Assembly (NCBI RefSeq): GCF_017355915.2
Contig: NZ_JAFEUV020000001.1
Coordinates: 558,001-622,000, forward strand
Direction of reading: 5' to 3'
DNA: 64,000 nt
Source of the DNA: Telluribacter roseus
GTDB taxonomy: Bacteria > Bacteroidota > Bacteroidia > Cytophagales > Spirosomataceae
Part shown: positions 1 through 64,000 of the stretch, piece after piece
How the letters are laid out: the number at the start of each line of letters is the position of its first letter
Position numbering within the stretch: position 1 is the first letter of the stretch
Program-made: the position numbers and the translations under genes
The notes under the pieces: model-generated
What the model saw: only the letters and a program-made list of their open reading frames with translations
Told to the model about the DNA's origin: nothing
Databases searched by the model: none

Positions 1-1
1 A

Positions 2-874
2 GCCTGTTCGGTAACCCGGTCTGAACTAACGGAAGAGAAAGAGAAGCAATATCGGGAAGGGCTTGAAGAGGCTCTTACGGCCGGGTATAACGTACTCGCC
101 CGGGGCGGATCGGCTCTGGATGCTGTAGAGCAGGCCGTAAAGTCTATGGAAGATAACCCACTATTCAATGCCGGACGGGGAGCTAATCTTACATCGGAGG
201 AAAAAGTAGAAATGGATGCGGCCATCATGTGCGGCAAAACGCTGAAGGCCGGAGCCGTGGCTAACGTCCGGAACATACGCAACCCCATAGCGCTGGCGCG
301 GGCTATATTGGAAAAAACCGAGAATGTACTACTGGATAAAGACGGAGCCATGGCCTTTGCCAGGGATCACGGTATCCCCTTTGAGCCCGATGAGTACTTC
401 GTTACCGAACACCGCTTCCAGATGCTACAGGAAGCCAAAGAAGAGGAAGAATCCAACAATGTAGGCAAAGGCACGGTAGGAGCCGTAGCGCTGGATCAGG
501 AGGGTAACCTGGCCGTGGCAACCTCTACGGGGGGGATCGCCAATAAGAAATACGGCAGGGTAGGAGACAGCCCCATTATAGGCGGAGGTACCTACGCCAA
601 CAACCGCGCCTGTGCGATATCCTGTACCGGCGACGGCGAGTACATCATGCGGGCGGTAGCCGCTCACGATGTTTTTTGTCTGATGGACTACAAAGGCCTG
701 TCACTGCGGGAGGCCTGTGAGATAGTCATGAAGGAGAAAGTAAAAGAGCTGGGAGGAGGTGCTGGACTCATAGCCATAGATCGTAGCGGTCAGGTGGAGC
801 TGGTATTTAACTGCGAGAGTATGCTCAGAGCCTGGCGTAACGAACGGGGGGAAGGTGAAATAGCTATCCTTTGA
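2..874 (+). CDS. Isoaspartyl peptidase / L-asparaginase (Ntn-hydrolase), 5'-truncated by window edge
   Basis: The reading frame is open from base 2, so the true start lies before the window; an internal ATG at 146 is only a Met inside the protein. The enzyme hydrolyses isoaspartyl dipeptides and/or asparagine. Family landmarks are visible: ARGGSALDAVEQAV and DNPLFNAGRGA in the alpha subunit, then GKG-TVGAVALD, where the Thr (codon 473-475) is the expected autoproteolytic N-terminal nucleophile of the beta subunit. STGGIANK and SPIIGGGTYAN follow in the substrate pocket region. The N-terminal signal peptide, if any, is not visible, so cytoplasmic versus periplasmic location is undecided. A strong hairpin terminator follows the stop codon directly. 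Confidence 0.93.
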   Translation, partial: ACSVTRSELTEEKEKQYREGLEEALTAGYNVLARGGSALDAVEQAVKSMEDNPLFNAGRGANLTSEEKVEMDAAIMCGKTLKAGAVANVRNIRNPIALARAILEKTENVLLDKDGAMAFARDHGIPFEPDEYFVTEHRFQMLQEAKEEEESNNVGKGTVGAVALDQEGNLAVATSTGGIANKKYGRVGDSPIIGGGTYANNRACAISCTGDGEYIMRAVAAHDVFCLMDYKGLSLREACEIVMKEKVKELGGGAGLIAIDRSGQVELVFNCESMLRAWRNERGEGEIAIL

Positions 875-877
875 TGA

Positions 878-920
878 GGCGGCTTGCTGAATACTTGGTT
901 ATTCAACAAGCCGCCTTTTT
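878..920 (+). terminator. Rho-independent terminator of the asparaginase gene
   Basis: A perfect 9-bp stem (GGCGGCTTG at 878-886 pairing with CAAGCCGCC at 907-915) is followed by five T residues at 916-920. It starts four bases after the stop codon and lies between convergent genes. Confidence 0.88.
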
Positions 921-962
921 AGTTGATGCTCTGATATAGAATTATTCCGCCATTTGCGTAGT

Positions 963-1646
963 TCAGGCCATACGGACGGTACCCCCCGCGGGTACCCGAT
1001 GCTTATCCACCCAGTACGCCCATAGTACCAGGATCCACTGCAGCTGGCCTGCCCAGGCTATATCAGTGGTGTTGGTAGGAGGCGGCCCGAACAGGTTACC
1101 CACATGGATAAGTACCAAAGAGCCAATCAGGGACCAGAAGCCGATGCTGCCTATCCTGTCCTGGGCGCTAGTACTCCGGGCGTACAGTACCACACCGGCT
1201 GCAAACAGGATACTTTCCACGACTACACTACCCGCCAGCGAATTCCACAGGCCCAGGCCCAGCATGGGAGAGTCGCCGGGGTACAGCGGCAGGTCGGGCC
1301 GGTGCATGATCACATCCAGCAGCCAGTGGCTTAGCACACATAGCCCCACAACCATCGCATCCAGTCGGGCCCCTTCCCGCTTTCTTCTCAAAATCCAGTA
1401 CAGTACTCCTGCCAGCAGGCTCCAGCCCAGCACGAGGAGCAGACTGTGCGAGATGGGATAGTGGGTAAAGTTGAGGGGCGTTACTTCCGTAATACCGGGC
1501 TGAATGGTTACTTCTTCCAGCCCCATGAGCAGGAAGGTCGGCCACATCAGATCGAGTAGCTGCGAGGCCAGAAATAAAGTACCCAGCGAAATGGCAGGCC
1601 GGATTGACTTGGCTCCGAGGCCTACTCCAAAATGTCCAATAAACAT
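963..1646 (-). CDS. Membrane-bound metal-dependent hydrolase-like protein (YdjM/DUF457-like)
   Basis: A 227-residue polytopic membrane protein with about five or six hydrophobic segments. His residues are spaced as in the YdjM/DUF457 'membrane-bound metal-dependent hydrolase' group: FIGHF near the N terminus, then HYPISHS, then SHWLLDVIMHRPDLPL. These could form a metal site at the membrane face. No activity can be assigned. The family is usually annotated only by its His pattern. The gene stands alone, convergent with the asparaginase gene and divergent from mqo. The family call is moderately confident and the function is unknown. Confidence 0.6.
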   Translation of the reverse strand: MFIGHFGVGLGAKSIRPAISLGTLFLASQLLDLMWPTFLLMGLEEVTIQPGITEVTPLNFTHYPISHSLLLVLGWSLLAGVLYWILRRKREGARLDAMVVGLCVLSHWLLDVIMHRPDLPLYPGDSPMLGLGLWNSLAGSVVVESILFAAGVVLYARSTSAQDRIGSIGFWSLIGSLVLIHVGNLFGPPPTNTTDIAWAGQLQWILVLWAYWVDKHRVPAGGTVRMA

Positions 1647-1946
1647 AGCGCGTAAAGATTGTGAGGATTAATAGATTATAACTACTGCCATGACCCTATC
1701 AGGCCTTAAAAGTGATACTCAAAGGTACAGGGGTAAGGTTGGGAAAGTCCAATAAAATAGGATGAAATGGATAGAAAAAAGGATGAAATCTACAATTTGA
1801 ATGATGAAGGAAACTAACTACTTGTGAAGTAGTGTCAGGTATTCTATAATTATATTCCTTTGCACCAAATTTCCGTCAGAAGCACCCTTTGGGAACAGGA
1901 TTTGTAACGTGTTATTGGTACCCAGCCTGAACCTTTCGGAGGCTTA

Positions 1947-1954
1947 TAGGTTTG
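1947..1954 (+). promoter_or_regulatory. Bacteroidota -7 element (TAGGTTTG) for mqo
   Basis: This is an exact TAnnTTTG match 34 bases before the mqo ATG. No TTTG/TTG box lies at the usual 17-23-base spacing upstream, so only the -7 half is supported. The rest of the 342-base gap 1647-1988 is AT-rich and I see nothing else in it. Confidence 0.5.
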
Positions 1955-1988
1955 AAAGTGAATGACAATTGTTAACTAATATAACAGA

Positions 1989-3497
1989 ATGACAGCCCAA
2001 AGTAAATCCATAAAAGGTACAAATCCCGATGTGGTTTTGATCGGTGCGGGAATCATGAGTGCTACTCTTGGTATGCTGCTAAAAGAGTTACAGCCTGATC
2101 TGACCATTGAAATAATTGAGAGACTTGACGTAGCCGCCGCCGAGAGCTCTGACGCCTGGAATAACGCCGGTACCGGCCACGCGGCTTTCTGCGAACTTAA
2201 CTATACACCCCAACGCGCCGATGGCTCCATTGACACCTCCAAAGCGGTGAAGATTGCGGAGTCATTTGAGGTGTCACGCCAGTTCTGGGCTTACCTGATT
2301 CAGAAGGAGCTCGTGCAGTTGCCCGATTCATTTATCCGCAGGCTGCCCCACATGAGTTTTGTATGGGGAGACGAAAACGTAGACTACCTGCGCAAGCGGT
2401 ACGAAGCCATGCGCGAGTGCCACCTGTTTGAAGAGATGGAGTATTCGGAGGATCCTACTCAGCTCAAGGAGTGGATGCCCCTGGTGATGGAAGGCCGCGA
2501 CCCCAACCAGAAGGTAGCCGCTACCTACATGCCCATCGGTACCGACGTAAACTTCGGAGCCCTGACCCGCAGCATGTTTGAATGCCTGCAGCAGATGGAA
2601 GGCGTAACCCTGCACTTCGACCAGGAAGTAAACGACCTGGACCGCAAGAAGACTGGCTGGGAAATAAGTGTAAAGGATAGAAAGACGGATAAGAAAAGAA
2701 AGATACGGGCCCGATTCGTATTTATTGGTGCGGGTGGTGGATCCCTGCCGCTGCTGCTCAAGTCGGGCATACCCGAGGGTAAGGGCTTTGGTGGCTTTCC
2801 CGTTAGTGGCCAGTGGCTGCGTTGCAACAATCCGGAGGTAATCAAGCGGCACCATGCCAAAGTATACGGTAAGGCCTCGGTAGGTTCGCCGCCGATGTCG
2901 GTACCTCACCTGGATACCCGTATGATCAAAGGAAAGCAGGAGCTGCTGTTTGGCCCCTACGCGGGCTTTACGACCAAGTTCCTCAAGCAGGGCTCGTACT
3001 TTGACCTGCCGCTTTCGGTAAAGCTGCAGAACATCCGCCCCATGATCTCGGCCGGTCTGCACAACATTCCGCTTACGCGTTACCTCATTGACCAGGTACG
3101 TCAGTCGCCCGAAGATAAGTTTGAGGCCCTGAAAGAGTACTTCCCCGAAGCCCGCATGGAAGACTGGGAACTGGAAGTAGCCGGAAAGCGGGTACAGGTG
3201 ATCAAGAAGGATCCCAAAGGCGGTGGTGTACTGGAGTTTGGTACTGAGGTAGTAAGCGCCGCCGATGGTAGCATTGCCGCCCTGCTGGGTGCCTCACCGG
3301 GAGCCTCTACGGCCGTATCCATCATGCTGACCCTGATGGAGCGCTGCTTCCCCGATCAGGTACGCTCAGAAGCCTGGCAGCAAAAGCTCAGAGACATGAT
3401 CCCGTCCTACGGAAAGTCTCTGGCCAAAGACGCCCAACTCTGCCGCGAAATCCGCAACTACACCAGCGAAGTACTCGGCCTGGAAATGGTAGGGTAG
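1989..3497 (+). CDS. mqo: Malate:quinone oxidoreductase
   Basis: This 502-residue protein has the usual length for Mqo. It oxidises malate to oxaloacetate with FAD and passes electrons directly to the quinone pool at the inner face of the cytoplasmic membrane, bypassing NAD-linked malate dehydrogenase in the TCA cycle. The N-terminal FAD-binding motif VVLIGAGIMSATLG (about residues 15-28) is followed by SSDAWNNAGTGHAAFCELNYTP, which is characteristic of Mqo. Further family blocks include GAGGGSLPLLLKSGIPE and FGPYAGFTTKFLK. There is no signal peptide, as expected for a peripheral membrane enzyme. The gene is monocistronic, with a -7 motif 34 bases upstream and a long perfect hairpin downstream. 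Confidence 0.96.
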   Translation: MTAQSKSIKGTNPDVVLIGAGIMSATLGMLLKELQPDLTIEIIERLDVAAAESSDAWNNAGTGHAAFCELNYTPQRADGSIDTSKAVKIAESFEVSRQFWAYLIQKELVQLPDSFIRRLPHMSFVWGDENVDYLRKRYEAMRECHLFEEMEYSEDPTQLKEWMPLVMEGRDPNQKVAATYMPIGTDVNFGALTRSMFECLQQMEGVTLHFDQEVNDLDRKKTGWEISVKDRKTDKKRKIRARFVFIGAGGGSLPLLLKSGIPEGKGFGGFPVSGQWLRCNNPEVIKRHHAKVYGKASVGSPPMSVPHLDTRMIKGKQELLFGPYAGFTTKFLKQGSYFDLPLSVKLQNIRPMISAGLHNIPLTRYLIDQVRQSPEDKFEALKEYFPEARMEDWELEVAGKRVQVIKKDPKGGGVLEFGTEVVSAADGSIAALLGASPGASTAVSIMLTLMERCFPDQVRSEAWQQKLRDMIPSYGKSLAKDAQLCREIRNYTSEVLGLEMVG

Positions 3498-3523
3498 TAG
3501 GTGGTTTGATATATTTGATTATA

Positions 3524-3556
3524 AATAGAGCCTGTCAGCAACTGACAGGCTCTATT
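3524..3556. terminator. Bidirectional terminator between mqo and the propeller array
   Basis: A perfect 15-bp stem (3524-3538 with 3542-3556) has a 3-base loop. It sits between convergent genes, with AT-rich flanks on both sides, so it can serve mqo (+) and the last propeller gene (-). Confidence 0.85.
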
Positions 3557-3576
3557 AGTTTTATAATGATCAAAGG

Positions 3577-4977
3577 CTAGTGCTTAAATTTAGCAATAAA
3601 AATATCATTGGAATGGGAAGTAAGAGTAGTGCTACCGAAAGTAGCACTACCAAGAAATGATCCAGTCACCGTCATATTACCCAGTGCATCAACAGCAATA
3701 CCATGACCTTCATCAATGCCACCTGTTGCTCCCGCTTTCTCAGCCCAGATAAAAGTCCCTGAAGAAGAATATTTCATTATAAATATATCCCTATCAAAAA
3801 GTCCTCCAGTAGTTAGAGATTTGGTGCCAAAATTTGCAACATCAGAATATGTTCCAGTAACATATACATAGCCATTATTATCTACAGAAATACTAAATCC
3901 TAGATCAAAACCTGTACCTCCTCCTTGTCTTGCCCACTGAACTTCTCCATTACTACTATATTTGGCTAGGAAGACGTCTATCCCTCCTGTACCATTAAAG
4001 ACAGTTGTACCAAATAGGGCAGAATCAACAAAGTACCCGGTTATATATACATCACCATTTTCATCTGTAACAATACTATTTCCTCCATCATTTTGGCTCC
4101 CTCCTGCTTTCTGGACCCACTGAAGTTGACCATGTTGATTATATTTTGCAATAAAAATGTCAGTAAAACCACTTGAAGTGAGAGTGGTCGTATTGAAGGT
4201 GGCTCTTCCACTAAATGATCCAGTTACAAATACGTTTCCGCTTTTATCTACTGCTATTCCATTACCTTGGTCAATTTCACTAAAACTTCCTACTATACTT
4301 GTGACTTTTTGAACCCACTGCCCTTCTCCATTAGTATTAAATTTGGCAATAAAAATATCGCTCACGTCACTGGAAGTAAGTGTAGTAGCGCCAACTGTTA
4401 TTTTTCCATCGAAATTTCCAGTCACATATACATTTCCACTTTCATCAACTGCAATACTTCGTCCGTAATCAATGCCTGCACCTCCTATTCTCTGGACCCA
4501 TTGCATCTCACCACTGCTACTGTATTTGACTATGAATGCATCAAATAAATCAAGGATTTGATTTGAACTATTAGAAACAATTGTACTAGTGCCAAATGTA
4601 GCCGAATGCTGAAAGCGTCCAATAACATATACATTGCCATGGATATCTACAGCAATATCTTGTCCGTTGTCGTGACCAGTTCCTCCTCCATGTTTAGCCC
4701 ACTCCACTTCGCCGCTGCTATTGTATTTGACAACAAACATCTCATTGTATCCACTCCCAGAAAGTGTAATTGCTCCGAAATCAGCCTTATCATAAAAAAA
4801 TCCGGTTACATATGTGTTCCCGCTTTTATCTACGGCTACACCCAATCCCTCGTCATGACCAGAGCCCCCCTCGCTCCAGGCCATAACGTCTTCGGGGAGA
4901 GGCTCCAGATTGTGATCCTGACAGCCTGATATGAAGGCTATGAGTAGTGAGGTCAGTAAGATTACAGTTTGTTTCAT
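3577..4977 (-). CDS. SBBP beta-propeller lipoprotein, array copy 1 (last transcribed)
   Basis: This 466-residue protein has a lipoprotein signal peptide (MKQTVILLTSLLIAFISGC, Cys19) followed by QDHNLEP. Seven repeats of about 60 residues then each begin with the pattern (I)AVDxxGNxYVTG, at about residues 48, 109, 175, 241, 303, 363 and 427. Each repeat ends with a D-I-F-I-A-K-Y/F strand and a G-E-x-Q-W strand. This is the SBBP (seven-bladed beta-propeller) repeat, so a single closed propeller anchored by lipid is expected in the cell envelope. Ligand and function are unknown. There is no C-terminal secretion domain: the protein ends on the last blade strand. Copy 2 is its closest relative, sharing the same irregular blades 2 and 3. 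Sampled GC is about 35-38%, well below its neighbours. Confidence 0.88.
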   Translation of the reverse strand: MKQTVILLTSLLIAFISGCQDHNLEPLPEDVMAWSEGGSGHDEGLGVAVDKSGNTYVTGFFYDKADFGAITLSGSGYNEMFVVKYNSSGEVEWAKHGGGTGHDNGQDIAVDIHGNVYVIGRFQHSATFGTSTIVSNSSNQILDLFDAFIVKYSSSGEMQWVQRIGGAGIDYGRSIAVDESGNVYVTGNFDGKITVGATTLTSSDVSDIFIAKFNTNGEGQWVQKVTSIVGSFSEIDQGNGIAVDKSGNVFVTGSFSGRATFNTTTLTSSGFTDIFIAKYNQHGQLQWVQKAGGSQNDGGNSIVTDENGDVYITGYFVDSALFGTTVFNGTGGIDVFLAKYSSNGEVQWARQGGGTGFDLGFSISVDNNGYVYVTGTYSDVANFGTKSLTTGGLFDRDIFIMKYSSSGTFIWAEKAGATGGIDEGHGIAVDALGNMTVTGSFLGSATFGSTTLTSHSNDIFIAKFKH

Positions 4978-5046
4978 AATGTAGTTGTGTAAGTGTGCAT
5001 GGATTATTGAATGAAGGATGCTTATTTAGCATGAGTAGGTATGATA

Positions 5047-5087
5047 GAAAAAGCCCGGCAGCTATTTGGATTAATAGTTGCCGGGCT
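5047..5087 (-). terminator. Terminator hairpin of array copy 2
   Basis: Read on the minus strand, a 14-bp stem (5087-5074 with 5065-5052, one G-T pair) is followed by a T run. It lies directly after the copy-2 stop codon. The core stem sequence CCGGCAGCTA recurs after copies 3 and 7, with a close variant after copy 4. Confidence 0.82.
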
Positions 5088-5091
5088 CTTG

Positions 5092-6486
5092 TTATTGCTT
5101 ATACTTAGCTACAAATATGTTATTACTACCACTGGAATTAAGGGTAGTGGTACCAAAGGTGGCAGGGCCTAAAAAAGTACCTATTACGTATACATTTTTA
5201 TCTTCATCTACTGCAACCCCTAGACCATCTTCAAGGCCGTTTTTCGCTCCTGCTGTCTGAGCCCATTGAAAAGCTCCCATAGAATTATATTTAGCAATAA
5301 ACATATCTCTATCAAAAATGCTTGCAGTGGTGAAGGTTGTCGTACCAAAGGTGGCGATATGAGAGTAGTTTCCAGATATGTAAACATCATCTTTATTATC
5401 TAAAGCTATACTAAGACCATTTGCATTTTCTATATTCTGTACCCACTGTATATCACCGCTGCTGCTATATTTTGCTAGAAAGAAGTTTGGCCCACCTTCA
5501 CCAAGAAGTACCTTTGAGCCGAATGTAGCGTTATGATGAAAATAACCAGTTACATATATATTATTATTTTGATCAACTGTAATACTATTCCCTCTATCGC
5601 TTCGGGAGCCTCCAGCTCGTTGAGCCCACTGGAGATCTCCAGTGGCGTTATATTTTGCAATAAATATATCACTTGCGCCACTGGATGTAAGAGGTGTCGT
5701 TCCAAAAAAGATTGTACCGTTAAATATTCCGGTCACATATACATTGCCGCTTTTGTCTACTGTTATACCCTGGCCTTCATCTACTTCGCCAAAACTTCTA
5801 ACTAAACTCGCTGCTATCTTAACCCATTGACCTTCTCCATTGGTGTTGTATTTAGCAACAAATACATCACTCACATCATTGGAATTTAGAGTTGTGGAGC
5901 CAACTGTTATTTTTTCGCCAAAATAACCAGTCACATACACATTGCCACTTTCATCAACAGTGATACTTTGCCCGAAATCATTGCCGTTCCCTCCTAATTG
6001 CTGGACCCATTGAAACTCACCATTGCTGCTGTACTTTGCTATGAAAATATCAATCACATCGAAAATGTGAATTGAACCATTGGAGACAATTGTAGTAGTA
6101 CCAAAAGTTGCTGATTTCTGAAATCGGCCTATGACATAGACGTTACCATTTATATCTACACTAATATCCTGTCCAAGATCGTAACCAACTCCACCCTCAT
6201 TCTTAGCCCATAGTACATCACCATTACTGTTATACTTAACAATAAATACATCATCTTCTCCTTTGGAAGTAAGTGTAGTTGTACCGAAGGTAGCTGTCCC
6301 CTTAAAATGGCCCGTTGTATATATATTGCCACTTTTATCTACAGCTATACTAGTTCCAATATCATAGCCTGGCCCGCCCGCCTGCCAGGCCATGACATCT
6401 TCGGGATGAGGTTCCAGATTGTGATCCTGACAGCCTGATATGAAGGCTATGAGTAGTGAGGTCAGTAAGATTGCAATTTTTTTCAT
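5092..6486 (-). CDS. SBBP beta-propeller lipoprotein, array copy 2
   Basis: This 464-residue lipoprotein has Cys19 after LLIAFISG and then QDHNLEPHPEDVMAW. Seven SBBP blades are visible, and the arrangement is colinear with copy 1: a long loop in blade 2 (IVSNGSIHIFDVIDIFIAKY) and the KITVGSTTL variant in blade 3 match it blade for blade. The pair therefore looks like a recent whole-gene duplication. It is envelope-anchored, of unknown function. Codons are very AT-rich; one sampled 60-base line has only 15 G+C. The 39 bases between the terminator of copy 3 and this ATG leave little room for a separate promoter, so read-through from upstream copies is likely. Confidence 0.88.
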   Translation of the reverse strand: MKKIAILLTSLLIAFISGCQDHNLEPHPEDVMAWQAGGPGYDIGTSIAVDKSGNIYTTGHFKGTATFGTTTLTSKGEDDVFIVKYNSNGDVLWAKNEGGVGYDLGQDISVDINGNVYVIGRFQKSATFGTTTIVSNGSIHIFDVIDIFIAKYSSNGEFQWVQQLGGNGNDFGQSITVDESGNVYVTGYFGEKITVGSTTLNSNDVSDVFVAKYNTNGEGQWVKIAASLVRSFGEVDEGQGITVDKSGNVYVTGIFNGTIFFGTTPLTSSGASDIFIAKYNATGDLQWAQRAGGSRSDRGNSITVDQNNNIYVTGYFHHNATFGSKVLLGEGGPNFFLAKYSSSGDIQWVQNIENANGLSIALDNKDDVYISGNYSHIATFGTTTFTTASIFDRDMFIAKYNSMGAFQWAQTAGAKNGLEDGLGVAVDEDKNVYVIGTFLGPATFGTTTLNSSGSNNIFVAKYKQ

Positions 6487-6525
6487 AATGTAGTTGTGTA
6501 TGGATAGATTCGATTGGAGATAACA

Positions 6526-6563
6526 GAAAAAAACCGGCAGCTACCTCAACCAGTAGCTGCCGG
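6526..6563 (-). terminator. Terminator hairpin of array copy 3
   Basis: The minus-strand stem CCGGCAGCTAC/GTAGCTGCCGG (6563-6553 with 6544-6534) has an 8-base loop and is followed by a run of T on the minus strand (A run at 6527-6533). Confidence 0.83.
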
Positions 6564-6573
6564 GATCATCTTG

Positions 6574-7857
6574 CTATTCTTTGTATCGGGCTATAAATAG
6601 ACTTCCTCCACTTGCGGAGAGGGTTTGGCCGGCCAGGGTGGTAGTGGTGTTATGAAATTGACCGACTACAAATATATTTCCTTCGGGACTTAGAGTTATA
6701 CCAGATGCAACTTCATAGGAAGCGGTTCCATCCCTTCTAATCCATTTGAGCGTACCATCACTAGCCAGTTTGGCTATGTAGATATCTGATCCTCCACTGG
6801 ATGTAAGGGTTTGTCCCAGAATGTTTGCTGTACCACTAAAGTTACCGGTTATAAATACTTCACCCTGCGCGTTGGCTGCTATATCAACGGCAGGAATTTG
6901 ATGAAACCACTGAACAGTGCCGCTGCTATTGATTTTACCTATACTATTCTCTGTGTCGACATAAACATTTCCTGCCTCATCCACTTCTACATTCTGACCC
7001 CAGCCGTTGCCTATTCCTAATGTCGTTATCCACTGTAGGGCGCCCTGGGGGTTGTACTTTGCAATATTACCGGCACCATTGGCCTCTGCTATTATCCCTG
7101 TTATGTAGAAGTTTCCCTCTTTATCTGTTGTCATATTAACGGCCACATCGATCCCGCTTTTACCAACCTGCCTGACCCATTGATACTCGCCAGAAGTATT
7201 AAGCTTGGCTATGAAAAAGTCGTGTGTGGTCATGCGCGGAATTCCACTGTCACGAGGAGTCATTCTAATTCCGTTCACCATTGTGGTATTAAATCTAAAA
7301 GATCCTGCTATATAAATATTGTCAGACTGGTCTATAGCAATCGCTAATATTTCACTATCACTATTCAATGTTTCATCGAGTTTTATCCACTGAATTTCTC
7401 CTTGACTCGAGTATTTTACAACAATAAAGCCCCGGCCATTAATTGTTGTCCCACCAATAGTGGCGGTATGGGTAATCTTACCCGCGGCGTATACGTTGCC
7501 ATGGCTGTCGACGGCTATGCGATAAAAGTAATTATCCCCATTACCTCCTATCTTTTGGGCCCACAGTACTTCTCCTGATGAGCTGTATTTAACAAGAAAG
7601 GAATTAATAAAATTAGTTGATTCAGGACCAGTAAGTGTTACCCCGCCAAAGGTGGCCGTATTACTATATATACCGGCCACATATACACTTCCGTCTTTGT
7701 CTCTATAAAGGTCATGCGGATACGAAATAGGTCCTCCGCCAAGCCAGGCAGACTCTTCAAGAGGAGGATTATTTGGATTAGGCTCAAAAACATGATCTTG
7801 GCAACTCGTGATAAAAGCAAGCAATAGAGACGTCAGTAGAATAGCTATTTTTTTCAT
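6574..7857 (-). CDS. SBBP beta-propeller lipoprotein, array copy 3
   Basis: This 427-residue lipoprotein has Cys19 (LLLAFITSC) followed by QDHVFEPNP. There are seven blades, but blade 5 is short: VEVDEAGNVYVDTENSIGKI lacks the usual outer-loop segment and runs about 33 residues instead of about 60. The same short blade 5 occurs in copies 5, 6 and 8, defining a second lineage in the array. The N-terminal linker (FEPNPNNPP) also follows that lineage. Like the others it ends on a blade strand (LFIARYKE) with no sorting domain. Function is unknown, and a surface or periplasmic binding role is only inference from the fold. Confidence 0.87.
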   Translation of the reverse strand: MKKIAILLTSLLLAFITSCQDHVFEPNPNNPPLEESAWLGGGPISYPHDLYRDKDGSVYVAGIYSNTATFGGVTLTGPESTNFINSFLVKYSSSGEVLWAQKIGGNGDNYFYRIAVDSHGNVYAAGKITHTATIGGTTINGRGFIVVKYSSQGEIQWIKLDETLNSDSEILAIAIDQSDNIYIAGSFRFNTTMVNGIRMTPRDSGIPRMTTHDFFIAKLNTSGEYQWVRQVGKSGIDVAVNMTTDKEGNFYITGIIAEANGAGNIAKYNPQGALQWITTLGIGNGWGQNVEVDEAGNVYVDTENSIGKINSSGTVQWFHQIPAVDIAANAQGEVFITGNFSGTANILGQTLTSSGGSDIYIAKLASDGTLKWIRRDGTASYEVASGITLSPEGNIFVVGQFHNTTTTLAGQTLSASGGSLFIARYKE

Positions 7858-7927
7858 AATGTAGTTGTGTAGGTGTGAATGGATTAGTGGATGAAGGATG
7901 TCTCTTTAAGCAAGACAGGGTTTAATA

Positions 7928-7967
7928 GAAAAAGCCGGGCAGCTATCGGTAAAATAGCTGCCCGGCT
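7928..7967 (-). terminator. Terminator hairpin of array copy 4
   Basis: A perfect 14-bp stem AGCCGGGCAGCTAT/ATAGCTGCCCGGCT (7933-7946 with 7954-7967) is followed on the minus strand by a T tract. It closely resembles the stem after copy 2. Confidence 0.85.
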
Positions 7968-7971
7968 CCTG

Positions 7972-9372
7972 TTACTGCTTGAACTTTGCTACGAAGATGT
8001 CACTACCACTACTGGATGTGAGGGAAGTGATGCCAAAGGTGGCGGTATGTTCGAAGCTTCCTGTGATATAGACGGTACCACTATAATCTATGGCAATGCT
8101 TTGGCCGTTGTCATTGCCAGTCCCTCCGGCAGTTTTAGTCCATAGCAAATTTCCATGGCTATCAAATTTTCCAACAAACACATCTGCATCACCATAATGA
8201 ACCAGGTCGATAACACTTCCACTTGGTCCTGACCCTTGCCTAGGATAGGGAACATAAGTGAGTTGTGGAGATGAATTAAAGCTGATTAAGTATACATTTT
8301 CATCTTTATCTACGGCTATATCTTCACCTCTATATTGCATACCAATTGTACCTAAGAAATAGGACCACTGTCTTTCTCCATTCGTATTGTATTTAGCAAA
8401 ATAGATCTGACTATCGAACCGATATTCAACCATTTGTCCCGTAACGTAGGCATTACCATTCTTATCTACTGCGATAGCGGTTCCAGATCCCCCAACATCA
8501 CCCTGCTGAGCCCAAATCACCTCTCCGGTGTTGCTGTATTTGGCAGTAAATATTTCTTGTCTACTACCAGAGGTAAGTGTTGTGGTACCAAAATCAGCAG
8601 TTCCTCTGAAGTACCCTGTTATATATGCGTTACCACTTTCATCTACGGCAACACCACGACCACCTCCATTAAAATCAGTTCCTCCTGCCTGCTGGGCCCA
8701 TAGTACATCACCATTGCTATTGTACTTGGTGATAAATACAGAAGTGTATAAATCACTGCTACCTCGGGAGGTAAGGGAGGTAGAACCAAAGGTGGCTGTA
8801 CCATTGAAAGATCCGGTCACGTATACATTGCCGACCTCATCCGCCGCAATACCATTGCCAATATCGCTAGTGAAAGGGTAATCTGAGCTACTACCTTCGT
8901 TGCGGCCCCACTGTGCTTCACCGCTGCTGTTAAGTTTGACTGTGAATATATCGGCTCCTCCGCGTGAATTAAGAATTACAGTGCCAAACGTAATTCTGCC
9001 CCGGAAGCTCCCGGTGAGGTATACGTTGCCGCTGGCATCAACCGTCATGCCTCCAATGCTGGATGAACTGGTAGCTGTCGGCTGCTGGACCCACAGTATT
9101 TCGCCGGTAGGGCTGTACTTCGCTATGAAAATAGTAACACCACCGGCTGGTGAGGTGAGGGATTTGGAGCCGAAGATGGCCGACTGGGTGAAGTACCCGG
9201 CTACATATACGTTGCCACTATGATCGGTGGCAATATGCTCGCCCTGATCAGAAGCCGCTCCTCCGGCACGCCAGGCCATGACGTCTTCGGGATGCGGTTC
9301 CAGATTGTGATCCTGACAGCCTGTTACAAAGGCTATGAGTAGTGAGGTCAGTAGAATGGCTACTTTTTTCAT
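7972..9372 (-). CDS. SBBP beta-propeller lipoprotein, array copy 4
   Basis: This 466-residue lipoprotein has Cys19 (LLIAFVTGC) and QDHNLEPHPEDVMAW as in copies 1, 2 and 7. Seven blades start with IATDHSGNVYVAG, MTVDASGNVYLTG, IAADEVGNVYVTG, VAVDESGNAYITG, IAVDKNGNAYVTG, IAVDKDENVYLIS and IAIDYSGTVYITG. Blade 6 carries an unusual extended segment ending VIDLVHYGDADVFVGKF, found otherwise only in copy 7, so these two form a pair although other copies lie between them. Intermediate GC. It is envelope-anchored with unknown ligand. The 5' leader just before the ATG resembles the other copies. Confidence 0.88.
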   Translation of the reverse strand: MKKVAILLTSLLIAFVTGCQDHNLEPHPEDVMAWRAGGAASDQGEHIATDHSGNVYVAGYFTQSAIFGSKSLTSPAGGVTIFIAKYSPTGEILWVQQPTATSSSSIGGMTVDASGNVYLTGSFRGRITFGTVILNSRGGADIFTVKLNSSGEAQWGRNEGSSSDYPFTSDIGNGIAADEVGNVYVTGSFNGTATFGSTSLTSRGSSDLYTSVFITKYNSNGDVLWAQQAGGTDFNGGGRGVAVDESGNAYITGYFRGTADFGTTTLTSGSRQEIFTAKYSNTGEVIWAQQGDVGGSGTAIAVDKNGNAYVTGQMVEYRFDSQIYFAKYNTNGERQWSYFLGTIGMQYRGEDIAVDKDENVYLISFNSSPQLTYVPYPRQGSGPSGSVIDLVHYGDADVFVGKFDSHGNLLWTKTAGGTGNDNGQSIAIDYSGTVYITGSFEHTATFGITSLTSSSGSDIFVAKFKQ

Positions 9373-9424
9373 GGGGTAGTTGTGTAAGTATGGATGGAGT
9401 ATAGAATGTCCTGTGGAATGAACA

Positions 9425-9467
9425 AAAAGCAGGAGGGGCTTCTACCTCTGGGTAGTAGCCCCTCCTG
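9425..9467 (-). terminator. Terminator hairpin of array copy 5
   Basis: The stem CAGGAGGGGCT/AGCCCCTCCTG (9430-9440 with 9457-9467) has a further inner CTACC/GGTAG stem, followed by a T run on the minus strand. The stem sequence is shared only with copy 6. Confidence 0.83.
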
Positions 9468-9472
9468 TTACC

Positions 9473-10765
9473 TTACTCTTTATACGTAGCCACAAATATG
9501 TCAGTCAGGCCCGCAGAGGTCAGGCTGGTACCCGCTATGGTGGTGGTACCTTCGAAGGTACCCAAGAGGTGGATAATTCCTCCCTCACTTAATATATTTT
9601 CACGGGAAGAATCATTTTGGGGACCTCCTTCCTGTACTATCCATTTAAACGACCCATTTTTATCATATTTGACCAGGAAGATGTCATACCCTCCACGGGA
9701 GGTAAGTGTTTGTCCTTCAATAGTGATGGTGCCACTAAATGTGTCCGTTACGTAGTAGTCACCATTCCTGTTAAAAGTTACCTTAGTATAAGTCGGATGA
9801 CTCCCAACAGGAATACCTTTGTGCCATTCTGCCTCGCCATTGCTGTTAAGCTTTGTAACAACAGCACCGGTTTGTACATAGCTGTTACCAGCTTCATCTA
9901 CTCCAATGTTTCTTGCCTCACCAAATGTTAATGCTTGACGTACTGCTGTAACCCACTGTCGGGTTCCGTCAGGCGCGAATTTTGCAGCAAAGGAGGTTGC
10001 CCCGGTAACATTGATACCGTCAAATGTAGAACCGGAATCTGTAACGCCGGAGACAAATACGTTACCCGCCTGATCCAGGGCTAAACCTAAACCATAATCT
10101 GTCCTGTCCCCTGCTAAGTGCTTAACCCACTGCAAGGTTCCGTCCTTATTTACCTTGAGCAGAAAGCCATCCTCAAAGCCGCCAGGTTTAGCAGACTGTG
10201 GCCTTGAAGCGAATTCGATTCCCCCAAAATCCACTGTTCCCGAAAACCAGCCGGTTATATAGGTGTTTCCGGCACCATCAGTAACTAAGTCAATGGGAAT
10301 CATGATACTTGTGAAGGTGCGATCGCCGGTATTAGCCGTAGTAGCAAGTATCCATCTCAGAGTGCCATCGTTGGTATAGCTGGCAAGGTATACCTCATTC
10401 TCACCGGATTGTCCAAAGTCGGCTTTACTACCCAGGCGCTGCGCGGCTACGTAGACGTTACCACTCGCATCAACGCCAACAAAATGTCCCGCTGGATCGA
10501 GAACTGGTCTTAGATTCTTCCTCCATTGTAGTACTCCACTGCTGGTGTATTTACCAATGAAAGTTCCATCAAGATTTCCTGTCAAAAACAGATTGCCCTG
10601 AGCGTCCCGGGCAATATTGTAAGATTGATCACTTCCTGTTCCTCCGGTTCGCCAGGCTCCAAGTGCCTGAATTGTACCGGATGGGGGAGGTTCAAATACG
10701 TGATCCTGGCAGCCTGATGCTAGAGCCACCGTTAACGAGGTCAGTAGAATGGCTACTTTTTTCAT
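9473..10765 (-). CDS. SBBP beta-propeller lipoprotein, array copy 5
   Basis: This 430-residue lipoprotein has Cys19 (VALASGC) followed by QDHVFEPPPSGT. Seven blades are present with a shortened blade 5 (IGVDEAGNSYVQTGAVVTKL), as in copies 3, 6 and 8. It is very similar to copy 6 along its full length, and a stretch around 9690-9740 recurs almost unchanged around 11080-11130. This is the youngest-looking duplication in the array together with copies 1 and 2. It ends DIFVATYKE with no extra C-terminal domain. Function is unknown. Confidence 0.88.
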   Translation of the reverse strand: MKKVAILLTSLTVALASGCQDHVFEPPPSGTIQALGAWRTGGTGSDQSYNIARDAQGNLFLTGNLDGTFIGKYTSSGVLQWRKNLRPVLDPAGHFVGVDASGNVYVAAQRLGSKADFGQSGENEVYLASYTNDGTLRWILATTANTGDRTFTSIMIPIDLVTDGAGNTYITGWFSGTVDFGGIEFASRPQSAKPGGFEDGFLLKVNKDGTLQWVKHLAGDRTDYGLGLALDQAGNVFVSGVTDSGSTFDGINVTGATSFAAKFAPDGTRQWVTAVRQALTFGEARNIGVDEAGNSYVQTGAVVTKLNSNGEAEWHKGIPVGSHPTYTKVTFNRNGDYYVTDTFSGTITIEGQTLTSRGGYDIFLVKYDKNGSFKWIVQEGGPQNDSSRENILSEGGIIHLLGTFEGTTTIAGTSLTSAGLTDIFVATYKE

Positions 10766-10815
10766 TGTGTAGTTGAGTAAGTGTGAATGGAGTATAGAAT
10801 GTCATGTGGAATGAA

Positions 10816-10860
10816 TAAAAAACAGGAGGGCTACTACCCTGATGTAGAAGCCCTCCTGTT
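10816..10860 (-). terminator. Terminator hairpin of array copy 6
   Basis: A perfect 12-bp stem AACAGGAGGGCT/AGCCCTCCTGTT (10821-10832 with 10849-10860) is followed on the minus strand by a T run. Confidence 0.84.
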
Positions 10861-10863
10861 ACC

Positions 10864-12150
10864 TTACTCCTTATACGTAGCTACAAATATATCGGTCTGT
10901 CCAGCGGAGGTCAGACTGGTACCCGCTATGGTGGTGGTACCTTCGAAGTAACCCAGCAGGTGAATGACGCCTCCTTCACCCAGCACAATTTTCCTTGCCG
11001 TTTCGTTTTGAGGCCCTCCTTCCTGTACTACCCATTTTAAAGAACCATACTTATCATATTTGACCAGAAACACGTCATACCCTCCACGGGAGGTAAGTGT
11101 TTGTCCTTCAATAGTGATGGTGCCACTAAAGGTATCTGTTACATAGTAGTCGCCATCGGTATTAAAAGCTATGTCTTCGTTGGCCTCGTTGAAATAGAAT
11201 GATGCAGAGGGAATTCCTTTGTGCCATTCTGCCTCTCCACCGCTGTTAAGTTTTGTAACGACAGCACCGGTTCCTACATAGCTATTACCGGATGCATCTA
11301 CGCCAATATGTCTTCCATGTCCAAAGCTGGCCTGGCGAACAGCGGTTATCCATTGCCGTGTACCGTCGGGTGTGTACTTAATGGCAAAGGAGGTTGTTCC
11401 GGTAACAGTAATGCCCCCAAACGTAGAGCCTGAATTAGTAAAGCCGGAGACAAATACGTTACCTGCCTGATCCAGGGCTACATCTAAACCTGAATCTGTC
11501 CTGTTCCCTGCTAACTGCCTGACCCACTGCAAGGCACCATCCTTGTTTACCTTGAGCAGAAAGCCATCCTCAAAGCCGCCAATTTTATCAGCCTGAGCTC
11601 TTGAAGTAAGTTCGATTCCGCCAAAATCGACAGTTTCTGAAAACCAGCCGGTCATATAAGTATTGCCAGCATCATCAGCAATAAAGCCAAGGGGATGCAA
11701 AGAGCCTTTGCCCGTATTAGCGGAAGTAGAAAGTATCCACCGGAGGGTGCCATCGTTGGTGTAGCTGGCAAGATATACCTCATCCACACCGGATTGTCCA
11801 AAGTCGGCTCTACTACCCAGGCCACGTCCGGCTACGTAAATGTTTCCACTTGCATCAAGAGCTATAAGTTGCCCAGAGGGGTCCACAACCCTTTTTAATT
11901 CATTCCTCCACTGCTGGCTTCCACTGCTATTGTATTTGGCCACAAAGGGCACGGTCTGCCTACCGGTAAGGTAAAGGTACCCCTGTGAGTCGCGAGCCAT
12001 ATAGTTGGGAATATCAGACTCTGTACTTCCCGTTCTCCAGGCTCCTAGTGTCTGAAGGGTACCGGATGGGGGAGGCTCAAAAACGTGATCCTGACAACCT
12101 GTCAAAAAGGCTATGAGTAGTGAGGTTAGTAAGATTGCAGTTTTTTTCAT
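10864..12150 (-). CDS. SBBP beta-propeller lipoprotein, array copy 6
   Basis: The start was set at the ATG at 12150 because it gives the standard signal peptide MKKTAILLTSLLIAFLTGC (Cys19), aligned with the other seven copies. The frame extends 17 codons further upstream (12201), but that extension is polar and unrelated. The product is 428 residues, with QDHVFEPPPSGT after the Cys, seven blades and a short blade 5. It is near-identical in plan to copy 5, differing mainly in blade 1 and the segment before blade 6. It is an envelope lipoprotein of unknown function. Confidence 0.87.
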   Translation of the reverse strand: MKKTAILLTSLLIAFLTGCQDHVFEPPPSGTLQTLGAWRTGSTESDIPNYMARDSQGYLYLTGRQTVPFVAKYNSSGSQQWRNELKRVVDPSGQLIALDASGNIYVAGRGLGSRADFGQSGVDEVYLASYTNDGTLRWILSTSANTGKGSLHPLGFIADDAGNTYMTGWFSETVDFGGIELTSRAQADKIGGFEDGFLLKVNKDGALQWVRQLAGNRTDSGLDVALDQAGNVFVSGFTNSGSTFGGITVTGTTSFAIKYTPDGTRQWITAVRQASFGHGRHIGVDASGNSYVGTGAVVTKLNSGGEAEWHKGIPSASFYFNEANEDIAFNTDGDYYVTDTFSGTITIEGQTLTSRGGYDVFLVKYDKYGSLKWVVQEGGPQNETARKIVLGEGGVIHLLGYFEGTTTIAGTSLTSAGQTDIFVATYKE

Positions 12151-12220
12151 AATGTAATTGAATAGGTATGAATAAATTATTGGACTAGGACGCCTCATCA
12201 AGTACTATTGGGCATAACAG

Positions 12221-12263
12221 AAAAAGCCCGGCAGCTACTGGTTGGAATAGCTGCCGGACTTTT
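12221..12263 (-). terminator. Terminator hairpin of array copy 7
   Basis: The stem CCGGCAGCTA/TAGCTGCCGG (12228-12237 with 12248-12257) extends across one mismatch into AAAG/CTTT. A T run follows on the minus strand. The core is identical to that after copy 3. Confidence 0.82.
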
Positions 12264-12268
12264 CTGTA

Positions 12269-13645
12269 TTACTTGAATTTAGCTACAAATACATCAATAT
12301 CACCGCTGGATGTAAGGGTAGTGGTACCAAAAGTAGCGGTGCCTGGAAAGTATCCTGTTGTGTACGCCGTACCCTGCTCATCTACGGCAATGCCAAGTCC
12401 GACGTCGTCACCAGGACCTCCGGCACTTCGGGCCCAGTACAGATTTCCATTGTTGTCAAACTTTACTACAATGATATCGTCATCACCATAATGAACTATG
12501 TCTATATCAACACTTACCAATCCTGAGCTCGTTCTTTTGCCGATTCCGATTTGTGAACCATGAGTTCTACCTATCACATATACATTTCCATTTTTATCTA
12601 CGGCTATATCTGCTCCATATTCTGTTCCACCCATTCTGCCTATGAACCCGGACCATTGTATTTCACCGGTAGTAGTATATTTAGCAATATGTATATCTGG
12701 AGTGAACGCACCTATGTAAATTGTTCCCGTGACATAGACATTCCCACTTCCATCTACTGCGATTCCGGACCCGAAACTACCCATACCACTTTCCTGCCGG
12801 ACCCAGAGAGCCTCACCGGCGCTGTTGTATTTAACAACGAATAAATTAGAATCAGTAGCTCTGGAATGTGCTACTGCGGTAAGTGTAAATGCGCCAAAGG
12901 TAGCAGTTCCTGTGAAGGACCCTATTATATATGCGTTACCGTTTTCATCTACGGCAATATCACTTACACCATCTGAATCTGTTCCTCCTGCCTGCTGGGC
13001 CCATAGTATATCCCCATTGCTGTTGTATTTAGCTATAAATACATCGTTGCTACCTCGGGAGGTAAGGGTGGTAGTGCCAAAAGTGGCGGTACTCTGAAAG
13101 CTACCGGTGACATAGGGGTTCCCGCCTCTATCTAAGGCAATACCATATCCAGAGTCAAAGTTTGTGCCGCCAGCATTCCTTGCCCATTGTACCTCTCCGT
13201 TGGTGCTGTACTTACTAATGAATATATCCCGTTCTCCGGTAGAGGTAAGCGAAAGGGTACCAAAGGTGGCGGTACCTGAGATGTACCCTGTGATGTAGAA
13301 ATTACCCTGTTCATCTAACGTAATACCATACCCCTGGTCAGCGAGAGGCCCTCCGGCTTGTTTAGCCCATAATACATCCCCTTTATTGTTGTACTTGACG
13401 ATGAATATGTCTGATATGCCATTGGAGATGAGAGTAGTAGAGCCAAAGGTAGCAGTGCCGGTAAAACCTCCTGTGACATATACGTTGCCGCTCTGATCTA
13501 CAGCAATATCTTGTCCTGAATCTCCGGCGGGACCTCCCGCCCGCCAAGCCATGACGTCTTCGGGATGAGGTTCGAGATTGTGATCCTGACAGCCTGATAC
13601 AAAGGCCATAAGTAGTGAGGTCAGTAGAATTATGACTTTTTTCAT
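12269..13645 (-). CDS. SBBP beta-propeller lipoprotein, array copy 7
   Basis: This 458-residue lipoprotein has Cys19 (LLMAFVSGC) and QDHNLEPHPEDVMAW. There are seven blades, with the same extended blade 6 as copy 4 (segment VDIDIVHYGDDDIIVVKF), so it belongs to the copy 4/7 sublineage. Blades 1-4 are close to the SBBP consensus (GTATFGTTTLTS, DIFIxKYN, GxVxWAxxAGG). It ends VFVAKFK at the final strand. Envelope-anchored, function unknown. The region upstream (13646-13731) has a near -7 match on the minus strand (TATGTCTG), but nothing convincing. Confidence 0.88.
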   Translation of the reverse strand: MKKVIILLTSLLMAFVSGCQDHNLEPHPEDVMAWRAGGPAGDSGQDIAVDQSGNVYVTGGFTGTATFGSTTLISNGISDIFIVKYNNKGDVLWAKQAGGPLADQGYGITLDEQGNFYITGYISGTATFGTLSLTSTGERDIFISKYSTNGEVQWARNAGGTNFDSGYGIALDRGGNPYVTGSFQSTATFGTTTLTSRGSNDVFIAKYNSNGDILWAQQAGGTDSDGVSDIAVDENGNAYIIGSFTGTATFGAFTLTAVAHSRATDSNLFVVKYNSAGEALWVRQESGMGSFGSGIAVDGSGNVYVTGTIYIGAFTPDIHIAKYTTTGEIQWSGFIGRMGGTEYGADIAVDKNGNVYVIGRTHGSQIGIGKRTSSGLVSVDIDIVHYGDDDIIVVKFDNNGNLYWARSAGGPGDDVGLGIAVDEQGTAYTTGYFPGTATFGTTTLTSSGDIDVFVAKFK

Positions 13646-13731
13646 GGGGGAATAGGTATAGATGGATAAAGAGTAGAACCTAGTATAAACCAGACATACA
13701 ATTGCATCAGTAGTAGTGTGTATAAGCCGAA

Positions 13732-13773
13732 AAGCGATAAGGCTACTGCCAATGGATAGCGACCTTATCGCTT
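13732..13773 (-). terminator. Terminator hairpin of array copy 8
   Basis: An 11-bp perfect stem AAGCGATAAGG/CCTTATCGCTT (13732-13742 with 13763-13773) directly follows the copy-8 stop codon. The stem sequence is unrelated to the other array hairpins, and the T run on the minus strand is weak. Confidence 0.7.
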
Positions 13774-13780
13774 CTGAGTA

Positions 13781-15109
13781 TTACTGATCATACCTGACAA
13801 TGAAGATCTCAGAGTTTCCTGCCGAGCTGAGAGAGGTGCCGGCTAAGGTAGTAGTACTATTGAAAGTGCCCGTTACGTATAGCTCCCCACGGGCTCCCGG
13901 ATCAACACGGATCCCGTAGTCGTTCTGACGGCCTCCTTCCCGCTTCATCCAGACCAGACCCCCACTCCGGTTGAGTTTAGCCAGAAATACATCCGTTCCT
14001 CCGCTGGAAGTCAGGGTAAGGCCTTCCACGTTCAGGGTACCTTCGAAGCTTCCTGTTATATACACACCCCCATCAGCACTGGCAGCGATATCGTAGATGG
14101 AGGCATTGCCAAGCTGCCTGTTCCACTGGACTACCCCACTGCTGTTGAGCCAGGAAATTACATTGCCCGATTTGACAAAGCTGTTACCAGCCTCATCTAC
14201 CGTAATTTTATCCCCACGCGCGGGCGAGTTTCGTCGTACGCCTGTGGCCCATTGCAATGTACCATCGGTCGCAAACTTGGTGGCGTATGAATCATTTGAA
14301 AAGTAGAACTGGATATCGCCAAAGCGGGCAGGGTGGGAAGTGGAGTAGCCGGAGGCATATACATTACCGGCCTTATCTACCGCTACGCTATTGCCAACAT
14401 CTATCTGAGCACCGCCTACCTTTCTAACCCACAGAAATACGCCATCGGTATTTAGCTTGGCTATAAAGGCATCTTCACGTCCGCCGATTTTGATTTCACT
14501 GGAAGTGGCCGTAAGAGGTATGTCGCCAAACAGTACTGTTCCTTCAAACAAACCCGTCAGATATACAAAGCCACTTTCATCTGCTTCAATACCAAAGGCA
14601 GGGCTTGCATTGAACACAGAATGGGGGGAGCTTACCTGCCGTACCCAAAGGACATCTCCGCTGCTAGTGTACTTTACGAGGTAGAAACCCTCACCTGTCA
14701 GTGTAGTTCCGTCAAAAGTCGCAGAGCCGTTGAACCCGCCTGTTGCATATAAGTTGCCGTTTCCATCAACTGCAACGCCAAAAATATTGGCAGACCTGTT
14801 AGATTCCACCATTCGAACCCACTGGGCTTCGCCGGTAGCGTTGTACTTAGCAATAAACGTGTGTGTTTCCTGATCAGGTTTTGTGATGGTGATGTGACCA
14901 AAGTGTGCGGTCCCACGGAAGGTCCCGCTTATAAAAGAATTTCCGTTTCTGTCTACGGCGAAATCCTGAATGGAGGAGTTAGGCCCTCCGGCTTTCCATG
15001 CCAGGCCGTTACTGGGGGGATCATTGGGGGAAGGTTCCAGATTATGGTCCTGACAAGCAATCAAAACTACTAGTAACGAAGAGACCAGTAGAATAGCGAC
15101 TTTCTTCAT
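13781..15109 (-). CDS. SBBP beta-propeller lipoprotein, array copy 8 (first transcribed)
   Basis: This 442-residue lipoprotein has the most divergent signal peptide (MKKVAILLVSSLLVVLIAC) but still Cys19 followed by QDHNLEPSPNDPP. Seven blades are visible, with the short blade 5 (ITVDEAGNSFVKSGNVISWL) of the copy 3/5/6 lineage. Sampled GC is about 55%, much closer to the flanking chromosome than copies 1 and 2. As the promoter-proximal gene it may represent the oldest member. Upstream lies 505 bases rich in inverted repeats but without a clear TAnnTTTG box on this strand. Function is unknown. Confidence 0.87.
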   Translation of the reverse strand: MKKVAILLVSSLLVVLIACQDHNLEPSPNDPPSNGLAWKAGGPNSSIQDFAVDRNGNSFISGTFRGTAHFGHITITKPDQETHTFIAKYNATGEAQWVRMVESNRSANIFGVAVDGNGNLYATGGFNGSATFDGTTLTGEGFYLVKYTSSGDVLWVRQVSSPHSVFNASPAFGIEADESGFVYLTGLFEGTVLFGDIPLTATSSEIKIGGREDAFIAKLNTDGVFLWVRKVGGAQIDVGNSVAVDKAGNVYASGYSTSHPARFGDIQFYFSNDSYATKFATDGTLQWATGVRRNSPARGDKITVDEAGNSFVKSGNVISWLNSSGVVQWNRQLGNASIYDIAASADGGVYITGSFEGTLNVEGLTLTSSGGTDVFLAKLNRSGGLVWMKREGGRQNDYGIRVDPGARGELYVTGTFNSTTTLAGTSLSSAGNSEIFIVRYDQ

Positions 15110-15183
15110 AGAGGTGTAGTTATATTTAAAAGTTGATTATAGATCTAGTGTTTATGATTTGCTGAGCTAATTAGCAATTGAAG

Positions 15184-15248
15184 CAGAAAGCTCTGACACA
15201 GACTTTCTGGTACAAGTACCACCTAAGAACCAGCTCGATCATATCGAG
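15184..15248. repeat. Cluster of three inverted repeats upstream of the propeller array
   Basis: Three hairpins lie in 65 bases: CAGAAAG/CTTTCTG (15184-15190 with 15203-15209), GGTAC-AA-GTACC (15209-15220) and CTCGAT-cat-ATCGAG (15234-15248). They lie 75-140 bases before the first array gene, so they could form a structured 5' leader or protein-binding sites. None is followed by a T run on either strand. Confidence 0.5.
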
Positions 15249-15306
15249 ACCTGCCTGATCGGCCTTAGAGGTAAAGGAGTAGATAGAGGAGGGGCACGTT
15301 AATAGT

Positions 15307-15340
15307 CTAACCGCTGTACCTGTTTTAGTCCGGCGGTTAG
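15307..15340. repeat. Inverted repeat (10-bp stem) in the array's upstream region
   Basis: CTAACCGCTG (15307-15316) pairs with CGGCGGTTAG (15331-15340) with one G-T pair and a 14-base loop. There is no T run on either side, so it is a regulatory or operator candidate rather than a terminator. The rest of 15110-15532 is AT-rich with no gene I can support. Confidence 0.45.
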
Positions 15341-15532
15341 GCTAGTTGACTGTAAATAACCCAATTAATTCAATGAGGAACAAAAAATGCATAATAAGTT
15401 TTTACTAATTTTATCTTACGGTACTAAGGTTACATTTTATTGCCACTGACTGATAGTCAATGATTTGCTTGCGAAAAGCCTTTGGCAGTACCAGGAGTAC
15501 CCGCTGTCCCTTCTTTTAGTAGTGTAGGGCTG

Positions 15533-15560
15533 TTGTAATTGCTAACAACGTGTATATTTG
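15533..15560 (+). promoter_or_regulatory. Bacteroidota promoter of the nucleoside hydrolase gene
   Basis: TTG at 15533-15535 (the -33 box core) lies 17 bases before TATATTTG at 15553-15560, an exact TAnnTTTG. The spacing is within the known 17-23 range. The ATG is at 15615, giving a leader of about 45-50 bases. Confidence 0.7.
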
Positions 15561-15614
15561 ACGCATTATCTCCTGATCATAGGGGATCTTTACCTTTAAG
15601 CGATAAGTATACAT

Positions 15615-16640
15615 ATGACAAGATGCTACTCCTGCCTGATGGGCCTGGTTTTACTGCTTGCTCTGCCCTTCACCACGCTGGGGCAGCAGGCGGGTATGGA
15701 AAATGCGGTTACTCCCCGGATGCGGGTGATTATTGACAATGATTTCAGTGGTGATCCGGACGGATTGTTCCAGTTGGCGCACCTGTTGCTATCCCCGTCG
15801 GTGGAGGTAAGGGCCATCGTGGGTTCGCACCTGAGAGTAGGGGATGGATTTGACCCTTCCAAAGTCCAGGCCGACAATGCGGCCAAAAAAGCCAGAGAAC
15901 TGGTACAGCTAATGGGTGGTAAAAGTAACATCCCCATTATAGCCGGATCAAATACAGCCATGCCCAACGACAGTACTCCCGTAAAAAGTGAGGCAGTCAA
16001 CTTCATTATAAAAGAAGCCTTACGGACTGATACCAAACAGCCACTGTATGTACTGTGCGGAGCCGGACTTACCGAGATAGCATCGGCTCTGCTGACTTCG
16101 CCCCAGATTGCCGGCAAGCTGACGGTGGTCTGGATTGGCGGGCCGGAGTACAGCGATCTGGCCTTTCCTCCCCCTAATTATTCAAGTCCTGAGTACAATC
16201 TGAACATCGACATACCGGCGGCCCGGGCGGTATTTAACCGTTCGGCGGTGCCGGTGTGGCAGGTACCCCGCAATGCCTACCGGCAGGCTCTGCTGCCCTA
16301 TTCGCAGCTCTTACTAAAGGTAAAGCCGCACGGTAAGGTAGGTAGTTACCTGACGGAAGTAATCGAAGGCCTGATGACCCGACTGTCGAAGTATGGCCTG
16401 AACATTGGCGAAACGTACGTTATGGGTGATAGCCCGCTGGTGTTGCTGACGGCGCTACAGTCATCCTTTGAGGCCGATCCGTCGTCCAGTGAGTATGTAG
16501 TCCGGATGTCCCCCCGGATCAACCAACAGGGAGCCTATGAACATAATCACCAGGGACGGCCCATCCGGGTATACACCCGTCTGGACATTAATCTCATGTT
16601 CAACGACTTTTTTGCCAAGCTGGAGCTGATGAACAGGTAG
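15615..16640 (+). CDS. Secreted nucleoside hydrolase (IUNH family)
   Basis: This 341-residue protein has a cleavable signal peptide (hydrophobic core LMGLVLLLALPFTTLG, cleavage near GQQ), so it is predicted to be periplasmic. The calcium-binding N-terminal signature appears as IIDNDFSGDPDG where the family norm is DTDxGxDD; the first three acidic positions are kept while the last is Pro-Asp. AGLTEIASAL and VWIGGPEY follow in expected order. The enzyme would split ribonucleosides into base and ribose for scavenging. It has its own promoter and no partner gene. The C-terminal active-site His is less clear, so substrate preference is not predictable. Confidence 0.85.
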   Translation: MTRCYSCLMGLVLLLALPFTTLGQQAGMENAVTPRMRVIIDNDFSGDPDGLFQLAHLLLSPSVEVRAIVGSHLRVGDGFDPSKVQADNAAKKARELVQLMGGKSNIPIIAGSNTAMPNDSTPVKSEAVNFIIKEALRTDTKQPLYVLCGAGLTEIASALLTSPQIAGKLTVVWIGGPEYSDLAFPPPNYSSPEYNLNIDIPAARAVFNRSAVPVWQVPRNAYRQALLPYSQLLLKVKPHGKVGSYLTEVIEGLMTRLSKYGLNIGETYVMGDSPLVLLTALQSSFEADPSSSEYVVRMSPRINQQGAYEHNHQGRPIRVYTRLDINLMFNDFFAKLELMNR

Positions 16641-16834
16641 GGGGGAGACTGATACTATGGATTAAACGAAGGTTGATAGCCTAATATACAAGGATAGGGA
16701 TATTGCCTTGTGCAGCTAAGCCATGTACATCTGAAACGATTTAGCCAATATCAGGTTCAAAAAGCTGGTAGGGCTTTGTTTAAATGGAGGAAGACGTATA
16801 TACTTGTGGAAACATTCCACCTCTATTCCACTTC

Positions 16835-17227
16835 ATGAAAAAGTTACTACTCCTGCTTGCCCCTGTGCTGGCTCTATTTTCCCTGTCCGGTTGTGCTACT
16901 CTTTTTTCCGGAACTACTCAGGTAGTTCGTATTGAATCCAGCCCTCCGGGAGCCCTGGTAGAGATTAACGGCGTTTCGCACGGTACTACCCCTGCTGCCG
17001 TTCCAATGAAGAAAAACCTGAGCCAACCTTCGGTGGTCCTGACCAAAGAGGGGTATCAGTCCAAAGTATTTTCCCCCTCGTCGACCTTTGATGTAGTGAG
17101 TATTCTCAACATATTTTTCTGGCCGGGATTTGCTATCGATGCAGTAACCGGGGCAATGATGAAATACGATCAACTGCTTTATAAGGTAACGCTGGAGCCT
17201 AGCCCTAAGGCGTCTGCGTCCAATTAA
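16835..17227 (+). CDS. PEGA-domain lipoprotein
   Basis: The ATG at 16835 is preferred over the in-frame ATG at 16784 because it begins directly with a lipoprotein signal (MKKLLLLLAPVLALFSLSGC, Cys20). The mature part opens with a beta-sandwich PEGA motif (IESSPPGALVEINGVSHGTT and TPAAVPM). A hydrophobic segment (SILNIFFWPGFAIDAVTGAM) that may lie on or in the membrane follows. The product is 130 residues, anchored in the envelope. PEGA domains usually pack against surface-layer or other envelope proteins; the specific role is unknown. A strong terminator follows. The 194 bases before it (16641-16834) show nothing convincing. Confidence 0.75.
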   Translation: MKKLLLLLAPVLALFSLSGCATLFSGTTQVVRIESSPPGALVEINGVSHGTTPAAVPMKKNLSQPSVVLTKEGYQSKVFSPSSTFDVVSILNIFFWPGFAIDAVTGAMMKYDQLLYKVTLEPSPKASASN

Positions 17228-17252
17228 CCTTTTGGCTGATAAGATATATCAG

Positions 17253-17288
17253 GAGGTACCAGCTGTTATAAGTTGGTACCTCTTTTTT
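17253..17288 (+). terminator. Terminator of the PEGA lipoprotein gene
   Basis: GAGGTACCA (17253-17261) pairs perfectly with TGGTACCTC (17274-17282), followed by six T residues. Confidence 0.9.
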
Positions 17289-17363
17289 GTTAGGGGCAAA
17301 CAGGCAGGGGAAACACAGGTGCAACAAAAAAGCCCAAACACTTTCGTATTTGAGCTTTTCAAG

Positions 17364-17456
17364 TTTCTCTGGCGGTCCGGACGGGACTCGAACCCGCGAC
17401 CCCATGCGTGACAGGCATGTATTCTAACCAGCTGAACTACCGGACCAGAGTATGTA
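17364..17456. repeat. 93-bp direct repeat unit A containing tRNA-Asp
   Basis: Bases 17364-17456 are identical to 17513-17605. The identity extends a few bases beyond the tRNA on both sides, indicating a tandem duplication of the gene. Confidence 0.85.
17370..17446 (-). tRNA. tRNA-Asp (GTC), copy 1, CCA encoded
   Basis: Read on the minus strand, the 7-bp acceptor stem GGTCCGG/CCGGACC, the D-arm, the anticodon arm CATGC-CTGTCAC-GCATG with anticodon GTC, and the T-arm with GGTTCGAGTCC are all intact. The 3' end GCCA is encoded in the DNA (17370-17373). Length with CCA is 77 bases. Confidence 0.97.
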
Positions 17457-17512
17457 CTATTTACTTTTGTTTCAGGATAAAAAAACGCGTAGCTGATGGT
17501 GCTAAGCGCTTC

Positions 17513-17605
17513 TTTCTCTGGCGGTCCGGACGGGACTCGAACCCGCGACCCCATGCGTGACAGGCATGTATTCTAACCAGCTGAACTACCGGACCAGAGT
17601 ATGTA
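17513..17605. repeat. 93-bp direct repeat unit B containing tRNA-Asp
   Basis: This is the second copy of the unit at 17364-17456, offset by 149 bases. The 56 bases between the units are not duplicated. Confidence 0.85.
17519..17595 (-). tRNA. tRNA-Asp (GTC), copy 2, CCA encoded
   Basis: Identical over all 77 bases to the copy at 17370-17446, with anticodon GTC and an encoded CCA. It is promoter-proximal, and the two genes are probably co-transcribed as one precursor. Confidence 0.97.
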
Positions 17606-17644
17606 TCTTTTGATTTTGCTGTGTGTAACAGTGAAATCGTGGTG

Positions 17645-17675
17645 CAAAAGTATGCGGTTGAACTATACCACGCAA
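17645..17675 (-). promoter_or_regulatory. Promoter of the tandem tRNA-Asp genes
   Basis: On the minus strand, TTG (17675-17673) lies 20 bases before TACTTTTG (17652-17645), an exact TAnnTTTG. It would start transcription about 40 bases before the first tRNA. Confidence 0.6.
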
Positions 17676-17734
17676 GCGTCTTCAGGAAAAAAAATCAAAT
17701 ATTTCCGAATGGGTTGATAGTCAGGTATCATTTT

Positions 17735-17761
17735 TTTGTGGGTTGCAGTTTTTTATTTTTG
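17735..17761 (+). promoter_or_regulatory. Promoter of the Nif3-like gene
   Basis: TTTG at 17735-17738 is followed 15 bases later by TATTTTTG at 17754-17761, an exact TAnnTTTG with slightly short spacing. It lies inside the long open frame upstream of the gene and supports the ATG at 17783. Confidence 0.55.
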
Positions 17762-17782
17762 CCCCGTATCATCACCCACTTT

Positions 17783-18883
17783 ATGACTCAACTTAAAGAT
17801 TTCATCAGGGAGCTGGAGGCGCTGGCGCCGCCCATCTACCAGGAAAATTACGATAATTCGGGGCTCATCGTAGGTGATCCCGGCATGGAGGTACAGGGCG
17901 TACTGTTTGCGCTGGATTCGACGGAGGCCGTGGTGGACGAAGCCATCCAGCGGGGCTGTAACGTGGTAGTCGCGCACCACCCGATTGTATTCAAAGGCCT
18001 CAAAAGACTAACCGGCCGTACCTATATAGAGCGCACCGTAATCAAGGCCATTAAGCATGATGTGGCCATCTACGCCATCCATACCAACCTCGACAACGTA
18101 GCCAATGGTGTCAACTGGATGATCGCCAGAAGGCTCGGCCTACAGAACCTTCGGGTGCTGGCTCCCAAGCGTCAGCAGCTGATGAAGTTGACCTTCTTTG
18201 TACCCGTCGACGACACCGAAAAGGTACTGGACGCGGTATTTGCCGCCGGAGCCGGACAGATCGGCGACTACTCACGCTGCAGCTTCCGACTGACGGGGAC
18301 GGGGGCCTTCCGTCCGGGCGAAGGGGCCAACCCTACCATCGGGGAGCGGGGGGAGGATGAGGAAGTACAGGAGAACCGGGTGGAGGTGATGTTGCCTATC
18401 TATCTGGAGAAGCCCGTCATACAGGCACTTCGCAAGGCGCATCCCTACGAAGAGGTATCGTTTTACATTAATACCCTCGAAAACGAAAACCAGGAGATAG
18501 GCTCCGGTGCCGTGGGTGACCTTCCCGAGCCCATTACGACGGCTGAGTTTCTGGTTATGCTCAAGAAGAACATGCATACGCCCGTGATCAAACATACGGC
18601 GCCGGTACACGATACCGTTCGCCGGATAGCGGTCTGTGGGGGAGCCGGTAGCTTTCTGTTGCCGAATGCGCTGGCGGCCGGAGCGGATGCTTTTGTAACG
18701 GCCGACTTCAAGTACCACGAATTTTTTGATGCCGATAATAAGATACTAATCTGCGATATTGGGCATTATGAAAGCGAAGTGTACACGAAAGAAGTACTTT
18801 GCCACTATTTATCAGAAAAATTTGGTAATTTTGCGCTCTGTTTGTCGGAAGTAAATACCAATCCGGTCAGGTATTTTACGTAA
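17783..18883 (+). CDS. Nif3-like dinuclear metal-center protein
   Basis: The start at 17783 (MTQLKDFIRELEALAPP) matches the family N terminus. The frame runs 54 codons further back, but those residues are unrelated and overlap the promoter. The 366-residue product has the metal ligands in VVVAHHPIVFKG, YAIHTNLDN and DIGHYESE. The middle insertion has the PII-like fold (THPYEEV-type segment AHPYEEVSFYIN) common in Bacteroidota versions. Proposed roles range from GTP cyclohydrolase I type 2-like hydrolase to regulator; the activity is not settled. It lies directly upstream of the coiled-coil zinc-ribbon gene, a conserved pairing in this phylum. Confidence 0.9.
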   Translation: MTQLKDFIRELEALAPPIYQENYDNSGLIVGDPGMEVQGVLFALDSTEAVVDEAIQRGCNVVVAHHPIVFKGLKRLTGRTYIERTVIKAIKHDVAIYAIHTNLDNVANGVNWMIARRLGLQNLRVLAPKRQQLMKLTFFVPVDDTEKVLDAVFAAGAGQIGDYSRCSFRLTGTGAFRPGEGANPTIGERGEDEEVQENRVEVMLPIYLEKPVIQALRKAHPYEEVSFYINTLENENQEIGSGAVGDLPEPITTAEFLVMLKKNMHTPVIKHTAPVHDTVRRIAVCGGAGSFLLPNALAAGADAFVTADFKYHEFFDADNKILICDIGHYESEVYTKEVLCHYLSEKFGNFALCLSEVNTNPVRYFT

Positions 18884-18945
18884 AATTGCCGGTTGTTCCA
18901 TTTCTTCCGCCCAGAATACTACCGTAACAGTCCGTAAAGACATAC

Positions 18946-19692
18946 ATGGAAAATACAATCGCCCAAAAATTAGACGCTCTCGTACAGCTTCAGGAAATCG
19001 ATTCAAAGCTGGACGAAATATTAAAGATTCGTGGTGACCTGCCCGAAGAAGTTCGTGATCTGGAAGATGAAATTATAGGTTTCGAAACCCGGATGAGTAA
19101 GTTCAAAAACGAGATTGACGCGCTTAACTCGGAGATTGATAACCTGAAAGGTGCTCAGAAAGACTCCGAAAAGCTGATTGCTAAATACAAGGATCAGCAG
19201 ATGAACGTGCGTAACAACCGCGAGTACGATGCCATCACGAAGGAGATCGAGCTGCAGGAACTGGATATGCAACTGGCGGATAAGAAGATCAACGAAGCCA
19301 AGGCCCGTATTCGCCTCATCGAGGAGGATGCTGATCGTACCAGAGCTACTCTGAACGAGCGCCAGGAAGACCTGAAGGCGAAGAAGCAGGAGCTATCGGT
19401 AATTACCGGTGAGAGCCAGGAAGAGGAGAATCGTCTGATTGCGGAGCGTGAGAAGCACATAAAGAAAATTGAAGAGCGTCTGCTAAGAAGCTACGACCGT
19501 ATCCGTGGCAACTCCATGAACGGACTGGCCGTAGTACCCGTATCGCGCGGAGCCTGCGGAGGCTGCTTTAATATCGTACCTCCCCAGCGCCAGGCAGATA
19601 TCCGTGAGCACAAGAAGATCATCGTGTGTGAGCACTGCGGACGTATCTTTGCCGGTGTGGAGAGCAGCGGAGAGCCGGTAGGCCGCCGATAA
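18946..19692 (+). CDS. Coiled-coil protein with C4 zinc ribbon (DUF164/CT398-like)
   Basis: The protein has 248 residues. The first 180 or so form a long heptad-rich coiled coil (EEVRDLEDEI, DALNSEIDNL, RLIEEDADRTRATL). A compact zinc ribbon closes the protein, with CGGC and CEHC as the two Cys pairs. The family (CT398 in Chlamydia, Hlp/DUF164 elsewhere) has been linked to transcription and secretion-related partners, but its role is unsettled. It is co-directional with the Nif3-like gene, 62 bases downstream, and ends at a UUCG-loop terminator. Confidence 0.88.
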   Translation: MENTIAQKLDALVQLQEIDSKLDEILKIRGDLPEEVRDLEDEIIGFETRMSKFKNEIDALNSEIDNLKGAQKDSEKLIAKYKDQQMNVRNNREYDAITKEIELQELDMQLADKKINEAKARIRLIEEDADRTRATLNERQEDLKAKKQELSVITGESQEEENRLIAEREKHIKKIEERLLRSYDRIRGNSMNGLAVVPVSRGACGGCFNIVPPQRQADIREHKKIIVCEHCGRIFAGVESSGEPVGRR

Positions 19693-19714
19693 GCCTACGC
19701 TATAAAAGACTTGT

Positions 19715-19741
19715 AAAAGGTTGCCTTCGGGCAGCCTTTTT
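19715..19741 (+). terminator. Terminator after the zinc-ribbon gene
   Basis: AAAAGGTTGCC pairs with GGCAGCCTTTT (one G-T pair) around a TTCG tetraloop and ends in a T run. Confidence 0.88.
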
Positions 19742-19816
19742 GCTTTTAGGGCGGTATGTTACAAAACCTAATCAGCCGGAATAGCGTATTTAGTATACCG
19801 ACACCCGGACCTACCA

Positions 19817-21334
19817 ATGAAAACGTACTTCTTCATACTACTTACCAGTCTTTACCTGTTTGTAAGCGGGGGAGGGGAGGTGCGTGCCGAAAGTGAAGCT
19901 CCGGACGCTGCTTTTAATTTTACTCCACGTCTGCAGCTGGCTTACTTCGAGATCCAGAAGCTGCGACTGGAGGCAGGGCGCAGTCTGATCGCTCAGGAGC
20001 GTAGCCAGCATCCGGCTAATGGCGTACTCCTGTACCTGGATAACTACGCCGATATGTACTACCTGCTCATATCGGAAGATAAGGCCGCTTTCAACCGGCT
20101 GCTCCCGCAGGAAGAGGCCCGGCTGGCGGCCCTGTCGCGGCTGCCGGGTTCGTCGCCCTTTCAGCGGTTGCTTATGGCGGAAGTCAGGCTGCACTGGGCC
20201 TTTGCCAAGCTCAAGTTTGGGAGTGAGGTGAGTGCCTGCTGGGACATCATCAAAGCCTACCGCCTGCTGGACGAAAACAGTAAGAAGTTTCCCACCTTCG
20301 TGCCGACCTACAAATCGCTGGGCCTGCTGCACGTCCTGATCGGCTCGGTACCTGAGAACTACGCCTGGGTGACCCGAATCCTGGGGCTGAAAGGAAATGT
20401 ACGGGAAGGACTGAAAGAGCTGCAGCTCGTCCAGCAGAAGGACGAACTCTTCCGGCAGGAAAGCCAGCTTATTGATATTCTGCTGCATGCCTTTACGCTG
20501 CAGCTGAGCCCTGCTCAGTTGCAGACCCTCCGGCAGCTACCCACCCGCCATCCTGACAACCTGCTGCTGCATTTCTTCGGGGCGTCGGTACTTATGAAGG
20601 AAGGGCGCAGTGAAGATGCCCTCGCCATCCTTAAGAAAGCCCCCACCGGTGGTGACTACACGGACTTTCCCTTCCTCCATTACATGCGGGGCGAAATCCT
20701 GTTACAGAAGGGGCAGTACCGCGAAGCCTTTGCGCTGTACAGCCGGTTTCAGCGGGAGTTTAGAGGGGCCAACTTTGTTAAGGACAGCTACTTTAAGCAG
20801 TTTCTGTGCCGGTGGCTGGCTGAGGATGAAAAAGGGGCGGAGGAGATGCTGGCCCGGGTAAAAAAAGTGGGGGCTACCATTGTGGAGTCGGATCAGTACG
20901 CTATGAAGTTTGCAGAGCGCTACGCTGCCGGTACCATCAGTGATCAGCAGAAAGTACTGCTCAGAGCCCGCTACGCTACCGACGGTGGCTACCTCAAAGA
21001 AGCGCTGGAAGGGCTAGAAACTTACCGCGAAAGTACCTTTAGAGCAGTGGGCGACCGGGCCGAGTTTAACTACCGCAAAGGACGCATCCTCCAGAAGATG
21101 GGGCAGGAGGAGCAGGCGGTGCCGTACTTTAACCGCTGCGTCGAACTTACCCGCAATACCAACCTGTATTTTGGAGCCTCATCGGCTCTGCAGCTGGGAT
21201 ACATATACCGGGAAAAGCGTCAGAAGGAGCAGGCCATTGCCTCGTTTCGGCTGGCCATGACCTATAAGAAGCACGAGTACAAAAACAGCATTGACAACAA
21301 AGCCCGGGCTGCCCTGACCGAACTGGGTGTATAG
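19817..21334 (+). CDS. Secreted tetratricopeptide-repeat protein
   Basis: This 505-residue protein has an N-terminal signal peptide (FFILLTSLYLFVSGG). An alpha-helical repeat body follows; recognisable TPR motifs occur at about residues 265-330 (ADEALAILKK-like, LHYMRGEILLQKGQYREAFALY) and 415-490 (YRKGRILQKMGQEEQAVPYF, ALQLGYIYREKRQKEQAIASF). It is probably a periplasmic scaffold; the partner is unknown. No catalytic motif was seen. It is followed after 39 bases by radC on the same strand, so the two may be co-transcribed, although a functional link is not obvious. Confidence 0.75.
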   Translation: MKTYFFILLTSLYLFVSGGGEVRAESEAPDAAFNFTPRLQLAYFEIQKLRLEAGRSLIAQERSQHPANGVLLYLDNYADMYYLLISEDKAAFNRLLPQEEARLAALSRLPGSSPFQRLLMAEVRLHWAFAKLKFGSEVSACWDIIKAYRLLDENSKKFPTFVPTYKSLGLLHVLIGSVPENYAWVTRILGLKGNVREGLKELQLVQQKDELFRQESQLIDILLHAFTLQLSPAQLQTLRQLPTRHPDNLLLHFFGASVLMKEGRSEDALAILKKAPTGGDYTDFPFLHYMRGEILLQKGQYREAFALYSRFQREFRGANFVKDSYFKQFLCRWLAEDEKGAEEMLARVKKVGATIVESDQYAMKFAERYAAGTISDQQKVLLRARYATDGGYLKEALEGLETYRESTFRAVGDRAEFNYRKGRILQKMGQEEQAVPYFNRCVELTRNTNLYFGASSALQLGYIYREKRQKEQAIASFRLAMTYKKHEYKNSIDNKARAALTELGV

Positions 21335-21359
21335 TCCGTAGATACAACACACACCAAAG

Positions 21360-21368
21360 AAAGGAGGA
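21360..21368 (+). promoter_or_regulatory. Strong Shine-Dalgarno sequence before radC
   Basis: AAAGGAGGA ends about five bases before the radC ATG at 21374. Such a full anti-16S match is rare in Bacteroidota, and I see no other equally strong one directly ahead of a gene in this window. Confidence 0.6.
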
Positions 21369-21373
21369 AGATT

Positions 21374-22078
21374 ATGTCAAAGGATAACTACCTGCCTTCC
21401 CGCAAGATCCTGAGCTGGGCGGAGGAGGATCGTCCGCGTGAGAAGCTACTTCAGCGGGGCAAGGCCGCCCTGACCGACGCCGAACTCATCGCCATCCTGA
21501 TCGGATCGGGTACCGTAGATCAGTCGGCGGTGGATGTCGCTAAGCTGATCCTGGGCTCGGCCAACAACAACCTTAACGAGCTGGCCCGGCAGGGCATCAA
21601 TGAGCTGAAAAAGATCAAAGGAATAGGGGAGGCCAAGGCCATTACCATCGTGGCGGCGCTTGAGCTGGGCCGTAGGAGAAAAGAGAGCGAAGTACCCCGC
21701 CGCCGGCGTATTACCAGCTCTAACGATGCCTACGAAGAGATGAAGCCCTACCTGCTGGATAAGCCGCACGAGGAGTTCTGGATCCTGCTGCTGAACCGCG
21801 CCAACGAAGTACTCAGGCCGGTACTGATCAGTACCGGAGGGGTAGCGGGTACGGTGGCCGACCCCAAGCTGATATTTAAGCACGCGCTGGAGCACTTGGC
21901 GAGCTCGATGATCCTGTTTCACAACCATCCTTCCGGCAACCTTACCCCCAGCCAGGCCGATAAGGACCTGACCCGAAAACTAAAAGAGGCAGGCCGAGTG
22001 CTCGACCTGCCCGTTCTGGACCATTTGATATTTACGGATAGCAGCTATTACAGCTTTGCTGACGAAGGTCTCCTGTAG
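21374..22078 (+). CDS. radC: RadC-family JAB-domain protein
   Basis: A 234-residue protein of normal RadC length. The N-terminal helix-hairpin-helix region (NELKKIKGIGEAKAITIVAALELGRR) is followed by the MPN/JAB metalloprotease-like domain with the zinc motif HNHPSGNLTPSQAD and an upstream Glu in the same domain. It was historically linked to DNA repair; the biochemical role remains uncertain. It is preceded by an unusually good ribosome binding site and ends three bases before the convergent lipoprotein gene. Confidence 0.95.
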   Translation: MSKDNYLPSRKILSWAEEDRPREKLLQRGKAALTDAELIAILIGSGTVDQSAVDVAKLILGSANNNLNELARQGINELKKIKGIGEAKAITIVAALELGRRRKESEVPRRRRITSSNDAYEEMKPYLLDKPHEEFWILLLNRANEVLRPVLISTGGVAGTVADPKLIFKHALEHLASSMILFHNHPSGNLTPSQADKDLTRKLKEAGRVLDLPVLDHLIFTDSSYYSFADEGLL

Positions 22079-22081
22079 TAC

Positions 22082-22924
22082 CTAGAAGATCTGTTCGCGG
22101 CGGATGATGCCTTCCACTTCGGAGTACGGAATGGTAAACTCAATAGGTCCGCGCGCGTAGGCAGCTATCTCGTAAGGATTATACAGTAGCACTACTCCCT
22201 CGTGGGTAAAGGCGATGTTGGCCGGTAGAAAAAACTGGTTGCCGGGTAAGAAATAGCCGTACTCCTGGAGGCTGGCGCGAGCCGGAAGCCGTTCGTGTTT
22301 GCGAAAGGCCACTTCGGCCTTTTGCAGGAGCTGGGTGGTATCCCGTATAAAGGTAGTCAGCTGCCGGGGGCGTCCATTCTGCCGGTCAAAAATATAGTAG
22401 CCCGTATGGGTATTGGGGTGTGCCCCACCCGTGAATGAATACTGGTCGAGCCGGTATACTACCACTTTGGGGGTAGTCATGACGGTATCACCTTCCACTT
22501 CGATAGCCCAGCATCCGGTAGACTCAGGAAAATCATTCTTGAAATCGCGGTAGGTACTCGCAAATGCCTCAAATGCCTCCTCTATATGGGTACCCGCCCG
22601 TTTTTCGGCCTCTATGTACGTACTGTCCGTAAAGGAATTCAGTAGCTTTACCACGGAGCCCCGGATGAATTTCGTCAGGTTCTGCGGCGCATCCTGCGGG
22701 TCATTATCTTCATCCGGCGTAGGTTCCAGATACTTTACCTGCGCAGTCACACCTCCTCTGCCAGTAGTGTCACATTCGCCATAACTGGTCTGATAGTAGG
22801 TGGCATCCTGAAAATTCAGCCCGTCCGTTTCCGGAGATTGCACTGTATTTTCATTGTAGGTAGTAGTACATGCTGCCAGTAATATCGCAATAAGAGAATA
22901 TATACAGATTCCGTAATGTTTCAT
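22082..22924 (-). CDS. DUF3298/RsiV-like lipoprotein
   Basis: This 280-residue lipoprotein has lipobox LLAAC (Cys19). The body matches the DUF4163/DUF3298 layout: an N-terminal domain with EVEGDTVMTTPKVVVYRLD, then the GGAHPNTHTGYYIFDRQNGR segment that marks DUF3298, and a C-terminal EGVVLLYNPYEIAAYARGP block. Related RsiV proteins bind lysozyme, but many family members have no known ligand. It lies 35 bases after the LytTR regulator gene and is probably the last gene of that operon, suggesting an envelope-sensing link (inference). Confidence 0.85.
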   Translation of the reverse strand: MKHYGICIYSLIAILLAACTTTYNENTVQSPETDGLNFQDATYYQTSYGECDTTGRGGVTAQVKYLEPTPDEDNDPQDAPQNLTKFIRGSVVKLLNSFTDSTYIEAEKRAGTHIEEAFEAFASTYRDFKNDFPESTGCWAIEVEGDTVMTTPKVVVYRLDQYSFTGGAHPNTHTGYYIFDRQNGRPRQLTTFIRDTTQLLQKAEVAFRKHERLPARASLQEYGYFLPGNQFFLPANIAFTHEGVVLLYNPYEIAAYARGPIEFTIPYSEVEGIIRREQIF

Positions 22925-22959
22925 TAGACACGTTTTCCTTCACACATTCTCTGCGCATC

Positions 22960-23694
22960 CTATAAGCTCATCAGTTCTTTGAACCGTATGGCCTGTCGGC
23001 GAGAGATTTCAATGCGGTCCCCGCCCTGCAAAGTTACAAGGAGTCCGCCACTAAACCAGGGTTCTATCTTTTCGATCCACTGCAGGTTGATGATATGCTT
23101 CCGGTTGGCTCTGAAGTACGTATTTGGGTCCAGACGCTCTTCCAGACTGTTCAACGATTTGAGTACCAGGGGCTTTTGATCATCAAAATGCAGACGTACG
23201 TAGTTGCCCATCGACTCAAATAAACGAATTTTACTTAACTTAACAAACCAGCACTTCTCTCCGTCCTTTACAAACACCTGGTCATTCTCGCCTAATACCT
23301 TCTCTGTACGCTCGTGGGGCACATCCGACCCTTCAACCGGTGCCTGATTTTCTTCAACCCGATTAATTGCGTCGCGGAGCCGGTCAGCGTCAATGGGCTT
23401 GAGTAGGTAGTCGAGCGCGTTAAATTCAAACGCCTTGATGGCGTACTCGTCGTAGGCGGTCGTAAATATTACCTCGGGGGCCTTGCCCTCGATGGAAGAG
23501 AGGAGCTCAAAGCCATTTTTGCCGGGCATCTGTATATCCAGAAACAGCAGCTCCGGCTGCAGCTCATCAATCATGACCAGGGCTTCGTCGGCGTTGGAGG
23601 CTTCACCGACTATTTCTATTTTGGAATGGATTTCAAGTAAACGTTTCAGTTCATTGCGGGCTAGGCGTTCGTCGTCAACGATAAGCGTCTTCAT
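22960..23694 (-). CDS. LytTR-family response regulator
   Basis: This 244-residue regulator has a receiver domain at residues 1-120, with the acidic pocket VDDE (7-10), phospho-acceptor Asp53 in FLDIQMPG, and the conserved Lys in DYLLKP. A LytTR DNA-binding domain occupies about residues 140-244 (FVKDGEKCWFVKLSKI through RANRKHIINLQWIEKIEPWF). It pairs with the LytS-type kinase encoded 37 bases upstream on the same strand. Targets are not identifiable; the operon's own upstream region has a palindrome that could be tested. Confidence 0.95.
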   Translation of the reverse strand: MKTLIVDDERLARNELKRLLEIHSKIEIVGEASNADEALVMIDELQPELLFLDIQMPGKNGFELLSSIEGKAPEVIFTTAYDEYAIKAFEFNALDYLLKPIDADRLRDAINRVEENQAPVEGSDVPHERTEKVLGENDQVFVKDGEKCWFVKLSKIRLFESMGNYVRLHFDDQKPLVLKSLNSLEERLDPNTYFRANRKHIINLQWIEKIEPWFSGGLLVTLQGGDRIEISRRQAIRFKELMSL

Positions 23695-23731
23695 GGCGGT
23701 ACGATTAGGTAAGTGTATGTGTTTAGGGTGT

Positions 23732-24841
23732 TTACTGTTTTACTGTTTCCTGAGGAGCGGTGGTTTTTTCATCCGAGTAGCGCTGCAGGCCATCCGATAG
23801 CATAGGTATCACTACTTCAGCACAGACGGTCTTTTCGTCTTCCTGAAACAGCCGGAAACTGGCCTCTTTCCCGTACAGGATCGACAGGCGCTCCGCTGTG
23901 TTCTGCAGGCCTACTCCACCGCTCTGGTCGTCCGTATTCTTTTCGCAGAGCGTACCCGTGTTACGGATCCGGATCACCAGCATCTGATTCTCGATGGTAG
24001 TCGCTACTTCCAGCATACCGCCACCCATTACCTTGGATACTCCGTGCTTGATGCCGTTTTCGACCAGCGTCTGCAGCATCATGGGAGGTACCTGCCAGAA
24101 TATGCTCTGCGGGTCAGCCTTGATAGAATGGCGGAGCCGCTCTTCGTAGCGTACCTTTTCCAGCTCGAGGTAGTCTTCAACGGTTTTCAGCTCCTCCCGT
24201 AGTTCTACGGTCTTACGGCGGTCAGCCAGCAGCGAATTTCGTAAAATATTGGATAACTGCGTAATACTATGCTGGGCTTTGGCCGGATCTTCCGAAACGA
24301 GGGCCCTGATACTGTTGAGAGCGTTGAACGTAAAGTGGGGGTTCAGCTGGGAGCGAAGTACCTTGGCCTCGGCCTCGCGCATGGATGTCTTGAGCATGAT
24401 TTTCTCGAGCTCAGCCAGGCGGTTCTGCTCCACGTAGTGGTATATTGTATAAGACAGGATCCAGGCCAGCAGATTTTTGCACCAGGTAGAAAGGTACCCC
24501 CAGAATACAAAAGGCTGATTGACGAGCTGTTCGGCCAGGATCTGCCGGTCCAGAGGCAGGTTGACAATGGTCATGATAAAGCCTAAGATCAGTACCGAAA
24601 GGGCTACCCTGAATACCAGCTTGTGCACCGGCAGGGCCGTCCAGTTCCAGCGGCGGATCACCAGCCGGTAGGTATGCGTCAGGGTGATGCCCAGGAGGAT
24701 ATTGGCAATGGCCAGAAAGAGGGTTTTGGAGTCAAAGCCATACTCCACCGTGTAGAGCAGAAACTCGTACATGACCAGGGCTGTCCAGCCGGAAATTTGA
24801 AGTGTCCAGTAAATGCGGGTTTTGGACATTGAATTTGCCAC
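23732..24841 (-). CDS. LytS/YehU-type sensor histidine kinase
   Basis: This 369-residue protein has four hydrophobic segments in the first 135 residues, then the His_kinase domain with phospho-acceptor His169 (LRSQLNPHFTFNALNSI). The ATPase domain has the N-box LVENGIKHGV and a short glycine loop GGVGLQN. A second in-frame Met five codons in (24829) could be the real start. It is the cognate kinase of the LytTR regulator directly downstream. The extracytoplasmic part is minimal, so the signal is probably sensed within the membrane. Confidence 0.93.
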   Translation of the reverse strand: MANSMSKTRIYWTLQISGWTALVMYEFLLYTVEYGFDSKTLFLAIANILLGITLTHTYRLVIRRWNWTALPVHKLVFRVALSVLILGFIMTIVNLPLDRQILAEQLVNQPFVFWGYLSTWCKNLLAWILSYTIYHYVEQNRLAELEKIMLKTSMREAEAKVLRSQLNPHFTFNALNSIRALVSEDPAKAQHSITQLSNILRNSLLADRRKTVELREELKTVEDYLELEKVRYEERLRHSIKADPQSIFWQVPPMMLQTLVENGIKHGVSKVMGGGMLEVATTIENQMLVIRIRNTGTLCEKNTDDQSGGVGLQNTAERLSILYGKEASFRLFQEDEKTVCAEVVIPMLSDGLQRYSDEKTTAPQETVKQ

Positions 24842-24921
24842 TAGTTATTGCTTTACGTAAGCAGTAGCAAGGCCAGAGCCCGGCAGTCTGCGGGTAGTCT
24901 ACATGATAAATATAGGTCCAA

Positions 24922-24959
24922 TGTAAGTACATCCCACTACATGAGTGGGAGTAATTACA
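24922..24959. promoter_or_regulatory. Nested palindrome upstream of the kinase/LytTR operon
   Basis: TCCCACT (24932-24938) pairs with AGTGGGA (24944-24950). Outside it, TGTAA (24922-24926) mirrors TTACA (24955-24959). No T run follows on either strand. It lies 80-120 bases before the kinase ATG, so an operator is a reasonable guess. Confidence 0.4.
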
Positions 24960-24989
24960 CCAATGGGAGCCACCGTCCACAAACGGTTA

Positions 24990-25634
24990 CTAGAAGTTAT
25001 TAGGAATTTCGAGGGTCAGCAGATGGGTAATGTCGTTGGAAAGCTCCAGCGTGAACCGTTTTTCTACGTACGAATAGGTAAGCTTGTACAGACACAGGTT
25101 ACTGTGCTCGTAGCGGTCCATTTCGCTGAGTGGCTCGTCAAACAGGGTAGTCAGCAGAATACGGATCGCGCGCCCGTGCATGGCAATCAGCACAGTACGC
25201 TCTTCCGGACGTGAAAGGATCAGATCAATCACCGGAATCTGCCGCTCCCGTACCTGTACCGGACTCTCACCTTCCTCGGCGGGCAGGTCTACATCGCCGT
25301 TGCGCCAGGCCAGCACCAGGTTGCGGTAGTAGTCGTTGTCCATGGTGTTGGGCGTACGTCCCTCGCGGTTGCCCCAGCTGATCTCGTTGAGTCCGGCGTG
25401 CGATTCGTAAGGTATACCCATATCAATAAACCCCTGCACTGACTGCTGGGTACGTTTGAGAGCTGAGGTATAAATCTTATCAAATGGTACGTGTTGGTAG
25501 GCATCAAAAAAAGCCTGAGCCTGTGCTCTTCCCCAGCTATTCAGGTCGGCATCTATGAGGCTTCCCTGTACCACTCCATTTCGGTTATAGTCGGTCTCTC
25601 CGTGGCGGATCAGATATATGGACTTATTTTTCAA
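24990..25634 (-). CDS. Histidine phosphatase (phosphoglycerate mutase superfamily), TTG start
   Basis: The phosphatase core begins LKNKSIYLIRHGETDYN, with the catalytic RHGE. A TTG at 25634 immediately before KNKSIYLIRHGE fits the family N terminus and gives 214 residues. The open frame continues upstream to an ATG at 25775, but that region is atypical, crosses the -7 promoter box and overlaps the divergent thioesterase gene. The second catalytic His is in LIAMHGRAI, with Glu in NEISWGNREG. The enzyme removes phosphate from a small metabolite or protein. Substrate is unknown; it could belong to cobalamin-type, sugar or general phosphatases. Confidence 0.85.
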   Translation of the reverse strand: MKNKSIYLIRHGETDYNRNGVVQGSLIDADLNSWGRAQAQAFFDAYQHVPFDKIYTSALKRTQQSVQGFIDMGIPYESHAGLNEISWGNREGRTPNTMDNDYYRNLVLAWRNGDVDLPAEEGESPVQVRERQIPVIDLILSRPEERTVLIAMHGRAIRILLTTLFDEPLSEMDRYEHSNLCLYKLTYSYVEKRFTLELSNDITHLLTLEIPNNF

Positions 25635-25697
25635 AATTTTGTAATATTTATAGAGACGGGTTGTTAAAAACCTTATTCTTTGCTTACTTGGCAAATA

Positions 25698-25705
25698 CAA
25701 ATTTA
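25698..25705 (-). promoter_or_regulatory. -7 element (TAAATTTG) of the histidine phosphatase gene
   Basis: An exact TAnnTTTG lies on the minus strand 64 bases before the proposed TTG start. No -33 box is seen at normal spacing. It supports the short form of the gene. Confidence 0.45.
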
Positions 25706-25719
25706 GATATTTTTTAGAT

Positions 25720-26148
25720 ATGTTTAATACTTCTGTATCAATTGATTTCCTACAATCACTGGATAAAGATACCATCGCGCGGCATCTGGGTATTGAATAT
25801 CTGGAGGTGGGGGAGGACTACATCGTAGCCCGTATGCCGGTAGACCACCGCACCCACCAGCCGTTCGGCATCCTGCACGGCGGGGCCTCGGTAGTACTGG
25901 CGGAGTCGCTGGGAAGTGTAGCTTCGTACCTGACACTGAAAGACCCGGAGAAGCAGCGGGCCGTCGGGCTGGAGATCAACGCCAACCACGTCAGGCCGGT
26001 CCAGTCGGGCTACGTGTACGGCAGGGTGACGCCCATACACGTAGGGCGCACGACGCATCTGTGGGAGATCCGGATCACCAATGAAGAAAACAAACTCGTT
26101 TGTATAAGTCGCCTGACGGTGGCTGTGGTAGATGCAAATCGCGGATGA
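25720..26148 (+). CDS. menI: Hotdog-fold thioesterase, probable 1,4-dihydroxy-2-naphthoyl-CoA hydrolase
   Basis: This 142-residue single hotdog domain closely resembles E. coli YdiI/MenI: MPVDHRTHQPFGILHGG, then ASVVLAESLGSVASYL with the catalytic acidic residue, then VGLEINANHVRPV. MenI releases CoA from DHNA-CoA in menaquinone synthesis. Its neighbour 126 bases downstream is the isochorismate synthase gene, the first committed step of the same pathway, which strengthens the assignment over a general PaaI-type thioesterase. It is divergent from the histidine phosphatase gene. Confidence 0.82.
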   Translation: MFNTSVSIDFLQSLDKDTIARHLGIEYLEVGEDYIVARMPVDHRTHQPFGILHGGASVVLAESLGSVASYLTLKDPEKQRAVGLEINANHVRPVQSGYVYGRVTPIHVGRTTHLWEIRITNEENKLVCISRLTVAVVDANRG

Positions 26149-26274
26149 AGTGAAACAAAATACTCTCCACAAAATGTTATATCTGTAAGCAGAAAGAGGA
26201 TACCTTTACTGGTAAATGTACAATCTGAACCACTTAGTCAGCCCTCTTTACGTACTAGATTGACATAGTCACTG

Positions 26275-27537
26275 ATGATTGATAGTAATCGTACAAATAG
26301 TAATACTACAACGGGGGTGTGCCTTCGGGCCGAAGCCCTCTGGGAAGCCGCTCTGAATCTGGGTTTTCCGGCTGCCATGTGGCGGCTCCCGCATCAGGAG
26401 CAGGTAAGGCTGCTGGTTGCGGTGACAGAAGGAGTGAGTCGACGCCAGCCCGACCTGGAAGCTCTTCCGGCCGGATTTATAGTCAGTCCTTTCATGGTAC
26501 CGGATTCACAGGAAGTACTGTTTCTGGAAGGAGATATTCTTTTCACCGTTTTACCCGATGAGCAGGTAAAAGAGGTAGAATCAAAACTGGGGGAGGAGCA
26601 TCCGTCAATAAAGCAACTACTAGATACGGCTCACGAAATCCAGTTTAAGGGAACAGATACCGCCCATTCCCCCCTAAGTACCGGACTCTATACACGGGCC
26701 TCTGCCCGGACTAACCAGCAGGAACGATTCAAAAGAGCCGTTGCACTGGCCGTTGAGGCTATCCGTCAGGAGCAGTTCGATAAGGTGGTACTTTCACGAA
26801 CGAGAGAGCTGACCTATAACGAAGATTTTCGTCCGGTGAAGGCTTTTACCAAACTGGCCGCTGCTTATCCTTCCGCTTTTATTTCGCTGGTGTACTTACC
26901 CGAGCAACGGGAAACCTGGCTGGGCGCGTCACCCGAGACACTGGTATCAACCGACGCGCAGGGGATATTCCGCACGGCCTCGCTGGCGGGTACCCAGGTA
27001 GCCCGTACAGCATCCGGCGAACTACTGCCGAAGGGGGAGGTACGCTGGGGACAAAAAGAAATAGAAGAGCAGGCGCTGGTAAGCCGCTATATCGTGGAGT
27101 GCTTTAAGAAGATACGTCTGCGTGAGTACCTGGAGAAAGGCCCCAAGACTGTACAGGCCGGTAACCTGTACCACCTGCGTACCGATTTTGAGGTAGATAC
27201 GCAGGCTGTAAACTTTCAGGGACTTGACAGTGTGATGCTGCGCCTGCTGCACCCAACGTCGGCGGTATGCGGTATGCCCAAAGAGCCTGCGCTACAATTC
27301 CTGACCGAAGTAGAGGGCTACGACCGTACCTATTACAGCGGGTACTTGGGGCCGGTTAATGTAGAGCAGGAGTCGCACCTGTTTGTGAACCTGCGCACCA
27401 TGCGCCTGGCGGATGGTGTAGCTACGGTATACGCCGGAGCGGGTATTACCGAAGACTCCGACCCGCAGCGGGAGTGGGAAGAAACCGAACTGAAATGCCA
27501 GACGCTTCTGAGAGTACTTGCTCCCGAGGCCCAGTAA
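26275..27537 (+). CDS. menF: Isochorismate synthase
   Basis: A 420-residue chorismate-utilising enzyme of the MenF/EntC type that converts chorismate to isochorismate with Mg2+. The C-terminal catalytic domain shows FDKVVLSRTREL, WLGASPETLV, the LAGT motif (TASLAGTQVARTAS), LHPTSAVCGMPKEPA and the Mg-binding YYSGYLGPVN and GAGITEDSDPQREWEE blocks. It is the first step of menaquinone synthesis, in line with the adjacent menI-like gene and with an anaerobic or respiratory quinone pool also used by Mqo. A long hairpin follows. Confidence 0.94.
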   Translation: MIDSNRTNSNTTTGVCLRAEALWEAALNLGFPAAMWRLPHQEQVRLLVAVTEGVSRRQPDLEALPAGFIVSPFMVPDSQEVLFLEGDILFTVLPDEQVKEVESKLGEEHPSIKQLLDTAHEIQFKGTDTAHSPLSTGLYTRASARTNQQERFKRAVALAVEAIRQEQFDKVVLSRTRELTYNEDFRPVKAFTKLAAAYPSAFISLVYLPEQRETWLGASPETLVSTDAQGIFRTASLAGTQVARTASGELLPKGEVRWGQKEIEEQALVSRYIVECFKKIRLREYLEKGPKTVQAGNLYHLRTDFEVDTQAVNFQGLDSVMLRLLHPTSAVCGMPKEPALQFLTEVEGYDRTYYSGYLGPVNVEQESHLFVNLRTMRLADGVATVYAGAGITEDSDPQREWEETELKCQTLLRVLAPEAQ

Positions 27538-27555
27538 AATCATATAAAGCTTAAT

Positions 27556-27593
27556 AGAAAAGGGTACTCTGCTGAATTAGGGTACCCTTTTCT
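27556..27593. terminator. Bidirectional terminator between menF and the GH5 gene
   Basis: The perfect 12-bp stem AGAAAAGGGTAC/GTACCCTTTTCT (27556-27567 with 27582-27593) lies between convergent genes; T or A runs in the stem arms provide the tail in both directions. Confidence 0.87.
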
Positions 27594-27597
27594 GTTT

Positions 27598-28650
27598 TCA
27601 ATACCGTTGCAGGAGTTCAAGCATTTTCCGGTCCAGCTTTTCGCCTTCAAAGGTTTCGTAGGCTACATCTGTACGTCCGCTGTTTATAAAGCCAAACGAG
27701 CCATCCAGGTTCCAGAGGGCCCAGCCCCAGCCGGCTTCCTTCCATAGCTGCAGGTTATCCTCCATCCATTTCAGCGCTACGTCGTGCGGTGTCCGGTTGT
27801 AGGCACCCCATTCCCCTACGTGTATGCCTACACCTTTGGCTTCCAGTTCTTTCCAGGGCTTGATGTAGCGCTCACGGAGCAGGTCTTTGTCCCAGTGCGT
27901 TTCGCCTATGTCCATGGGCCACTGCGGCGTAGGAAACTTATCGCTTCCGTTCACCCAGTTGGCGTGGTAGTGACTGATCTGCGTGGGATTATAGCCGCGG
28001 GTACTCTGTCCCACGTTCAGATCCGCAATGCTGTGTACCGGACCGGTACCCCAGCGGATCCCGTCGGCTATGATGAGTCGCTTCGGTGATACTTTGCGAA
28101 TGCCTTTTACGAGCATACGTATCACATTAGCGTAGTCCTCTTCGGGTATGTTGGGGGGCTCGTTGATCAGATCAAAACTGACGTCTTTGTTGGATAGCTT
28201 GCGGTACCGGCGGGCCAGCGTCTGCCAGTGGTGAATGGCTGCTTTCTGAGCCTGTTCATCCTTCCACAGGTTGAGAGGCTCAGCCGGTGGATTGACGCAG
28301 TAGCCGGGTATGCGGTGCAGGTTGAGGTTGACGTGGATCTTGTACTTCTGTCCCCATTCTACGGCCTGGTCTATTTCGCGCAGTACTTTTTCATCCATCT
28401 GCATCCACACGGCCGGGTCGGGCTTGGACCAGCACTGGTACGACATCGGCAGCCGCACAAAGTTAAAGCCCCAGTCGCGCATCCAGCGGAAATGGCGCTC
28501 CTGATAGGGGCGGTTCTGGGTGGGATTGAATTTCTCTAACAAATTAACCCCCCGCCAGACTGGTAGTTTGGAAGGCTTGGGTTGGGCCTGAACCAGGGCC
28601 GGTAAACTGGCCGCGGCGGTGGTGAGTACTAAAAATTGTCGACGATTCAT
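27598..28650 (-). CDS. Secreted glycoside hydrolase family 5 enzyme
   Basis: This 350-residue TIM-barrel hydrolase has a twin-arginine-like signal (MNRRQFLVLTTAAASLPALVQA). The acid/base Glu164 is in DLINEPPN and the nucleophile Glu280 in HVGEWGAY, the pair expected for GH5 (clan A). RLPMSYQCW and NLNLHRIPGY are also typical. Substrate could be a beta-1,4-glucan, mannan or another beta-glycan and cannot be read from motifs. It has its own -7 promoter motif and no SusCD neighbours. Confidence 0.9.
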   Translation of the reverse strand: MNRRQFLVLTTAAASLPALVQAQPKPSKLPVWRGVNLLEKFNPTQNRPYQERHFRWMRDWGFNFVRLPMSYQCWSKPDPAVWMQMDEKVLREIDQAVEWGQKYKIHVNLNLHRIPGYCVNPPAEPLNLWKDEQAQKAAIHHWQTLARRYRKLSNKDVSFDLINEPPNIPEEDYANVIRMLVKGIRKVSPKRLIIADGIRWGTGPVHSIADLNVGQSTRGYNPTQISHYHANWVNGSDKFPTPQWPMDIGETHWDKDLLRERYIKPWKELEAKGVGIHVGEWGAYNRTPHDVALKWMEDNLQLWKEAGWGWALWNLDGSFGFINSGRTDVAYETFEGEKLDRKMLELLQRY

Positions 28651-28673
28651 GCTACACTTTTACTGTACTTATA

Positions 28674-28681
28674 CAAAGGTA
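28674..28681 (-). promoter_or_regulatory. -7 element (TACCTTTG) of the GH5 gene
   Basis: An exact TAnnTTTG on the minus strand, 24 bases before the ATG at 28650. No clear -33 box. Confidence 0.5.
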
Positions 28682-28836
28682 TTTCGGGTAACTTTATACT
28701 TTTTCAGGTAAAGATCAGCATTTTTCAAAACCAAACGTAGGGGACTGTAGTAATAAGAGTGACGACTGGATGTACGTGTTAGTACAGAATAGATTGGATA
28801 TAAGTAGTTTATTTACCTATAACTCCAAAAAGACTC

Positions 28837-29259
28837 ATGAAAAGATTATTCTCAACGGACATTGGCTTAGAAGCGGCGCACGTATGGCTGGCTTTCCTCA
28901 GGATAGGTGTAGCAGCACTTATGCTGACCCACGGCATACCCAAACTGATGAAGATAATTAACGGCGAAATGCAGTTTGCCGATCCTTTGGGAATCGGGCC
29001 GGAGGTTTCACTCATCCTGGTTACGTTCTCGGAGGCCATATGTTCTATATTAATATTCTTGGGCTTGGGTACCCGCCTGGCGGCAATCACGCTCATAATC
29101 AGTTGTTCTGTTGCTGCCTTTGTACAGCATAGCACTGATCCTTTTAGCGCCAAAGAAATGCTGCTGTTGTACATACTCATCTACCTGACGCTACTGGTCT
29201 TGGGTGGAGGTAAGTACTCGGTAGACTCCCTGATCAACCCACCCAGAAGGAGAAGGTAG
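28837..29259 (+). CDS. DoxX-family membrane protein
   Basis: This 140-residue protein has four hydrophobic helices. The DoxX pattern is clear: FLRIGVAALMLTHGIPKLMK, then EAICSILIFLGLGTRLAA and a final helix LLYILIYLTLLVLGGGKYS, ending in a basic tail. DoxX proteins sit in the cytoplasmic membrane; some associate with quinone or thiosulfate-linked oxidoreductases or with oxidative stress defence, but most are uncharacterised. It stands alone between divergent and co-directional neighbours. Confidence 0.87.
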   Translation: MKRLFSTDIGLEAAHVWLAFLRIGVAALMLTHGIPKLMKIINGEMQFADPLGIGPEVSLILVTFSEAICSILIFLGLGTRLAAITLIISCSVAAFVQHSTDPFSAKEMLLLYILIYLTLLVLGGGKYSVDSLINPPRRRR

Positions 29260-29325
29260 TCGTTGCTTAATCCCCCGCTGGATGCATCTGGTAGTACCAC
29301 ACGACTATTTACAAGAATAGTAGGC

Positions 29326-29333
29326 TATCTTTG
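29326..29333 (+). promoter_or_regulatory. -7 element (TATCTTTG) of the S1-domain gene
   Basis: An exact TAnnTTTG 24 bases before the ATG at 29358. Confidence 0.5.
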
Positions 29334-29357
29334 TAGCCAATCAATGTTAGATGGAAT

Positions 29358-30197
29358 ATGCTGTTTATAGGAAAATATAACACCCTTACCGTATTGCGCC
29401 GGACCAGCGTTGGGCTGTTTCTGGGTGATGTGGAGGGGGAAGAAGTACTACTGCCCAACAAGTACGTCACCGACGACATGGAGGTAGACGAAGACGTCAG
29501 GGTATTTGTATATAAAGATTCGGAAGATCGTCCGGTCGCTACCACCGAGACACCCAAGGTGGTCCGTAATGAGTTTGCCTACCTACAGGTAAAGGATGTC
29601 AATGAGTATGGGGCTTTTCTGGACTGGGGGCTTGAAAAAGACCTCTTCGTCCCTTTTCGGGAGCAGAACGGTGAGATGCGGGTAGGTGAGTGGTACCTGG
29701 TGTACCTGTACCTCGACCGCAAGACCAACCGCCTGTCGGCTTCGGCTAAGATTGGTAAGTTCCTGGACAACAGCCGCCTGATCGTAGACGAAGGGGATGA
29801 GGTAGATATTATCATCTGGGAACGTACTGACTTGGGCTACAATGTCATTGTGAACCACTTCCACAAGGGGCTCATCTATGAGAATGAGCTGTTCAGACAG
29901 GTGAACATCGGCGATCAGATGAAAGCGTACGTGAAGCGCGTCCGTGAAGAAAATAAGCTGGATATCAGCCTGGAAAAGCAGGGGTACGAGAGTGTTGAAC
30001 CCAATGCCCAGCGTATCCTGGATGTACTCAAGAAGGAGGGGGGCTTTCTGAACCTGTCGGACAATAGCTCGCCGGAGGAGATAAAGCGCCGGCTGGAAAT
30101 GAGCAAAAAAACATTCAAAAAAGCCATCGGAGGACTTTATAAACAGGGTATGATCCAGATCCAGGACCAGGGTATCCGCCTGATTTCGGAGGATTGA
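29358..30197 (+). CDS. CvfB/YitL-like S1-domain RNA-binding protein
   Basis: The protein has 279 residues. The N terminus (IGKYNTLTVLRRTSVGLFLGD) and the following VLLPNKYV segment match the first S1-like domain of CvfB/YitL. A second S1 domain follows (AFLDWGLEKDLFVPFREQ), then a third, and a winged-helix C terminus (LSDNSSPEEIKRRLEMSKKTFKKAI). It is cytoplasmic and binds RNA; in Staphylococcus the homologue influences virulence gene expression. It has its own promoter motif and a perfect 16-bp terminator. Confidence 0.9.
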   Translation: MLFIGKYNTLTVLRRTSVGLFLGDVEGEEVLLPNKYVTDDMEVDEDVRVFVYKDSEDRPVATTETPKVVRNEFAYLQVKDVNEYGAFLDWGLEKDLFVPFREQNGEMRVGEWYLVYLYLDRKTNRLSASAKIGKFLDNSRLIVDEGDEVDIIIWERTDLGYNVIVNHFHKGLIYENELFRQVNIGDQMKAYVKRVREENKLDISLEKQGYESVEPNAQRILDVLKKEGGFLNLSDNSSPEEIKRRLEMSKKTFKKAIGGLYKQGMIQIQDQGIRLISED

Positions 30198-30240
30198 TAC
30201 TTTCTACAAGTATATAGTATTAAGTCAGATGGAAGACATT

Positions 30241-30276
30241 AAAAAGGGAGATGCACCGCAGTGCATCTCCCTTTTT
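30241..30276. terminator. Bidirectional terminator after the S1-domain gene
   Basis: A perfect 16-bp stem (30241-30256 with 30261-30276) around a 4-base loop, with A5 at one end and T5 at the other. It lies between convergent genes. Confidence 0.93.
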
Positions 30277-30312
30277 GCTTATAGCATAGAGCGTACAGCT
30301 TAAAGCGCTAAG

Positions 30313-31638
30313 CTATTTGCCCAAATCATCCTGCCCGTACTTGTCCTTGTACTTCTGGTACAGGCGCTTGTGCTTGTCGTCCAGGTTTATCTGGGCGCCT
30401 TTGATATAGGCTAGCTCTACTACATTGGTACGCATATCCAGAATATCGCCTTTGGCAACGACCAGCGTTGCCAGTTTACCTTTTTCGAGGGAACCTACCT
30501 GCTTGTCGACCCCCATGATCTGAGCGGGTATCAGTGTGATCAGCTGCAGGGCTTCTTCTTTGTTGATCTCACCGAAGCCGGCCGCAGTACCCGCCAGGAA
30601 GGCCAGGTTACGGGTGCGCCACCATTCGTCGTTGTAGCTGAGGGCTACCTTCACGCCAGCCTTGTGCAGACGTCCGGGCTGCTCGTAAGGCAGGTATACG
30701 TCATCGTCGGCGCGGGTAGGCAAACGGTGAATTGGATCCAGTACTACCGGCACGTTGTTGTCCTTGAGGTAAGTGGCTACTTTATAGGCTTCGTCTCCGC
30801 CCACAATCACCACCTTCTTCACTCCCAGGTCCTGAGCAAACCGGATAGATTCAACGATGTCCTTGGCGTAACCGGCCCGCACGTACAGGTTGGTACTTCC
30901 GTCAAACAGGCCTTTCATGGCGGCCAGGCGCAGGTTCATGGGTGAAGGAGCCTTTTCTTCGGCGTAGGCTTTGGCTTCCACCAGGTGTCGGCGTAGCTCG
31001 TTGATTATTTCCTGACGCTTCTCGTTGCGCTTGATGGTGATAGAGAAATCTTCCTGGCTGAAGCTACGGGCCAGGAAAGCGGGCCAGTTGACCCAGATCC
31101 CATCATCCTTGCGCAGTACAGCATCCTCCCAGTTCCAGCCGTCTGTGTTGAATACTGATGACGAACCCGAAACCATACCACCCTGGGGGACGGCCTGAGC
31201 CATCAGTACCCCCGTGTTACGGATGGTGGGGATGATCTCGGAGTCGGTGTTATAGGCAATCAGCGCCCGTACGTGCGGGTTGATATCGCCTACTTCCTGA
31301 TAGTCGAGGGTAGCGCGTACCGAGGCCACTTCCTGCAGACCCACGGTAGTACCCATAGCGATCAGACCGGGGAAGATGTGCTTGCCGGCTACGTTAACTA
31401 CCTCGGTAGCGTTGCGGTCGAAGGTAGTGGCGGAGCCGCCTACGGCGGTAATGACACCTTTATCAAATACAATGATTCCGTTTTCGATCACCTGACCGTT
31501 GCCCACGTGGATGGTAGCGCCCGTCAGCGCAATGGGCTTCGACTGCGGATTGGCCGGTGCCGGGTTCTGGGCCTGCATGGACAGCGGAACGAGTGCCAGC
31601 AGGGCTAAAAATATCTTTTTCATAGTTGATGTTTTCAT
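30313..31638 (-). CDS. Secreted amidohydrolase-like protein lacking the HxH metal motif
   Basis: This 441-residue protein has a signal peptide (core IFLALLALVPLSMQA); a second start at 31623 (MKKIFLALL) is equally possible. The amidohydrolase fold is recognisable (IALTGATIHVGNGQVIENGI, GKHIFPGLIA, the C-terminal GSLEKGKLATLVVAKGDILD). Where active enzymes have PGxIDxHxH, this protein reads PGLIAMGTTVG, so the first two metal ligands are missing. It lies 12 bases after the larger amidohydrolase gene and must be co-transcribed. It may be a non-catalytic partner or act with a different site. Confidence 0.82.
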   Translation of the reverse strand: MKTSTMKKIFLALLALVPLSMQAQNPAPANPQSKPIALTGATIHVGNGQVIENGIIVFDKGVITAVGGSATTFDRNATEVVNVAGKHIFPGLIAMGTTVGLQEVASVRATLDYQEVGDINPHVRALIAYNTDSEIIPTIRNTGVLMAQAVPQGGMVSGSSSVFNTDGWNWEDAVLRKDDGIWVNWPAFLARSFSQEDFSITIKRNEKRQEIINELRRHLVEAKAYAEEKAPSPMNLRLAAMKGLFDGSTNLYVRAGYAKDIVESIRFAQDLGVKKVVIVGGDEAYKVATYLKDNNVPVVLDPIHRLPTRADDDVYLPYEQPGRLHKAGVKVALSYNDEWWRTRNLAFLAGTAAGFGEINKEEALQLITLIPAQIMGVDKQVGSLEKGKLATLVVAKGDILDMRTNVVELAYIKGAQINLDDKHKRLYQKYKDKYGQDDLGK

Positions 31639-31650
31639 CTGGAAATTAGC

Positions 31651-34600
31651 TTACTCTTTTTCGCCGTGCTCCGCATGGATACCTACCACATCTTCGCAGT
31701 GCCACATACGCGTACGGCGGGTCTGCGGAGCCTGGGTGGATGCACCACCGGCTTTGGCTTCCATGGACTTCTGGATCAGGCGAGCCTTTTCCTTCGCAAT
31801 GGCTTCCTGCTTCTTCTGATCTTCCTGGTAGTCAAAGTAGATAGTACCTTCGATCATGGTGAAGTCAGGACGCGCATAGATGGAAAGCGGGTGGTTGTTC
31901 CAGAGTACCAGATCTGCATCTTTACCAGCCTTGATACTACCCATCCGGTTGTCGAGGTGCAGGAGCTTAGCAGGGTTGAGAGTCACCATTTTCCAGGCTT
32001 CGATCTCAGATATACCTCCGAACTCTACGGTTTTGGCTGCTTCCTGGTTGAGGCGGCGGGCCATTTCGGCGTCGTCGGAGTTGATGGCTACCGTTACTCC
32101 TTCGCGGCTCATGAGGGCTGCGTTGTAGGGGATTGCTTCTTCCACCTCCATCTTGTACGCCCACCAGTCGGCAAAGGTAGATCCTCCCACACCGCGCTCG
32201 GCCATCTTATCGGCCAGCTTATAGCCTTCCAGAATGTGGGTCAGGGTATTCACTTTGAAGCCCAGCGAGTCGGCTACGTGCAGCAGCATGTTGATCTCTG
32301 ACTGTACGTACGAGTGGCAGGTAATAAAGCGCTCGTTCTTGAGGATTTCGGCCAGCGCGTCCAGCTCCAGATCACGGCGGGGAGGTGTTACGCCCGACTT
32401 GTTCTTGAGGGCATTGTACTCCTGCCAGGCTTTGGTGTACTCTTTGGCCCGGATGAAGTGGTCATAGTACACCTGCTCTACCCCCATGCGTGTTTGCGGG
32501 AAGCGTACCCGGGCTACATCCCCCCAGTTGGCCTGTTTTACGTTTTCACCCAGCGCAAACTTGATGTACTTCGCCTCGGGCAACCACATTTCGGTAGGAG
32601 TAGCTCCCCATTTTAGCTTGATCACGGCGCTCTGTCCGCCGATGGCGTTGGCCGATCCGTGCAGGAGTTGTGAGGTAGTCACGCCACCGGCCAGCTGGCG
32701 GTAGATGTTGACATCTTCGGAGTTGATGACGTCGCTCATGCGTACTTCGGCCGAGCTGGTCTGAGAGCCTTCGTTCACGGCAAAGAGCGCTATGTGCGAG
32801 TGCTCGTCGATGATCCCGTTGGTCAGGTGCTTGCCGGTACCATCAATGGTGCGGGCACCCGCCGGAGCGGTCAGACCTTTGCCGACGCGGGCAATCTTAC
32901 CATTCTGGATCAGTACATCTGCATTCTGCAGGATACCATCGGCTTCGTTGGTCCAGACGGTGGCATTCTTTACCAGGATCGTCTCCGCCTTTGGCTTTGA
33001 CTCGTTCCCGAATCCGGCAAACGGATAGATTAGCTTACCCAGTTCTTTGGGCTTGCGTACGGTAGTGTCGGTCTTGGCAACCGGTTCGGTATAGGCTTCG
33101 GCCAGCGTCGCTTTCCAGTTCATAGGCATCCCGTCAGGTAGGGTACCTTCCCCCTGTAGTTCACGCGCCGACAACCAGCCCGTCAGACGCACCGTACCGG
33201 GATTTTTCTTATCGGGCTGGTACGTGACAGTCATCAGCTGGTTGGTCAGGCTTACCTTCGGCGTAATGGTCACGGAGTCGTTCAGCACCAACTGGTACTC
33301 AGGCTTCGATGGGGTACCCGTTACTTTCAGCTTCCCACCCGGCTTGCCGGCAAAGCTGAGGTCGTAGGTACCGCGCAGGTCGGGAGCGTTCATCTCCTTA
33401 ATGATATACGCCTTGCCTTGTACCCAGTTTTCATAAATCTCACTGCCGTTTTTGAACAAGTCATCGGAGGTAATCAGGAAGTTGGCCAGCATGCCTTTTT
33501 TCAGAGCACCTACCTGGTTCTCGGCTTTGATGAGGCGAGCGGGTAGTGTGGTGAGGGCTTCCAAGGCTTTCTCCTTGGGTAGTCCGAACTCAACGGCGGT
33601 ACGTACGCGGGTCCAGAAGTCAGCTTTGTTTCTCAGGCCGGAGGTAGTCAGCGTGAAAGGTACATTGGCCCTGGCGAGAGCCGCGGGATTGCCGGGGGCC
33701 AGTTCCCAATGCTTAAGTTCGGCCAGGGTTACGGCATCCGCATCCCAGGGGTCATTTACGTCAAACGCATCCGGGAAGGCCAGCGGTACTATAAGCGTAG
33801 CACCGGTGGCTTTGATTTCATCAATGCGCTGGTACTCGTCACCGCCGCTCCTGATGATATACTGTACTCCAAACTCATCCCCGATCTTATCGGCACGCAG
33901 TACGCCCAGCTTGTCAGTAGTTTCGAAGAAGGCGGGCAGGCCCTTGAGCTGACCAAATGCCTTCAGGGACAGGTTGTTTTCCTGATTGCTTCCGCCTTTG
34001 GCAAACCAGTCGGCATCGTAGTAGGTCTGGCGGAGCAGGGCCACAGCACCCATCAGGGAGTTGGGGTAGTTTTGGGTGGAGCTGCCTTTATCCAGCGAGT
34101 AGTGAGCGGAGGCTGCACCACGGAGTAGTGCCTGGTTGGCTGATTCGTTGGTGAGGGCTACCAGAGCACCACTTCCCCGTACAATGCCATCGTGGTGGTG
34201 GGTAAGAACGGTACCGAAGCCAATCTTACGAAGCTCGTCGGCCCTCTTGGTATCTACGGTAAACAGGGTAGCCGCTTCGCTTTCGGGCTGAATGGCCTGG
34301 TTCCAGCCGTAGGCTCCCTTCTTGTTGGATTCGAGCTGGGGCGCCGAGCGGAACGACTGACGCGCCTTCTTTACCTCGGGCATCCCGTAGTCTGACTCCA
34401 GATCCAGCAACGAGGGGTAGATGTACTTGCCTTTCAGGTCGGTAACTACCGTACCGGCGGGTACTTTTACATTGGTACCTACCTCTTTGATCAGGCCATT
34501 TTCGATCAGAAGTGTTCCTTTCTGCAGCGTAGTTTGCGGGTCTACGACAATGGTAGCGTTGGTAAAGGCATATCGCCCCGAACGCTCATCGTAGGCACCA

Positions 34601-34680
34601 TTGCGGGGGAACGTTTGCTGCGCATAGCTAAGAGTCCCGAAAGTTAGCCATGCCGCCAACGTCCATACCAGTTTTCTCAT
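31651..34680 (-). CDS. Secreted tandem-domain amidohydrolase
   Basis: The 1009 residues hold a signal peptide (WTLAAWLTFGTLSYA) and two amidohydrolase domains. The first (to about residue 430) is degenerate: GKYIYPSLLDLESDYG replaces the usual DxHxH. The second (from about 560) has the metal motif intact in GIIDEHSHIALF, and later the ITCHSYVQSE and VAINSDDAEMARRLNQEA blocks expected of an active imidazolonepropionase/dihydroorotase-like enzyme. It is periplasmic, substrate unknown; peptide or cyclic amide cleavage is only inferred. It is the first gene of a two-gene operon with a -7 motif about 60 bases upstream. Confidence 0.85.
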   Translation of the reverse strand: MRKLVWTLAAWLTFGTLSYAQQTFPRNGAYDERSGRYAFTNATIVVDPQTTLQKGTLLIENGLIKEVGTNVKVPAGTVVTDLKGKYIYPSLLDLESDYGMPEVKKARQSFRSAPQLESNKKGAYGWNQAIQPESEAATLFTVDTKRADELRKIGFGTVLTHHHDGIVRGSGALVALTNESANQALLRGAASAHYSLDKGSSTQNYPNSLMGAVALLRQTYYDADWFAKGGSNQENNLSLKAFGQLKGLPAFFETTDKLGVLRADKIGDEFGVQYIIRSGGDEYQRIDEIKATGATLIVPLAFPDAFDVNDPWDADAVTLAELKHWELAPGNPAALARANVPFTLTTSGLRNKADFWTRVRTAVEFGLPKEKALEALTTLPARLIKAENQVGALKKGMLANFLITSDDLFKNGSEIYENWVQGKAYIIKEMNAPDLRGTYDLSFAGKPGGKLKVTGTPSKPEYQLVLNDSVTITPKVSLTNQLMTVTYQPDKKNPGTVRLTGWLSARELQGEGTLPDGMPMNWKATLAEAYTEPVAKTDTTVRKPKELGKLIYPFAGFGNESKPKAETILVKNATVWTNEADGILQNADVLIQNGKIARVGKGLTAPAGARTIDGTGKHLTNGIIDEHSHIALFAVNEGSQTSSAEVRMSDVINSEDVNIYRQLAGGVTTSQLLHGSANAIGGQSAVIKLKWGATPTEMWLPEAKYIKFALGENVKQANWGDVARVRFPQTRMGVEQVYYDHFIRAKEYTKAWQEYNALKNKSGVTPPRRDLELDALAEILKNERFITCHSYVQSEINMLLHVADSLGFKVNTLTHILEGYKLADKMAERGVGGSTFADWWAYKMEVEEAIPYNAALMSREGVTVAINSDDAEMARRLNQEAAKTVEFGGISEIEAWKMVTLNPAKLLHLDNRMGSIKAGKDADLVLWNNHPLSIYARPDFTMIEGTIYFDYQEDQKKQEAIAKEKARLIQKSMEAKAGGASTQAPQTRRTRMWHCEDVVGIHAEHGEKE

Positions 34681-34738
34681 GAAGTGCTTGGGTTTGGTTA
34701 AGATTACTTGTTAGTAGCGTAATAATTTTACTAAAATA

Positions 34739-34746
34739 CAAACATA
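34739..34746 (-). promoter_or_regulatory. -7 element (TATGTTTG) of the amidohydrolase operon
   Basis: An exact TAnnTTTG on the minus strand 59 bases before the ATG at 34680; no -33 box at usual spacing. Confidence 0.5.
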
Positions 34747-34849
34747 TTGTGGAGAAAACGGAGGTGTAGCTATGCTGTGCCCAACAAACTCTAGGTAAGG
34801 AAGCTTTTTCTTGAAATATTCGTAATAGTTAGTAGGGAGCGCTCTAACA

Positions 34850-34887
34850 ACAAAGAAGGCTACTTCCGTAGGAATAGCCTTCTTTGT
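34850..34887 (-). terminator. Terminator of the upstream sorbosone-dehydrogenase-type gene
   Basis: A perfect 13-bp stem (34850-34862 with 34875-34887) lies 20 bases after the stop of the gene ending at 34907. The minus-strand arm ends TTTGT and continues TGTT. Confidence 0.82.
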
Positions 34888-34906
34888 GTATCTAGATCTA
34901 AACCTA

Positions 34907-36184
34907 TTACTGGGTGCTGACGCGCCAGAGGGTATTTCCTTTGTCGTCGTTGACCAAAAGCGATCCATCCGGTAGTACCGTAACCCCGGCAGGGCGGCCA
35001 TGAACCCGATCTTCCTCAAGGTCTTCTACGAATCCGGTCAGGAAGTCTTCGGGCTTACCCGATGGCTTGCCATTCTTGAAAGGCACAAACAGTACTTTGT
35101 AGCCGGACAGTTCGGAGCGGTTCCAGGAGCCATGCTGACCAATAAAGGCACCGTTGCGGTACTTAGCCGGGAACTTGTCTTTGTCATAGAAAGCAAGTCC
35201 CAGTGAAGACGTATGCGAACCCAGTGGTACCTCCGGTACTATCGCCTTCGCTACCAGGTCAGGTCGCTCGCCCTTTCGGCGGGGATCTACGTGCTTACCG
35301 AAGTAGGAGTAGGGCCAGCCGTAAAAGCCCCCCTCCTTCACGCTGGTCAGGTAGTCAGGGACCAGGTCATCGCCCAGTTCGTCGCGTTCGTTGACTGAGG
35401 TCCAGAGTACATTGGTACCGGGTGCCCAGTCCATACCGACGGGGTTGCGTAAGCCGCTGGCGTAAATCTTCTCGTTGCTGCCATCCAGATTGATCTGGAG
35501 GATACATGCCCGCCGTTTTTCTTCATCCATCCCGTACTCGCCCACATTACTGGCCGATCCTACCGATACGTAGATCTTAGTTCCATCGGGACTGGCTATG
35601 ATATTGCGGGTCCAGTGGTGGTTATAGCCACCAGCCGGCAGTTCCATGATCTTTTGCCCTTTTCCTTCCAGTTTGGTCTGACCAGGCTTGTAAGGGTACC
35701 GGGTTATTCCGTCGGTGTTGGCTACGTAGAAGTAATTGTTAAGCACCAGCATGCCGAAAGGTTGGCTAAGGTCTTCTATGAACACCTGCCGCAGGTCGGG
35801 CTTGCCGTCCTTGTTCTGGTCGCGAAGCAGCGTAATGCGGTTGGCACTTTTGCCTTTGTCATCCGACTCTACCACAAAAATATCCCCGTTGGGAGCCACG
35901 TAGGACCAACGGGGATTTTTGAGATTATCAGCAAATTTGGTTACTACAAAACCAGCCGGTGCTTTAGGGGCCTCACCATCTGACCAGCCAACCAGCTTGG
36001 ACTCATTTGTTACTGACTCCGTGGCGTAAGGAGCGGGCAGTGTAAGGGTGTCTACGGCTGTCTGTACCACAGTGGGACCGCTGGCAGCCGCTTCCTCTTT
36101 TTCTTTCTTCTCTTCCTTGTTACTACAACCCGCAAGGCTCAGCAGAGCGCAAAAAGAGGCAACCGTTACGTGTCTGATTTTCAT
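34907..36184 (-). CDS. PQQ-dependent sugar dehydrogenase-like lipoprotein (sorbosone dehydrogenase family)
   Basis: This 425-residue lipoprotein has lipobox LSLAGC (Cys20) and a charged linker (KEEKKEKEEAAA). The body is a six-bladed propeller of the soluble-glucose/sorbosone dehydrogenase type: APNGDIFVVESDDKGKSANRI, NIIASPDGTKIYVSVGS, ASGLRNPVGMDWAP, GFYGWPYSYFG and the closing RPAGVTVLPDGSLLVNDDKG. It would oxidise a sugar or aldose with PQQ in the periplasm; the substrate is unknown, and no PQQ synthesis genes are in the window. A paralogue lies at 45459-46733. Confidence 0.88.
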   Translation of the reverse strand: MKIRHVTVASFCALLSLAGCSNKEEKKEKEEAAASGPTVVQTAVDTLTLPAPYATESVTNESKLVGWSDGEAPKAPAGFVVTKFADNLKNPRWSYVAPNGDIFVVESDDKGKSANRITLLRDQNKDGKPDLRQVFIEDLSQPFGMLVLNNYFYVANTDGITRYPYKPGQTKLEGKGQKIMELPAGGYNHHWTRNIIASPDGTKIYVSVGSASNVGEYGMDEEKRRACILQINLDGSNEKIYASGLRNPVGMDWAPGTNVLWTSVNERDELGDDLVPDYLTSVKEGGFYGWPYSYFGKHVDPRRKGERPDLVAKAIVPEVPLGSHTSSLGLAFYDKDKFPAKYRNGAFIGQHGSWNRSELSGYKVLFVPFKNGKPSGKPEDFLTGFVEDLEEDRVHGRPAGVTVLPDGSLLVNDDKGNTLWRVSTQ

Positions 36185-36249
36185 GTCTTTGTGGATTAGT
36201 TTAATAATTCAATACTTATTTACTAACCCACTCCGCACAGTATTGTTCA

Positions 36250-37284
36250 CTATTTTGTGGAAGCTTGCTTCAACGTCTGCTTCTTTACACCCTCGTTTGT
36301 AATGATTACCGGGTTGATGTGACCATTGCTGTCAAAGGTCATTACGTCCATGCAGGTAACGCGGTGATTGGCATCGGTTTCGGTAAGGGGACGGCGGTGG
36401 TAGACGATGTACCATTGGTCCTTCCCGGGTACTTGTATAACCGAGTGGTGACCCGCTCCGGTAGCAATCTTAGGATCCTGCTGCAGGATCTTATCTATAC
36501 GCTGGAAGGGACCGAATGGCGAGTCCGCGATGGCGTAGGCTACCGAGTAGTTGGGGCCGGTCCAGCCGCCTTCTGACCACATGAAGTAGTACTTACCATT
36601 CCGCATGAACATAAACGGTCCCTCTACGTAGCCTTCGGGGGTAATCTCTTTGAACGTAGTACCGTCTTCAAAAGGTACGAAGCCGGTAAAGTCATTGTTC
36701 AGCTTGGCGATGTTGCAGTGGCGCCAGCCGCCGTACATCATATAGTACTGTCCGTCTTTATCTTTGAATACAAACTGATCGATGGGCTGCGCTCCGTTGT
36801 GAAACTTGTCAATTAGTGGCTTGCCCAGGTGGTCTTTGAAAGGACCCGCCGGATTATCCGCCACGGCTACGCCTATACCGCCCAGTTCGTTGTTGCTCTG
36901 GATATCATTCGCTCCGAAAAACAAGTAGTACTTTCTGTCTTTTTCGATGATGGCCGGAGCCCACATAGCCCGCTTAGCCCACTTGATGCTGGTGGTATCA
37001 ATGATCCGGTTGTGCTTGGTCCAGTTGATAAGGTCGGTTGAGGAGAAGGCGTCCATATGTACCTGCTCATTGTAAGGTGCCGAGTAGGTAGGGTAGATCC
37101 AGTACCGGTTGCCAAAGATGATGCCTTCCGGGTCGGCGTACCAGCCGGGAAATATAGGATTGCCCGAAGTAGTTGCTTCGCTGCTCTTTCTGGGAGCGGA
37201 TGCTTTTTTGGGCTGGGACTGGCTGTGAGCCATCGGGGCAGCAAGAGCTAAGGTAAGCAGGGTACAGGTAAGTGTTTTTTTCAT
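36250..37284 (-). CDS. Secreted glycoside hydrolase family 43 enzyme
   Basis: This 344-residue protein has a signal peptide (LLTLALAAPMAHS). The five-bladed propeller of GH43 is supported by the catalytic base Asp51 (GWYADPEG), the pKa-modulating Asp169 (QPIDQFVF) and the acid Glu221 (EGYVEGPFMF). Activity is expected on arabinan or xylan side chains. The gene stands alone on the minus strand with its promoter unclear. It fits the scattered glycan-degrading genes of this region. Confidence 0.9.
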   Translation of the reverse strand: MKKTLTCTLLTLALAAPMAHSQSQPKKASAPRKSSEATTSGNPIFPGWYADPEGIIFGNRYWIYPTYSAPYNEQVHMDAFSSTDLINWTKHNRIIDTTSIKWAKRAMWAPAIIEKDRKYYLFFGANDIQSNNELGGIGVAVADNPAGPFKDHLGKPLIDKFHNGAQPIDQFVFKDKDGQYYMMYGGWRHCNIAKLNNDFTGFVPFEDGTTFKEITPEGYVEGPFMFMRNGKYYFMWSEGGWTGPNYSVAYAIADSPFGPFQRIDKILQQDPKIATGAGHHSVIQVPGKDQWYIVYHRRPLTETDANHRVTCMDVMTFDSNGHINPVIITNEGVKKQTLKQASTK

Positions 37285-37334
37285 TTGTTAGAAGTACAGG
37301 TTAATGCTTTATGGCTAAGTAAAATGTAGTGAGG

Positions 37335-37967
37335 CTATAACTTGGTATGCTGGAGTGGCTTATAGCCGCGTACTAGAAAAATGCCCAGGTAGATCCAGCC
37401 CATGCCTTCGGCTATCAGTAAAAAATTACTGGCGAGGGAAGATATCTGATTGGCAGCCAGGCCACCCCCTAATTGGTAATAGAGCAGTACCGATGCCAGG
37501 CCCGCCAGCGTGTGCAGTACCCCGATCCAGAGAAGCATAACACCCTGAGACCGTACCGGTGGTATCCTATTCAGCGCCAGTCCGGTCACTAAGGTTCCTG
37601 TCAGGAAAGCAGCCAGACCGGGGTAGCTATATAGGTCCCAGGGGGCTGATAGCTCAATAGATTCAAGCAGGCGGATCAGGCTGTCCCATACCAGACCGAC
37701 GGAAGCGATAAGGAGTCCATAGCGTATAGTCCTGACGTCACGGAAGTGCCGGTACAGGCTGATCAGAACAACCAGAAAAAGCAATTGCACCAGGAAGAAG
37801 TACTGCGTAGCTGGGGTAGGGGGATAGCCCATATGCTTGACCCGGCCTTCCGACAGTTCCCAAATCCAGCGCGCGTTGTACAGTACCCCCCCAACTATGG
37901 ACAGCCAACCGCTCGGGGTGGTCAATCGGGCTGGGGCTGATGATTTCTTTTCTACTTCTGTAATCAT
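37335..37967 (-). CDS. Multi-pass membrane protein of unknown function
   Basis: This 210-residue protein has about six hydrophobic segments (for example YFFLVQLLFLVVLISLY, YGLLIASVGLVWDSLI, GVMLLWIGVLHTLAGLASVL). No enzyme motif was recognised. An N-terminal soluble segment of about 20 residues precedes the first helix. It lies between the GH43 and DUF1080 genes, on the minus strand, 50 bases upstream of the GH43 gene, and could be co-transcribed with it. I cannot assign a family. Confidence 0.6.
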   Translation of the reverse strand: MITEVEKKSSAPARLTTPSGWLSIVGGVLYNARWIWELSEGRVKHMGYPPTPATQYFFLVQLLFLVVLISLYRHFRDVRTIRYGLLIASVGLVWDSLIRLLESIELSAPWDLYSYPGLAAFLTGTLVTGLALNRIPPVRSQGVMLLWIGVLHTLAGLASVLLYYQLGGGLAANQISSLASNFLLIAEGMGWIYLGIFLVRGYKPLQHTKL

Positions 37968-38152
37968 AAAAGCTAATCTTGGCGGCTTATCTAAACCATT
38001 ACCTACCTATCCAAAGTGCCCGTTCGGTAGTGGATACTAAATTTCTGCCTGCCTAAACAGTAGCTTTTCTATAAGCTTGTGTTTTTATACAGCTGGCGGG
38101 CACTATGCCTTAAAGGTACTCAAACCAAACTACTAACAATACCCTTACCCCC

Positions 38153-38797
38153 ATGAAAAGAACCTTGTATCAGGCTGTACTGATGCTGTTACTGGCAGCC
38201 AGTGTATCATTTGCACAAAAAAAACAAAAAGATGGCTGGATTTCACTATTTGACGGAAAATCCCTGAACGGGTGGAAGGTAGGTGCCAATAGCAGTACTT
38301 TCAGCGTCAAGGATGGTGCTATAGTCGTGGCTGGCCCGCGGGCACACCTGTTTTACGAAGGACCTGTCAATAACCATTCTTTCAAAAACTTTGAATTCAA
38401 GGCTCAGGTCATGACTACCCCGGGCTCCAACTCCGGTATTTTTATTCATACAGATTATCAGGAAGACGGCTGGCCAGCCAAAGGGTATGAGATACAGGTA
38501 AACAATTCCCATACCGACTGGCGTCGTACCGGCTCCCTGTATGCATTTGATGATGTAAAGGAGGTATACGTAAAAGACAATGAATGGTATACCGAACATA
38601 TTATTGTTCAGGGCAAAAAGATAACTGTCAAAATCAACGATAAAACGGTTGTTGAGTATACTGAACCCGAGGGAGTGGAGCGTACTAAGGGCAATGAGAA
38701 AAAGCTACTTGATAAGGGGACATTCGCCCTGCAGGGCCACGATCCCAAGAGCGTGGTGTACTTCAAAGACATCATGGTGCGGCCTCTGCCCGAGTAG
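38153..38797 (+). CDS. Secreted DUF1080 protein (3-keto-disaccharide hydrolase-like)
   Basis: This 214-residue protein has a signal peptide (AVLMLLLAASVSFA). The lectin-like DUF1080 fold is recognised by GWISLFDGKSLNGWK, the FKNFEFKAQVMTTPGSNSG and FIHTDYQEDGWPAKGYEIQV segments, and the C-terminal GTFALQGHDPKSVVYFKDI. Some relatives cleave 3-keto-glycosides produced by sugar oxidoreductases. It lies alone, ending at a perfect 19-bp terminator shared with the convergent GH2 gene. Confidence 0.9.
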   Translation: MKRTLYQAVLMLLLAASVSFAQKKQKDGWISLFDGKSLNGWKVGANSSTFSVKDGAIVVAGPRAHLFYEGPVNNHSFKNFEFKAQVMTTPGSNSGIFIHTDYQEDGWPAKGYEIQVNNSHTDWRRTGSLYAFDDVKEVYVKDNEWYTEHIIVQGKKITVKINDKTVVEYTEPEGVERTKGNEKKLLDKGTFALQGHDPKSVVYFKDIMVRPLPE

Positions 38798-38812
38798 GCC
38801 CTAGCATAACCA

Positions 38813-38855
38813 TCAAACGACAAAGCCCCGGACCTGCCGGGGCTTTGTCGTTTGA
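38813..38855. terminator. Bidirectional terminator between the DUF1080 and GH2 genes
   Basis: A perfect 19-bp stem (38813-38831 with 38837-38855) with a 5-base loop lies between convergent genes. Confidence 0.92.
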
Positions 38856-38869
38856 TACAGTACCCAACC

Positions 38870-40711
38870 CTACTCCTCATCCTTGGGTGAGGCCAGTATA
38901 CCAGCCGGTACAAACAGCTCGCCCGTATGGGGATCAATGAGTCCGTTGCGCTCGTCTTCGATGTTGGTAGCCTGGGTATAAATATCGCCCGCAATGGGTC
39001 GGTCCCGGAGCTCCTTCTTAAACTGACGGATACGCTCAGCCCGGTCTTCCAGGTTTTTGGGACCACCGTAGTCAACAAAGCCAAAGCCTCCCCATTCGCT
39101 GACAACAATGGGTATTTGCTTACGGTAAAAGAACGGGTCACCTACCACCAGCGGGAAGGCAGCTACGCCTTCGGTCTCACCACTGATAAGCTTATCCAGT
39201 ACTTCGCGCCAGCGCTCCAGCTCAGGCGTGTAAATATGTACCGTCAGCAAGTCCGATTTCAGACGTCCCAGATACGAGATATGCTGCCAGCCATCGTTGT
39301 CCACGACCAGAAACTGCGGGTAGGCAATATGCATGTAGTGGTACATGTCAATGATGTACTTGCGGGTTTCGGGATTGGTAGCAATATCCTGGGCGCCCCA
39401 GTCCTCATTGTAAAGGCTCCATATCACTACCGACGGGTTAGTCTCGAGCAGGTCAAGCATCCGGAACAGCTCCGCCCGGTGGTTTTCCCGGCTCTTTTGG
39501 GTACTACTGTGTGGGCTGGGTACCTCTACCCATAGCAACAGGCCCAACTCATCGGCCAGGTTGTATATGCGGGGGTCTACCCCGGCTATATGTACCCGCA
39601 CCAGATTACAGCCCAGCTCCTTCATGGCGTGCATGTGCAGCTTCATCTCCTCGTAGGTAGCCGTACCCGGCTGGTACAGGATGCCGTCCAGGTAAATGGG
39701 CTTGTTATTCAGGTATATATAGCGTCCCCGGGCTTCGATCTTGCGTAGGCCAAAGTGGGCTTCTATCTCGGCGGCGTATCCCTCAGAGTCGATAAGTTGT
39801 GCCACCAGCCGGTACAGCACGGGGCTTTCGGGGCTCCATAGCTTGGCATCAGGTACCTCCATTACTACACGCTGCATTTTCTGACCGGCTTCCAGCCTGA
39901 GCGGGTAGTCCGAAGTAGCAATGGGGTCTCCCGATGACTGATTACGATCGTAGACATTCAGCCGGAGGGTATACTGCCCCGGATCATGAATACGCGTGGT
40001 AAGATTAAAGCGTACCAGAGAGTCCTCTACATGACTGACTACTCCCACGCGCGAACGCAGACGATTGCGCTCCACGGCTTCCAGCCATACACTACGCACG
40101 GCGCCGGTATAGGTCTGGTACCAGATGCCACCCCGCTTATACACGTGTGATTCCTGTTTTCCCCGGGGGAGGTCGGCATCCATGGAGTCGGCGATACGCA
40201 CCGTCAGGCGGTTGACCGGCTGGAGGTACTCTTCATTAAGCTCGTACGAAAAAGAGGTATATTCTCCGAAGTGGACCTCTTCGCCCTCAACGGTCGTAAG
40301 CGGTCGTCCGTTCAGCCAGACGCGGGTTTCGTACCCACAGGCACCAAATGTCAGCTGAAACATGGAGTGGCACAGGCTCTTGTCGCGCTTGGGAAGCGGA
40401 AACTCCCGCTCGTACCACACCACTACCTTGTCGTGCCAGGTGGGAGAGTCTTTCTGAAGTCCCTTCGCCTGGATCAGGTGATCTTCCACCGACCCGGGCC
40501 ACTGGGCGGTATGATCGTACTGGTGTCCCAGGTGCCAGCCCTCATTCAGACCACGATCATCGTTGTCCAGAGCAAAGCGCCATTCTCCATCCAGCAGGAT
40601 GTACGTGTTGGGACGTAATACAGCCCTGGGCAACGGATTGATAAACTTCTCACTAACCTGGGCCTCTTCTACTACTTCGGTAATGCCAAAATTGGGATGC
40701 TGTAAATCCAT
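38870..40711 (-). CDS. Glycoside hydrolase family 2 (beta-galactosidase/glucuronidase type)
   Basis: A 613-residue protein with a jelly-roll N-terminal domain (YILLDGEWRFALDN, GACGYETRVWLNG), an immunoglobulin-like middle domain and a C-terminal TIM barrel. The acid/base Glu436 is in WSLYNEDWG and the nucleophile Glu539 in IVVSEWGGFG. No signal peptide is visible, so it is probably cytoplasmic or exported by another route. Exact substrate is not readable. It is monocistronic. Confidence 0.9.
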   Translation of the reverse strand: MDLQHPNFGITEVVEEAQVSEKFINPLPRAVLRPNTYILLDGEWRFALDNDDRGLNEGWHLGHQYDHTAQWPGSVEDHLIQAKGLQKDSPTWHDKVVVWYEREFPLPKRDKSLCHSMFQLTFGACGYETRVWLNGRPLTTVEGEEVHFGEYTSFSYELNEEYLQPVNRLTVRIADSMDADLPRGKQESHVYKRGGIWYQTYTGAVRSVWLEAVERNRLRSRVGVVSHVEDSLVRFNLTTRIHDPGQYTLRLNVYDRNQSSGDPIATSDYPLRLEAGQKMQRVVMEVPDAKLWSPESPVLYRLVAQLIDSEGYAAEIEAHFGLRKIEARGRYIYLNNKPIYLDGILYQPGTATYEEMKLHMHAMKELGCNLVRVHIAGVDPRIYNLADELGLLLWVEVPSPHSSTQKSRENHRAELFRMLDLLETNPSVVIWSLYNEDWGAQDIATNPETRKYIIDMYHYMHIAYPQFLVVDNDGWQHISYLGRLKSDLLTVHIYTPELERWREVLDKLISGETEGVAAFPLVVGDPFFYRKQIPIVVSEWGGFGFVDYGGPKNLEDRAERIRQFKKELRDRPIAGDIYTQATNIEDERNGLIDPHTGELFVPAGILASPKDEE

Positions 40712-40837
40712 ACAATCTTCTTTATTAATTGTATTTGTTGATACGTGTACTACTCGCTTTCCACTTCCAACTACGGATTAAAGCCGGGTTTTGTTTTATT
40801 TATTTTGTAAGTGAGGTCTTCTGCCAGTTACTCTACT

Positions 40838-41377
40838 TCAGAGTATACGTATTACCTTCACAAACCGCTCCTGGTAGTAGTCACTCATGGGAGTGATGGT
40901 GACGGAAGCCTGCTTGCCGGAGGACGAATGAATGAATTCAAGCCCGGATGCGTCATTTTTGACTATGATTCCTATATGTCCTACGGTGCGGGTAGTGGGG
41001 TCGGTGCCCGTAAAGAGGATAAGGTCACCGGGAATAGCTCTGGCTAGCTGTACGGGGGTACCTTCGTCGGTGAAATCGACTGATGAGCGGGGTACTTCAA
41101 TCCCGAAATGATTATAAACATAGTTGATAAAGCCCGAGCAGTCGAAGCCCGCTTCGGGGTTGGACGAGCCAAACTTATAGGGTACTCCGTAGAATAGCTT
41201 GGCGTAATCAACTACTTCTTCCGGATCGGCTTCACCAGATCCGGGTCGCCCGGCCGTTGCATCGGGTACCAAGTCACGGCCGCTAGTACTTGTGTTCACT
41301 TCCTGTTGGGTATCTACTGTCTGCTGATTGCATCCAGTCCAAAGTCCCATTGCCACAATCCAGATTAAGTACTTCAT
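40838..41377 (-). CDS. NlpC/P60-family cell-wall peptidase lipoprotein
   Basis: This 179-residue protein has a lipoprotein-like signal (MKYLIWIVAMGLWTGC, Cys16). The C40 catalytic triad is visible: Cys80 in GFDCSGFINY, His134 in TVGHIGIIV and His150 in EFIHSSSG. It cleaves peptide cross-links or tail peptides of peptidoglycan in the periplasm. It follows the esterase gene on the same strand with 62 bases between, containing a small inverted repeat. Confidence 0.93.
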   Translation of the reverse strand: MKYLIWIVAMGLWTGCNQQTVDTQQEVNTSTSGRDLVPDATAGRPGSGEADPEEVVDYAKLFYGVPYKFGSSNPEAGFDCSGFINYVYNHFGIEVPRSSVDFTDEGTPVQLARAIPGDLILFTGTDPTTRTVGHIGIIVKNDASGLEFIHSSSGKQASVTITPMSDYYQERFVKVIRIL

Positions 41378-41388
41378 AGCATGTATGG

Positions 41389-41414
41389 GTTACCTCCTCC
41401 GGGGAAGAGGTAAC
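41389..41414. repeat. Inverted repeat between the esterase and NlpC/P60 genes
   Basis: GTTACCTC (41389-41396) pairs with GAGGTAAC (41407-41414). No T run follows, so it may be a weak attenuator or mRNA stem just before the NlpC/P60 start. Confidence 0.4.
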
Positions 41415-41439
41415 GGGAGGTTTTAGGGGCGACAAAAGG

Positions 41440-42315
41440 TCACCGGTGAAAACTCTGACTGATAAATGCCAGCGCATCAGGTAGTCCGGTACGCCAGTAT
41501 TCCCAGGTATGTCCACCATTCCTAACCCTATATTCGTGCGGAACGTTCCTGTCTCTCATTAAAATGTGCAATGTAGCATTGCCTTTGTACAAGAAGTCGT
41601 CGTCGCCGCAGTCCAGATAAAACCGTACATCCTTCTTACGCTCCTCCGGCAACTGCTGCATCAGGTACAGGATACTGTTCTGATTCCAGTAGTCAGAGAT
41701 GCGTTTTTCGCCCTCCTTCACCTCGCCCAATGCCGTACGGTACCTTCTCAGAAATTCCGGATGTGTAAGGGCGTTTATCTCCTCGTCGGTACGCACGGCG
41801 GCACTCATGGCCGCACAGGCCGCAAACATATCCGGGTGGTGCAGGGCGTACAGCAGCGACCCGAAGCCACCCATCGACAGGCCCGCCACCGCCCGGTATT
41901 CTTTTCGGGGCAGGCAGCGGTAGTTCTTCTCGATGTGAGGGATGAGTTCTTTGATGAAGAAGTCTTCAAACTGGTACTTGCCCTCGCGGTTGTTGAGGTA
42001 GTAGGTCATTTCGGCATCGGGCATCACAATGATCATGGGCGCAATAGTACCTTCCTGAATGCCCTTATCCACTATGCGCTGCATCTCCCCAAACTGGATC
42101 CAGCCCGTCTGGTCGTCGCCACCGCCATGCAGCAGGTATACTACCGGGTAGCGTCGGTTGGATGTTTCGTAGCCGGCCGGCAGGTACAGGCCAAATTTCT
42201 TTTCTTTTTTTAGAATAGTACTTTGCAGGCCAAGATTATCAAATACAGTGCTTTGCTGGGCAAAAAGCGGAGAGGAAACCAGGACGAAAAGCAGGAAGAG
42301 CAGGCGCAGGTTCAT
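41440..42315 (-). CDS. Secreted esterase (alpha/beta hydrolase, esterase D-like)
   Basis: This 291-residue protein has a signal peptide (LLFLLFVLVSSPLFA). The nucleophile Ser147 is in VAGLSMGGFG, with the oxyanion-region LLHGGGDDQTGW, the Asp region FYLDCGDDDFLY and the His in RNGGHTWEYW. It resembles enzymes that release acetyl or feruloyl groups from polysaccharides, which suits the nearby glycosidases, though carboxylesterase or PHB-type activity is possible. It lies upstream of the NlpC/P60 gene on the same strand. Confidence 0.88.
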   Translation of the reverse strand: MNLRLLFLLFVLVSSPLFAQQSTVFDNLGLQSTILKKEKKFGLYLPAGYETSNRRYPVVYLLHGGGDDQTGWIQFGEMQRIVDKGIQEGTIAPMIIVMPDAEMTYYLNNREGKYQFEDFFIKELIPHIEKNYRCLPRKEYRAVAGLSMGGFGSLLYALHHPDMFAACAAMSAAVRTDEEINALTHPEFLRRYRTALGEVKEGEKRISDYWNQNSILYLMQQLPEERKKDVRFYLDCGDDDFLYKGNATLHILMRDRNVPHEYRVRNGGHTWEYWRTGLPDALAFISQSFHR

Positions 42316-42447
42316 AAATAAAATACTAGAGTTGTATCAGGTTAGAGTATGAAATAATTAATCCACAGTTTAATTAAGTACATTGTGAGAGTAATCTAAT
42401 GCTTGTACTATATGCGTATCCTTTATAAGAGCCGCAATCAGGGAAGA

Positions 42448-42463
42448 ACTATACTTTTATAGT
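42448..42463. repeat. Palindrome in the 350-base divergent region
   Basis: ACTATA-cttt-TATAGT is a perfect 6-bp palindrome in the AT-rich gap 42316-42665 between the divergent esterase and PAS-kinase genes. The only promoter-like motif seen there is TACTTTTG on the minus strand at 42509-42516, which would give the esterase a leader of nearly 190 bases. I see no gene in this gap. Confidence 0.35.
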
Positions 42464-42665
42464 AAGATTTGGACCATTTGTCAGAAAATCTGTGGAAGTT
42501 CACTATAACAAAAGTAGCTTTACAATTGGTTGTTTCTTCGGTGTGCACACTGACTGAGGTGCAAAGTGACGGGAAGTAAAAGTCCAGCCGGATTTTGAGC
42601 AGGAGCTCCCGCCGGAGGGGTGATTACATAGTAGTGTACATGCATATACAGTAACAGATTTTATT

Positions 42666-45356
42666 ATGGTTGTGGGACCCTCTTTCAATAGGTTTTATGA
42701 CATATTCAGGCAAGCTCCCGCGGCGATGGCTGTCTTTAGGGCAACTGATCGTCAGGTAGAATTTGCGAATGAGAAATATAAGGAATTCTTTGAGGAACGG
42801 TCAGACTCAGGGCCGAATCCCTATCAACCCGTAAGCTCCCACATCAACAGTCTCTTTGAGCCCTATGTAACGCAGGTACTCGATTCGGGGCAGTCGCTGG
42901 TCGTGGATTACCAGTTGCCCTCCAGCCAGCGCGACGATATACCGGCCGTCAGCTTTCGGTTGACCTTCCAGCCGCTTCCGGGTGCCAACGGCGCTATCGA
43001 GGGAGTCCTGATGATGGCTACCGAAGCCCATCCCTTACCGGCTACACGTACGGAACCAACGGCCACTGCGCAGCAGGCACCCCTTGCCTGGGCTGATGCT
43101 ATACCTCCGCAAAAGCTGCTGGTATTTAGAGTAGTGAGAGACGCCGAAGGTCAGCCTCAGGAATTTGAGCCTTTGGAACAGGAGTGGCACAGTACTGGCA
43201 GAAATGATGCAATTGAAGTCCGGGAAGCCGTAGCTGTCAATCCCTGGCAGCCTGTACTGGATTCAGACGTACTTCGTAACCTCTACAAAAAGGTGGCCCA
43301 AACCGGCGAATCCTACGTAGGCAATATAGAAATACCCGCCCGTGGGGGATGGCACAAGGTAAATATTTCCCGGCGTGACGAAGATACCCTCATCACCACT
43401 TTCATCGGGGTGGAGCCATTACCAAAAGCCGTGTCGGCTGATACAACAGTAGCGCAGGAGGTACTTGAAGGCTCACTAAGTGCCATGCTTGTTTGCGTAC
43501 CGGTACGGACGGCGCAGGGCGAACTGGTGGATTTCCAGATTAGCCAGGCCAACGAGGCTGCTTCGGCTATCACTGGCTATACCGCCGAACACCTGACCCG
43601 ATCCACGCTGCTGGGGCTCTTCCCCGACCTCCGCAAAATAGCCGTCTCATCCGTAGGAGGTACTGCCTTCGAAGTGTTGTGCGAAGTAGTACATACGGGT
43701 ACACCGTTACAGGACGAGGTACTGGGCCCGCTGAACCGGCACGAAGAGAGCAGGTGGTATCAGATCCGGGCCAGTCGCCTCAACGATAGCCTGCTCCTGT
43801 CGTTTACTGACACCACCGAAACCCGGGAGGCCCTGCGTACCGTAGGAGAGCAGAATAGCTTTATCCAGAATGTACTTGACCTGATCCCGTCCGGCATTGC
43901 GCATTTGCAGCCGGTGTACGATAGCCGGGGAGCTGTTACGGACTTTGTGGTAAAGGTAGTGAATAAAGCTTCGTTGCGGCAGGCAGGTATTGCACCGGAG
44001 GAGGCCATAGGGAAACCTCTGAGTACTTTACTGCCCGGCTACCGCCAGACAGCCTTCTTCGGGGCATTCCAGCAGGTTGTTTACTTTACCCCCTTTATAC
44101 AGGGAGAATTTGTATATACCTACAAAGGGAGGAACAGGGCCTGGATCAACCTGGCTGCTGCGAGGCATGAGGATGGGCTGATTGTTTCCTTCTGTAATGT
44201 TACCGATGTCAAGCAAAACGAACAGCATATAAAAGAATCGGAGGAACGACTGCAGACCATTATCGATACCGTTCAGATCTCGGTGGGCCTGCTTAGTCCT
44301 GTGTATGATAACGACGAATTGATAGATTTCCGTTTCAAGACCGCTAACCAGTCGTACGCCAGTGCGCTGGGGCAGCAACGCGCCGACATCATCGATACCC
44401 GACTGAGCCAGTGGATACCCGGGTACCTGACCAATGGGCTCTTCGATGCCTATAAGGAGGTGTATCTGACGGGGGAGGGGCGTCACTTTGAATTTCACTA
44501 CCACAACGACGGCTTTGATGACTGGGTGGATGTAAAGGCTTCCCGAATCAACCGGTATCTCCTGGTTACGGGTACCAACTACACCCGGCTTAAGCAGGTA
44601 CAGTTACAGGCTGAGGCGCTGGTGGAGGATCTGCGCAAGTCGAACGACAACCTCGAAAAGTTTGCCTATGTGGCCTCCCATGACCTTCAGGAGCCCCTGC
44701 GTAAGATACAGGCTTTCGGGGGAATCCTGCAGAAAAAACATGCCGCCTCGCTGGATGAAAGTGGGGTAGATCTCATCCTCAGGATGCAGAGGTCGGCCGA
44801 CCGCATGCAGACACTGATCACCGACCTGCTGACCTACTCACGCATCTCGTCCAATAAATCCAGAACGCAGACGGTGGATCTGAACCGCCTGCTCAATGAC
44901 CTGCTCGCCGATTTCGAGACCACTATTCAGGAAAAGAACGCCGATGTGCAGGTCGGGGAGCTGCCTGTCATAATGGGTGAACTCACGCAGCTAAGGCAGC
45001 TCTTCCAGAACCTGCTTAGCAATTCGCTCAAATTCGCCAGTCAGGAGCGTCAGCCCCGTATCCGGATTTCGTATAAGAAGGTAGTCGGACGTACCCTGGA
45101 AGGCACCATTTCGTCCACCGATGCACATAAGTCCTTCGCCCAGATCGAGATCAGAGATAATGGCATTGGCTTTGACCCCAGGTACACTGAGCGGATCTTC
45201 CAGGTATTTCAGCGGCTCCACGGGCGGTCAGAATATCCGGGAACGGGTATAGGACTGGCTATTGTACAGAAGGTCATTGAGAACCACAAAGGGTACCTGA
45301 TGGCCGAAGGCCGACCCAACGAAGGAGCTACTTTCCGGCTATTGTTACCTCTATAA
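42666..45356 (+). CDS. Multi-PAS sensor histidine kinase
   Basis: This 896-residue soluble kinase has no transmembrane segment. Four PAS domains are seen, at about residues 8-125 (FRQAPAAMAVFRA), 255-370 (SLSAMLVCVPVRTAQG), 390-505 (VLDLIPSGIAHLQPV) and 520-640 (IDTVQISVGLLSPVY). HisKA follows with His672 (YVASHDLQEPLRKIQ), then HATPase_c with LLSNSLKFA, DNGIGFD and GTGIGLAI. No receiver or output gene is adjacent, so it is an orphan kinase. PAS cofactors or ligands cannot be predicted. Upstream 350 bases contain no clear + strand promoter. Confidence 0.93.
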   Translation: MVVGPSFNRFYDIFRQAPAAMAVFRATDRQVEFANEKYKEFFEERSDSGPNPYQPVSSHINSLFEPYVTQVLDSGQSLVVDYQLPSSQRDDIPAVSFRLTFQPLPGANGAIEGVLMMATEAHPLPATRTEPTATAQQAPLAWADAIPPQKLLVFRVVRDAEGQPQEFEPLEQEWHSTGRNDAIEVREAVAVNPWQPVLDSDVLRNLYKKVAQTGESYVGNIEIPARGGWHKVNISRRDEDTLITTFIGVEPLPKAVSADTTVAQEVLEGSLSAMLVCVPVRTAQGELVDFQISQANEAASAITGYTAEHLTRSTLLGLFPDLRKIAVSSVGGTAFEVLCEVVHTGTPLQDEVLGPLNRHEESRWYQIRASRLNDSLLLSFTDTTETREALRTVGEQNSFIQNVLDLIPSGIAHLQPVYDSRGAVTDFVVKVVNKASLRQAGIAPEEAIGKPLSTLLPGYRQTAFFGAFQQVVYFTPFIQGEFVYTYKGRNRAWINLAAARHEDGLIVSFCNVTDVKQNEQHIKESEERLQTIIDTVQISVGLLSPVYDNDELIDFRFKTANQSYASALGQQRADIIDTRLSQWIPGYLTNGLFDAYKEVYLTGEGRHFEFHYHNDGFDDWVDVKASRINRYLLVTGTNYTRLKQVQLQAEALVEDLRKSNDNLEKFAYVASHDLQEPLRKIQAFGGILQKKHAASLDESGVDLILRMQRSADRMQTLITDLLTYSRISSNKSRTQTVDLNRLLNDLLADFETTIQEKNADVQVGELPVIMGELTQLRQLFQNLLSNSLKFASQERQPRIRISYKKVVGRTLEGTISSTDAHKSFAQIEIRDNGIGFDPRYTERIFQVFQRLHGRSEYPGTGIGLAIVQKVIENHKGYLMAEGRPNEGATFRLLLPL

Positions 45357-45377
45357 ACCGGGATACGTACATTTTAT

Positions 45378-45416
45378 AAGCCAGGCAGGTAAGTAAATGT
45401 TGCTCCGGTCTGGCTT
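45378..45416 (+). terminator. Weak hairpin after the PAS kinase gene
   Basis: AAGCCAG (45378-45384) pairs with CTGGCTT (45410-45416) across a 25-base loop and lacks a strong T run. Only a candidate. Confidence 0.35.
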
Positions 45417-45458
45417 TGAAAATAAGTCTGTTACTCTTTTTATTTACAAATCCTTTAC

Positions 45459-46733
45459 ATGCAAAAGTTTATACGTCCTGTCTGTATGACTGCCGCCGTG
45501 GCAGGCATCAGCTCTTTATTGGCTTTTACCGGCGAAGTACCCCAGCCCAAACGTACGGATGATACTCCCAAACTAGCTACCTCCATCAAAGTACCCCAGG
45601 GCTTTACAACCACCATCGTGGCCGAGGACCTGCTGGGAGCACGGCATATGGTAGTGTCTAAAAGCGGGGATCTGTATGTGAAACTATCAAAACTCAAGGA
45701 TGGCAAGGGTATATACCGCCTGCGCGATGCCAACAAGGATGGGGTACCCGAGCAGGTAACCAGCTTTGGCGACTACAAAGGCACGGGTATCTACATCAAG
45801 GATGGGTACCTGTATGCTACCTCCAACAGTGCCATATACCGCTACAAGCTCAACGAAAAGGAAGAGATCATCAATCCGGATCAGCCCGAGACCATTGTAA
45901 CGGGTATGGTAGATACCGGTCGTGATAACTCCAAGTCCATTGCGCTGGATGACAAAGGCAACATCTACGTGAACATCGGCTCCTCAAACGACGCCTGCCG
46001 CGAAGAGGGTACCGGTAAGGGTATGATGCCCTGTACCCTGCTGGATACAGTTGGTGGTATCTGGCGCTTCAAAGCGGATGTAAAGAACCAGACTCAGAAA
46101 GATGGGGTACGCTTCGCTACAGGTCTGAAGAATACCGTAGGCCTGGACTGGAACCGGAAGACCAACTCCTTGTTTGTGTTGCACCACGGCCGGGGGCAGT
46201 TCCACGATTTTTATCCGCAGTACTATACACCTAAGCATAGCGCCATCCTTCCTTCCGAAGCCATGTACGAGCTGCACGAAGGAGACGATGCGGGCTGGCC
46301 GTACATCTACTACGACCATATCCAGAAGAAGAAAATGCTGGCTCCTGAGTACGGTGGAGATGGCAAAAAGACCGGTGGTAAAAATGCCATTAACCCCGTA
46401 GTAGGCTTCCCGGCTCACCTGGGTCCTAACGGCCTCTTGTTCTACACCGGTGATATGTTCCCGGCCAAGTATAAGGATGGTGCTTTCGTAGCCTTCCACG
46501 GTCAGAACTCCGAGCTTAAGCAGGGGTACTTTGTAGCCTTTGTACCTTTCAAAAACGGAAAGCCTTCGGGCCCCTGGGAAGTATTCGCCGACAACTTCGC
46601 GGGTATAGACCTGGCAAAGCCCAGCGGTCCTGTACAGCACCGCCCCTGCGGCCTGGCTCAGGGACCCGATGGTTCACTGTATGTATCTGACGATATGAAC
46701 GGTACTATCTACCGGATTGCCTATAACAAGTAG
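45459..46733 (+). CDS. PQQ-dependent sugar dehydrogenase-like protein (sorbosone dehydrogenase family)
   Basis: This 424-residue protein has a signal sequence (VCMTAAVAGISSLLAFTG) without a lipobox. The propeller motifs parallel those of the lipoprotein at 34907-36184: HMVVSKSGDLYVKLSK, NSKSIALDDKGNIYVNIGSS, ATGLKNTVGLDWN, DDAGWPYIYYD and RPCGLAQGPDGSLYVSDDMNG. It therefore probably oxidises a sugar or other aldehyde in the periplasm. Sequence divergence from its paralogue suggests a different substrate or partner. It lies downstream of the PAS kinase on the same strand with 102 bases between. Confidence 0.87.
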   Translation: MQKFIRPVCMTAAVAGISSLLAFTGEVPQPKRTDDTPKLATSIKVPQGFTTTIVAEDLLGARHMVVSKSGDLYVKLSKLKDGKGIYRLRDANKDGVPEQVTSFGDYKGTGIYIKDGYLYATSNSAIYRYKLNEKEEIINPDQPETIVTGMVDTGRDNSKSIALDDKGNIYVNIGSSNDACREEGTGKGMMPCTLLDTVGGIWRFKADVKNQTQKDGVRFATGLKNTVGLDWNRKTNSLFVLHHGRGQFHDFYPQYYTPKHSAILPSEAMYELHEGDDAGWPYIYYDHIQKKKMLAPEYGGDGKKTGGKNAINPVVGFPAHLGPNGLLFYTGDMFPAKYKDGAFVAFHGQNSELKQGYFVAFVPFKNGKPSGPWEVFADNFAGIDLAKPSGPVQHRPCGLAQGPDGSLYVSDDMNGTIYRIAYNK

Positions 46734-46846
46734 TTAAAACCATTGTAAGGTCAGGTAGTACCACTTCATAAAACTGTACAGGGTTATTTAAAAATAACTT
46801 CTAGTTCCTGGAGTACTCCTGACATAGGGCTGTCAGTTGACCGATC

Positions 46847-46854
46847 TAGATTTG
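46847..46854 (+). promoter_or_regulatory. -7 element (TAGATTTG) before the YdeI-like gene
   Basis: An exact TAnnTTTG 27 bases before a short ORF (46881) and 115 bases before the YdeI-like ATG (46969). Confidence 0.5.
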
Positions 46855-46880
46855 TAGTGTTCATCTTAAACAGCTACAAC

Positions 46881-46976
46881 ATGATTGGTCAACTGACACA
46901 CCTTTCCCCGCTTTGTACCTTACTCGCGCTGGCTGCCTACTTTTTGTGTAAGCCTTATTTTAGTTGCCATGAGTAG
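46881..46976 (+). CDS. Possible 31-residue leader ORF overlapping the next gene
   Basis: An ATG 27 bases after a -7 motif opens a 31-codon frame with a hydrophobic stretch (LCTLLALAAYFLC). Its TAG lies inside the next gene's start (ATGAGTAG overlap). It could be a translated leader, a tiny membrane peptide or chance; no homology can be judged from here. Confidence 0.3.
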   Translation: MIGQLTHLSPLCTLLALAAYFLCKPYFSCHE

Positions 46977-47565
46977 TGAACTAGTAATGCAAAGCAAGGA
47001 CCTGGAAACCTTCTGCCCCGCAAGCCGGCACGACTGGAGACAGTGGCTGTATGAAAATCATAGGTCAAAGCAATCGGTTTGGCTTATTTTCTTCAAAGCG
47101 AAGTCCGGGCAGCCCACCCTCTCGTGGAGTGAGGCAGTGGACGAAGCACTGTGTTTTGGCTGGATTGACAGCACACGGAGAACTATTGACGATGAGAGGT
47201 TCTTGCAGTTTTTCTGCAGACGAAAACCGAAAAGTGGCTGGTCAAAAGTCAATAAGGAAAAGGTTCCGCGATTGATGGAGGCAGGATTGATGACCCCGGC
47301 TGGCTACGAAAGCATAGCCATTGCAAAGCAGAACGGTTCGTGGGCAATGCTGGACGAGGTAGAAGAGCTGAAGGTACCCGATGACCTGACTCAGGCATTC
47401 AGAGCATATCCAGGATCAGAAGACTACTTTCTAAGCTTGAGCAAGTCGGCCCGCAAAAGCATTCTGCAGTGGATCGCCCTGGCCAAACGACTGGAGACCC
47501 GACAAAACCGAATCAACGTAGTAGCTGAATTGGCCTGCCAGAAACAGAAGCCTAAGCAGTTTTGA
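46969..47565 (+). CDS. YdeI/OmpD-associated family protein
   Basis: This 198-residue soluble protein has the family pattern: CPASRHDWRQWLYENH, VWLIFFKAKSGQPTLSW, then EAVDEALCFGWIDS and the RRKPKSGWSKVNKEKV segment, with a C-terminal helical part (KSARKSILQWIALAKRLETR). The family is described as bacteriocin-protection/YdeI-like, but its biochemical role is not established. An alternative start at 46987 (MQSKDLETFCP) is equally good. Its own -7 motif and a terminator hairpin frame the gene. Confidence 0.88.
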   Translation: MSSELVMQSKDLETFCPASRHDWRQWLYENHRSKQSVWLIFFKAKSGQPTLSWSEAVDEALCFGWIDSTRRTIDDERFLQFFCRRKPKSGWSKVNKEKVPRLMEAGLMTPAGYESIAIAKQNGSWAMLDEVEELKVPDDLTQAFRAYPGSEDYFLSLSKSARKSILQWIALAKRLETRQNRINVVAELACQKQKPKQF

Positions 47566-47592
47566 CCAAAGAAAGAATCTTATTACAAACGA

Positions 47593-47624
47593 CAAAGAGT
47601 CCAGTATACCCGCTGGGCTCTTTG
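47593..47624. terminator. Terminator after the YdeI-like gene
   Basis: CAAAGAGTCCAG (47593-47604) pairs with CTGGGCTCTTTG (47613-47624) with one G-T pair. It lies between convergent genes. Confidence 0.8.
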
Positions 47625-47679
47625 CTGTTTATAATAAACTCAAGTACATATTTTTTGTAAAATATCAGCCCCAACCTTA

Positions 47680-48375
47680 TCACAAGTTTAACTGCTTCCT
47701 GATCAAACTTCCCGGCAGGCTGATGTGCGCCGTGCTATCCATAGTGAGTTGCAGAGAGGTAAAAATGTCCTTTTCTACTACTACACTACTTGAGTCCCTG
47801 ATCAGAACCGACGTAGCACCAAGTTGATTGGTACCTTTGATGATCACCGTGGCTCCGGCCTGATTTTCAACAGACACGGTGTCAAACTTATTATCTGCCA
47901 GCATCATTTCCCGCCCGGTTTGCCTGATTCTAAAAGTACCTCCCGGCCATCCGGTAACTTTGCTGACAATCCCGTTTGAACTAATTCCTTCCAAAGCAGG
48001 CGCCAGTATGTAAAGATGCGGCCTTTCCGTAAAAATATCCCTTCCATTAAATGGTGATTCAAAGTCCTCCCGTTCGTAACGGACAACCAACGTATCACCC
48101 ACCATGGTCCAGCTTACCTTGGCATGGTCCACTGAGTTGCTCAGGTCAATCCTCCTGATTTCAAAAGTCTTACCCGGCTGAATCTGAGCCACACCGAATT
48201 GTTTCCCATCTAGCTTTACGTACCGGAAAGGAGTAAGCGTATCATGAAGGTACCCGTAGAAAGAATCGTTCTTGTCGATTTTACTAAACTCCGCTTTAAG
48301 GGAGAAGCTGGTACCTATCAGGAACAGAATGGCAAAGGCAAGGAGGCCCAGGAGTAGTTTATTGCTGGTTTTCAT
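47680..48375 (-). CDS. Membrane-anchored protein of unknown function (adhesin-like beta-rich domain)
   Basis: This 231-residue protein has one N-terminal hydrophobic helix (LLLGLLAFAILFLIGTSF) and no lipobox. The rest is rich in beta strands with alternating hydrophobics (VSVENQAGATVIIKGTN, VLIRDSSSVVVEKDI), similar in style to the putative auto-transporter/GIN-type domains, but not certain. It lies 11 bases after the GntR gene, so it is probably the last gene of the ABC transporter operon and may be an accessory envelope component. Confidence 0.6.
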   Translation of the reverse strand: MKTSNKLLLGLLAFAILFLIGTSFSLKAEFSKIDKNDSFYGYLHDTLTPFRYVKLDGKQFGVAQIQPGKTFEIRRIDLSNSVDHAKVSWTMVGDTLVVRYEREDFESPFNGRDIFTERPHLYILAPALEGISSNGIVSKVTGWPGGTFRIRQTGREMMLADNKFDTVSVENQAGATVIIKGTNQLGATSVLIRDSSSVVVEKDIFTSLQLTMDSTAHISLPGSLIRKQLNL

Positions 48376-48386
48376 AGAGTCAGAGA

Positions 48387-48767
48387 TTAAGCTTTAACTG
48401 GAAATTCTTCGGCTATAAATAGGTTGTATCTCTTTTGCAGCTCTTCCATGCTTATATTCAATAGGTACATCGTCTTTAATAATTCGGGAAGTTCGGTCTC
48501 CAGAAAACGCTCCCGTCGGAAAGCCAGAATAAGCTCAGGAGCATTTTCAGCTGTAAAGTACCCAATGCCCCGCTTGTTCATAATGATACCTTTGGTCTGT
48601 AAAAATTCAAAGGCACGCATTACCGTATTTGGATTTACTTCCAGTGAAGCTGCCAAATCCCTGACTGACAGAATCCGTTCTCCCGGGGGCCATTGCCCCA
48701 GCACAATCTGCTCACAGATATAGTCAGCGATTTGGAGGTAAATAGATTGTTTATCTTTAAATTCCAT
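48387..48767 (-). CDS. GntR-family transcriptional regulator (YtrA type)
   Basis: This 126-residue short GntR protein has a winged helix at about residues 8-75 (QIADYICEQIVLGQWPPGERI, SVRDLAASLEVNPNTVMRAFEFLQ) and only a small dimerisation tail, as in the YtrA subfamily that controls neighbouring ABC transporters. Its gene is third in an operon with the ATPase and permease genes. A large palindrome lies just upstream of the first gene and is the natural candidate operator. Inducer unknown; cell-wall-active compounds trigger YtrA relatives elsewhere. Confidence 0.9.
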   Translation of the reverse strand: MEFKDKQSIYLQIADYICEQIVLGQWPPGERILSVRDLAASLEVNPNTVMRAFEFLQTKGIIMNKRGIGYFTAENAPELILAFRRERFLETELPELLKTMYLLNISMEELQKRYNLFIAEEFPVKA

Positions 48768-48779
48768 ACATCATTACAA

Positions 48780-49565
48780 TTAAATCTCCTTCTCCGTCAG
48801 TCGGACATAGGTAGTATACCACAGCCCCAGCAGGAGGATAAATGGAAAGAGATACACCAGGTACTGAACCTCCCGGGGATACTCTACAAAATAGACTGTC
48901 CCAGCCATCCCAAACCAAATCCGCCAACTTGAAAAAGGAAAGGCAACTACCTTGGTTGGAAAGTCTGTAAATACAAACGCCATCAGCATGGAAAGAAAGG
49001 TTATCACCACAAAGCTGATAAAGAAAGCTGCGGCTGTTTTGACGTAGGAAAGCCGGGCAAAATAGAGAGAACCCAGCATGACCGTTCCCTGGATAAGCAA
49101 ATATAGTATAGCGAAATACATAAGCGGGTCCCGGGGTATTCTTGAATATTTATAGGAGTCAGCGGATAAACCCTGGTTGGCGTAGTCAACAGCCCAACTG
49201 TGTAAAAATAGAAATAGCAGCAGGAAAGGCACAACAAACAGGAGGTTGATCAGCAGGGCGCAGAGGTACTTTTCGAGCCGGGATGCCGGTATCATCAGGG
49301 CCGCGATGCCGGTAGAGGGAGAACCATAATGCATAAAAGCCTGGCTGGTGTACAGGCTCCCCCCAAAAAGCAGTACCATAAACAGGGCCAGCGGATGTAG
49401 CAGATTGAGCAGGCCGCTATATCCCTTATTGATCGTCATTGGAAGCATCAACACCAGCATCAGTCCCACCAGTAAACTTCCCATCAAAACGTAGTTTCTG
49501 CCTCTCTCGGCAATTTCCAGCTTCACCAGAAGCCGAAACCGTTTAATGCTAAAATTCTGATTCAT
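48780..49565 (-). CDS. ABC-2-type permease
   Basis: The start at 49565 (MNQNFSIKRFRLLVKLEIAE) was chosen because the 77 codons upstream to the longest ORF start are polar and unlike a permease. The 261-residue protein has about six hydrophobic helices (YVLMGSLLVGLMLVLMLP, LFMVLLFGGSLYTSQA, LCALLINLLFVVPFLLLFLF, and others). It pairs with the ATPase encoded 121 bases upstream and is followed by the GntR gene after 12 bases. The transported substance is unknown. Confidence 0.82.
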   Translation of the reverse strand: MNQNFSIKRFRLLVKLEIAERGRNYVLMGSLLVGLMLVLMLPMTINKGYSGLLNLLHPLALFMVLLFGGSLYTSQAFMHYGSPSTGIAALMIPASRLEKYLCALLINLLFVVPFLLLFLFLHSWAVDYANQGLSADSYKYSRIPRDPLMYFAILYLLIQGTVMLGSLYFARLSYVKTAAAFFISFVVITFLSMLMAFVFTDFPTKVVAFPFSSWRIWFGMAGTVYFVEYPREVQYLVYLFPFILLLGLWYTTYVRLTEKEI

Positions 49566-49686
49566 AGTATTTGGATTACCACTGTTAAGACTGTGAGCAA
49601 AAGAGTTTAAAGTAAGGGAATCAGGCAGGATTGAATACTTGGTAGAAACAGCACTTTCAGGACCAGGAGTAGCAGCCAGTATGGTT

Positions 49687-50529
49687 TTAAACCTGTTGCC
49701 TGAAAACGTCTTTGATACGATTGGGGTTAAGAACCGCCGCATTGAACAGTTGTTCCAGGTCCACACGGCTCTCTTCACATTGGGCGTTTTCGGCAATAAC
49801 CTTGTATCCGCGCAACGAAGGTTCAGAATAAATCACTAGCTCATCGTCACCAATATCTACCTGATTACCGAAGTGTAATCGTTCCGCAACAACCGTCAAA
49901 CTGTGCTGGACGACCAGTTCGCTATTTTCCAGAATCAGAATACTATCAATCAGATTATCAAGGTCCCGTACCTGGTGGGTAGATATTACGAACAACCGAT
50001 CAGGTGTCAAAGCCGACGATACAATCCGGCGGAATTGGCTTTTGGAAGGAATATCCAGCCCGTTAGTCGGTTCATCCATAAGAAGTACCTTCGTATTAGT
50101 AGCCAAAGCAAAAGCCGTTAGTACTTTCTTCTTTTGTCCGTACGACATCCCGGTCAATTTATTTTTTTGGGGAATATCAAAATTGTTAATGTAGAAATGG
50201 AATTGCCGCTCGTCAAAGCCAGGGTAAAAGGGAGCGTAAGTGGCAATGTACCGGTCAATAGTTACAGCGGGCAGGTAAATCTCCTCCGGAATGAAAAATA
50301 TATCCTGCAAAAAAGCCGGTTGGCGGTCTTCGGGTTTGTGACCATTTACAGAGATGTCCCCACCAAGTGGAAAAAGCAAACCGGCCATCGTTCGCAGCAG
50401 ACTCGACTTGCCGGCCCCGTTTTTACCCAGCAGCCCATAGATTTGTCCGGGCAGGAGCTCCATAGATAGATTCTCAAAAAGTAGGTTTTGCTTGCTGTAC
50501 CCAAACGAAACGTGGTCAAACCTGATCAT
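49687..50529 (-). CDS. ABC transporter ATP-binding protein (YtrB-like)
   Basis: This 280-residue protein has a Walker A GLLGKNGAGKSS at residues 32-43, a slightly unusual signature MSYGQKKK at 128-135 in place of LSGGQ, Walker B KVLLMDEP at 147-154 and the switch His in VISTHQVRD. It is the first gene of the operon ATPase, permease, GntR regulator, anchored protein, the usual order of ytr-like systems. The promoter region carries a palindrome likely bound by the GntR protein. Confidence 0.93.
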   Translation of the reverse strand: MIRFDHVSFGYSKQNLLFENLSMELLPGQIYGLLGKNGAGKSSLLRTMAGLLFPLGGDISVNGHKPEDRQPAFLQDIFFIPEEIYLPAVTIDRYIATYAPFYPGFDERQFHFYINNFDIPQKNKLTGMSYGQKKKVLTAFALATNTKVLLMDEPTNGLDIPSKSQFRRIVSSALTPDRLFVISTHQVRDLDNLIDSILILENSELVVQHSLTVVAERLHFGNQVDIGDDELVIYSEPSLRGYKVIAENAQCEESRVDLEQLFNAAVLNPNRIKDVFRQQV

Positions 50530-50538
50530 AGGAAATGT

Positions 50539-50574
50539 ATTTACAGTGTTCTAGTACAATAGTACACTGTAAAT
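50539..50574 (-). promoter_or_regulatory. Palindromic operator candidate of the ABC/GntR operon
   Basis: ATTTACAGTGT (50539-50549) is an exact inverted match of ACACTGTAAAT (50564-50574), with a second inner repeat GTAC-aata-GTAC between them. It lies 10-45 bases before the ATPase ATG and overlaps a near -7 box on the minus strand (TATATTTA, 50577-50570). This is the place expected for autoregulation by the GntR gene product. Confidence 0.72.
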
Positions 50575-50667
50575 ATAATGAAAGGTTTTAGATTAGCAAC
50601 CCTAATCACCCAAATAGGCAGAATTATTTTTAAAATTTGTAGGGAGGAAAATGAAACAGGTAGTGTG

Positions 50668-51243
50668 CTACTCAATCGTAATCTTGTACTTATCCAGAAG
50701 TCCTGCCACGCTATGTAGCGCGAAGCGGGATTTGCTGATCCGGTTGGCTTCGGGGTCAATAGAGAAGTTATAAGCAGAGCGGAAGTCGGCGCCTTCCAGA
50801 ATAGTACTTCTGAAAACGGCCCGGTTGAGGTCACAGTTGAGGAAGGCGGCATTGGTCAGATCAGCCTCAACAAAATCTACCTCTTCAAGCCGGCAATCGG
50901 TGAAGCGGATACTCTTGAGCTTCAGTCTGTAGAAGGAAGAGAAGTTGAGCAGGCAGCTTTCAAACCGGAAGGTAATGATAAAGCCATTGCAGTCATTGAA
51001 GTGCAGCCCCAGCAACTTACAACCTTTGAAGAGTACATCCTTGAACACCGTACCCCTTAGTTTGGCCATACTCATGTCACAATTCTCAAATACACACTCC
51101 ACGAAGTGATAACCGGACAGGTCGGTATTGGCAAAGGTGCAGCCGGTAAACGTACAGTTTTCGTACTCCCCTTTGGGCAAGGCCTTTTCGGAATAATTCT
51201 CGTTTTTGAAGCTTTGACCTTCGGTATATTCTTTACTCATCAA
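50668..51243 (-). CDS. Pentapeptide-repeat protein
   Basis: This 191-residue protein is built almost entirely of pentapeptide repeats of the form A(D/N)LxN / xFxxC, for example CTFTGCTFANTDLSGYHF, CVFENCDMSMAKLRG and ADLTNAAFLNCDLNRAVF. This predicts a right-handed quadrilateral beta-helix. Some relatives (Qnr, MfpA) mimic DNA and protect gyrase, but this cannot be assumed here. There is no signal peptide. It ends 138 bases from the ABC operon start on the same strand. Confidence 0.9.
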   Translation of the reverse strand: MMSKEYTEGQSFKNENYSEKALPKGEYENCTFTGCTFANTDLSGYHFVECVFENCDMSMAKLRGTVFKDVLFKGCKLLGLHFNDCNGFIITFRFESCLLNFSSFYRLKLKSIRFTDCRLEEVDFVEADLTNAAFLNCDLNRAVFRSTILEGADFRSAYNFSIDPEANRISKSRFALHSVAGLLDKYKITIE

Positions 51244-51295
51244 TCTAAGTATTAAGGTGAGGGAGTGACAGTATCAGTCTACTAAAAACAACTAT

Positions 51296-51323
51296 ACAAA
51301 AAGCCCCGGTAACAACCGGGGCT
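51296..51323 (-). terminator. Terminator of the carboxynorspermidine-dehydrogenase-like gene
   Basis: On the minus strand, AGCCCCGGT/ACCGGGGCT (51323-51315 with 51310-51302) with a 4-base loop is followed by a T run (A run at 51298-51301). Confidence 0.9.
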
Positions 51324-51345
51324 CCATGGTAATGATTCGCTGACA

Positions 51346-52563
51346 TTAAGCAGGGTACTCGTGGGGGAGCTCGATATTAACGCGCTCGTGCCAGGGGAGT
51401 CCGTGCTGGTTCAGCAACTCCATGAATGGGTCGGGGTTGAGCTGCTCGCAGTTCCATACGCCGGGCTTCATCCACTCAGAGTTGGTAAGCATCAGCATGG
51501 CACCGATCATGGCGGGTACGCCGGTGGTGTAGCTCACCGCCTGTCCACGCACCTCGCGGTAGGTTTCAGCGTGGTCGCAGTTGTTCCACACGAAGTAGGT
51601 CTTTTCCTCACCATCCTTGATCCCTTTGATCTGGCAGCCAATTGACGTCTGGCCCTTGTAGTTTTCGCCCAGAGTATCCGGAGCCGGCAGCACCGCCTTC
51701 AGGAACTCCAGAGGTACGATATCTATGCCCTGGAATTTAATAGGTTGGATGCTGGTCATACCTACGTTCTGGAGTACGTTGAGGTGCGTGATGTACTGCT
51801 GTCCGAAGGTCATCCAGAAGCGGGCCCGCTTCAGAGTAGGGAAGTGCTTCACCAGCGACTCCAGTTCCTCGTGGTATAGTACGTAGCTCTCTTTCTCGCC
51901 GATACCGGGATAGTCGATGGGCTTGTGGATAGACATGGCCGGAATCTCTACCCACTCACCATTCTCCCAGTAACGACCGGGTTGGGTAATCTCGCGGATA
52001 TTGATTTCGGGGTTGAAGTTGGTGGCGAAGGCTTTACCGTGGTCACCGGCGTTACAGTCTACGATGTCGAGGTAGTGCATTTCGTCGAAGTGGTGCTTGG
52101 CGGCGTAGGCCGTAAATACCTGCGTCACGCCGGGATCAAAGCCACAACCCAGCAGCGCCATCAGACCGGCCTCTTTGAACTTGTCCTGGTAAGCCCACTG
52201 CCAGCTGTACTCAAACTTGGCTACGTCTTTGGGCTCGTAGTTGGCGGTGTCGAGGTAGTGAACTCCCGTAGCCAGACAGGCATCCATAATGGCCAGGTCC
52301 TGGTAGGGCAGGGCCACGTTGATCACCATCACGGGCTGAAACTGCTTGATCAGCATCACCGTTTCGGCTACCACGTCGGCATCGACCTGAGCGGTGGCTA
52401 TATCTACGCCGTGCATCTCTTTGATCTCGGCGGCTATTTTATCACATTTGGACTTAGTACGGCTGGCCAGCATGATACTGGTAAACACGTGGCTGTTCAT
52501 GGCACACTTGTGTGCTACCACACTTCCAACTCCACCGGCTCCTATAATGAGTACTTTGGACAT
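51346..52563 (-). CDS. Saccharopine dehydrogenase-family enzyme, probable carboxynorspermidine dehydrogenase
   Basis: This 405-residue protein has the NAD(P)-binding VLIIGAGGVGSVVAHKCA at the N terminus. The DTANYEPKDVAKFEY segment, GCGFDPGVTQVF, and ALLPAPDTLGENYKGQTSIG-like segment match the carboxynorspermidine synthase (CANSDH) group rather than lysine-pathway saccharopine enzymes. It would reductively couple aspartate semialdehyde with a diamine in polyamine synthesis. Its usual partner decarboxylase gene (nspC type) is not in the window. It has a promoter motif upstream and a terminator downstream. Confidence 0.88.
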   Translation of the reverse strand: MSKVLIIGAGGVGSVVAHKCAMNSHVFTSIMLASRTKSKCDKIAAEIKEMHGVDIATAQVDADVVAETVMLIKQFQPVMVINVALPYQDLAIMDACLATGVHYLDTANYEPKDVAKFEYSWQWAYQDKFKEAGLMALLGCGFDPGVTQVFTAYAAKHHFDEMHYLDIVDCNAGDHGKAFATNFNPEINIREITQPGRYWENGEWVEIPAMSIHKPIDYPGIGEKESYVLYHEELESLVKHFPTLKRARFWMTFGQQYITHLNVLQNVGMTSIQPIKFQGIDIVPLEFLKAVLPAPDTLGENYKGQTSIGCQIKGIKDGEEKTYFVWNNCDHAETYREVRGQAVSYTTGVPAMIGAMLMLTNSEWMKPGVWNCEQLNPDPFMELLNQHGLPWHERVNIELPHEYPA

Positions 52564-52649
52564 GATCTTAGTATTGAATGAGTGAAATTTTTAATGAAAA
52601 CGGCTGGTTTGCTATCAGCCCGACCGAAGGCTATTCCCTATTGGCGGCG

Positions 52650-52657
52650 CAAAGATA
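52650..52657 (-). promoter_or_regulatory. -7 element (TATCTTTG) of the carboxynorspermidine-dehydrogenase-like gene
   Basis: An exact TAnnTTTG on the minus strand, 87 bases before the ATG at 52563; no -33 box in the usual window. Confidence 0.5.
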
Positions 52658-52709
52658 GAATGACGCATGGTTTTTTTAGTACTTCAAATTCAATAAAAAC
52701 CTTTACACC

Positions 52710-53192
52710 ATGGATACTATATTACTCATTCTGGGAGTGATTTGTTTGGTAGCCGGCCTGGCCGGAGCTGTATTGCCTACTCCGGGACCATCGCTCAGTT
52801 TTGGCGGACTCCTGCTGCTGCATTTCAGTAGTTACGCCGAATTCAGTACCGGAGTGCTAATAGGATTGGGGCTGCTGACCGCTGTCATGGTAGTGTTGGA
52901 CTACCTTATTCCCATATGGGGGGCCAAGAAGTTCGGGGGAACCCGCTACGGAGCCATTGGAGCTACATTAGGACTCGTGATTGGATTTTTCCTGATTCCT
53001 GGCTTAGGAATCTTTATCGGAGCCTTTGTGGGGGCACTGGTTGGGGAACTGATCGGTGGCTCTACCCGTCACGTAGCCATGAAGGCCGCTATGGGTTCGT
53101 TCCTGGGCTTTGTGACCGGAATGGTAATGGAAGTACTGCTCTGCCTGGTGATGATCGGCTATGCGGTAGTGGAGCTGGTCAGATACTTCTGA
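52710..53192 (+). CDS. DUF456 membrane protein
   Basis: This 160-residue protein has about four to five hydrophobic helices and the DUF456 signature: LLILGVICLVAGLAGAVLPTPGP near the start, then DYLIPIWGAKKFGGTRYG in the middle and glycine-rich helices (LGIFIGAFVGALVGELIGG). It is located in the cytoplasmic membrane; function unknown. A perfect 10-bp hairpin overlaps its stop codon, 18 bases from the convergent eboF gene. Confidence 0.9.
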   Translation: MDTILLILGVICLVAGLAGAVLPTPGPSLSFGGLLLLHFSSYAEFSTGVLIGLGLLTAVMVVLDYLIPIWGAKKFGGTRYGAIGATLGLVIGFFLIPGLGIFIGAFVGALVGELIGGSTRHVAMKAAMGSFLGFVTGMVMEVLLCLVMIGYAVVELVRYF

Positions 53193-53198
53193 CCAGCT
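53173..53198. terminator. Hairpin overlapping the DUF456 stop codon
   Basis: AGCTGGTCAG (53173-53182) pairs perfectly with CTGACCAGCT (53189-53198), enclosing part of the last codons and the TGA. It lies between convergent genes. No T run, so it is a candidate bidirectional barrier only. Confidence 0.5.
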
Positions 53199-53210
53199 AT
53201 AGATTCAATC

Positions 53211-54575
53211 TTAAAACAGGTGCTTCCAGATAACATCATACACCTCCGTTGCTTCCAGTTCGGACTGGGGCAGCGGCTTATCAGTGATACAGATCGGGTA
53301 GTACTGACGAGGCACCAGGGGGCTACCATGTGAGCCCTTCACCAGCGTAGCATCCAGCGGAATCACATCCATCAGGTAGCGGAAGCCCATAAGCTTACGT
53401 CCCAGCTTATACCCGGCGCGTAGCTTGATGAGCGGGTTCTTGGGGTCCATAAACATCTCCACGGGGTCGTAGCCGGGCTTACGGTGAATATCCACCAGCT
53501 TGGCGTAGTCCGGCGCTTTAGCGTCATCGAGCCAGTAGTAGTAGGTAAACCAGCTATCGGCTTTGGCCACGACTACCAAGTCACCGGCGCGCTCATGATC
53601 GATGTGGTGTGCGCACTTTCCTTCCTCGTCGAGTACCAGGGCTATACCCGGCTCCTGTTCGAGGCGCTTCTTAACCCTTTCCTTTACCGACGAGTCGTTG
53701 ATGTACACGTGGGCGATCTGGTGGTCGGCGGTAGCGAAGGCTTGGGAGGCACCACCGTCTAGTAGTTCATACCAGCGCTCGGTCCGTACTGCAATAGTAC
53801 CTTCTTCGCGCAGGATGCGGTTGATATGGATAGGTCGGCTAACCGGATTAATGCCATACTCAGAAAGCAGGATAATACGGGCGTTCTTTGGTTCGTAGTG
53901 GCGTACCAGTCCAGCCACCAGTTCGTCTATCTCTCCCAGCTCTTTATGAATCTTGGAAAAATCATCACCGAACTTCTGCAGACAGTAATCCAGGTGGGGT
54001 AAGTAGATGAGTGTAAGCGTGGGGTCGTACTTCTTATCCACCCATACGGAGGCATCCGCAATCCATTTGGATGACTTGATGTTGGCGTTGGGCCCCCAGA
54101 AGTTGAACAGCGGAAACTGTCCCAACTCCTGCTGCAGCTCATCCCGCAGGCTGGCCGGGTGGGCGTAGCAGTCCGGCGCTTTGACGCCATCGGCATGGTA
54201 CTGGGGGCGGGGCGTAACGGAGTAGTCGGCGGTGGAGTACATATTGTACCACCAGAACATCTTGGAGCAGGTAAAGTTTGGATCCTGCCGGCGGGCAGCA
54301 TCCCAGATCTTCTCGGCCTGCACCAGCTTGTTGGACTGCTTCCAGAACTTTACTTCCGAATCCTCCCGGTCGTACCAGCCATTACCCACAATGCCGTGCT
54401 CAGAAGGCCATTTGCCCGTCACGTAGCAGCTCTGGCTGGTGGTAGTAAGGGCCGGCAGTACCGGCTTAATAGGTGTCAGGTGCCGCCCCTGCAGGTACCC
54501 CTTCAGGAAAGGAGTATGCTCTCCAATCAGATTGGCACTCAGACCAACAATATCTATTACAACTGTCTTTTGCAT
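53211..54575 (-). CDS. eboF: EboF: alkaline-phosphatase-superfamily protein (last ebo gene)
   Basis: This 454-residue protein of the nucleotide pyrophosphatase/phosphodiesterase type lacks a signal peptide. Conserved core: Asp8 (VVIDIVGLS), a nucleophile Thr in LPALTTTSQ (44-46), IYLPHLDY with Asp196 and GSHG with His416. Two positions differ from canonical enzymes: the usual SDHG reads SEYG (238-241), and the His expected four residues after Asp196 is Gln200. This may be a subfamily feature. It is the sixth gene of the ebo operon, six bases after eboE, and presumably acts on the pathway's phosphorylated or nucleotide-linked metabolite (inference). Confidence 0.85.
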   Translation of the reverse strand: MQKTVVIDIVGLSANLIGEHTPFLKGYLQGRHLTPIKPVLPALTTTSQSCYVTGKWPSEHGIVGNGWYDREDSEVKFWKQSNKLVQAEKIWDAARRQDPNFTCSKMFWWYNMYSTADYSVTPRPQYHADGVKAPDCYAHPASLRDELQQELGQFPLFNFWGPNANIKSSKWIADASVWVDKKYDPTLTLIYLPHLDYCLQKFGDDFSKIHKELGEIDELVAGLVRHYEPKNARIILLSEYGINPVSRPIHINRILREEGTIAVRTERWYELLDGGASQAFATADHQIAHVYINDSSVKERVKKRLEQEPGIALVLDEEGKCAHHIDHERAGDLVVVAKADSWFTYYYWLDDAKAPDYAKLVDIHRKPGYDPVEMFMDPKNPLIKLRAGYKLGRKLMGFRYLMDVIPLDATLVKGSHGSPLVPRQYYPICITDKPLPQSELEATEVYDVIWKHLF

Positions 54576-54581
54576 TCTATA

Positions 54582-55784
54582 TTAATCCTCGTTCAACTGA
54601 TTGACTACCCATGCTACTTCACGAACTATGGATTCGCCAATAGGTTTCTGAATTTCGGAGGGGAGTACGCCCCAGGTGTAGGTTTCTACTTCGAGGTGGT
54701 TGGTAAATGGGTACTGCTTCTGGATTGCCAGCGTCTTTACAATGTCGTACTGCGTCGAGTCCAGCGATCCGTAGGTATTTATAAATAAGGGTACGTGGAA
54801 GTGAATCCGCCACTCGCTGTGCTGACCGTTCCAGTCGGCCAGGGCCTCCGGTAGATCAGGATATTTCTGGAAGCTGTTGTCTCCATTGCGGGCTACTACC
54901 TGGTGCAGGTACACGGGCTCGTCGAATTGGCGGATGGCCTCTATTTTCTGGTCCGCATCCTGGCTCAGATCCATCCGTACAGCCGAGCTGATCTGAATCC
55001 GGCCTACCTGTATCCCTACGGTGTCGAGGCGGTCGAGTACGTCCTGCGGTTCTTCGTAGCCTACCGCGAAGTGACATACATCAAAGCAAAGCTGGATGTG
55101 GGTGAGCAGGGCTTCACGAGCTTCTTCCTCCCGGAATCCGTACTTCTCCTGCAGGTAGGGGATACCCTGTGGCAGGAGGTAGTCGCGGTACCAGTTGACA
55201 AACTCCTCCGAGTTTTCGAGCAGTCCGTCCGGCTCCGGCTCAATGTCCAGGTGCATGGTTTTACCCGTTTCCCTTTTCAGCTCTACGAGTGTATCCGCTA
55301 CCAGAATAACATTATTGGTCGCTATCTGCATAGCTGACTTTGTCGCGGCTTCATCCTTCCACCAGAAACGGTAGGAAAGGGGAGAGGTAGATACGCCACC
55401 ATCCATGCCGTCGGGCAGTAGTTGTGCCAGTATGCTGAACAGCCGCTGGGTGTACAGGGTCCGGTCGGTAGTAGTCCAGTCGGGGCTATGTACATCGTCC
55501 TTAACCCGGGTATTATGAAAGCCTCCGTACGGGAAGCCGTTCATGTTGAATACGTACATGCCCTGCTCCTGCAGCCACGCCTGAAACTCAGCCAGCCGAT
55601 CCGGATTGCTCAGTTCGATAGATGCATCGTTGGCCAGCCGGAGTCCCAGGGCAAAGGCCTGACCGGGTGCCAGCTCCTTACGAATAAAGGGAATATTCTC
55701 CTGTAATGCCTGAAAATGATCATCCCATTGTTCGCCGGGATGAATATTGCTGCAATAGGTCAGGTGTCCGTGGGGCGTTTTCAT
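54582..55784 (-). CDS. eboE: EboE: TIM-barrel metabolite-traffic protein
   Basis: This 400-residue sugar-isomerase-like TIM barrel has the start KTPHGHLTYCSNIHPGE, typical of EboE. Likely metal ligands occur in order: Glu in HLDIEPEPDG, Asp/His in CFDVCHFAVGYE, His in RIHFHVPLF and Glu in HLEVETYTWGVLP. EboE is the most recognisable member of the operon and is annotated elsewhere as a metabolite-traffic protein. Its ATG overlaps the end of eboD by four bases (ATGA). The substrate is unknown. Confidence 0.92.
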   Translation of the reverse strand: MKTPHGHLTYCSNIHPGEQWDDHFQALQENIPFIRKELAPGQAFALGLRLANDASIELSNPDRLAEFQAWLQEQGMYVFNMNGFPYGGFHNTRVKDDVHSPDWTTTDRTLYTQRLFSILAQLLPDGMDGGVSTSPLSYRFWWKDEAATKSAMQIATNNVILVADTLVELKRETGKTMHLDIEPEPDGLLENSEEFVNWYRDYLLPQGIPYLQEKYGFREEEAREALLTHIQLCFDVCHFAVGYEEPQDVLDRLDTVGIQVGRIQISSAVRMDLSQDADQKIEAIRQFDEPVYLHQVVARNGDNSFQKYPDLPEALADWNGQHSEWRIHFHVPLFINTYGSLDSTQYDIVKTLAIQKQYPFTNHLEVETYTWGVLPSEIQKPIGESIVREVAWVVNQLNED

Positions 55785-56941
55785 ACAAGCGATGAGTTGT
55801 AGGTTTCGAGGTAGTCTACCGATTCGGCTATGAGTTCGGCATCCATTTCGTGCACTTCCACTCCCTTACCAAGCTCCTGCAGAAGCATAATGGTCAGGCG
55901 GCCGCCCAGGTGCTCCTGGAACTCATGCAGACCAGCCCGCAGCAGTTCTTTATCATTTTCGGACAGAGCCGGGTGGTACAGCTCAAAACCTAGTCGGTTC
56001 ATCAGGTTCAGAATACGATTGAGACCTTCTTCTGACAGCAGACCCACTTTTACCGAATATACGCTATCCAGCGCTATACCAATGGCTACGGCTTCGCCGT
56101 GACGGATGGAGAAGTTGGTGAGGTACTCGAGCTTGTGCGCCGCCCAGTGGCCAAAATCCAACGGACGCGAGGAACCAAATTCAAACGGATCGCCGCTACG
56201 GATATGCTCTACGTGCATTTCGGCGCAGCGGTGGATGAGGTAGTCCATAGTCGCCTGGTCACGCTGAGCCAGGGCATCGGCATTCTGTTCCATCCACTCA
56301 AAGAAGCTCCGGTCTTTGATCAGGGCCACTTTGATGGCTTCGGACATCCCGGCGCGCCAGTCGCGGTCGTCGAGGCTTTTGAGGAAATCGCTGTCATTGA
56401 ATACCGCTACCGGAGGCGCAAAGGAGCCCAGGAAGTTCTTCTTGCCGTGGTAGTTGATGCCATTCTTTACGCCTACCCCCGAGTCGTTCTGAGAGAGTAC
56501 CGTAGTTGGAATACGTATATGCTTGACACCCCGGTGGGAAACCGCCGCGGCGTAGCCTACCAGATCCAGCATGGCACCACCACCTACGGCTATAACGAAC
56601 GAGTGGCGGTCAATACCAGCAGTATCGACGGCTTGGACAATCCGCTCAAAAAGGGATGGATCATTTTTACAGGCTTCGCCACCGGTAATGACCAAGATTG
56701 AAGGTACCAGCTGTACGGCATCGGCTAGAGGGGCGAAGTAGTTGGTAATATCGTCTACCAGATCCGGATAATGATCTATAAGGCCATCGTCTACTACGAA
56801 AAGAGCCTTACGTTTAAATCCGAATTCGCCATAGGCGCGCAGGAAGTCGCTCAAGGTGGTATTCTGGGGAGAGAACAGTCCCTGGGTAAAGAATATAGAG
56901 TAGTTAAATTCTACCTGAAATCGTTGATGTAGGGTTTGCAT
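55781..56941 (-). CDS. eboD: EboD: 3-dehydroquinate synthase-like enzyme
   Basis: This 386-residue protein has the NAD-binding segment VIAVGGGAMLDLVGYAAA and the RIPTTVLSQNDSGVGVKNG block. The metal ligands are kept: Glu in AGMSEAIKVALI, His in LDFGHWAAHKLEYL and His in SIRHGEAVAIG. These say the fold and metal site of dehydroquinate/2-epi-valiolone-type cyclases are intact. The ebo context, with no other shikimate genes nearby, argues for a specialised sugar-phosphate cyclase rather than the housekeeping AroB. Confidence 0.92.
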   Translation of the reverse strand: MQTLHQRFQVEFNYSIFFTQGLFSPQNTTLSDFLRAYGEFGFKRKALFVVDDGLIDHYPDLVDDITNYFAPLADAVQLVPSILVITGGEACKNDPSLFERIVQAVDTAGIDRHSFVIAVGGGAMLDLVGYAAAVSHRGVKHIRIPTTVLSQNDSGVGVKNGINYHGKKNFLGSFAPPVAVFNDSDFLKSLDDRDWRAGMSEAIKVALIKDRSFFEWMEQNADALAQRDQATMDYLIHRCAEMHVEHIRSGDPFEFGSSRPLDFGHWAAHKLEYLTNFSIRHGEAVAIGIALDSVYSVKVGLLSEEGLNRILNLMNRLGFELYHPALSENDKELLRAGLHEFQEHLGGRLTIMLLQELGKGVEVHEMDAELIAESVDYLETYNSSLV

Positions 56942-56958
56942 ATATTAGGTATCAGACA

Positions 56959-57834
56959 CTATGTCACAGCAAAAATACGGGCCAGTTTTATGGAAATGGG
57001 TAATAGTACTACTACAATCAGTGCCAGGTGCCAGTTCCCGAAGGCCATGCACCAAGCCGCATTCATGATAATGAGCGAAATAACGCCCGCTTTTACTGCT
57101 TTTCCTATGTTAGGCCCGATGGGATTATTAATAGCATTGAGTAGCGGGCGCCCTACCATCCAGGCGTGCGCAGCCACCAGCGGTACCGTAAGCAAGCCAT
57201 TGCCTTGCATAAAGGCCACCACCAGCTGAACCACGTGGACCAGCAGGTAGAGAGCGGCCGCTATGTATAACGTGCGGCGCTTGCCCCCGTGTACTTCGTC
57301 CTGGCTAATAAGGGTAATGGCTCCGATGTAAGCCACCGGAATGAGCGCCAGATAGCCCCAGTCGTAAAGGGCCTGTGGTACCGAGCTCATACCCAGCAGC
57401 AGGTTTCCGCCCCGGCACAGCCCCATGAGCAGGGGACCAAATACCGTGTAGTGCTTGGCCCACTTGTCATATACGAGGGCGCCAAGGGCTACCAGGGCGG
57501 CTATATAGGCACTAAGGGGGCCATAGGCAGCGGCAAAAATGATACCGGCTACCAGGAGTAATAAGCCCATGGTAGTCGCCGACTGAAGGCTCACCCTACC
57601 GCTTGGAATAGGGCGTTCGGGACGCTCTACGGCATCCAGGTCGGCATCAAACACATCATTCATGACCACACCACCACCATACAGGCCAAGGGTAGCCAGC
57701 AGGAGCGTACCGGGTGCGATGTAGCTGGAGTAATAAGTAAATTGCGCAATGGCTACTCCGGCCAGTATATCGGCCAGAGCAGTTACCAGATTAGCCGGAC
57801 GTGTTAGCTGTAGGTAGGCTTTTAGTTTGCTCAC
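56959..57834 (-). CDS. eboC: EboC: UbiA-like prenyltransferase
   Basis: This 291-residue membrane protein has about eight to nine hydrophobic helices. The first aspartate-rich motif NDVFDADLDAVERPERPI is perfect for UbiA enzymes. The second motif is altered: SQDEVHGGKRRT in place of the usual DxxxD spacing, a feature to compare with other EboC proteins. It would attach an isoprenoid or similar lipid to an acceptor, or use a cyclitol-derived acceptor, in the membrane. It sits between eboB and eboD, with 1 and 17 intergenic bases. Confidence 0.9.
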   Translation of the reverse strand: MSKLKAYLQLTRPANLVTALADILAGVAIAQFTYYSSYIAPGTLLLATLGLYGGGVVMNDVFDADLDAVERPERPIPSGRVSLQSATTMGLLLLVAGIIFAAAYGPLSAYIAALVALGALVYDKWAKHYTVFGPLLMGLCRGGNLLLGMSSVPQALYDWGYLALIPVAYIGAITLISQDEVHGGKRRTLYIAAALYLLVHVVQLVVAFMQGNGLLTVPLVAAHAWMVGRPLLNAINNPIGPNIGKAVKAGVISLIIMNAAWCMAFGNWHLALIVVVLLPISIKLARIFAVT

Positions 57835-57835
57835 G

Positions 57836-58852
57836 TTAACGAATTACGAGTGAGTCTTTGGCAACCCGGGGTTGCTGGCCGCCCCGCAGGATGGTATTGC
57901 CGTTAAACTTCTGGCTTTGGTCTACTGCTACCCCATTCTCAAAATCCGCGACGTCAATCTGACCGCTCAGGCCGAAGGCGTCGATGGCATTCTGGTAGGT
58001 TACCATCCGGATGGCTTCGTCGGATATGCCACTCTTTTTCATCAGTGCGGCCGTTTTGGGTATAGCCAATGGATCTGAGATACCCCAGTCGGCAGCTGAG
58101 TTAACCATGATGCGCTCAGGACCGTACTGCTCTACTACCTTTACCATCCGCTCGTTGCCCATCTTGGTAAACGGATAAATGGTGAAAGCAGCCCAGAATC
58201 CCTGATCCAGTACGCTCTTTACCGTTTCCTCGTTGTTGTGGTCAATGATTACCCACGACGGGTCCAGTCCGTGCTCGAGAGCAATGGCCATGCTGCGCTC
58301 GGTACCTCTTTTTTTGTCGCGGTGGGGAGTATGCACCTGTACGGGCAGTTTGGCTTCCTTGGCCAGTTCAAGCTGAGCCCGGTAGTACTTGTCTTCGGCG
58401 GCGGTCTGGTCGTCAAATCCGATTTCGCCCACGCCTACGACGCCTTCCTTGTAGAGGAACAGGGGGAGAATCTCCATGACCTGTTCGGCCAGAGGCTCGT
58501 TGTTAGCCTCGCGGGAGTTGAGTCCGATGGTACAGTAGTGCTTGATACCAAACTGCGATGACCGGAAGCGTTCCCAACCTACCAGACTGCTGTAATAATC
58601 TTTGAATGAAGCCAGACCCGTCCGCGGTTGTCCCAGCCAGAAGGCCGGCTCTATAATGGCGACTATCCCCGCATCGGCCATGGCCTGGTAGTCGTCGGTG
58701 GTGCGGGAGGTCATGTGAATGTGCGGGTCAAAAAAGCGCATACCCCGGATCAGGTCCTGGTACTCGTTCCAGCCCATATCGCTATGTGTTGTTACTTCGT
58801 CGCTTTGTTCAAAGTGCGAAGGGTTTTGTTGTAATTCGTTATGGTTACACAT
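57836..58852 (-). CDS. eboB: EboB: TatD-like metal-dependent hydrolase
   Basis: The protein has 338 residues. The TatD-type metal site is supported by His-x-His in FFDPHIHMTS, Glu in GVGEIGFD, His in PVQVHTPHRDK, His in VIIDHNNEE and a final Asp in NSAADWGISDP. The ATG overlaps the last eight bases of eboA. An in-frame alternative start (MGWNEYQDL) would remove the polar 25-residue N terminus. Hydrolysis of an unknown ester or amide is inferred from family membership. Confidence 0.9.
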   Translation of the reverse strand: MCNHNELQQNPSHFEQSDEVTTHSDMGWNEYQDLIRGMRFFDPHIHMTSRTTDDYQAMADAGIVAIIEPAFWLGQPRTGLASFKDYYSSLVGWERFRSSQFGIKHYCTIGLNSREANNEPLAEQVMEILPLFLYKEGVVGVGEIGFDDQTAAEDKYYRAQLELAKEAKLPVQVHTPHRDKKRGTERSMAIALEHGLDPSWVIIDHNNEETVKSVLDQGFWAAFTIYPFTKMGNERMVKVVEQYGPERIMVNSAADWGISDPLAIPKTAALMKKSGISDEAIRMVTYQNAIDAFGLSGQIDVADFENGVAVDQSQKFNGNTILRGGQQPRVAKDSLVIR

Positions 58853-59717
58853 ACGTGTTCAGATCAGTAAATTCAAGTTGGGCCCAGGTCAAATTGCCAT
58901 GCTGTACAGCTTTTTCCAGATCGGGGTAGGAGGCCAGGAGTTCATGTGCCGGCTTGTACTCGGCGTGGTAGCAGGTAAGGGCTGCCGCCTCGCGGTCGTA
59001 AGGCTGCGTGGATTCAAACAAGTGCTCCATATCTTTTAAAAGTGCATCATCCAGAAATTTACTCACCAGTCGCCATACCTGAGGGGCCACCTTCCGGCCG
59101 GCGGCCCAGCGCTCGTGAGCAAAGTCAGACAACGTGTGAGCCAGTGGCTCATTGGCTCTTTCGTCCAATCCAACTATAAAGTGGATGGGTTTGTCGTTAA
59201 AGATCACTTTGAGGACCAGCTGGTTCCATGCGGCTTCGGTAAAGTGCCGGGCGGGGTAGGGGTTGTGCAGTGCAATGGCATCCAGCACTACGCCCATGTT
59301 GGATCGTACGGCATCCGTAGCCCGGAAGAGCCACTGCTCGGGGTATTCCAGCAGGGGCAGCGCCGAGTACAGGGCCACCAGTTCGTTCATCTCTGCGGTA
59401 TCAAACAGCGTCTCTATGTGCCGGATGTACTCTTCTTTATCGGTAGCCTCCAGGCAGGCCAGCAGCCACACCCTGCTCAGCCGCACCACAGTCCAGCCTT
59501 CGATCGAAAATCCGGGAAGCAACTTACTGATTTCGAGGCTATGGCTTACATCCATATCTACAACCCGTTTGGACAAGAAGCGGGGAGCGGCCACGAAAGC
59601 AGTCATCAGCTCGCGCGGTTGGGCCAGACTTTTTTCATTCAGCCATTGCTGCTCGGTGATAGTAAGGTTTTGCTGGAGAACCTCCCAGAGTAGATCATTT
59701 AATAGTAAACCAGGCAT
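58845..59717 (-). CDS. eboA: EboA-domain protein (first ebo gene)
   Basis: This 290-residue mostly helical protein has no recognised enzyme motif. Its place at the head of the operon, size and sequence style (EWLFRATDAVRSNMGVVLDA, ALHNPYPARHFTEAAWNQLV, DKPIHFIVGLDERAN) match EboA, of unknown biochemical role. It is the first gene of six tightly packed genes. Upstream (59718-59863) a near -7 box on the minus strand is present but one base too widely spaced (TACATTTTG), so promoter strength is uncertain. Confidence 0.87.
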   Translation of the reverse strand: MPGLLLNDLLWEVLQQNLTITEQQWLNEKSLAQPRELMTAFVAAPRFLSKRVVDMDVSHSLEISKLLPGFSIEGWTVVRLSRVWLLACLEATDKEEYIRHIETLFDTAEMNELVALYSALPLLEYPEQWLFRATDAVRSNMGVVLDAIALHNPYPARHFTEAAWNQLVLKVIFNDKPIHFIVGLDERANEPLAHTLSDFAHERWAAGRKVAPQVWRLVSKFLDDALLKDMEHLFESTQPYDREAAALTCYHAEYKPAHELLASYPDLEKAVQHGNLTWAQLEFTDLNTYV

Positions 59718-59863
59718 AGTAGTGGCACAAAATGTAGTACAAAAAACCGTAGGATTAGTACATTAATAGGATAACGAATTTAGAAAAATATGCGTTTCCG
59801 GGCATTGCAATTTACACCCATTTCTGTTTTTATGCCTAACCCGGAAGAATGACCTTACTCATA

Positions 59864-60493
59864 CTAAAAGTCAAATTCCACTACATCAGAGTCATTCAAT
59901 AAATATTTTGTGAGTTTTTCGTGCTGCTTTTCACTACCCTGTAAGGTCCAGTTGCCACTGATGCGATCACCGGTGCGGTTCTGCTTACCCCGCATCACAT
60001 CCAGCTTATATTCCCTGAAAAGCTCCTCGTAGCGCTTGAGGGTTTTTTGCTGGTACTTGGTCACGATGCGGTAGTTCCGGATCTGGTTCCTAGTCTTCAT
60101 GAAGCTCTGCAGCGGGATCAGGGCTATCAGTGACAGGATCACCAGGGCAAAGGTAAAAAAGGCCATTTCGTAGTAGCCCGCGCCAATGGCCATGCCCATG
60201 GCCGCTGTTACCCATACGGCTGCCGCCGTCGTAAGCCCTACTACCTGATTATGCTCCCTAAATATGATCCCTCCACCAATAAAGCCGATACCCGTAATGA
60301 CATTGGCGGCAATCCGACCCGCGTCCAGACTTACTTTAATGGAAAGAAGCGTGAAGAGGGTAGAGCCCAGGGAAATCAGAATCATAGTCCGCAAACCAGC
60401 CGATTTGCTGCGGTATTCCCGTTCCAGGCCGACAACGGCACCAATGACAAATGCTAAGAGTAGTCTTAAAAGGTCCTCCGGTGATAAGTACAT
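59864..60493 (-). CDS. MgtC/SapB-family membrane protein
   Basis: The start at 60493 (MYLSPEDLLRLLLAF) was chosen; nine further residues upstream are possible. The 209-residue protein has four to five hydrophobic helices with MgtC hallmarks: GAVVGLEREYRSKSAGLRT, TGIGFIGGGIIFREHN and VGLTTAAAVWVTAAMG, followed by a soluble C-terminal domain. MgtC proteins affect magnesium stress and ATP synthase regulation; function here is unknown. The gene is upstream of eboA on the same strand with 146 bases between, so it may be separate from the operon. Confidence 0.9.
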   Translation of the reverse strand: MYLSPEDLLRLLLAFVIGAVVGLEREYRSKSAGLRTMILISLGSTLFTLLSIKVSLDAGRIAANVITGIGFIGGGIIFREHNQVVGLTTAAAVWVTAAMGMAIGAGYYEMAFFTFALVILSLIALIPLQSFMKTRNQIRNYRIVTKYQQKTLKRYEELFREYKLDVMRGKQNRTGDRISGNWTLQGSEKQHEKLTKYLLNDSDVVEFDF

Positions 60494-60516
60494 AGATAAA
60501 GTAGGCGATGAAGTGT

Positions 60517-60556
60517 ACAAAAAGCACCGGCCAAGTTCCCAATGGTACCTGGCCGG
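60517..60556 (-). terminator. Terminator of the Xaa-Pro aminopeptidase gene
   Basis: On the minus strand, CCGGCCA/TGGCCGG (60556-60550 with 60533-60527) is followed after GTGC by TTTTTG (60522-60517). Confidence 0.82.
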
Positions 60557-60596
60557 CCTGACTAATGCATATACAAAAAATATACCTGCTGCTGCT

Positions 60597-61886
60597 CTAG
60601 CTGTTCATGATCTCTTCAATCTCTTCGGCCTCAATGGGTATATCTGCCATCAGGTCCTTATTGCCGTCGGCGGTGATGAGGATGTCGTTTTCCAGACGAA
60701 TACCCAGGCCTTCTTCGCGGATGTAGATACCCGGCTCACAGGTAAATACCATACCCGGCTCGAAGCGACGGTACTTGTTGCCTACGTCGTGTACGTCAAG
60801 GCCCAGGAAGTGCGAGGTACCGTGGGGGAAGTACTTCTTGTAAGCGGGTAGTTCGGGGTCCTGCTTTTCGATGGCCTCTTTGGTAAGCAGTCCCAGCCCG
60901 ATCAGCTCACTCTCCATCACCTTACCTACCTCTACGTGGTAGTCGTCCCAGATGTTGCCGGGTACCAGCATGGATTTAGCCGCTTTGAACACCCGCAGTA
61001 CCGCGTCGTATACCTGGCGCTGCCGCTCCGTAAAACGGCCGTTGACCGGGATAGAGCGGGTCAGGTCGGCATTGTAGTTGGCGTACTCAGCGGCTACGTC
61101 GAGCAGGAGTATTTCACCGTCCTTACAGGGCTGGTTGTTCTGGAGGTAGTGGAGCACACAGGCATTAGCCCCCGAGGCGATGATTGGCTGGTAGGCAAAG
61201 CCGCGCGACCGGCTCCGTACAAACTCATGCAGCAGCTCGGCCTCTACCTCGTACTCCATCACACCGGGCTTGACAAACTTCAGCAGGCGGTGGAATCCGG
61301 CGCGGGTGATGTCGCAGGCTTCCTGCAGGAGGGCCAGTTCCTGGGGCTGCTTGATGGCCCGCAGGTAGTGCATGAGTGGCGCCAGGCGGTCCAGCTGGTG
61401 CAGGGGGTACCTTTCGCGGAACTCCCGGATGTACCGCGCCTCACGGGTCTGTACCAGGGAGTCGTTGCGGGTATGCTCGTTGGTGTTGAGGTACACACGT
61501 TCGGCTTCAAACACGATATTGCGGAATACCTGCTCAAACTCATGGGTCCAGTAGATGCGTTGAATACCCGATACCTCGCGGGCCTGCTCTTTTGTCAATT
61601 TTTCGCCTTCCCACACGGCTATGTACTCGTTGGTTTCGCGCAGGAACAGCACCTCCCGCATCCTCTCGTCCGGGTGCTCGGGAAACAGGACCAGGATCGT
61701 CTCTTCCTGATCTACCCCCGACAGGTAGAACAGGTCCGTGTTCTGGCGGAAGCCCATGGTACCGTCGGCGTTGGTGGGCATGATATCATTGGCATTCAGG
61801 ATGACGAGTGACTTGGGTTTCAGGATACTGGCCAGCCGGCGACGGTTTTCTATAAACAGGGCTTTGTCAATGGATTGGTAACGCAT
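60597..61886 (-). CDS. pepP: Xaa-Pro aminopeptidase (M24B, aminopeptidase P)
   Basis: This 429-residue protein is standard for aminopeptidase P. The dinuclear metal ligands are seen in order: Asp (LLDVAAEYANYNADLTRS, two Asp), His (PHGTSHFLGLDVHDVG), Glu (FTCEPGIYIREEG) and Glu (IRLENDILITADG). It removes N-terminal residues ahead of proline in the cytoplasm. A possible minus-strand -7 box (TAATTTTG, 62049-62042) lies about 160 bases upstream. A hairpin terminator follows the stop. Confidence 0.94.
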   Translation of the reverse strand: MRYQSIDKALFIENRRRLASILKPKSLVILNANDIMPTNADGTMGFRQNTDLFYLSGVDQEETILVLFPEHPDERMREVLFLRETNEYIAVWEGEKLTKEQAREVSGIQRIYWTHEFEQVFRNIVFEAERVYLNTNEHTRNDSLVQTREARYIREFRERYPLHQLDRLAPLMHYLRAIKQPQELALLQEACDITRAGFHRLLKFVKPGVMEYEVEAELLHEFVRSRSRGFAYQPIIASGANACVLHYLQNNQPCKDGEILLLDVAAEYANYNADLTRSIPVNGRFTERQRQVYDAVLRVFKAAKSMLVPGNIWDDYHVEVGKVMESELIGLGLLTKEAIEKQDPELPAYKKYFPHGTSHFLGLDVHDVGNKYRRFEPGMVFTCEPGIYIREEGLGIRLENDILITADGNKDLMADIPIEAEEIEEIMNS

Positions 61887-62083
61887 GATAGTTTATTTAT
61901 GAGGAACACTTTTGACGAATCGAATAATTAATTACGTTTAACTCCCTATAGTCTTGTCGGGTTTTGGATAGACCGCCAGCCAAATGGAGTACTACAGAAA
62001 GTCAGGCACTATAATTTTACAGCATAAAGCTATTGATTGACCAAAATTACAAAACATTACCAAACTAATTTTTTCCTGATTGT

Positions 62084-63610
62084 ATGAAAGCCAGACTTCT
62101 CGGTATACTCTTACTTCTACCCCTATTTCTTTCTGCTCAACCCAAGTACTGGATATACCTGAAAGATAAAAACTCTGCTGACCAGCCAGCTGTATCCGAA
62201 ACGACCATGCAGAACCGTAAGCTGCTGGGACTGCCCCTCTTCGACGAAACCGACCTGCCGGTGCAGGCAGCTTACGAAAAGGAGCTGACCAATGTCACCG
62301 TTACGATCATCAACCGGTCCAAGTGGCTCAATGCCGTATCGGCTACGCTGACGCCCGAGCAGGCGTACCGGGTATCGAAGCTCCCCTTCGTCACCGACGT
62401 GGTACCTATGACCTCCGGCTTCTACATAGCCCGTACCCAGCCCGTAGATAAAGCGCAGCTGGCTCCGGTGATGGCGCAGGTGCAGTCGGAGGCTTTTATG
62501 CAATCGGGTTTTACGGGTAAGGGCGTAACTATTGGGGTGATTGACGCGGGTTTTTACGGGGCGGATTCGTCCTATGCCCTGCGTGATATATTCACCAGCA
62601 AGCGGGTACTGGGCATTCGTGATTACGTCAAGCGCGACCGTCCGGCCACACTGTTGTACACTACGGCGGAGTCATTCTCCGATGTACACGGTACCGAAGT
62701 AATGGCGGCTATCTCGGGAATGGATAAGAACGATAACATCCAGTACGGCATGGCCATGGATGCCAAGTTTTACCTGGCTCGTACCGACTACTCACTACGC
62801 GAGTGGCGGGGCGAAGAAGACAACTGGATCGCGGCTATGGAGTGGATGGATAGCCTGGGGGTACGCCTGATTAATACTTCACTGGGCTACGCCCGTGGGT
62901 TCTCAGATCCCAAAGAAAACTACGAACCCAAGCAGATGGATGGCAAAACCAGCGCCATCAGCCGCGCGGCCCAAATGGCCTCGGACAAAAAAGGTATGCT
63001 GATCGTGGTATCGGCTGGTAACGAAGGCGAAGACAAAAACTGGCGCATTATCTCGACTCCCGCGGATGCCAAAGGGGTACTTTCCATCGGAGCTACCAAC
63101 CAGCGGCTCTGGAACAAGATCGGGTACAGCAGTATCGGGCCGGAGTTCCTGCCGTACCTCAAGCCCAACGTGTCCTGCTTCTCGCTCTATGGTACTTCGC
63201 TGTCGGCACCGGTGATCACGGGCTTTGCGGCCTGTCTGATGCAGGCTCACCCCGAGCTGAATAACAAGGAGCTCATCGACCTGATCGAGAAGTCGGCGCA
63301 CCTGTACCCGTACGGCAACAACTACGTAGGCTACGGAGTACCCCTGGCGTCCCGTGCGCTGGCACTGGCCAAGGCTCCCTATCTGCCCTCGAATGGTACC
63401 GCAGTTAAGGCCGACGGCAAGAGCATAGAGGTACCCGTGAAGACCTCGGAAAGCACAGTGGTGATCTACCGCAAGAAGAACAAAAAGGACGTGATCGCGC
63501 AGCAGGTGGCTAAGGTACAGAATGGGGTAGTATCCCTGAAGCGCCAGACCGGTGAGCAGTACACGACCATTGACCTGAAAGATCAGGTGGTAGAGGTAGC
63601 CTGGGAGTAA
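62084..63610 (+). CDS. Secreted subtilisin-like serine protease (S8)
   Basis: This 508-residue protein has a signal peptide (LLGILLLLPLFLSA). The propeptide region spans about residues 20-140. The catalytic triad is Asp154 (IGVIDAGF), His202 (DVHGTEV) and Ser372 (YGTSLSAPV); the oxyanion Asn313 is in VVSAGNEGED. A C-terminal beta-domain of about 90 residues follows (IEVPVKTSESTVVIYR); it does not clearly match the type IX secretion sorting domain. Probably periplasmic or extracellular. A terminator follows. Confidence 0.93.
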   Translation: MKARLLGILLLLPLFLSAQPKYWIYLKDKNSADQPAVSETTMQNRKLLGLPLFDETDLPVQAAYEKELTNVTVTIINRSKWLNAVSATLTPEQAYRVSKLPFVTDVVPMTSGFYIARTQPVDKAQLAPVMAQVQSEAFMQSGFTGKGVTIGVIDAGFYGADSSYALRDIFTSKRVLGIRDYVKRDRPATLLYTTAESFSDVHGTEVMAAISGMDKNDNIQYGMAMDAKFYLARTDYSLREWRGEEDNWIAAMEWMDSLGVRLINTSLGYARGFSDPKENYEPKQMDGKTSAISRAAQMASDKKGMLIVVSAGNEGEDKNWRIISTPADAKGVLSIGATNQRLWNKIGYSSIGPEFLPYLKPNVSCFSLYGTSLSAPVITGFAACLMQAHPELNNKELIDLIEKSAHLYPYGNNYVGYGVPLASRALALAKAPYLPSNGTAVKADGKSIEVPVKTSESTVVIYRKKNKKDVIAQQVAKVQNGVVSLKRQTGEQYTTIDLKDQVVEVAWE

Positions 63611-63651
63611 ACTTCCATTTTACATCCAACTCAATACTATTTTCATCCTAC

Positions 63652-63678
63652 GGGCAGGCTGGACCTGCCCTTTTTTTT
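63652..63678 (+). terminator. Terminator of the subtilisin-like protease gene
   Basis: GGGCAGG (63652-63658) pairs with CCTGCCC (63664-63670) around a 5-base loop and is followed by eight T residues. Confidence 0.93.
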
Positions 63679-63682
63679 ACTG

Positions 63683-63690
63683 TAACTTTG
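63683..63690 (+). promoter_or_regulatory. -7 element (TAACTTTG) directly ahead of the HAD gene
   Basis: An exact TAnnTTTG ends only four bases before the ATG at 63695. If used, transcription would start at or within the first codon, implying a leaderless or nearly leaderless mRNA. Confidence 0.45.
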
Positions 63691-63694
63691 CCCC

Positions 63695-64000
63695 ATGGAA
63701 AATACAATAGCTGTCATTTTTGACATGGATGGCGTGATCTGCCATACCAATCCGTACCATTCGAAGGCCTTCCGGGAGTTTTTTGCCAAGCGCGACCTGT
63801 CGCCTACCGACGAGGAGTTTGCCCAGCATATGTTTGGCAAGAGCAATAGCTATATCCTGAGCCACTTTCTGCAGAGAGAGGTAGTAGGCGAGGAGTTTAA
63901 GCAGCTGGAGGACGAAAAAGAAAGCCTGTTCCGCACCATCTACGAACCCTACATCGAGCCCATTGGCGGGCTGTTGGAATTTATTGCTAGTCTCAAACAG
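63695..64000 (+). CDS. HAD-family phosphatase (beta-phosphoglucomutase-like), 3'-truncated by window edge
   Basis: The first 102 codons are present; the frame is open to the window end. Motif I AVIFDMDGVICHT has the two catalytic Asp residues. The cap region follows (NPYHSKAFREFFAKRDL, MFGKSNSYILSHFL), as in beta-phosphoglucomutase/sugar-phosphatase-type HAD proteins. Motifs II-IV lie beyond the window. Substrate unknown. Start chosen at the first ATG, four bases after a -7 motif. Confidence 0.88.
   Translation, partial: MENTIAVIFDMDGVICHTNPYHSKAFREFFAKRDLSPTDEEFAQHMFGKSNSYILSHFLQREVVGEEFKQLEDEKESLFRTIYEPYIEPIGGLLEFIASLKQ

Follow-up and report, generated by a model that had tools for sequence, protein, structure and literature searches.

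Why should a bacterium keep eight related lipoprotein genes in a single tandem run, and what might their products do for the cell? The locus that raises this question lies in Telluribacter roseus, of a soil genus, within the window analysed here (the whole stretch of 64,000 nucleotides, positions 558,001 to 622,000 of contig NZ_JAFEUV020000001.1). Positions 3577-15109 are filled by eight complete minus-strand open reading frames (ORFs) of 427-466 amino acids, arranged head to tail with listed intergenic gaps of 67-135 bp; the listed start of the sixth ORF is a TTG at 12201, whereas the ATG used by the family is at 12150, giving an adjoining gap of 118 bp. The proteins match SBBP (PF06739) with 53.1-147.2 bits against a Pfam gathering cut-off of 20.5, and since all eight score above it the match is not due to chance. 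The eight-gene tandem array of SBBP lipoprotein genes proposed by the first-pass annotation is therefore borne out. The copies (r1-r8; h1-h9 are those of Telluribacter humicola, discussed below) are as follows.

3577..4977, minus strand: copy 1 (r1), SBBP propeller lipoprotein, 466 aa; ortholog h2
5092..6486, minus strand: copy 2 (r2), 464 aa; sister to the pair r1/h2, without a T. humicola ortholog of its own
6574..7857, minus strand: copy 3 (r3), 427 aa; ortholog h5
7972..9372, minus strand: copy 4 (r4), 466 aa; best BLAST partner h4 (53%), the tree resolving neither
9473..10765, minus strand: copy 5 (r5), 430 aa; groups with h1 (support 92/86), then r6
10864..12150, minus strand: copy 6 (r6), 428 aa counted from the family ATG
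12269..13645, minus strand: copy 7 (r7), 458 aa; ortholog h8 (support 93/92); the copy modelled
13781..15109, minus strand: copy 8 (r8), 442 aa; first array gene in the reading direction; ortholog h9

Each of the eight genes is intact, their pairwise identity is 28-71% (BLAST), and a nine-gene array, likewise intact in 9/9 copies, occupies the syntenic place in T. humicola, of the same genus. Assembly duplication is ruled out by this divergence and by the second species, and the earlier view of the array as a stable system stands. Four orthologs are kept in the same order (r1/h2, r3/h5, r7/h8 and r8/h9) and the rest turn over, 4/8 copies here and 5/9 in T. humicola having no one-to-one ortholog. 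Each of the two genomes holds two further lipoprotein copies elsewhere, and the unlinked C19 locus of T. humicola carries one SBBP fragment. A profile of the N-terminal region, which detects close relatives only, gave strong matches in 3 of 222 genomes of the host's family, and the array arrangement in the two Telluribacter genomes only, in agreement with its initial description as unusual. Other SBBP propellers of the order share the propeller with the array: single probable lipoproteins occur in two genomes (three in G244, one in G272), most genes at the loci examined do not encode lipoproteins, a simple pattern picks out a type IX-like tail in some of them, and the longest other run at these loci comprises three genes without a lipobox (L148). 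No description of such a lipoprotein array was found among the open papers searched, as judged by titles and the opening lines of abstracts. Freshly amplified, highly repetitive propellers, of the kind outlined in the available part of PMC9218822, were rejected because blade identity within a copy averages 25-48%.

The AF2 model of copy 7 is a seven-bladed propeller (mean pLDDT 90.7, pTM 0.89), the blades being counted from the model's strand list as seven four-stranded blades with ring closure. The claim of seven blades in each protein thus holds directly for copy 7 and extends to the other seven because they align to it; by Pfam alone, 1-5 stretches per protein are significant. The first propeller strand of the model begins at residue 31, after a signal helix and linker, so that by this model the array proteins are propeller only. 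The invariant Cys19-Gln20-Asp21-His22 noticed at the outset is present in 8/8 copies, together with a lipobox-like stretch and Asp at +3. Near the Cys, the array proteins carry one Asp at +3 and one Glu at +7, and do not match the export motif of Capnocytophaga and Bacteroides, given in the accessible part of PMC5080379 as two or more acids near the Cys. An acid at +3 occurs in 15/25 SusD homologs of this genome, a count that has no periplasmic control set beside it (30 loci were taken of 43 matches, 5 without a lipobox pattern were dropped, and in 2 the second candidate of two was picked by eye). The type IX secretion system (T9SS) C-terminal sorting domain (Por_Secre_tail) was found in 0/8 array proteins and has 41 matches elsewhere in the genome. 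The array proteins are predicted to be lipidated and exposed at the surface.

The nearest solved relative of the array propellers, by both fold (Foldseek; TM by query 0.73-0.75 for the copy 7 model) and sequence (profile, E 6.6e-53), is the propeller domain of CylK (PDB 7FH6, 7RON). According to the part of the CylK report available (PMC8916777), this enzyme has long internal loops and Ca2+ at the blade junctions, and its N-terminal Ca2+-binding domain supplies Arg105. A CylK-type alkylating enzyme was rejected, as that domain and its Arg105 are absent and the propeller of copy 7 begins at residue 31. The LipL53 family of Leptospira (NF047494) likewise comprises SBBP propeller lipoproteins with several paralogs per genome, two of which have close locus tags, and is likened to an adhesin for laminin, fibronectin and collagen IV in the accessible text of PMC13066512; an eight- or nine-gene array, unlike in Telluribacter, was not found described there. 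The eight copies score 102.6-263.6 bits for NF047494 against a cut-off of 400 bits, and no protein genome-wide scores above it. The title cited for the laminin, fibronectin and collagen IV adhesin is reportedly that of Oliveira, 2010. In organisation, the array resembles the lpl cluster of Staphylococcus aureus, which, in the portion of PMC4470592 available, consists of tandem lipoprotein paralogs that all point the same way and share a conserved stretch, suggested there to make shuffling and duplication possible; that cluster encodes another protein family, lies on a genomic island, and its conserved stretch is a core with variable flanks rather than the 5' end. Membership in the lpl protein family was dismissed because the eight copies match repeat and propeller Pfam families only.

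A strong hairpin follows each of the eight copies here on direct folding. Across the two arrays, hairpins of -20.8 to -35.9 kcal/mol were found at 15/17 gene ends, against at most -16.3 in 17 shuffles; the exceptions in the 75 nt tested are h3 (-9.8) and h1 (-3.6), with the h1 hairpin located further on. The hairpins, in kcal/mol, and the element at the array head are listed below.

3524..3556, minus strand: hairpin after copy 1, -23.7, without a run of five T behind it
5049..5090, minus strand: hairpin and T run after copy 2, -24.9
6525..6571, minus strand: hairpin and T run after copy 3, -24.7
7932..7968, minus strand: hairpin and T run after copy 4, -29.8
9430..9467, minus strand: hairpin, then T run, after copy 5, -30.5
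10821..10860, minus strand: hairpin and T run after copy 6, -27.1
12221..12264, minus strand: hairpin and T run after copy 7, -29.7
13731..13774, minus strand: hairpin and four T after copy 8, -20.8
15390..15413, minus strand: 24-bp element at the array head, TAAAWTTARTAAAAANNTATTRTR; the r8 ATG is 280 nt downstream

The 24-bp element occurs in both Telluribacter genomes only before r8, h9 and h1 (at most 2 mismatches), the pattern having been derived from those same three sites. Promoters of Bacteroidota carry TTG and TAnnTTTG. None of the eight copies is preceded by a full match to this motif; a lone TAnnTTTG lies 126 nt before r5, the 330 nt before r8 contain none, and the head element does not match the motif either. 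Sigma-70-like sites numbered 23 against 24.4 expected, and known RNA elements were absent from 3000-17300 at the gathering threshold. A generic terminator scan was uninformative (14 found, 9.9 expected), and on the array strand it picked up only two of the hairpins at gene ends, one of them incompletely. Among the 25 longest of 37 inverted repeats, about ten are gene-end hairpins, the rest are mostly diverged matches, and no obvious invertible promoter was seen. The head element may act as a promoter and the hairpins as terminators.

The opening ~105 bases of the coding sequence evolve in part independently of the propeller. In ortholog pairs, same-residue codons are shared less in this 5' module (55/103, 53%) than in the body (917/1272, 72%), with the module lower in 4/4 pairs, whereas other pairs share 57-61% in the module and 43-45% in the body, the module being higher in 24/28, 32/36 and 56/68 non-ortholog pairs. 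In the pair r8/h9 the two parts share almost equally (13/26 in the module, 146/280 in the body), and each copy is nearest to the other in both. The nearest relative differs between module and body in 16/21 genes, compared with 9-12/21 for body segments of the same width; the two matrices are nonetheless correlated (r 0.54). Copies that are diverged elsewhere share identical runs of 50-60 bp, as in copies 1 and 2, whose whole proteins are 62% identical:

4904..4963, minus strand: 60-bp run within copy 1's signal-peptide module, matching copy 2 exactly
6413..6472, minus strand: the identical 60-bp run in copy 2

Recombination may have caused this decoupling. Alternatively, and somewhat improbably, it could reflect selection on signal-peptide codons and the translation start, with saturation, an account compatible with any of the functional readings below. 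It would fit the nearly G-free leaders conserved directly before several ATGs and 5' modules that are as alike within genomes (0.61, 0.57) as between non-orthologs of the two genomes (0.59), a comparison by which recent homogenisation is not shown. Such selection should, however, keep orthologs alike, yet Ks in the first 34 codons is 1.4-1.6 for r7/h8, r3/h5 and r1/h2 against 0.33-0.55 for the whole genes, and the identical runs between diverged copies also speak against it. These short Ks estimates are noisy; r8/h9 goes in the opposite direction (1.00 against 1.33, equally short and noisy), and 5' Ks is not below whole-gene Ks for r5/r6, r6/h1 or h6/h8.

Ortholog Ka/Ks is 0.14-0.26 in the four array pairs and 0.03-0.11 in five neighbours; the array genes are therefore maintained, and positive selection was not seen in pairwise Ka/Ks. 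Column entropy is higher in top loops (1.83) than in bottom turns (1.52; permutation p 0.006). With r7 as the reference, the blades contain 288 inserted residues: 228 fall within top loops or at their margins, 58 lie within strands B or C close to the strand ends, and 2 are in bottom turns. Propellers commonly have variable top loops. Between orthologs the top/bottom contrast is weak, the fractions of changed residues being 0.217 in BC loops, 0.268 in DA loops, and 0.171 and 0.217 in bottom turns.

These data bear on several readings of function. Nutrient capture of the BtuG type, in which each copy would bind a small molecule or polymer and pass it to an unlinked TonB-dependent transporter, is considered unlikely. 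BtuG of Bacteroides, in the same phylum, is likewise a surface lipoprotein with one seven-bladed propeller (for the array, the surface location is predicted), and the available text of PMC6143338 reports femtomolar affinity of BtuG2 for B12. The cobalamin-binding surface lipoproteins BT2095 and BT1954 are among the Foldseek matches of copy 7, but these are much weaker than CylK (TM by query ~0.40-0.43) and, at 10-12% identity, the resemblance is in fold only. Moreover, btuG lies beside btuB, in 106/109 btuB operons according to the literature available in part, yet neither btuB nor another TonB-dependent transporter was found among the ten window ORFs scanned, array flanks included; 0/10 encode a transporter or SusC/D (five of them next to the array and five from 22-34.7 kb). 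The earlier statement that the array has no transporter or SusCD neighbour thus stands for these ten ORFs, whereas its counterpart for enzymes does not hold literally: malate:quinone oxidoreductase and nucleoside hydrolase genes flank the array, both on the opposite strand and without an evident link to it.

A surface-diversity or recognition system, with copies alternately expressed or recombined for phage receptors or kin recognition, is one of three readings offered initially and appears quite unlikely. Tandem copies with apparently exchanged 5' modules, the identical tracts of 71 and 69 bp shared by h6 and h8, and hairpins that might give the first gene an advantage would all suit it; it is weakened by the intactness of all copies in the two species compared, purifying selection on the four ortholog pairs and the lack of an evident invertible segment among the repeats inspected. 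An antigenic-variation cassette system was rejected, silent or truncated donors being absent from the array in both species. A hetero-multimeric propeller complex in the cell envelope, also among the initial readings, would draw on the shared orientation, a possible single head promoter and the four orthologs kept in order, but is judged highly unlikely because array content differs between T. roseus and T. humicola, in copy number and kinds, and because both genomes have additional lipoprotein copies outside the array. Of the three, binders for related ligands fits best, by inference.

The reading favoured here, at about even confidence, is a tandem family of outer-membrane lipoproteins, specific to the genus and evolving by birth and death, whose members act as specialised binders. 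In each protein, a lipid anchor on Cys19 would be joined through a short linker containing Pro and Glu to a single seven-bladed SBBP propeller, a disc that would bind an extracellular ligand as an adhesin or capture protein. Paralogs may have specialised by altering the loops of the top face and the inner strands while the scaffold stayed conserved. The array would grow and shrink by whole-gene units of leader plus signal-peptide module, propeller and hairpin, with similar 5' modules as putative crossover or conversion points through which front ends would be exchanged, with the propellers diverging. The probable start of transcription is upstream of r8, close to the array-head element, and read-through would be limited by the gene-end hairpins. 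A modular binder bank, in which the leader and signal-peptide module is a recombination handle joining new propellers in frame and gene order, through head element and gene-end terminators, sets the dominant surface propeller, is a speculative extension of low probability. If the proteins are surface binders, the eight or nine divergent discs on one scaffold would constitute a natural library on how propellers change ligand, and signal-peptide modules that evolve in part independently of their propellers offer a testable case of how bacterial lipoprotein families expand.

The tandem array of SBBP-propeller lipoprotein genes described in the first-pass annotation proved to be both real and conserved, with Telluribacter humicola holding nine such genes at the same place. 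In the 6.3 Mb genome of T. roseus it comprises eight complete genes (r1-r8, 3577-15109), all on the minus strand and bounded as follows.

13781-15109, minus strand: r8, first gene in the reading direction (r8 to r1)
3577-4977, minus strand: r1, last gene in the reading direction

A nucleoside hydrolase gene lies 5' of r8 in divergent orientation and a malate:quinone oxidoreductase gene lies 3' of r1, convergent with the array. The eight proteins (427-466 residues) share Cys19-Gln20-Asp21-His22 and 59 invariant alignment columns, with 28-71% BLAST identity among copies, r5/r6 being the closest pair. All score above the Pfam cut-off for SBBP, and all match the NCBIfam model for Leptospira LipL53, each below its cut-off. 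Elsewhere in the window, a tandem tRNA-Asp (gtc) pair (17370-17446 and 17519-17595, 72 bp apart) lies upstream of a NIF3-family gene, and two amidohydrolase-family genes are adjacent on the minus strand (31651-34680, encoding 1009 aa, followed by 30313-31638).

Comparison within the genus was made with one genome, T. humicola KCTC 42819, in which the nine genes (h1-h9) occupy the same site between the same two flanking genes, an additional gene separating h9 from the hydrolase. A maximum likelihood tree of 22 proteins pairs r8 with h9, r3 with h5 and r1 with h2 (each at 100/100 support) and r7 with h8 (93/92), and the order of these four ortholog pairs is identical in both arrays. There is no clear one-to-one partner for r2, r4, r5 and r6 or for h1, h3, h4, h6 and h7; r5 and h1 group at 92/86, yet in T. 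humicola h1 is placed at the array's far end, and r4/h4 are best BLAST partners in the h to r direction (53%), a pair that the tree leaves unresolved. Each genome also carries two unlinked lipoprotein copies (C7 and C5 in T. roseus, C19 and C24 in T. humicola). Beside the C19 copy (hC19), a 137-residue SBBP-like ORF without a signal peptide (locus L051, 4295-4708) is possibly a decayed copy.

When 222 genomes of the family were surveyed with a 61-position N-terminal profile (at most 28 candidates scored per genome), strong matches from position 1 occurred in three: both Telluribacter genomes and G014 (82% complete), whose two matching genes lie on separate contigs, neither with a tandem neighbour. 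Another 62 genomes match weakly (E between 3e-7 and 1e-3, most of them partial). Across the order, an SBBP match at E <=1e-30 is present in 152 of 390 genomes, at most four candidates being scored per genome, so that array sizes are not derivable. In ten stretches from four genomes (G021, G139, G244 and G272) probable lipoprotein propellers are single genes, and the longest run is three tandem SBBP propeller genes without a lipobox (L148, 5293-10299; G139, another genus of the family). Within the genomes searched, the tandem family was detected in Telluribacter alone.

Purifying selection maintains the array, more loosely than it acts on the five neighbouring genes tested: Ka/Ks is 0.144 for r8/h9, 0.263 for r7/h8, 0.239 for r3/h5 and 0.162 for r1/h2, against 0.029-0.110. 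For r3 (6574-7857) and h5, the whole-gene Ks of only 0.325 (0.44-1.12 in the five neighbours) and identical runs reaching 68 bp point to a possible exchange between the two species.

The first ~105 coding bases (the 5' module, bounded by the Trp that opens the propeller) behave differently from the body. The same codon is used at shared residues in 55/103 module and 917/1272 body positions of orthologs, 363/600 and 1802/4008 for pairs within the T. roseus array, 416/727 and 2267/5317 within that of T. humicola, and 832/1418 and 4438/10035 for non-orthologous cross pairs; on average, therefore, orthology adds no similarity in the module. Identical runs inside it reach 60 bp (r1/r2), 58 bp (r4/h7) and 50 bp (r7/hC19). 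For 16 of 21 genes, module and body have different nearest relatives, compared with 9-12 for equal-width body segments against the remaining body and 11 for body halves. Exchange of 5' modules between copies is the simplest account, and need not be recent, as module similarity is no higher within genomes than between them; codon selection with saturation is its rival. A clean separation is counter-indicated, since the module and body distance matrices are correlated (r 0.54, compared with 0.44-0.89 for body segments), the ortholog's rank in the module is 1st of 17 for r8, 2nd for r3 and 8th for r7 and r1, and 5' Ks is not below whole-gene Ks in r5/r6, r6/h1 and h6/h8. The modules evolve in part separately from the body. 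In h6/h8 (L049/L050; proteins ~70% identical), two neighbouring stretches of perfect identity (71 and 69 bp) suggest conversion within the gene body.

Folding of the 75 nt after each stop codon revealed a strong hairpin beginning 1-20 nt downstream in 8/8 T. roseus and 7/9 T. humicola copies, the exceptions being h3 (weak) and h1 (further off). These 15 hairpins range from -20.8 to -35.9 kcal/mol (best of 17 mononucleotide shuffles, -16.3). Given the T runs in T. roseus (at least five T for r2-r7, four for r8, none for r1), they are likely terminators for most copies. Several genes are preceded by a leader almost devoid of G. A 26-base pattern built from these leaders (up to three mismatches) has eight sites in the two genomes, all directly 5' of array genes (r1, r3, r4, r5, h2, h4, h6 and h7), and one when reversed. 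A 24-base head element (15390-15413, minus strand, before r8), sought with a pattern derived from its own three sites (up to two mismatches), occurs in the 12.9 Mb of both genomes only before r8, h9 and h1, 261-280 nt from the ATG, with no site for the reversed control. It is a putative promoter or operator, and does not match the Bacteroidota promoter motif. The h1-h2 gap is 475 bp, and h1 has its own element, an arrangement suggestive of joint duplication of gene and head region.

An AlphaFold2 model of one copy, r7 (built on an alignment of 25 sequences from the window and from relatives), is a seven-bladed propeller (pLDDT 90.7, pTM 0.89) preceded by a signal helix and then a stretch modelled with low confidence. 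Among solved folds CylK is the closest (TM by query 0.73-0.75); far weaker matches include BT2095 and BT1954, which are surface lipoproteins that bind cobalamin, as well as designed propellers, Sec12 and NHL domains. With loops assigned by us from strand order and standard propeller topology, top loops vary more than bottom turns among 21 copies, and of the 288 residues inserted within blades, top loops or their edges hold 228, strands B or C 58 and bottom turns 2. Inner strands also vary (entropy 1.99), and between orthologs the top/bottom contrast is weak. The pattern, also general to propellers, fits a recognition role for the top face and the mouth of the channel. The proteins carry a lipobox-like stretch, lack a type IX tail and have acids at +3 (Asp) and +7 (Glu); the published export motif requires two acids near the Cys (PMC5080379). 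By our count, an acid occupies +3 in 15 of 25 readable T. roseus SusD homologs, taken as the surface-lipoprotein reference, and the N terminus is therefore compatible with surface display.

Our preferred reading is a bank of discs that bind at the cell surface, whose copies would duplicate, diverge in ligand and be lost, similar 5' modules aiding whole-gene crossovers. By analogy with LipL53 (PMC13066512), the discs would most likely serve in adhesion, and nutrient capture in the manner of BtuG (PMC6143338) is the main alternative. Antigenic variation is weakened by the intact copies and by purifying selection, as judged from a comparison of two species. SBBP propeller lipoproteins and tandem lipoprotein clusters are already known; the most unusual features of this bank of putative binding discs would be its 5' module exchange and its head element.
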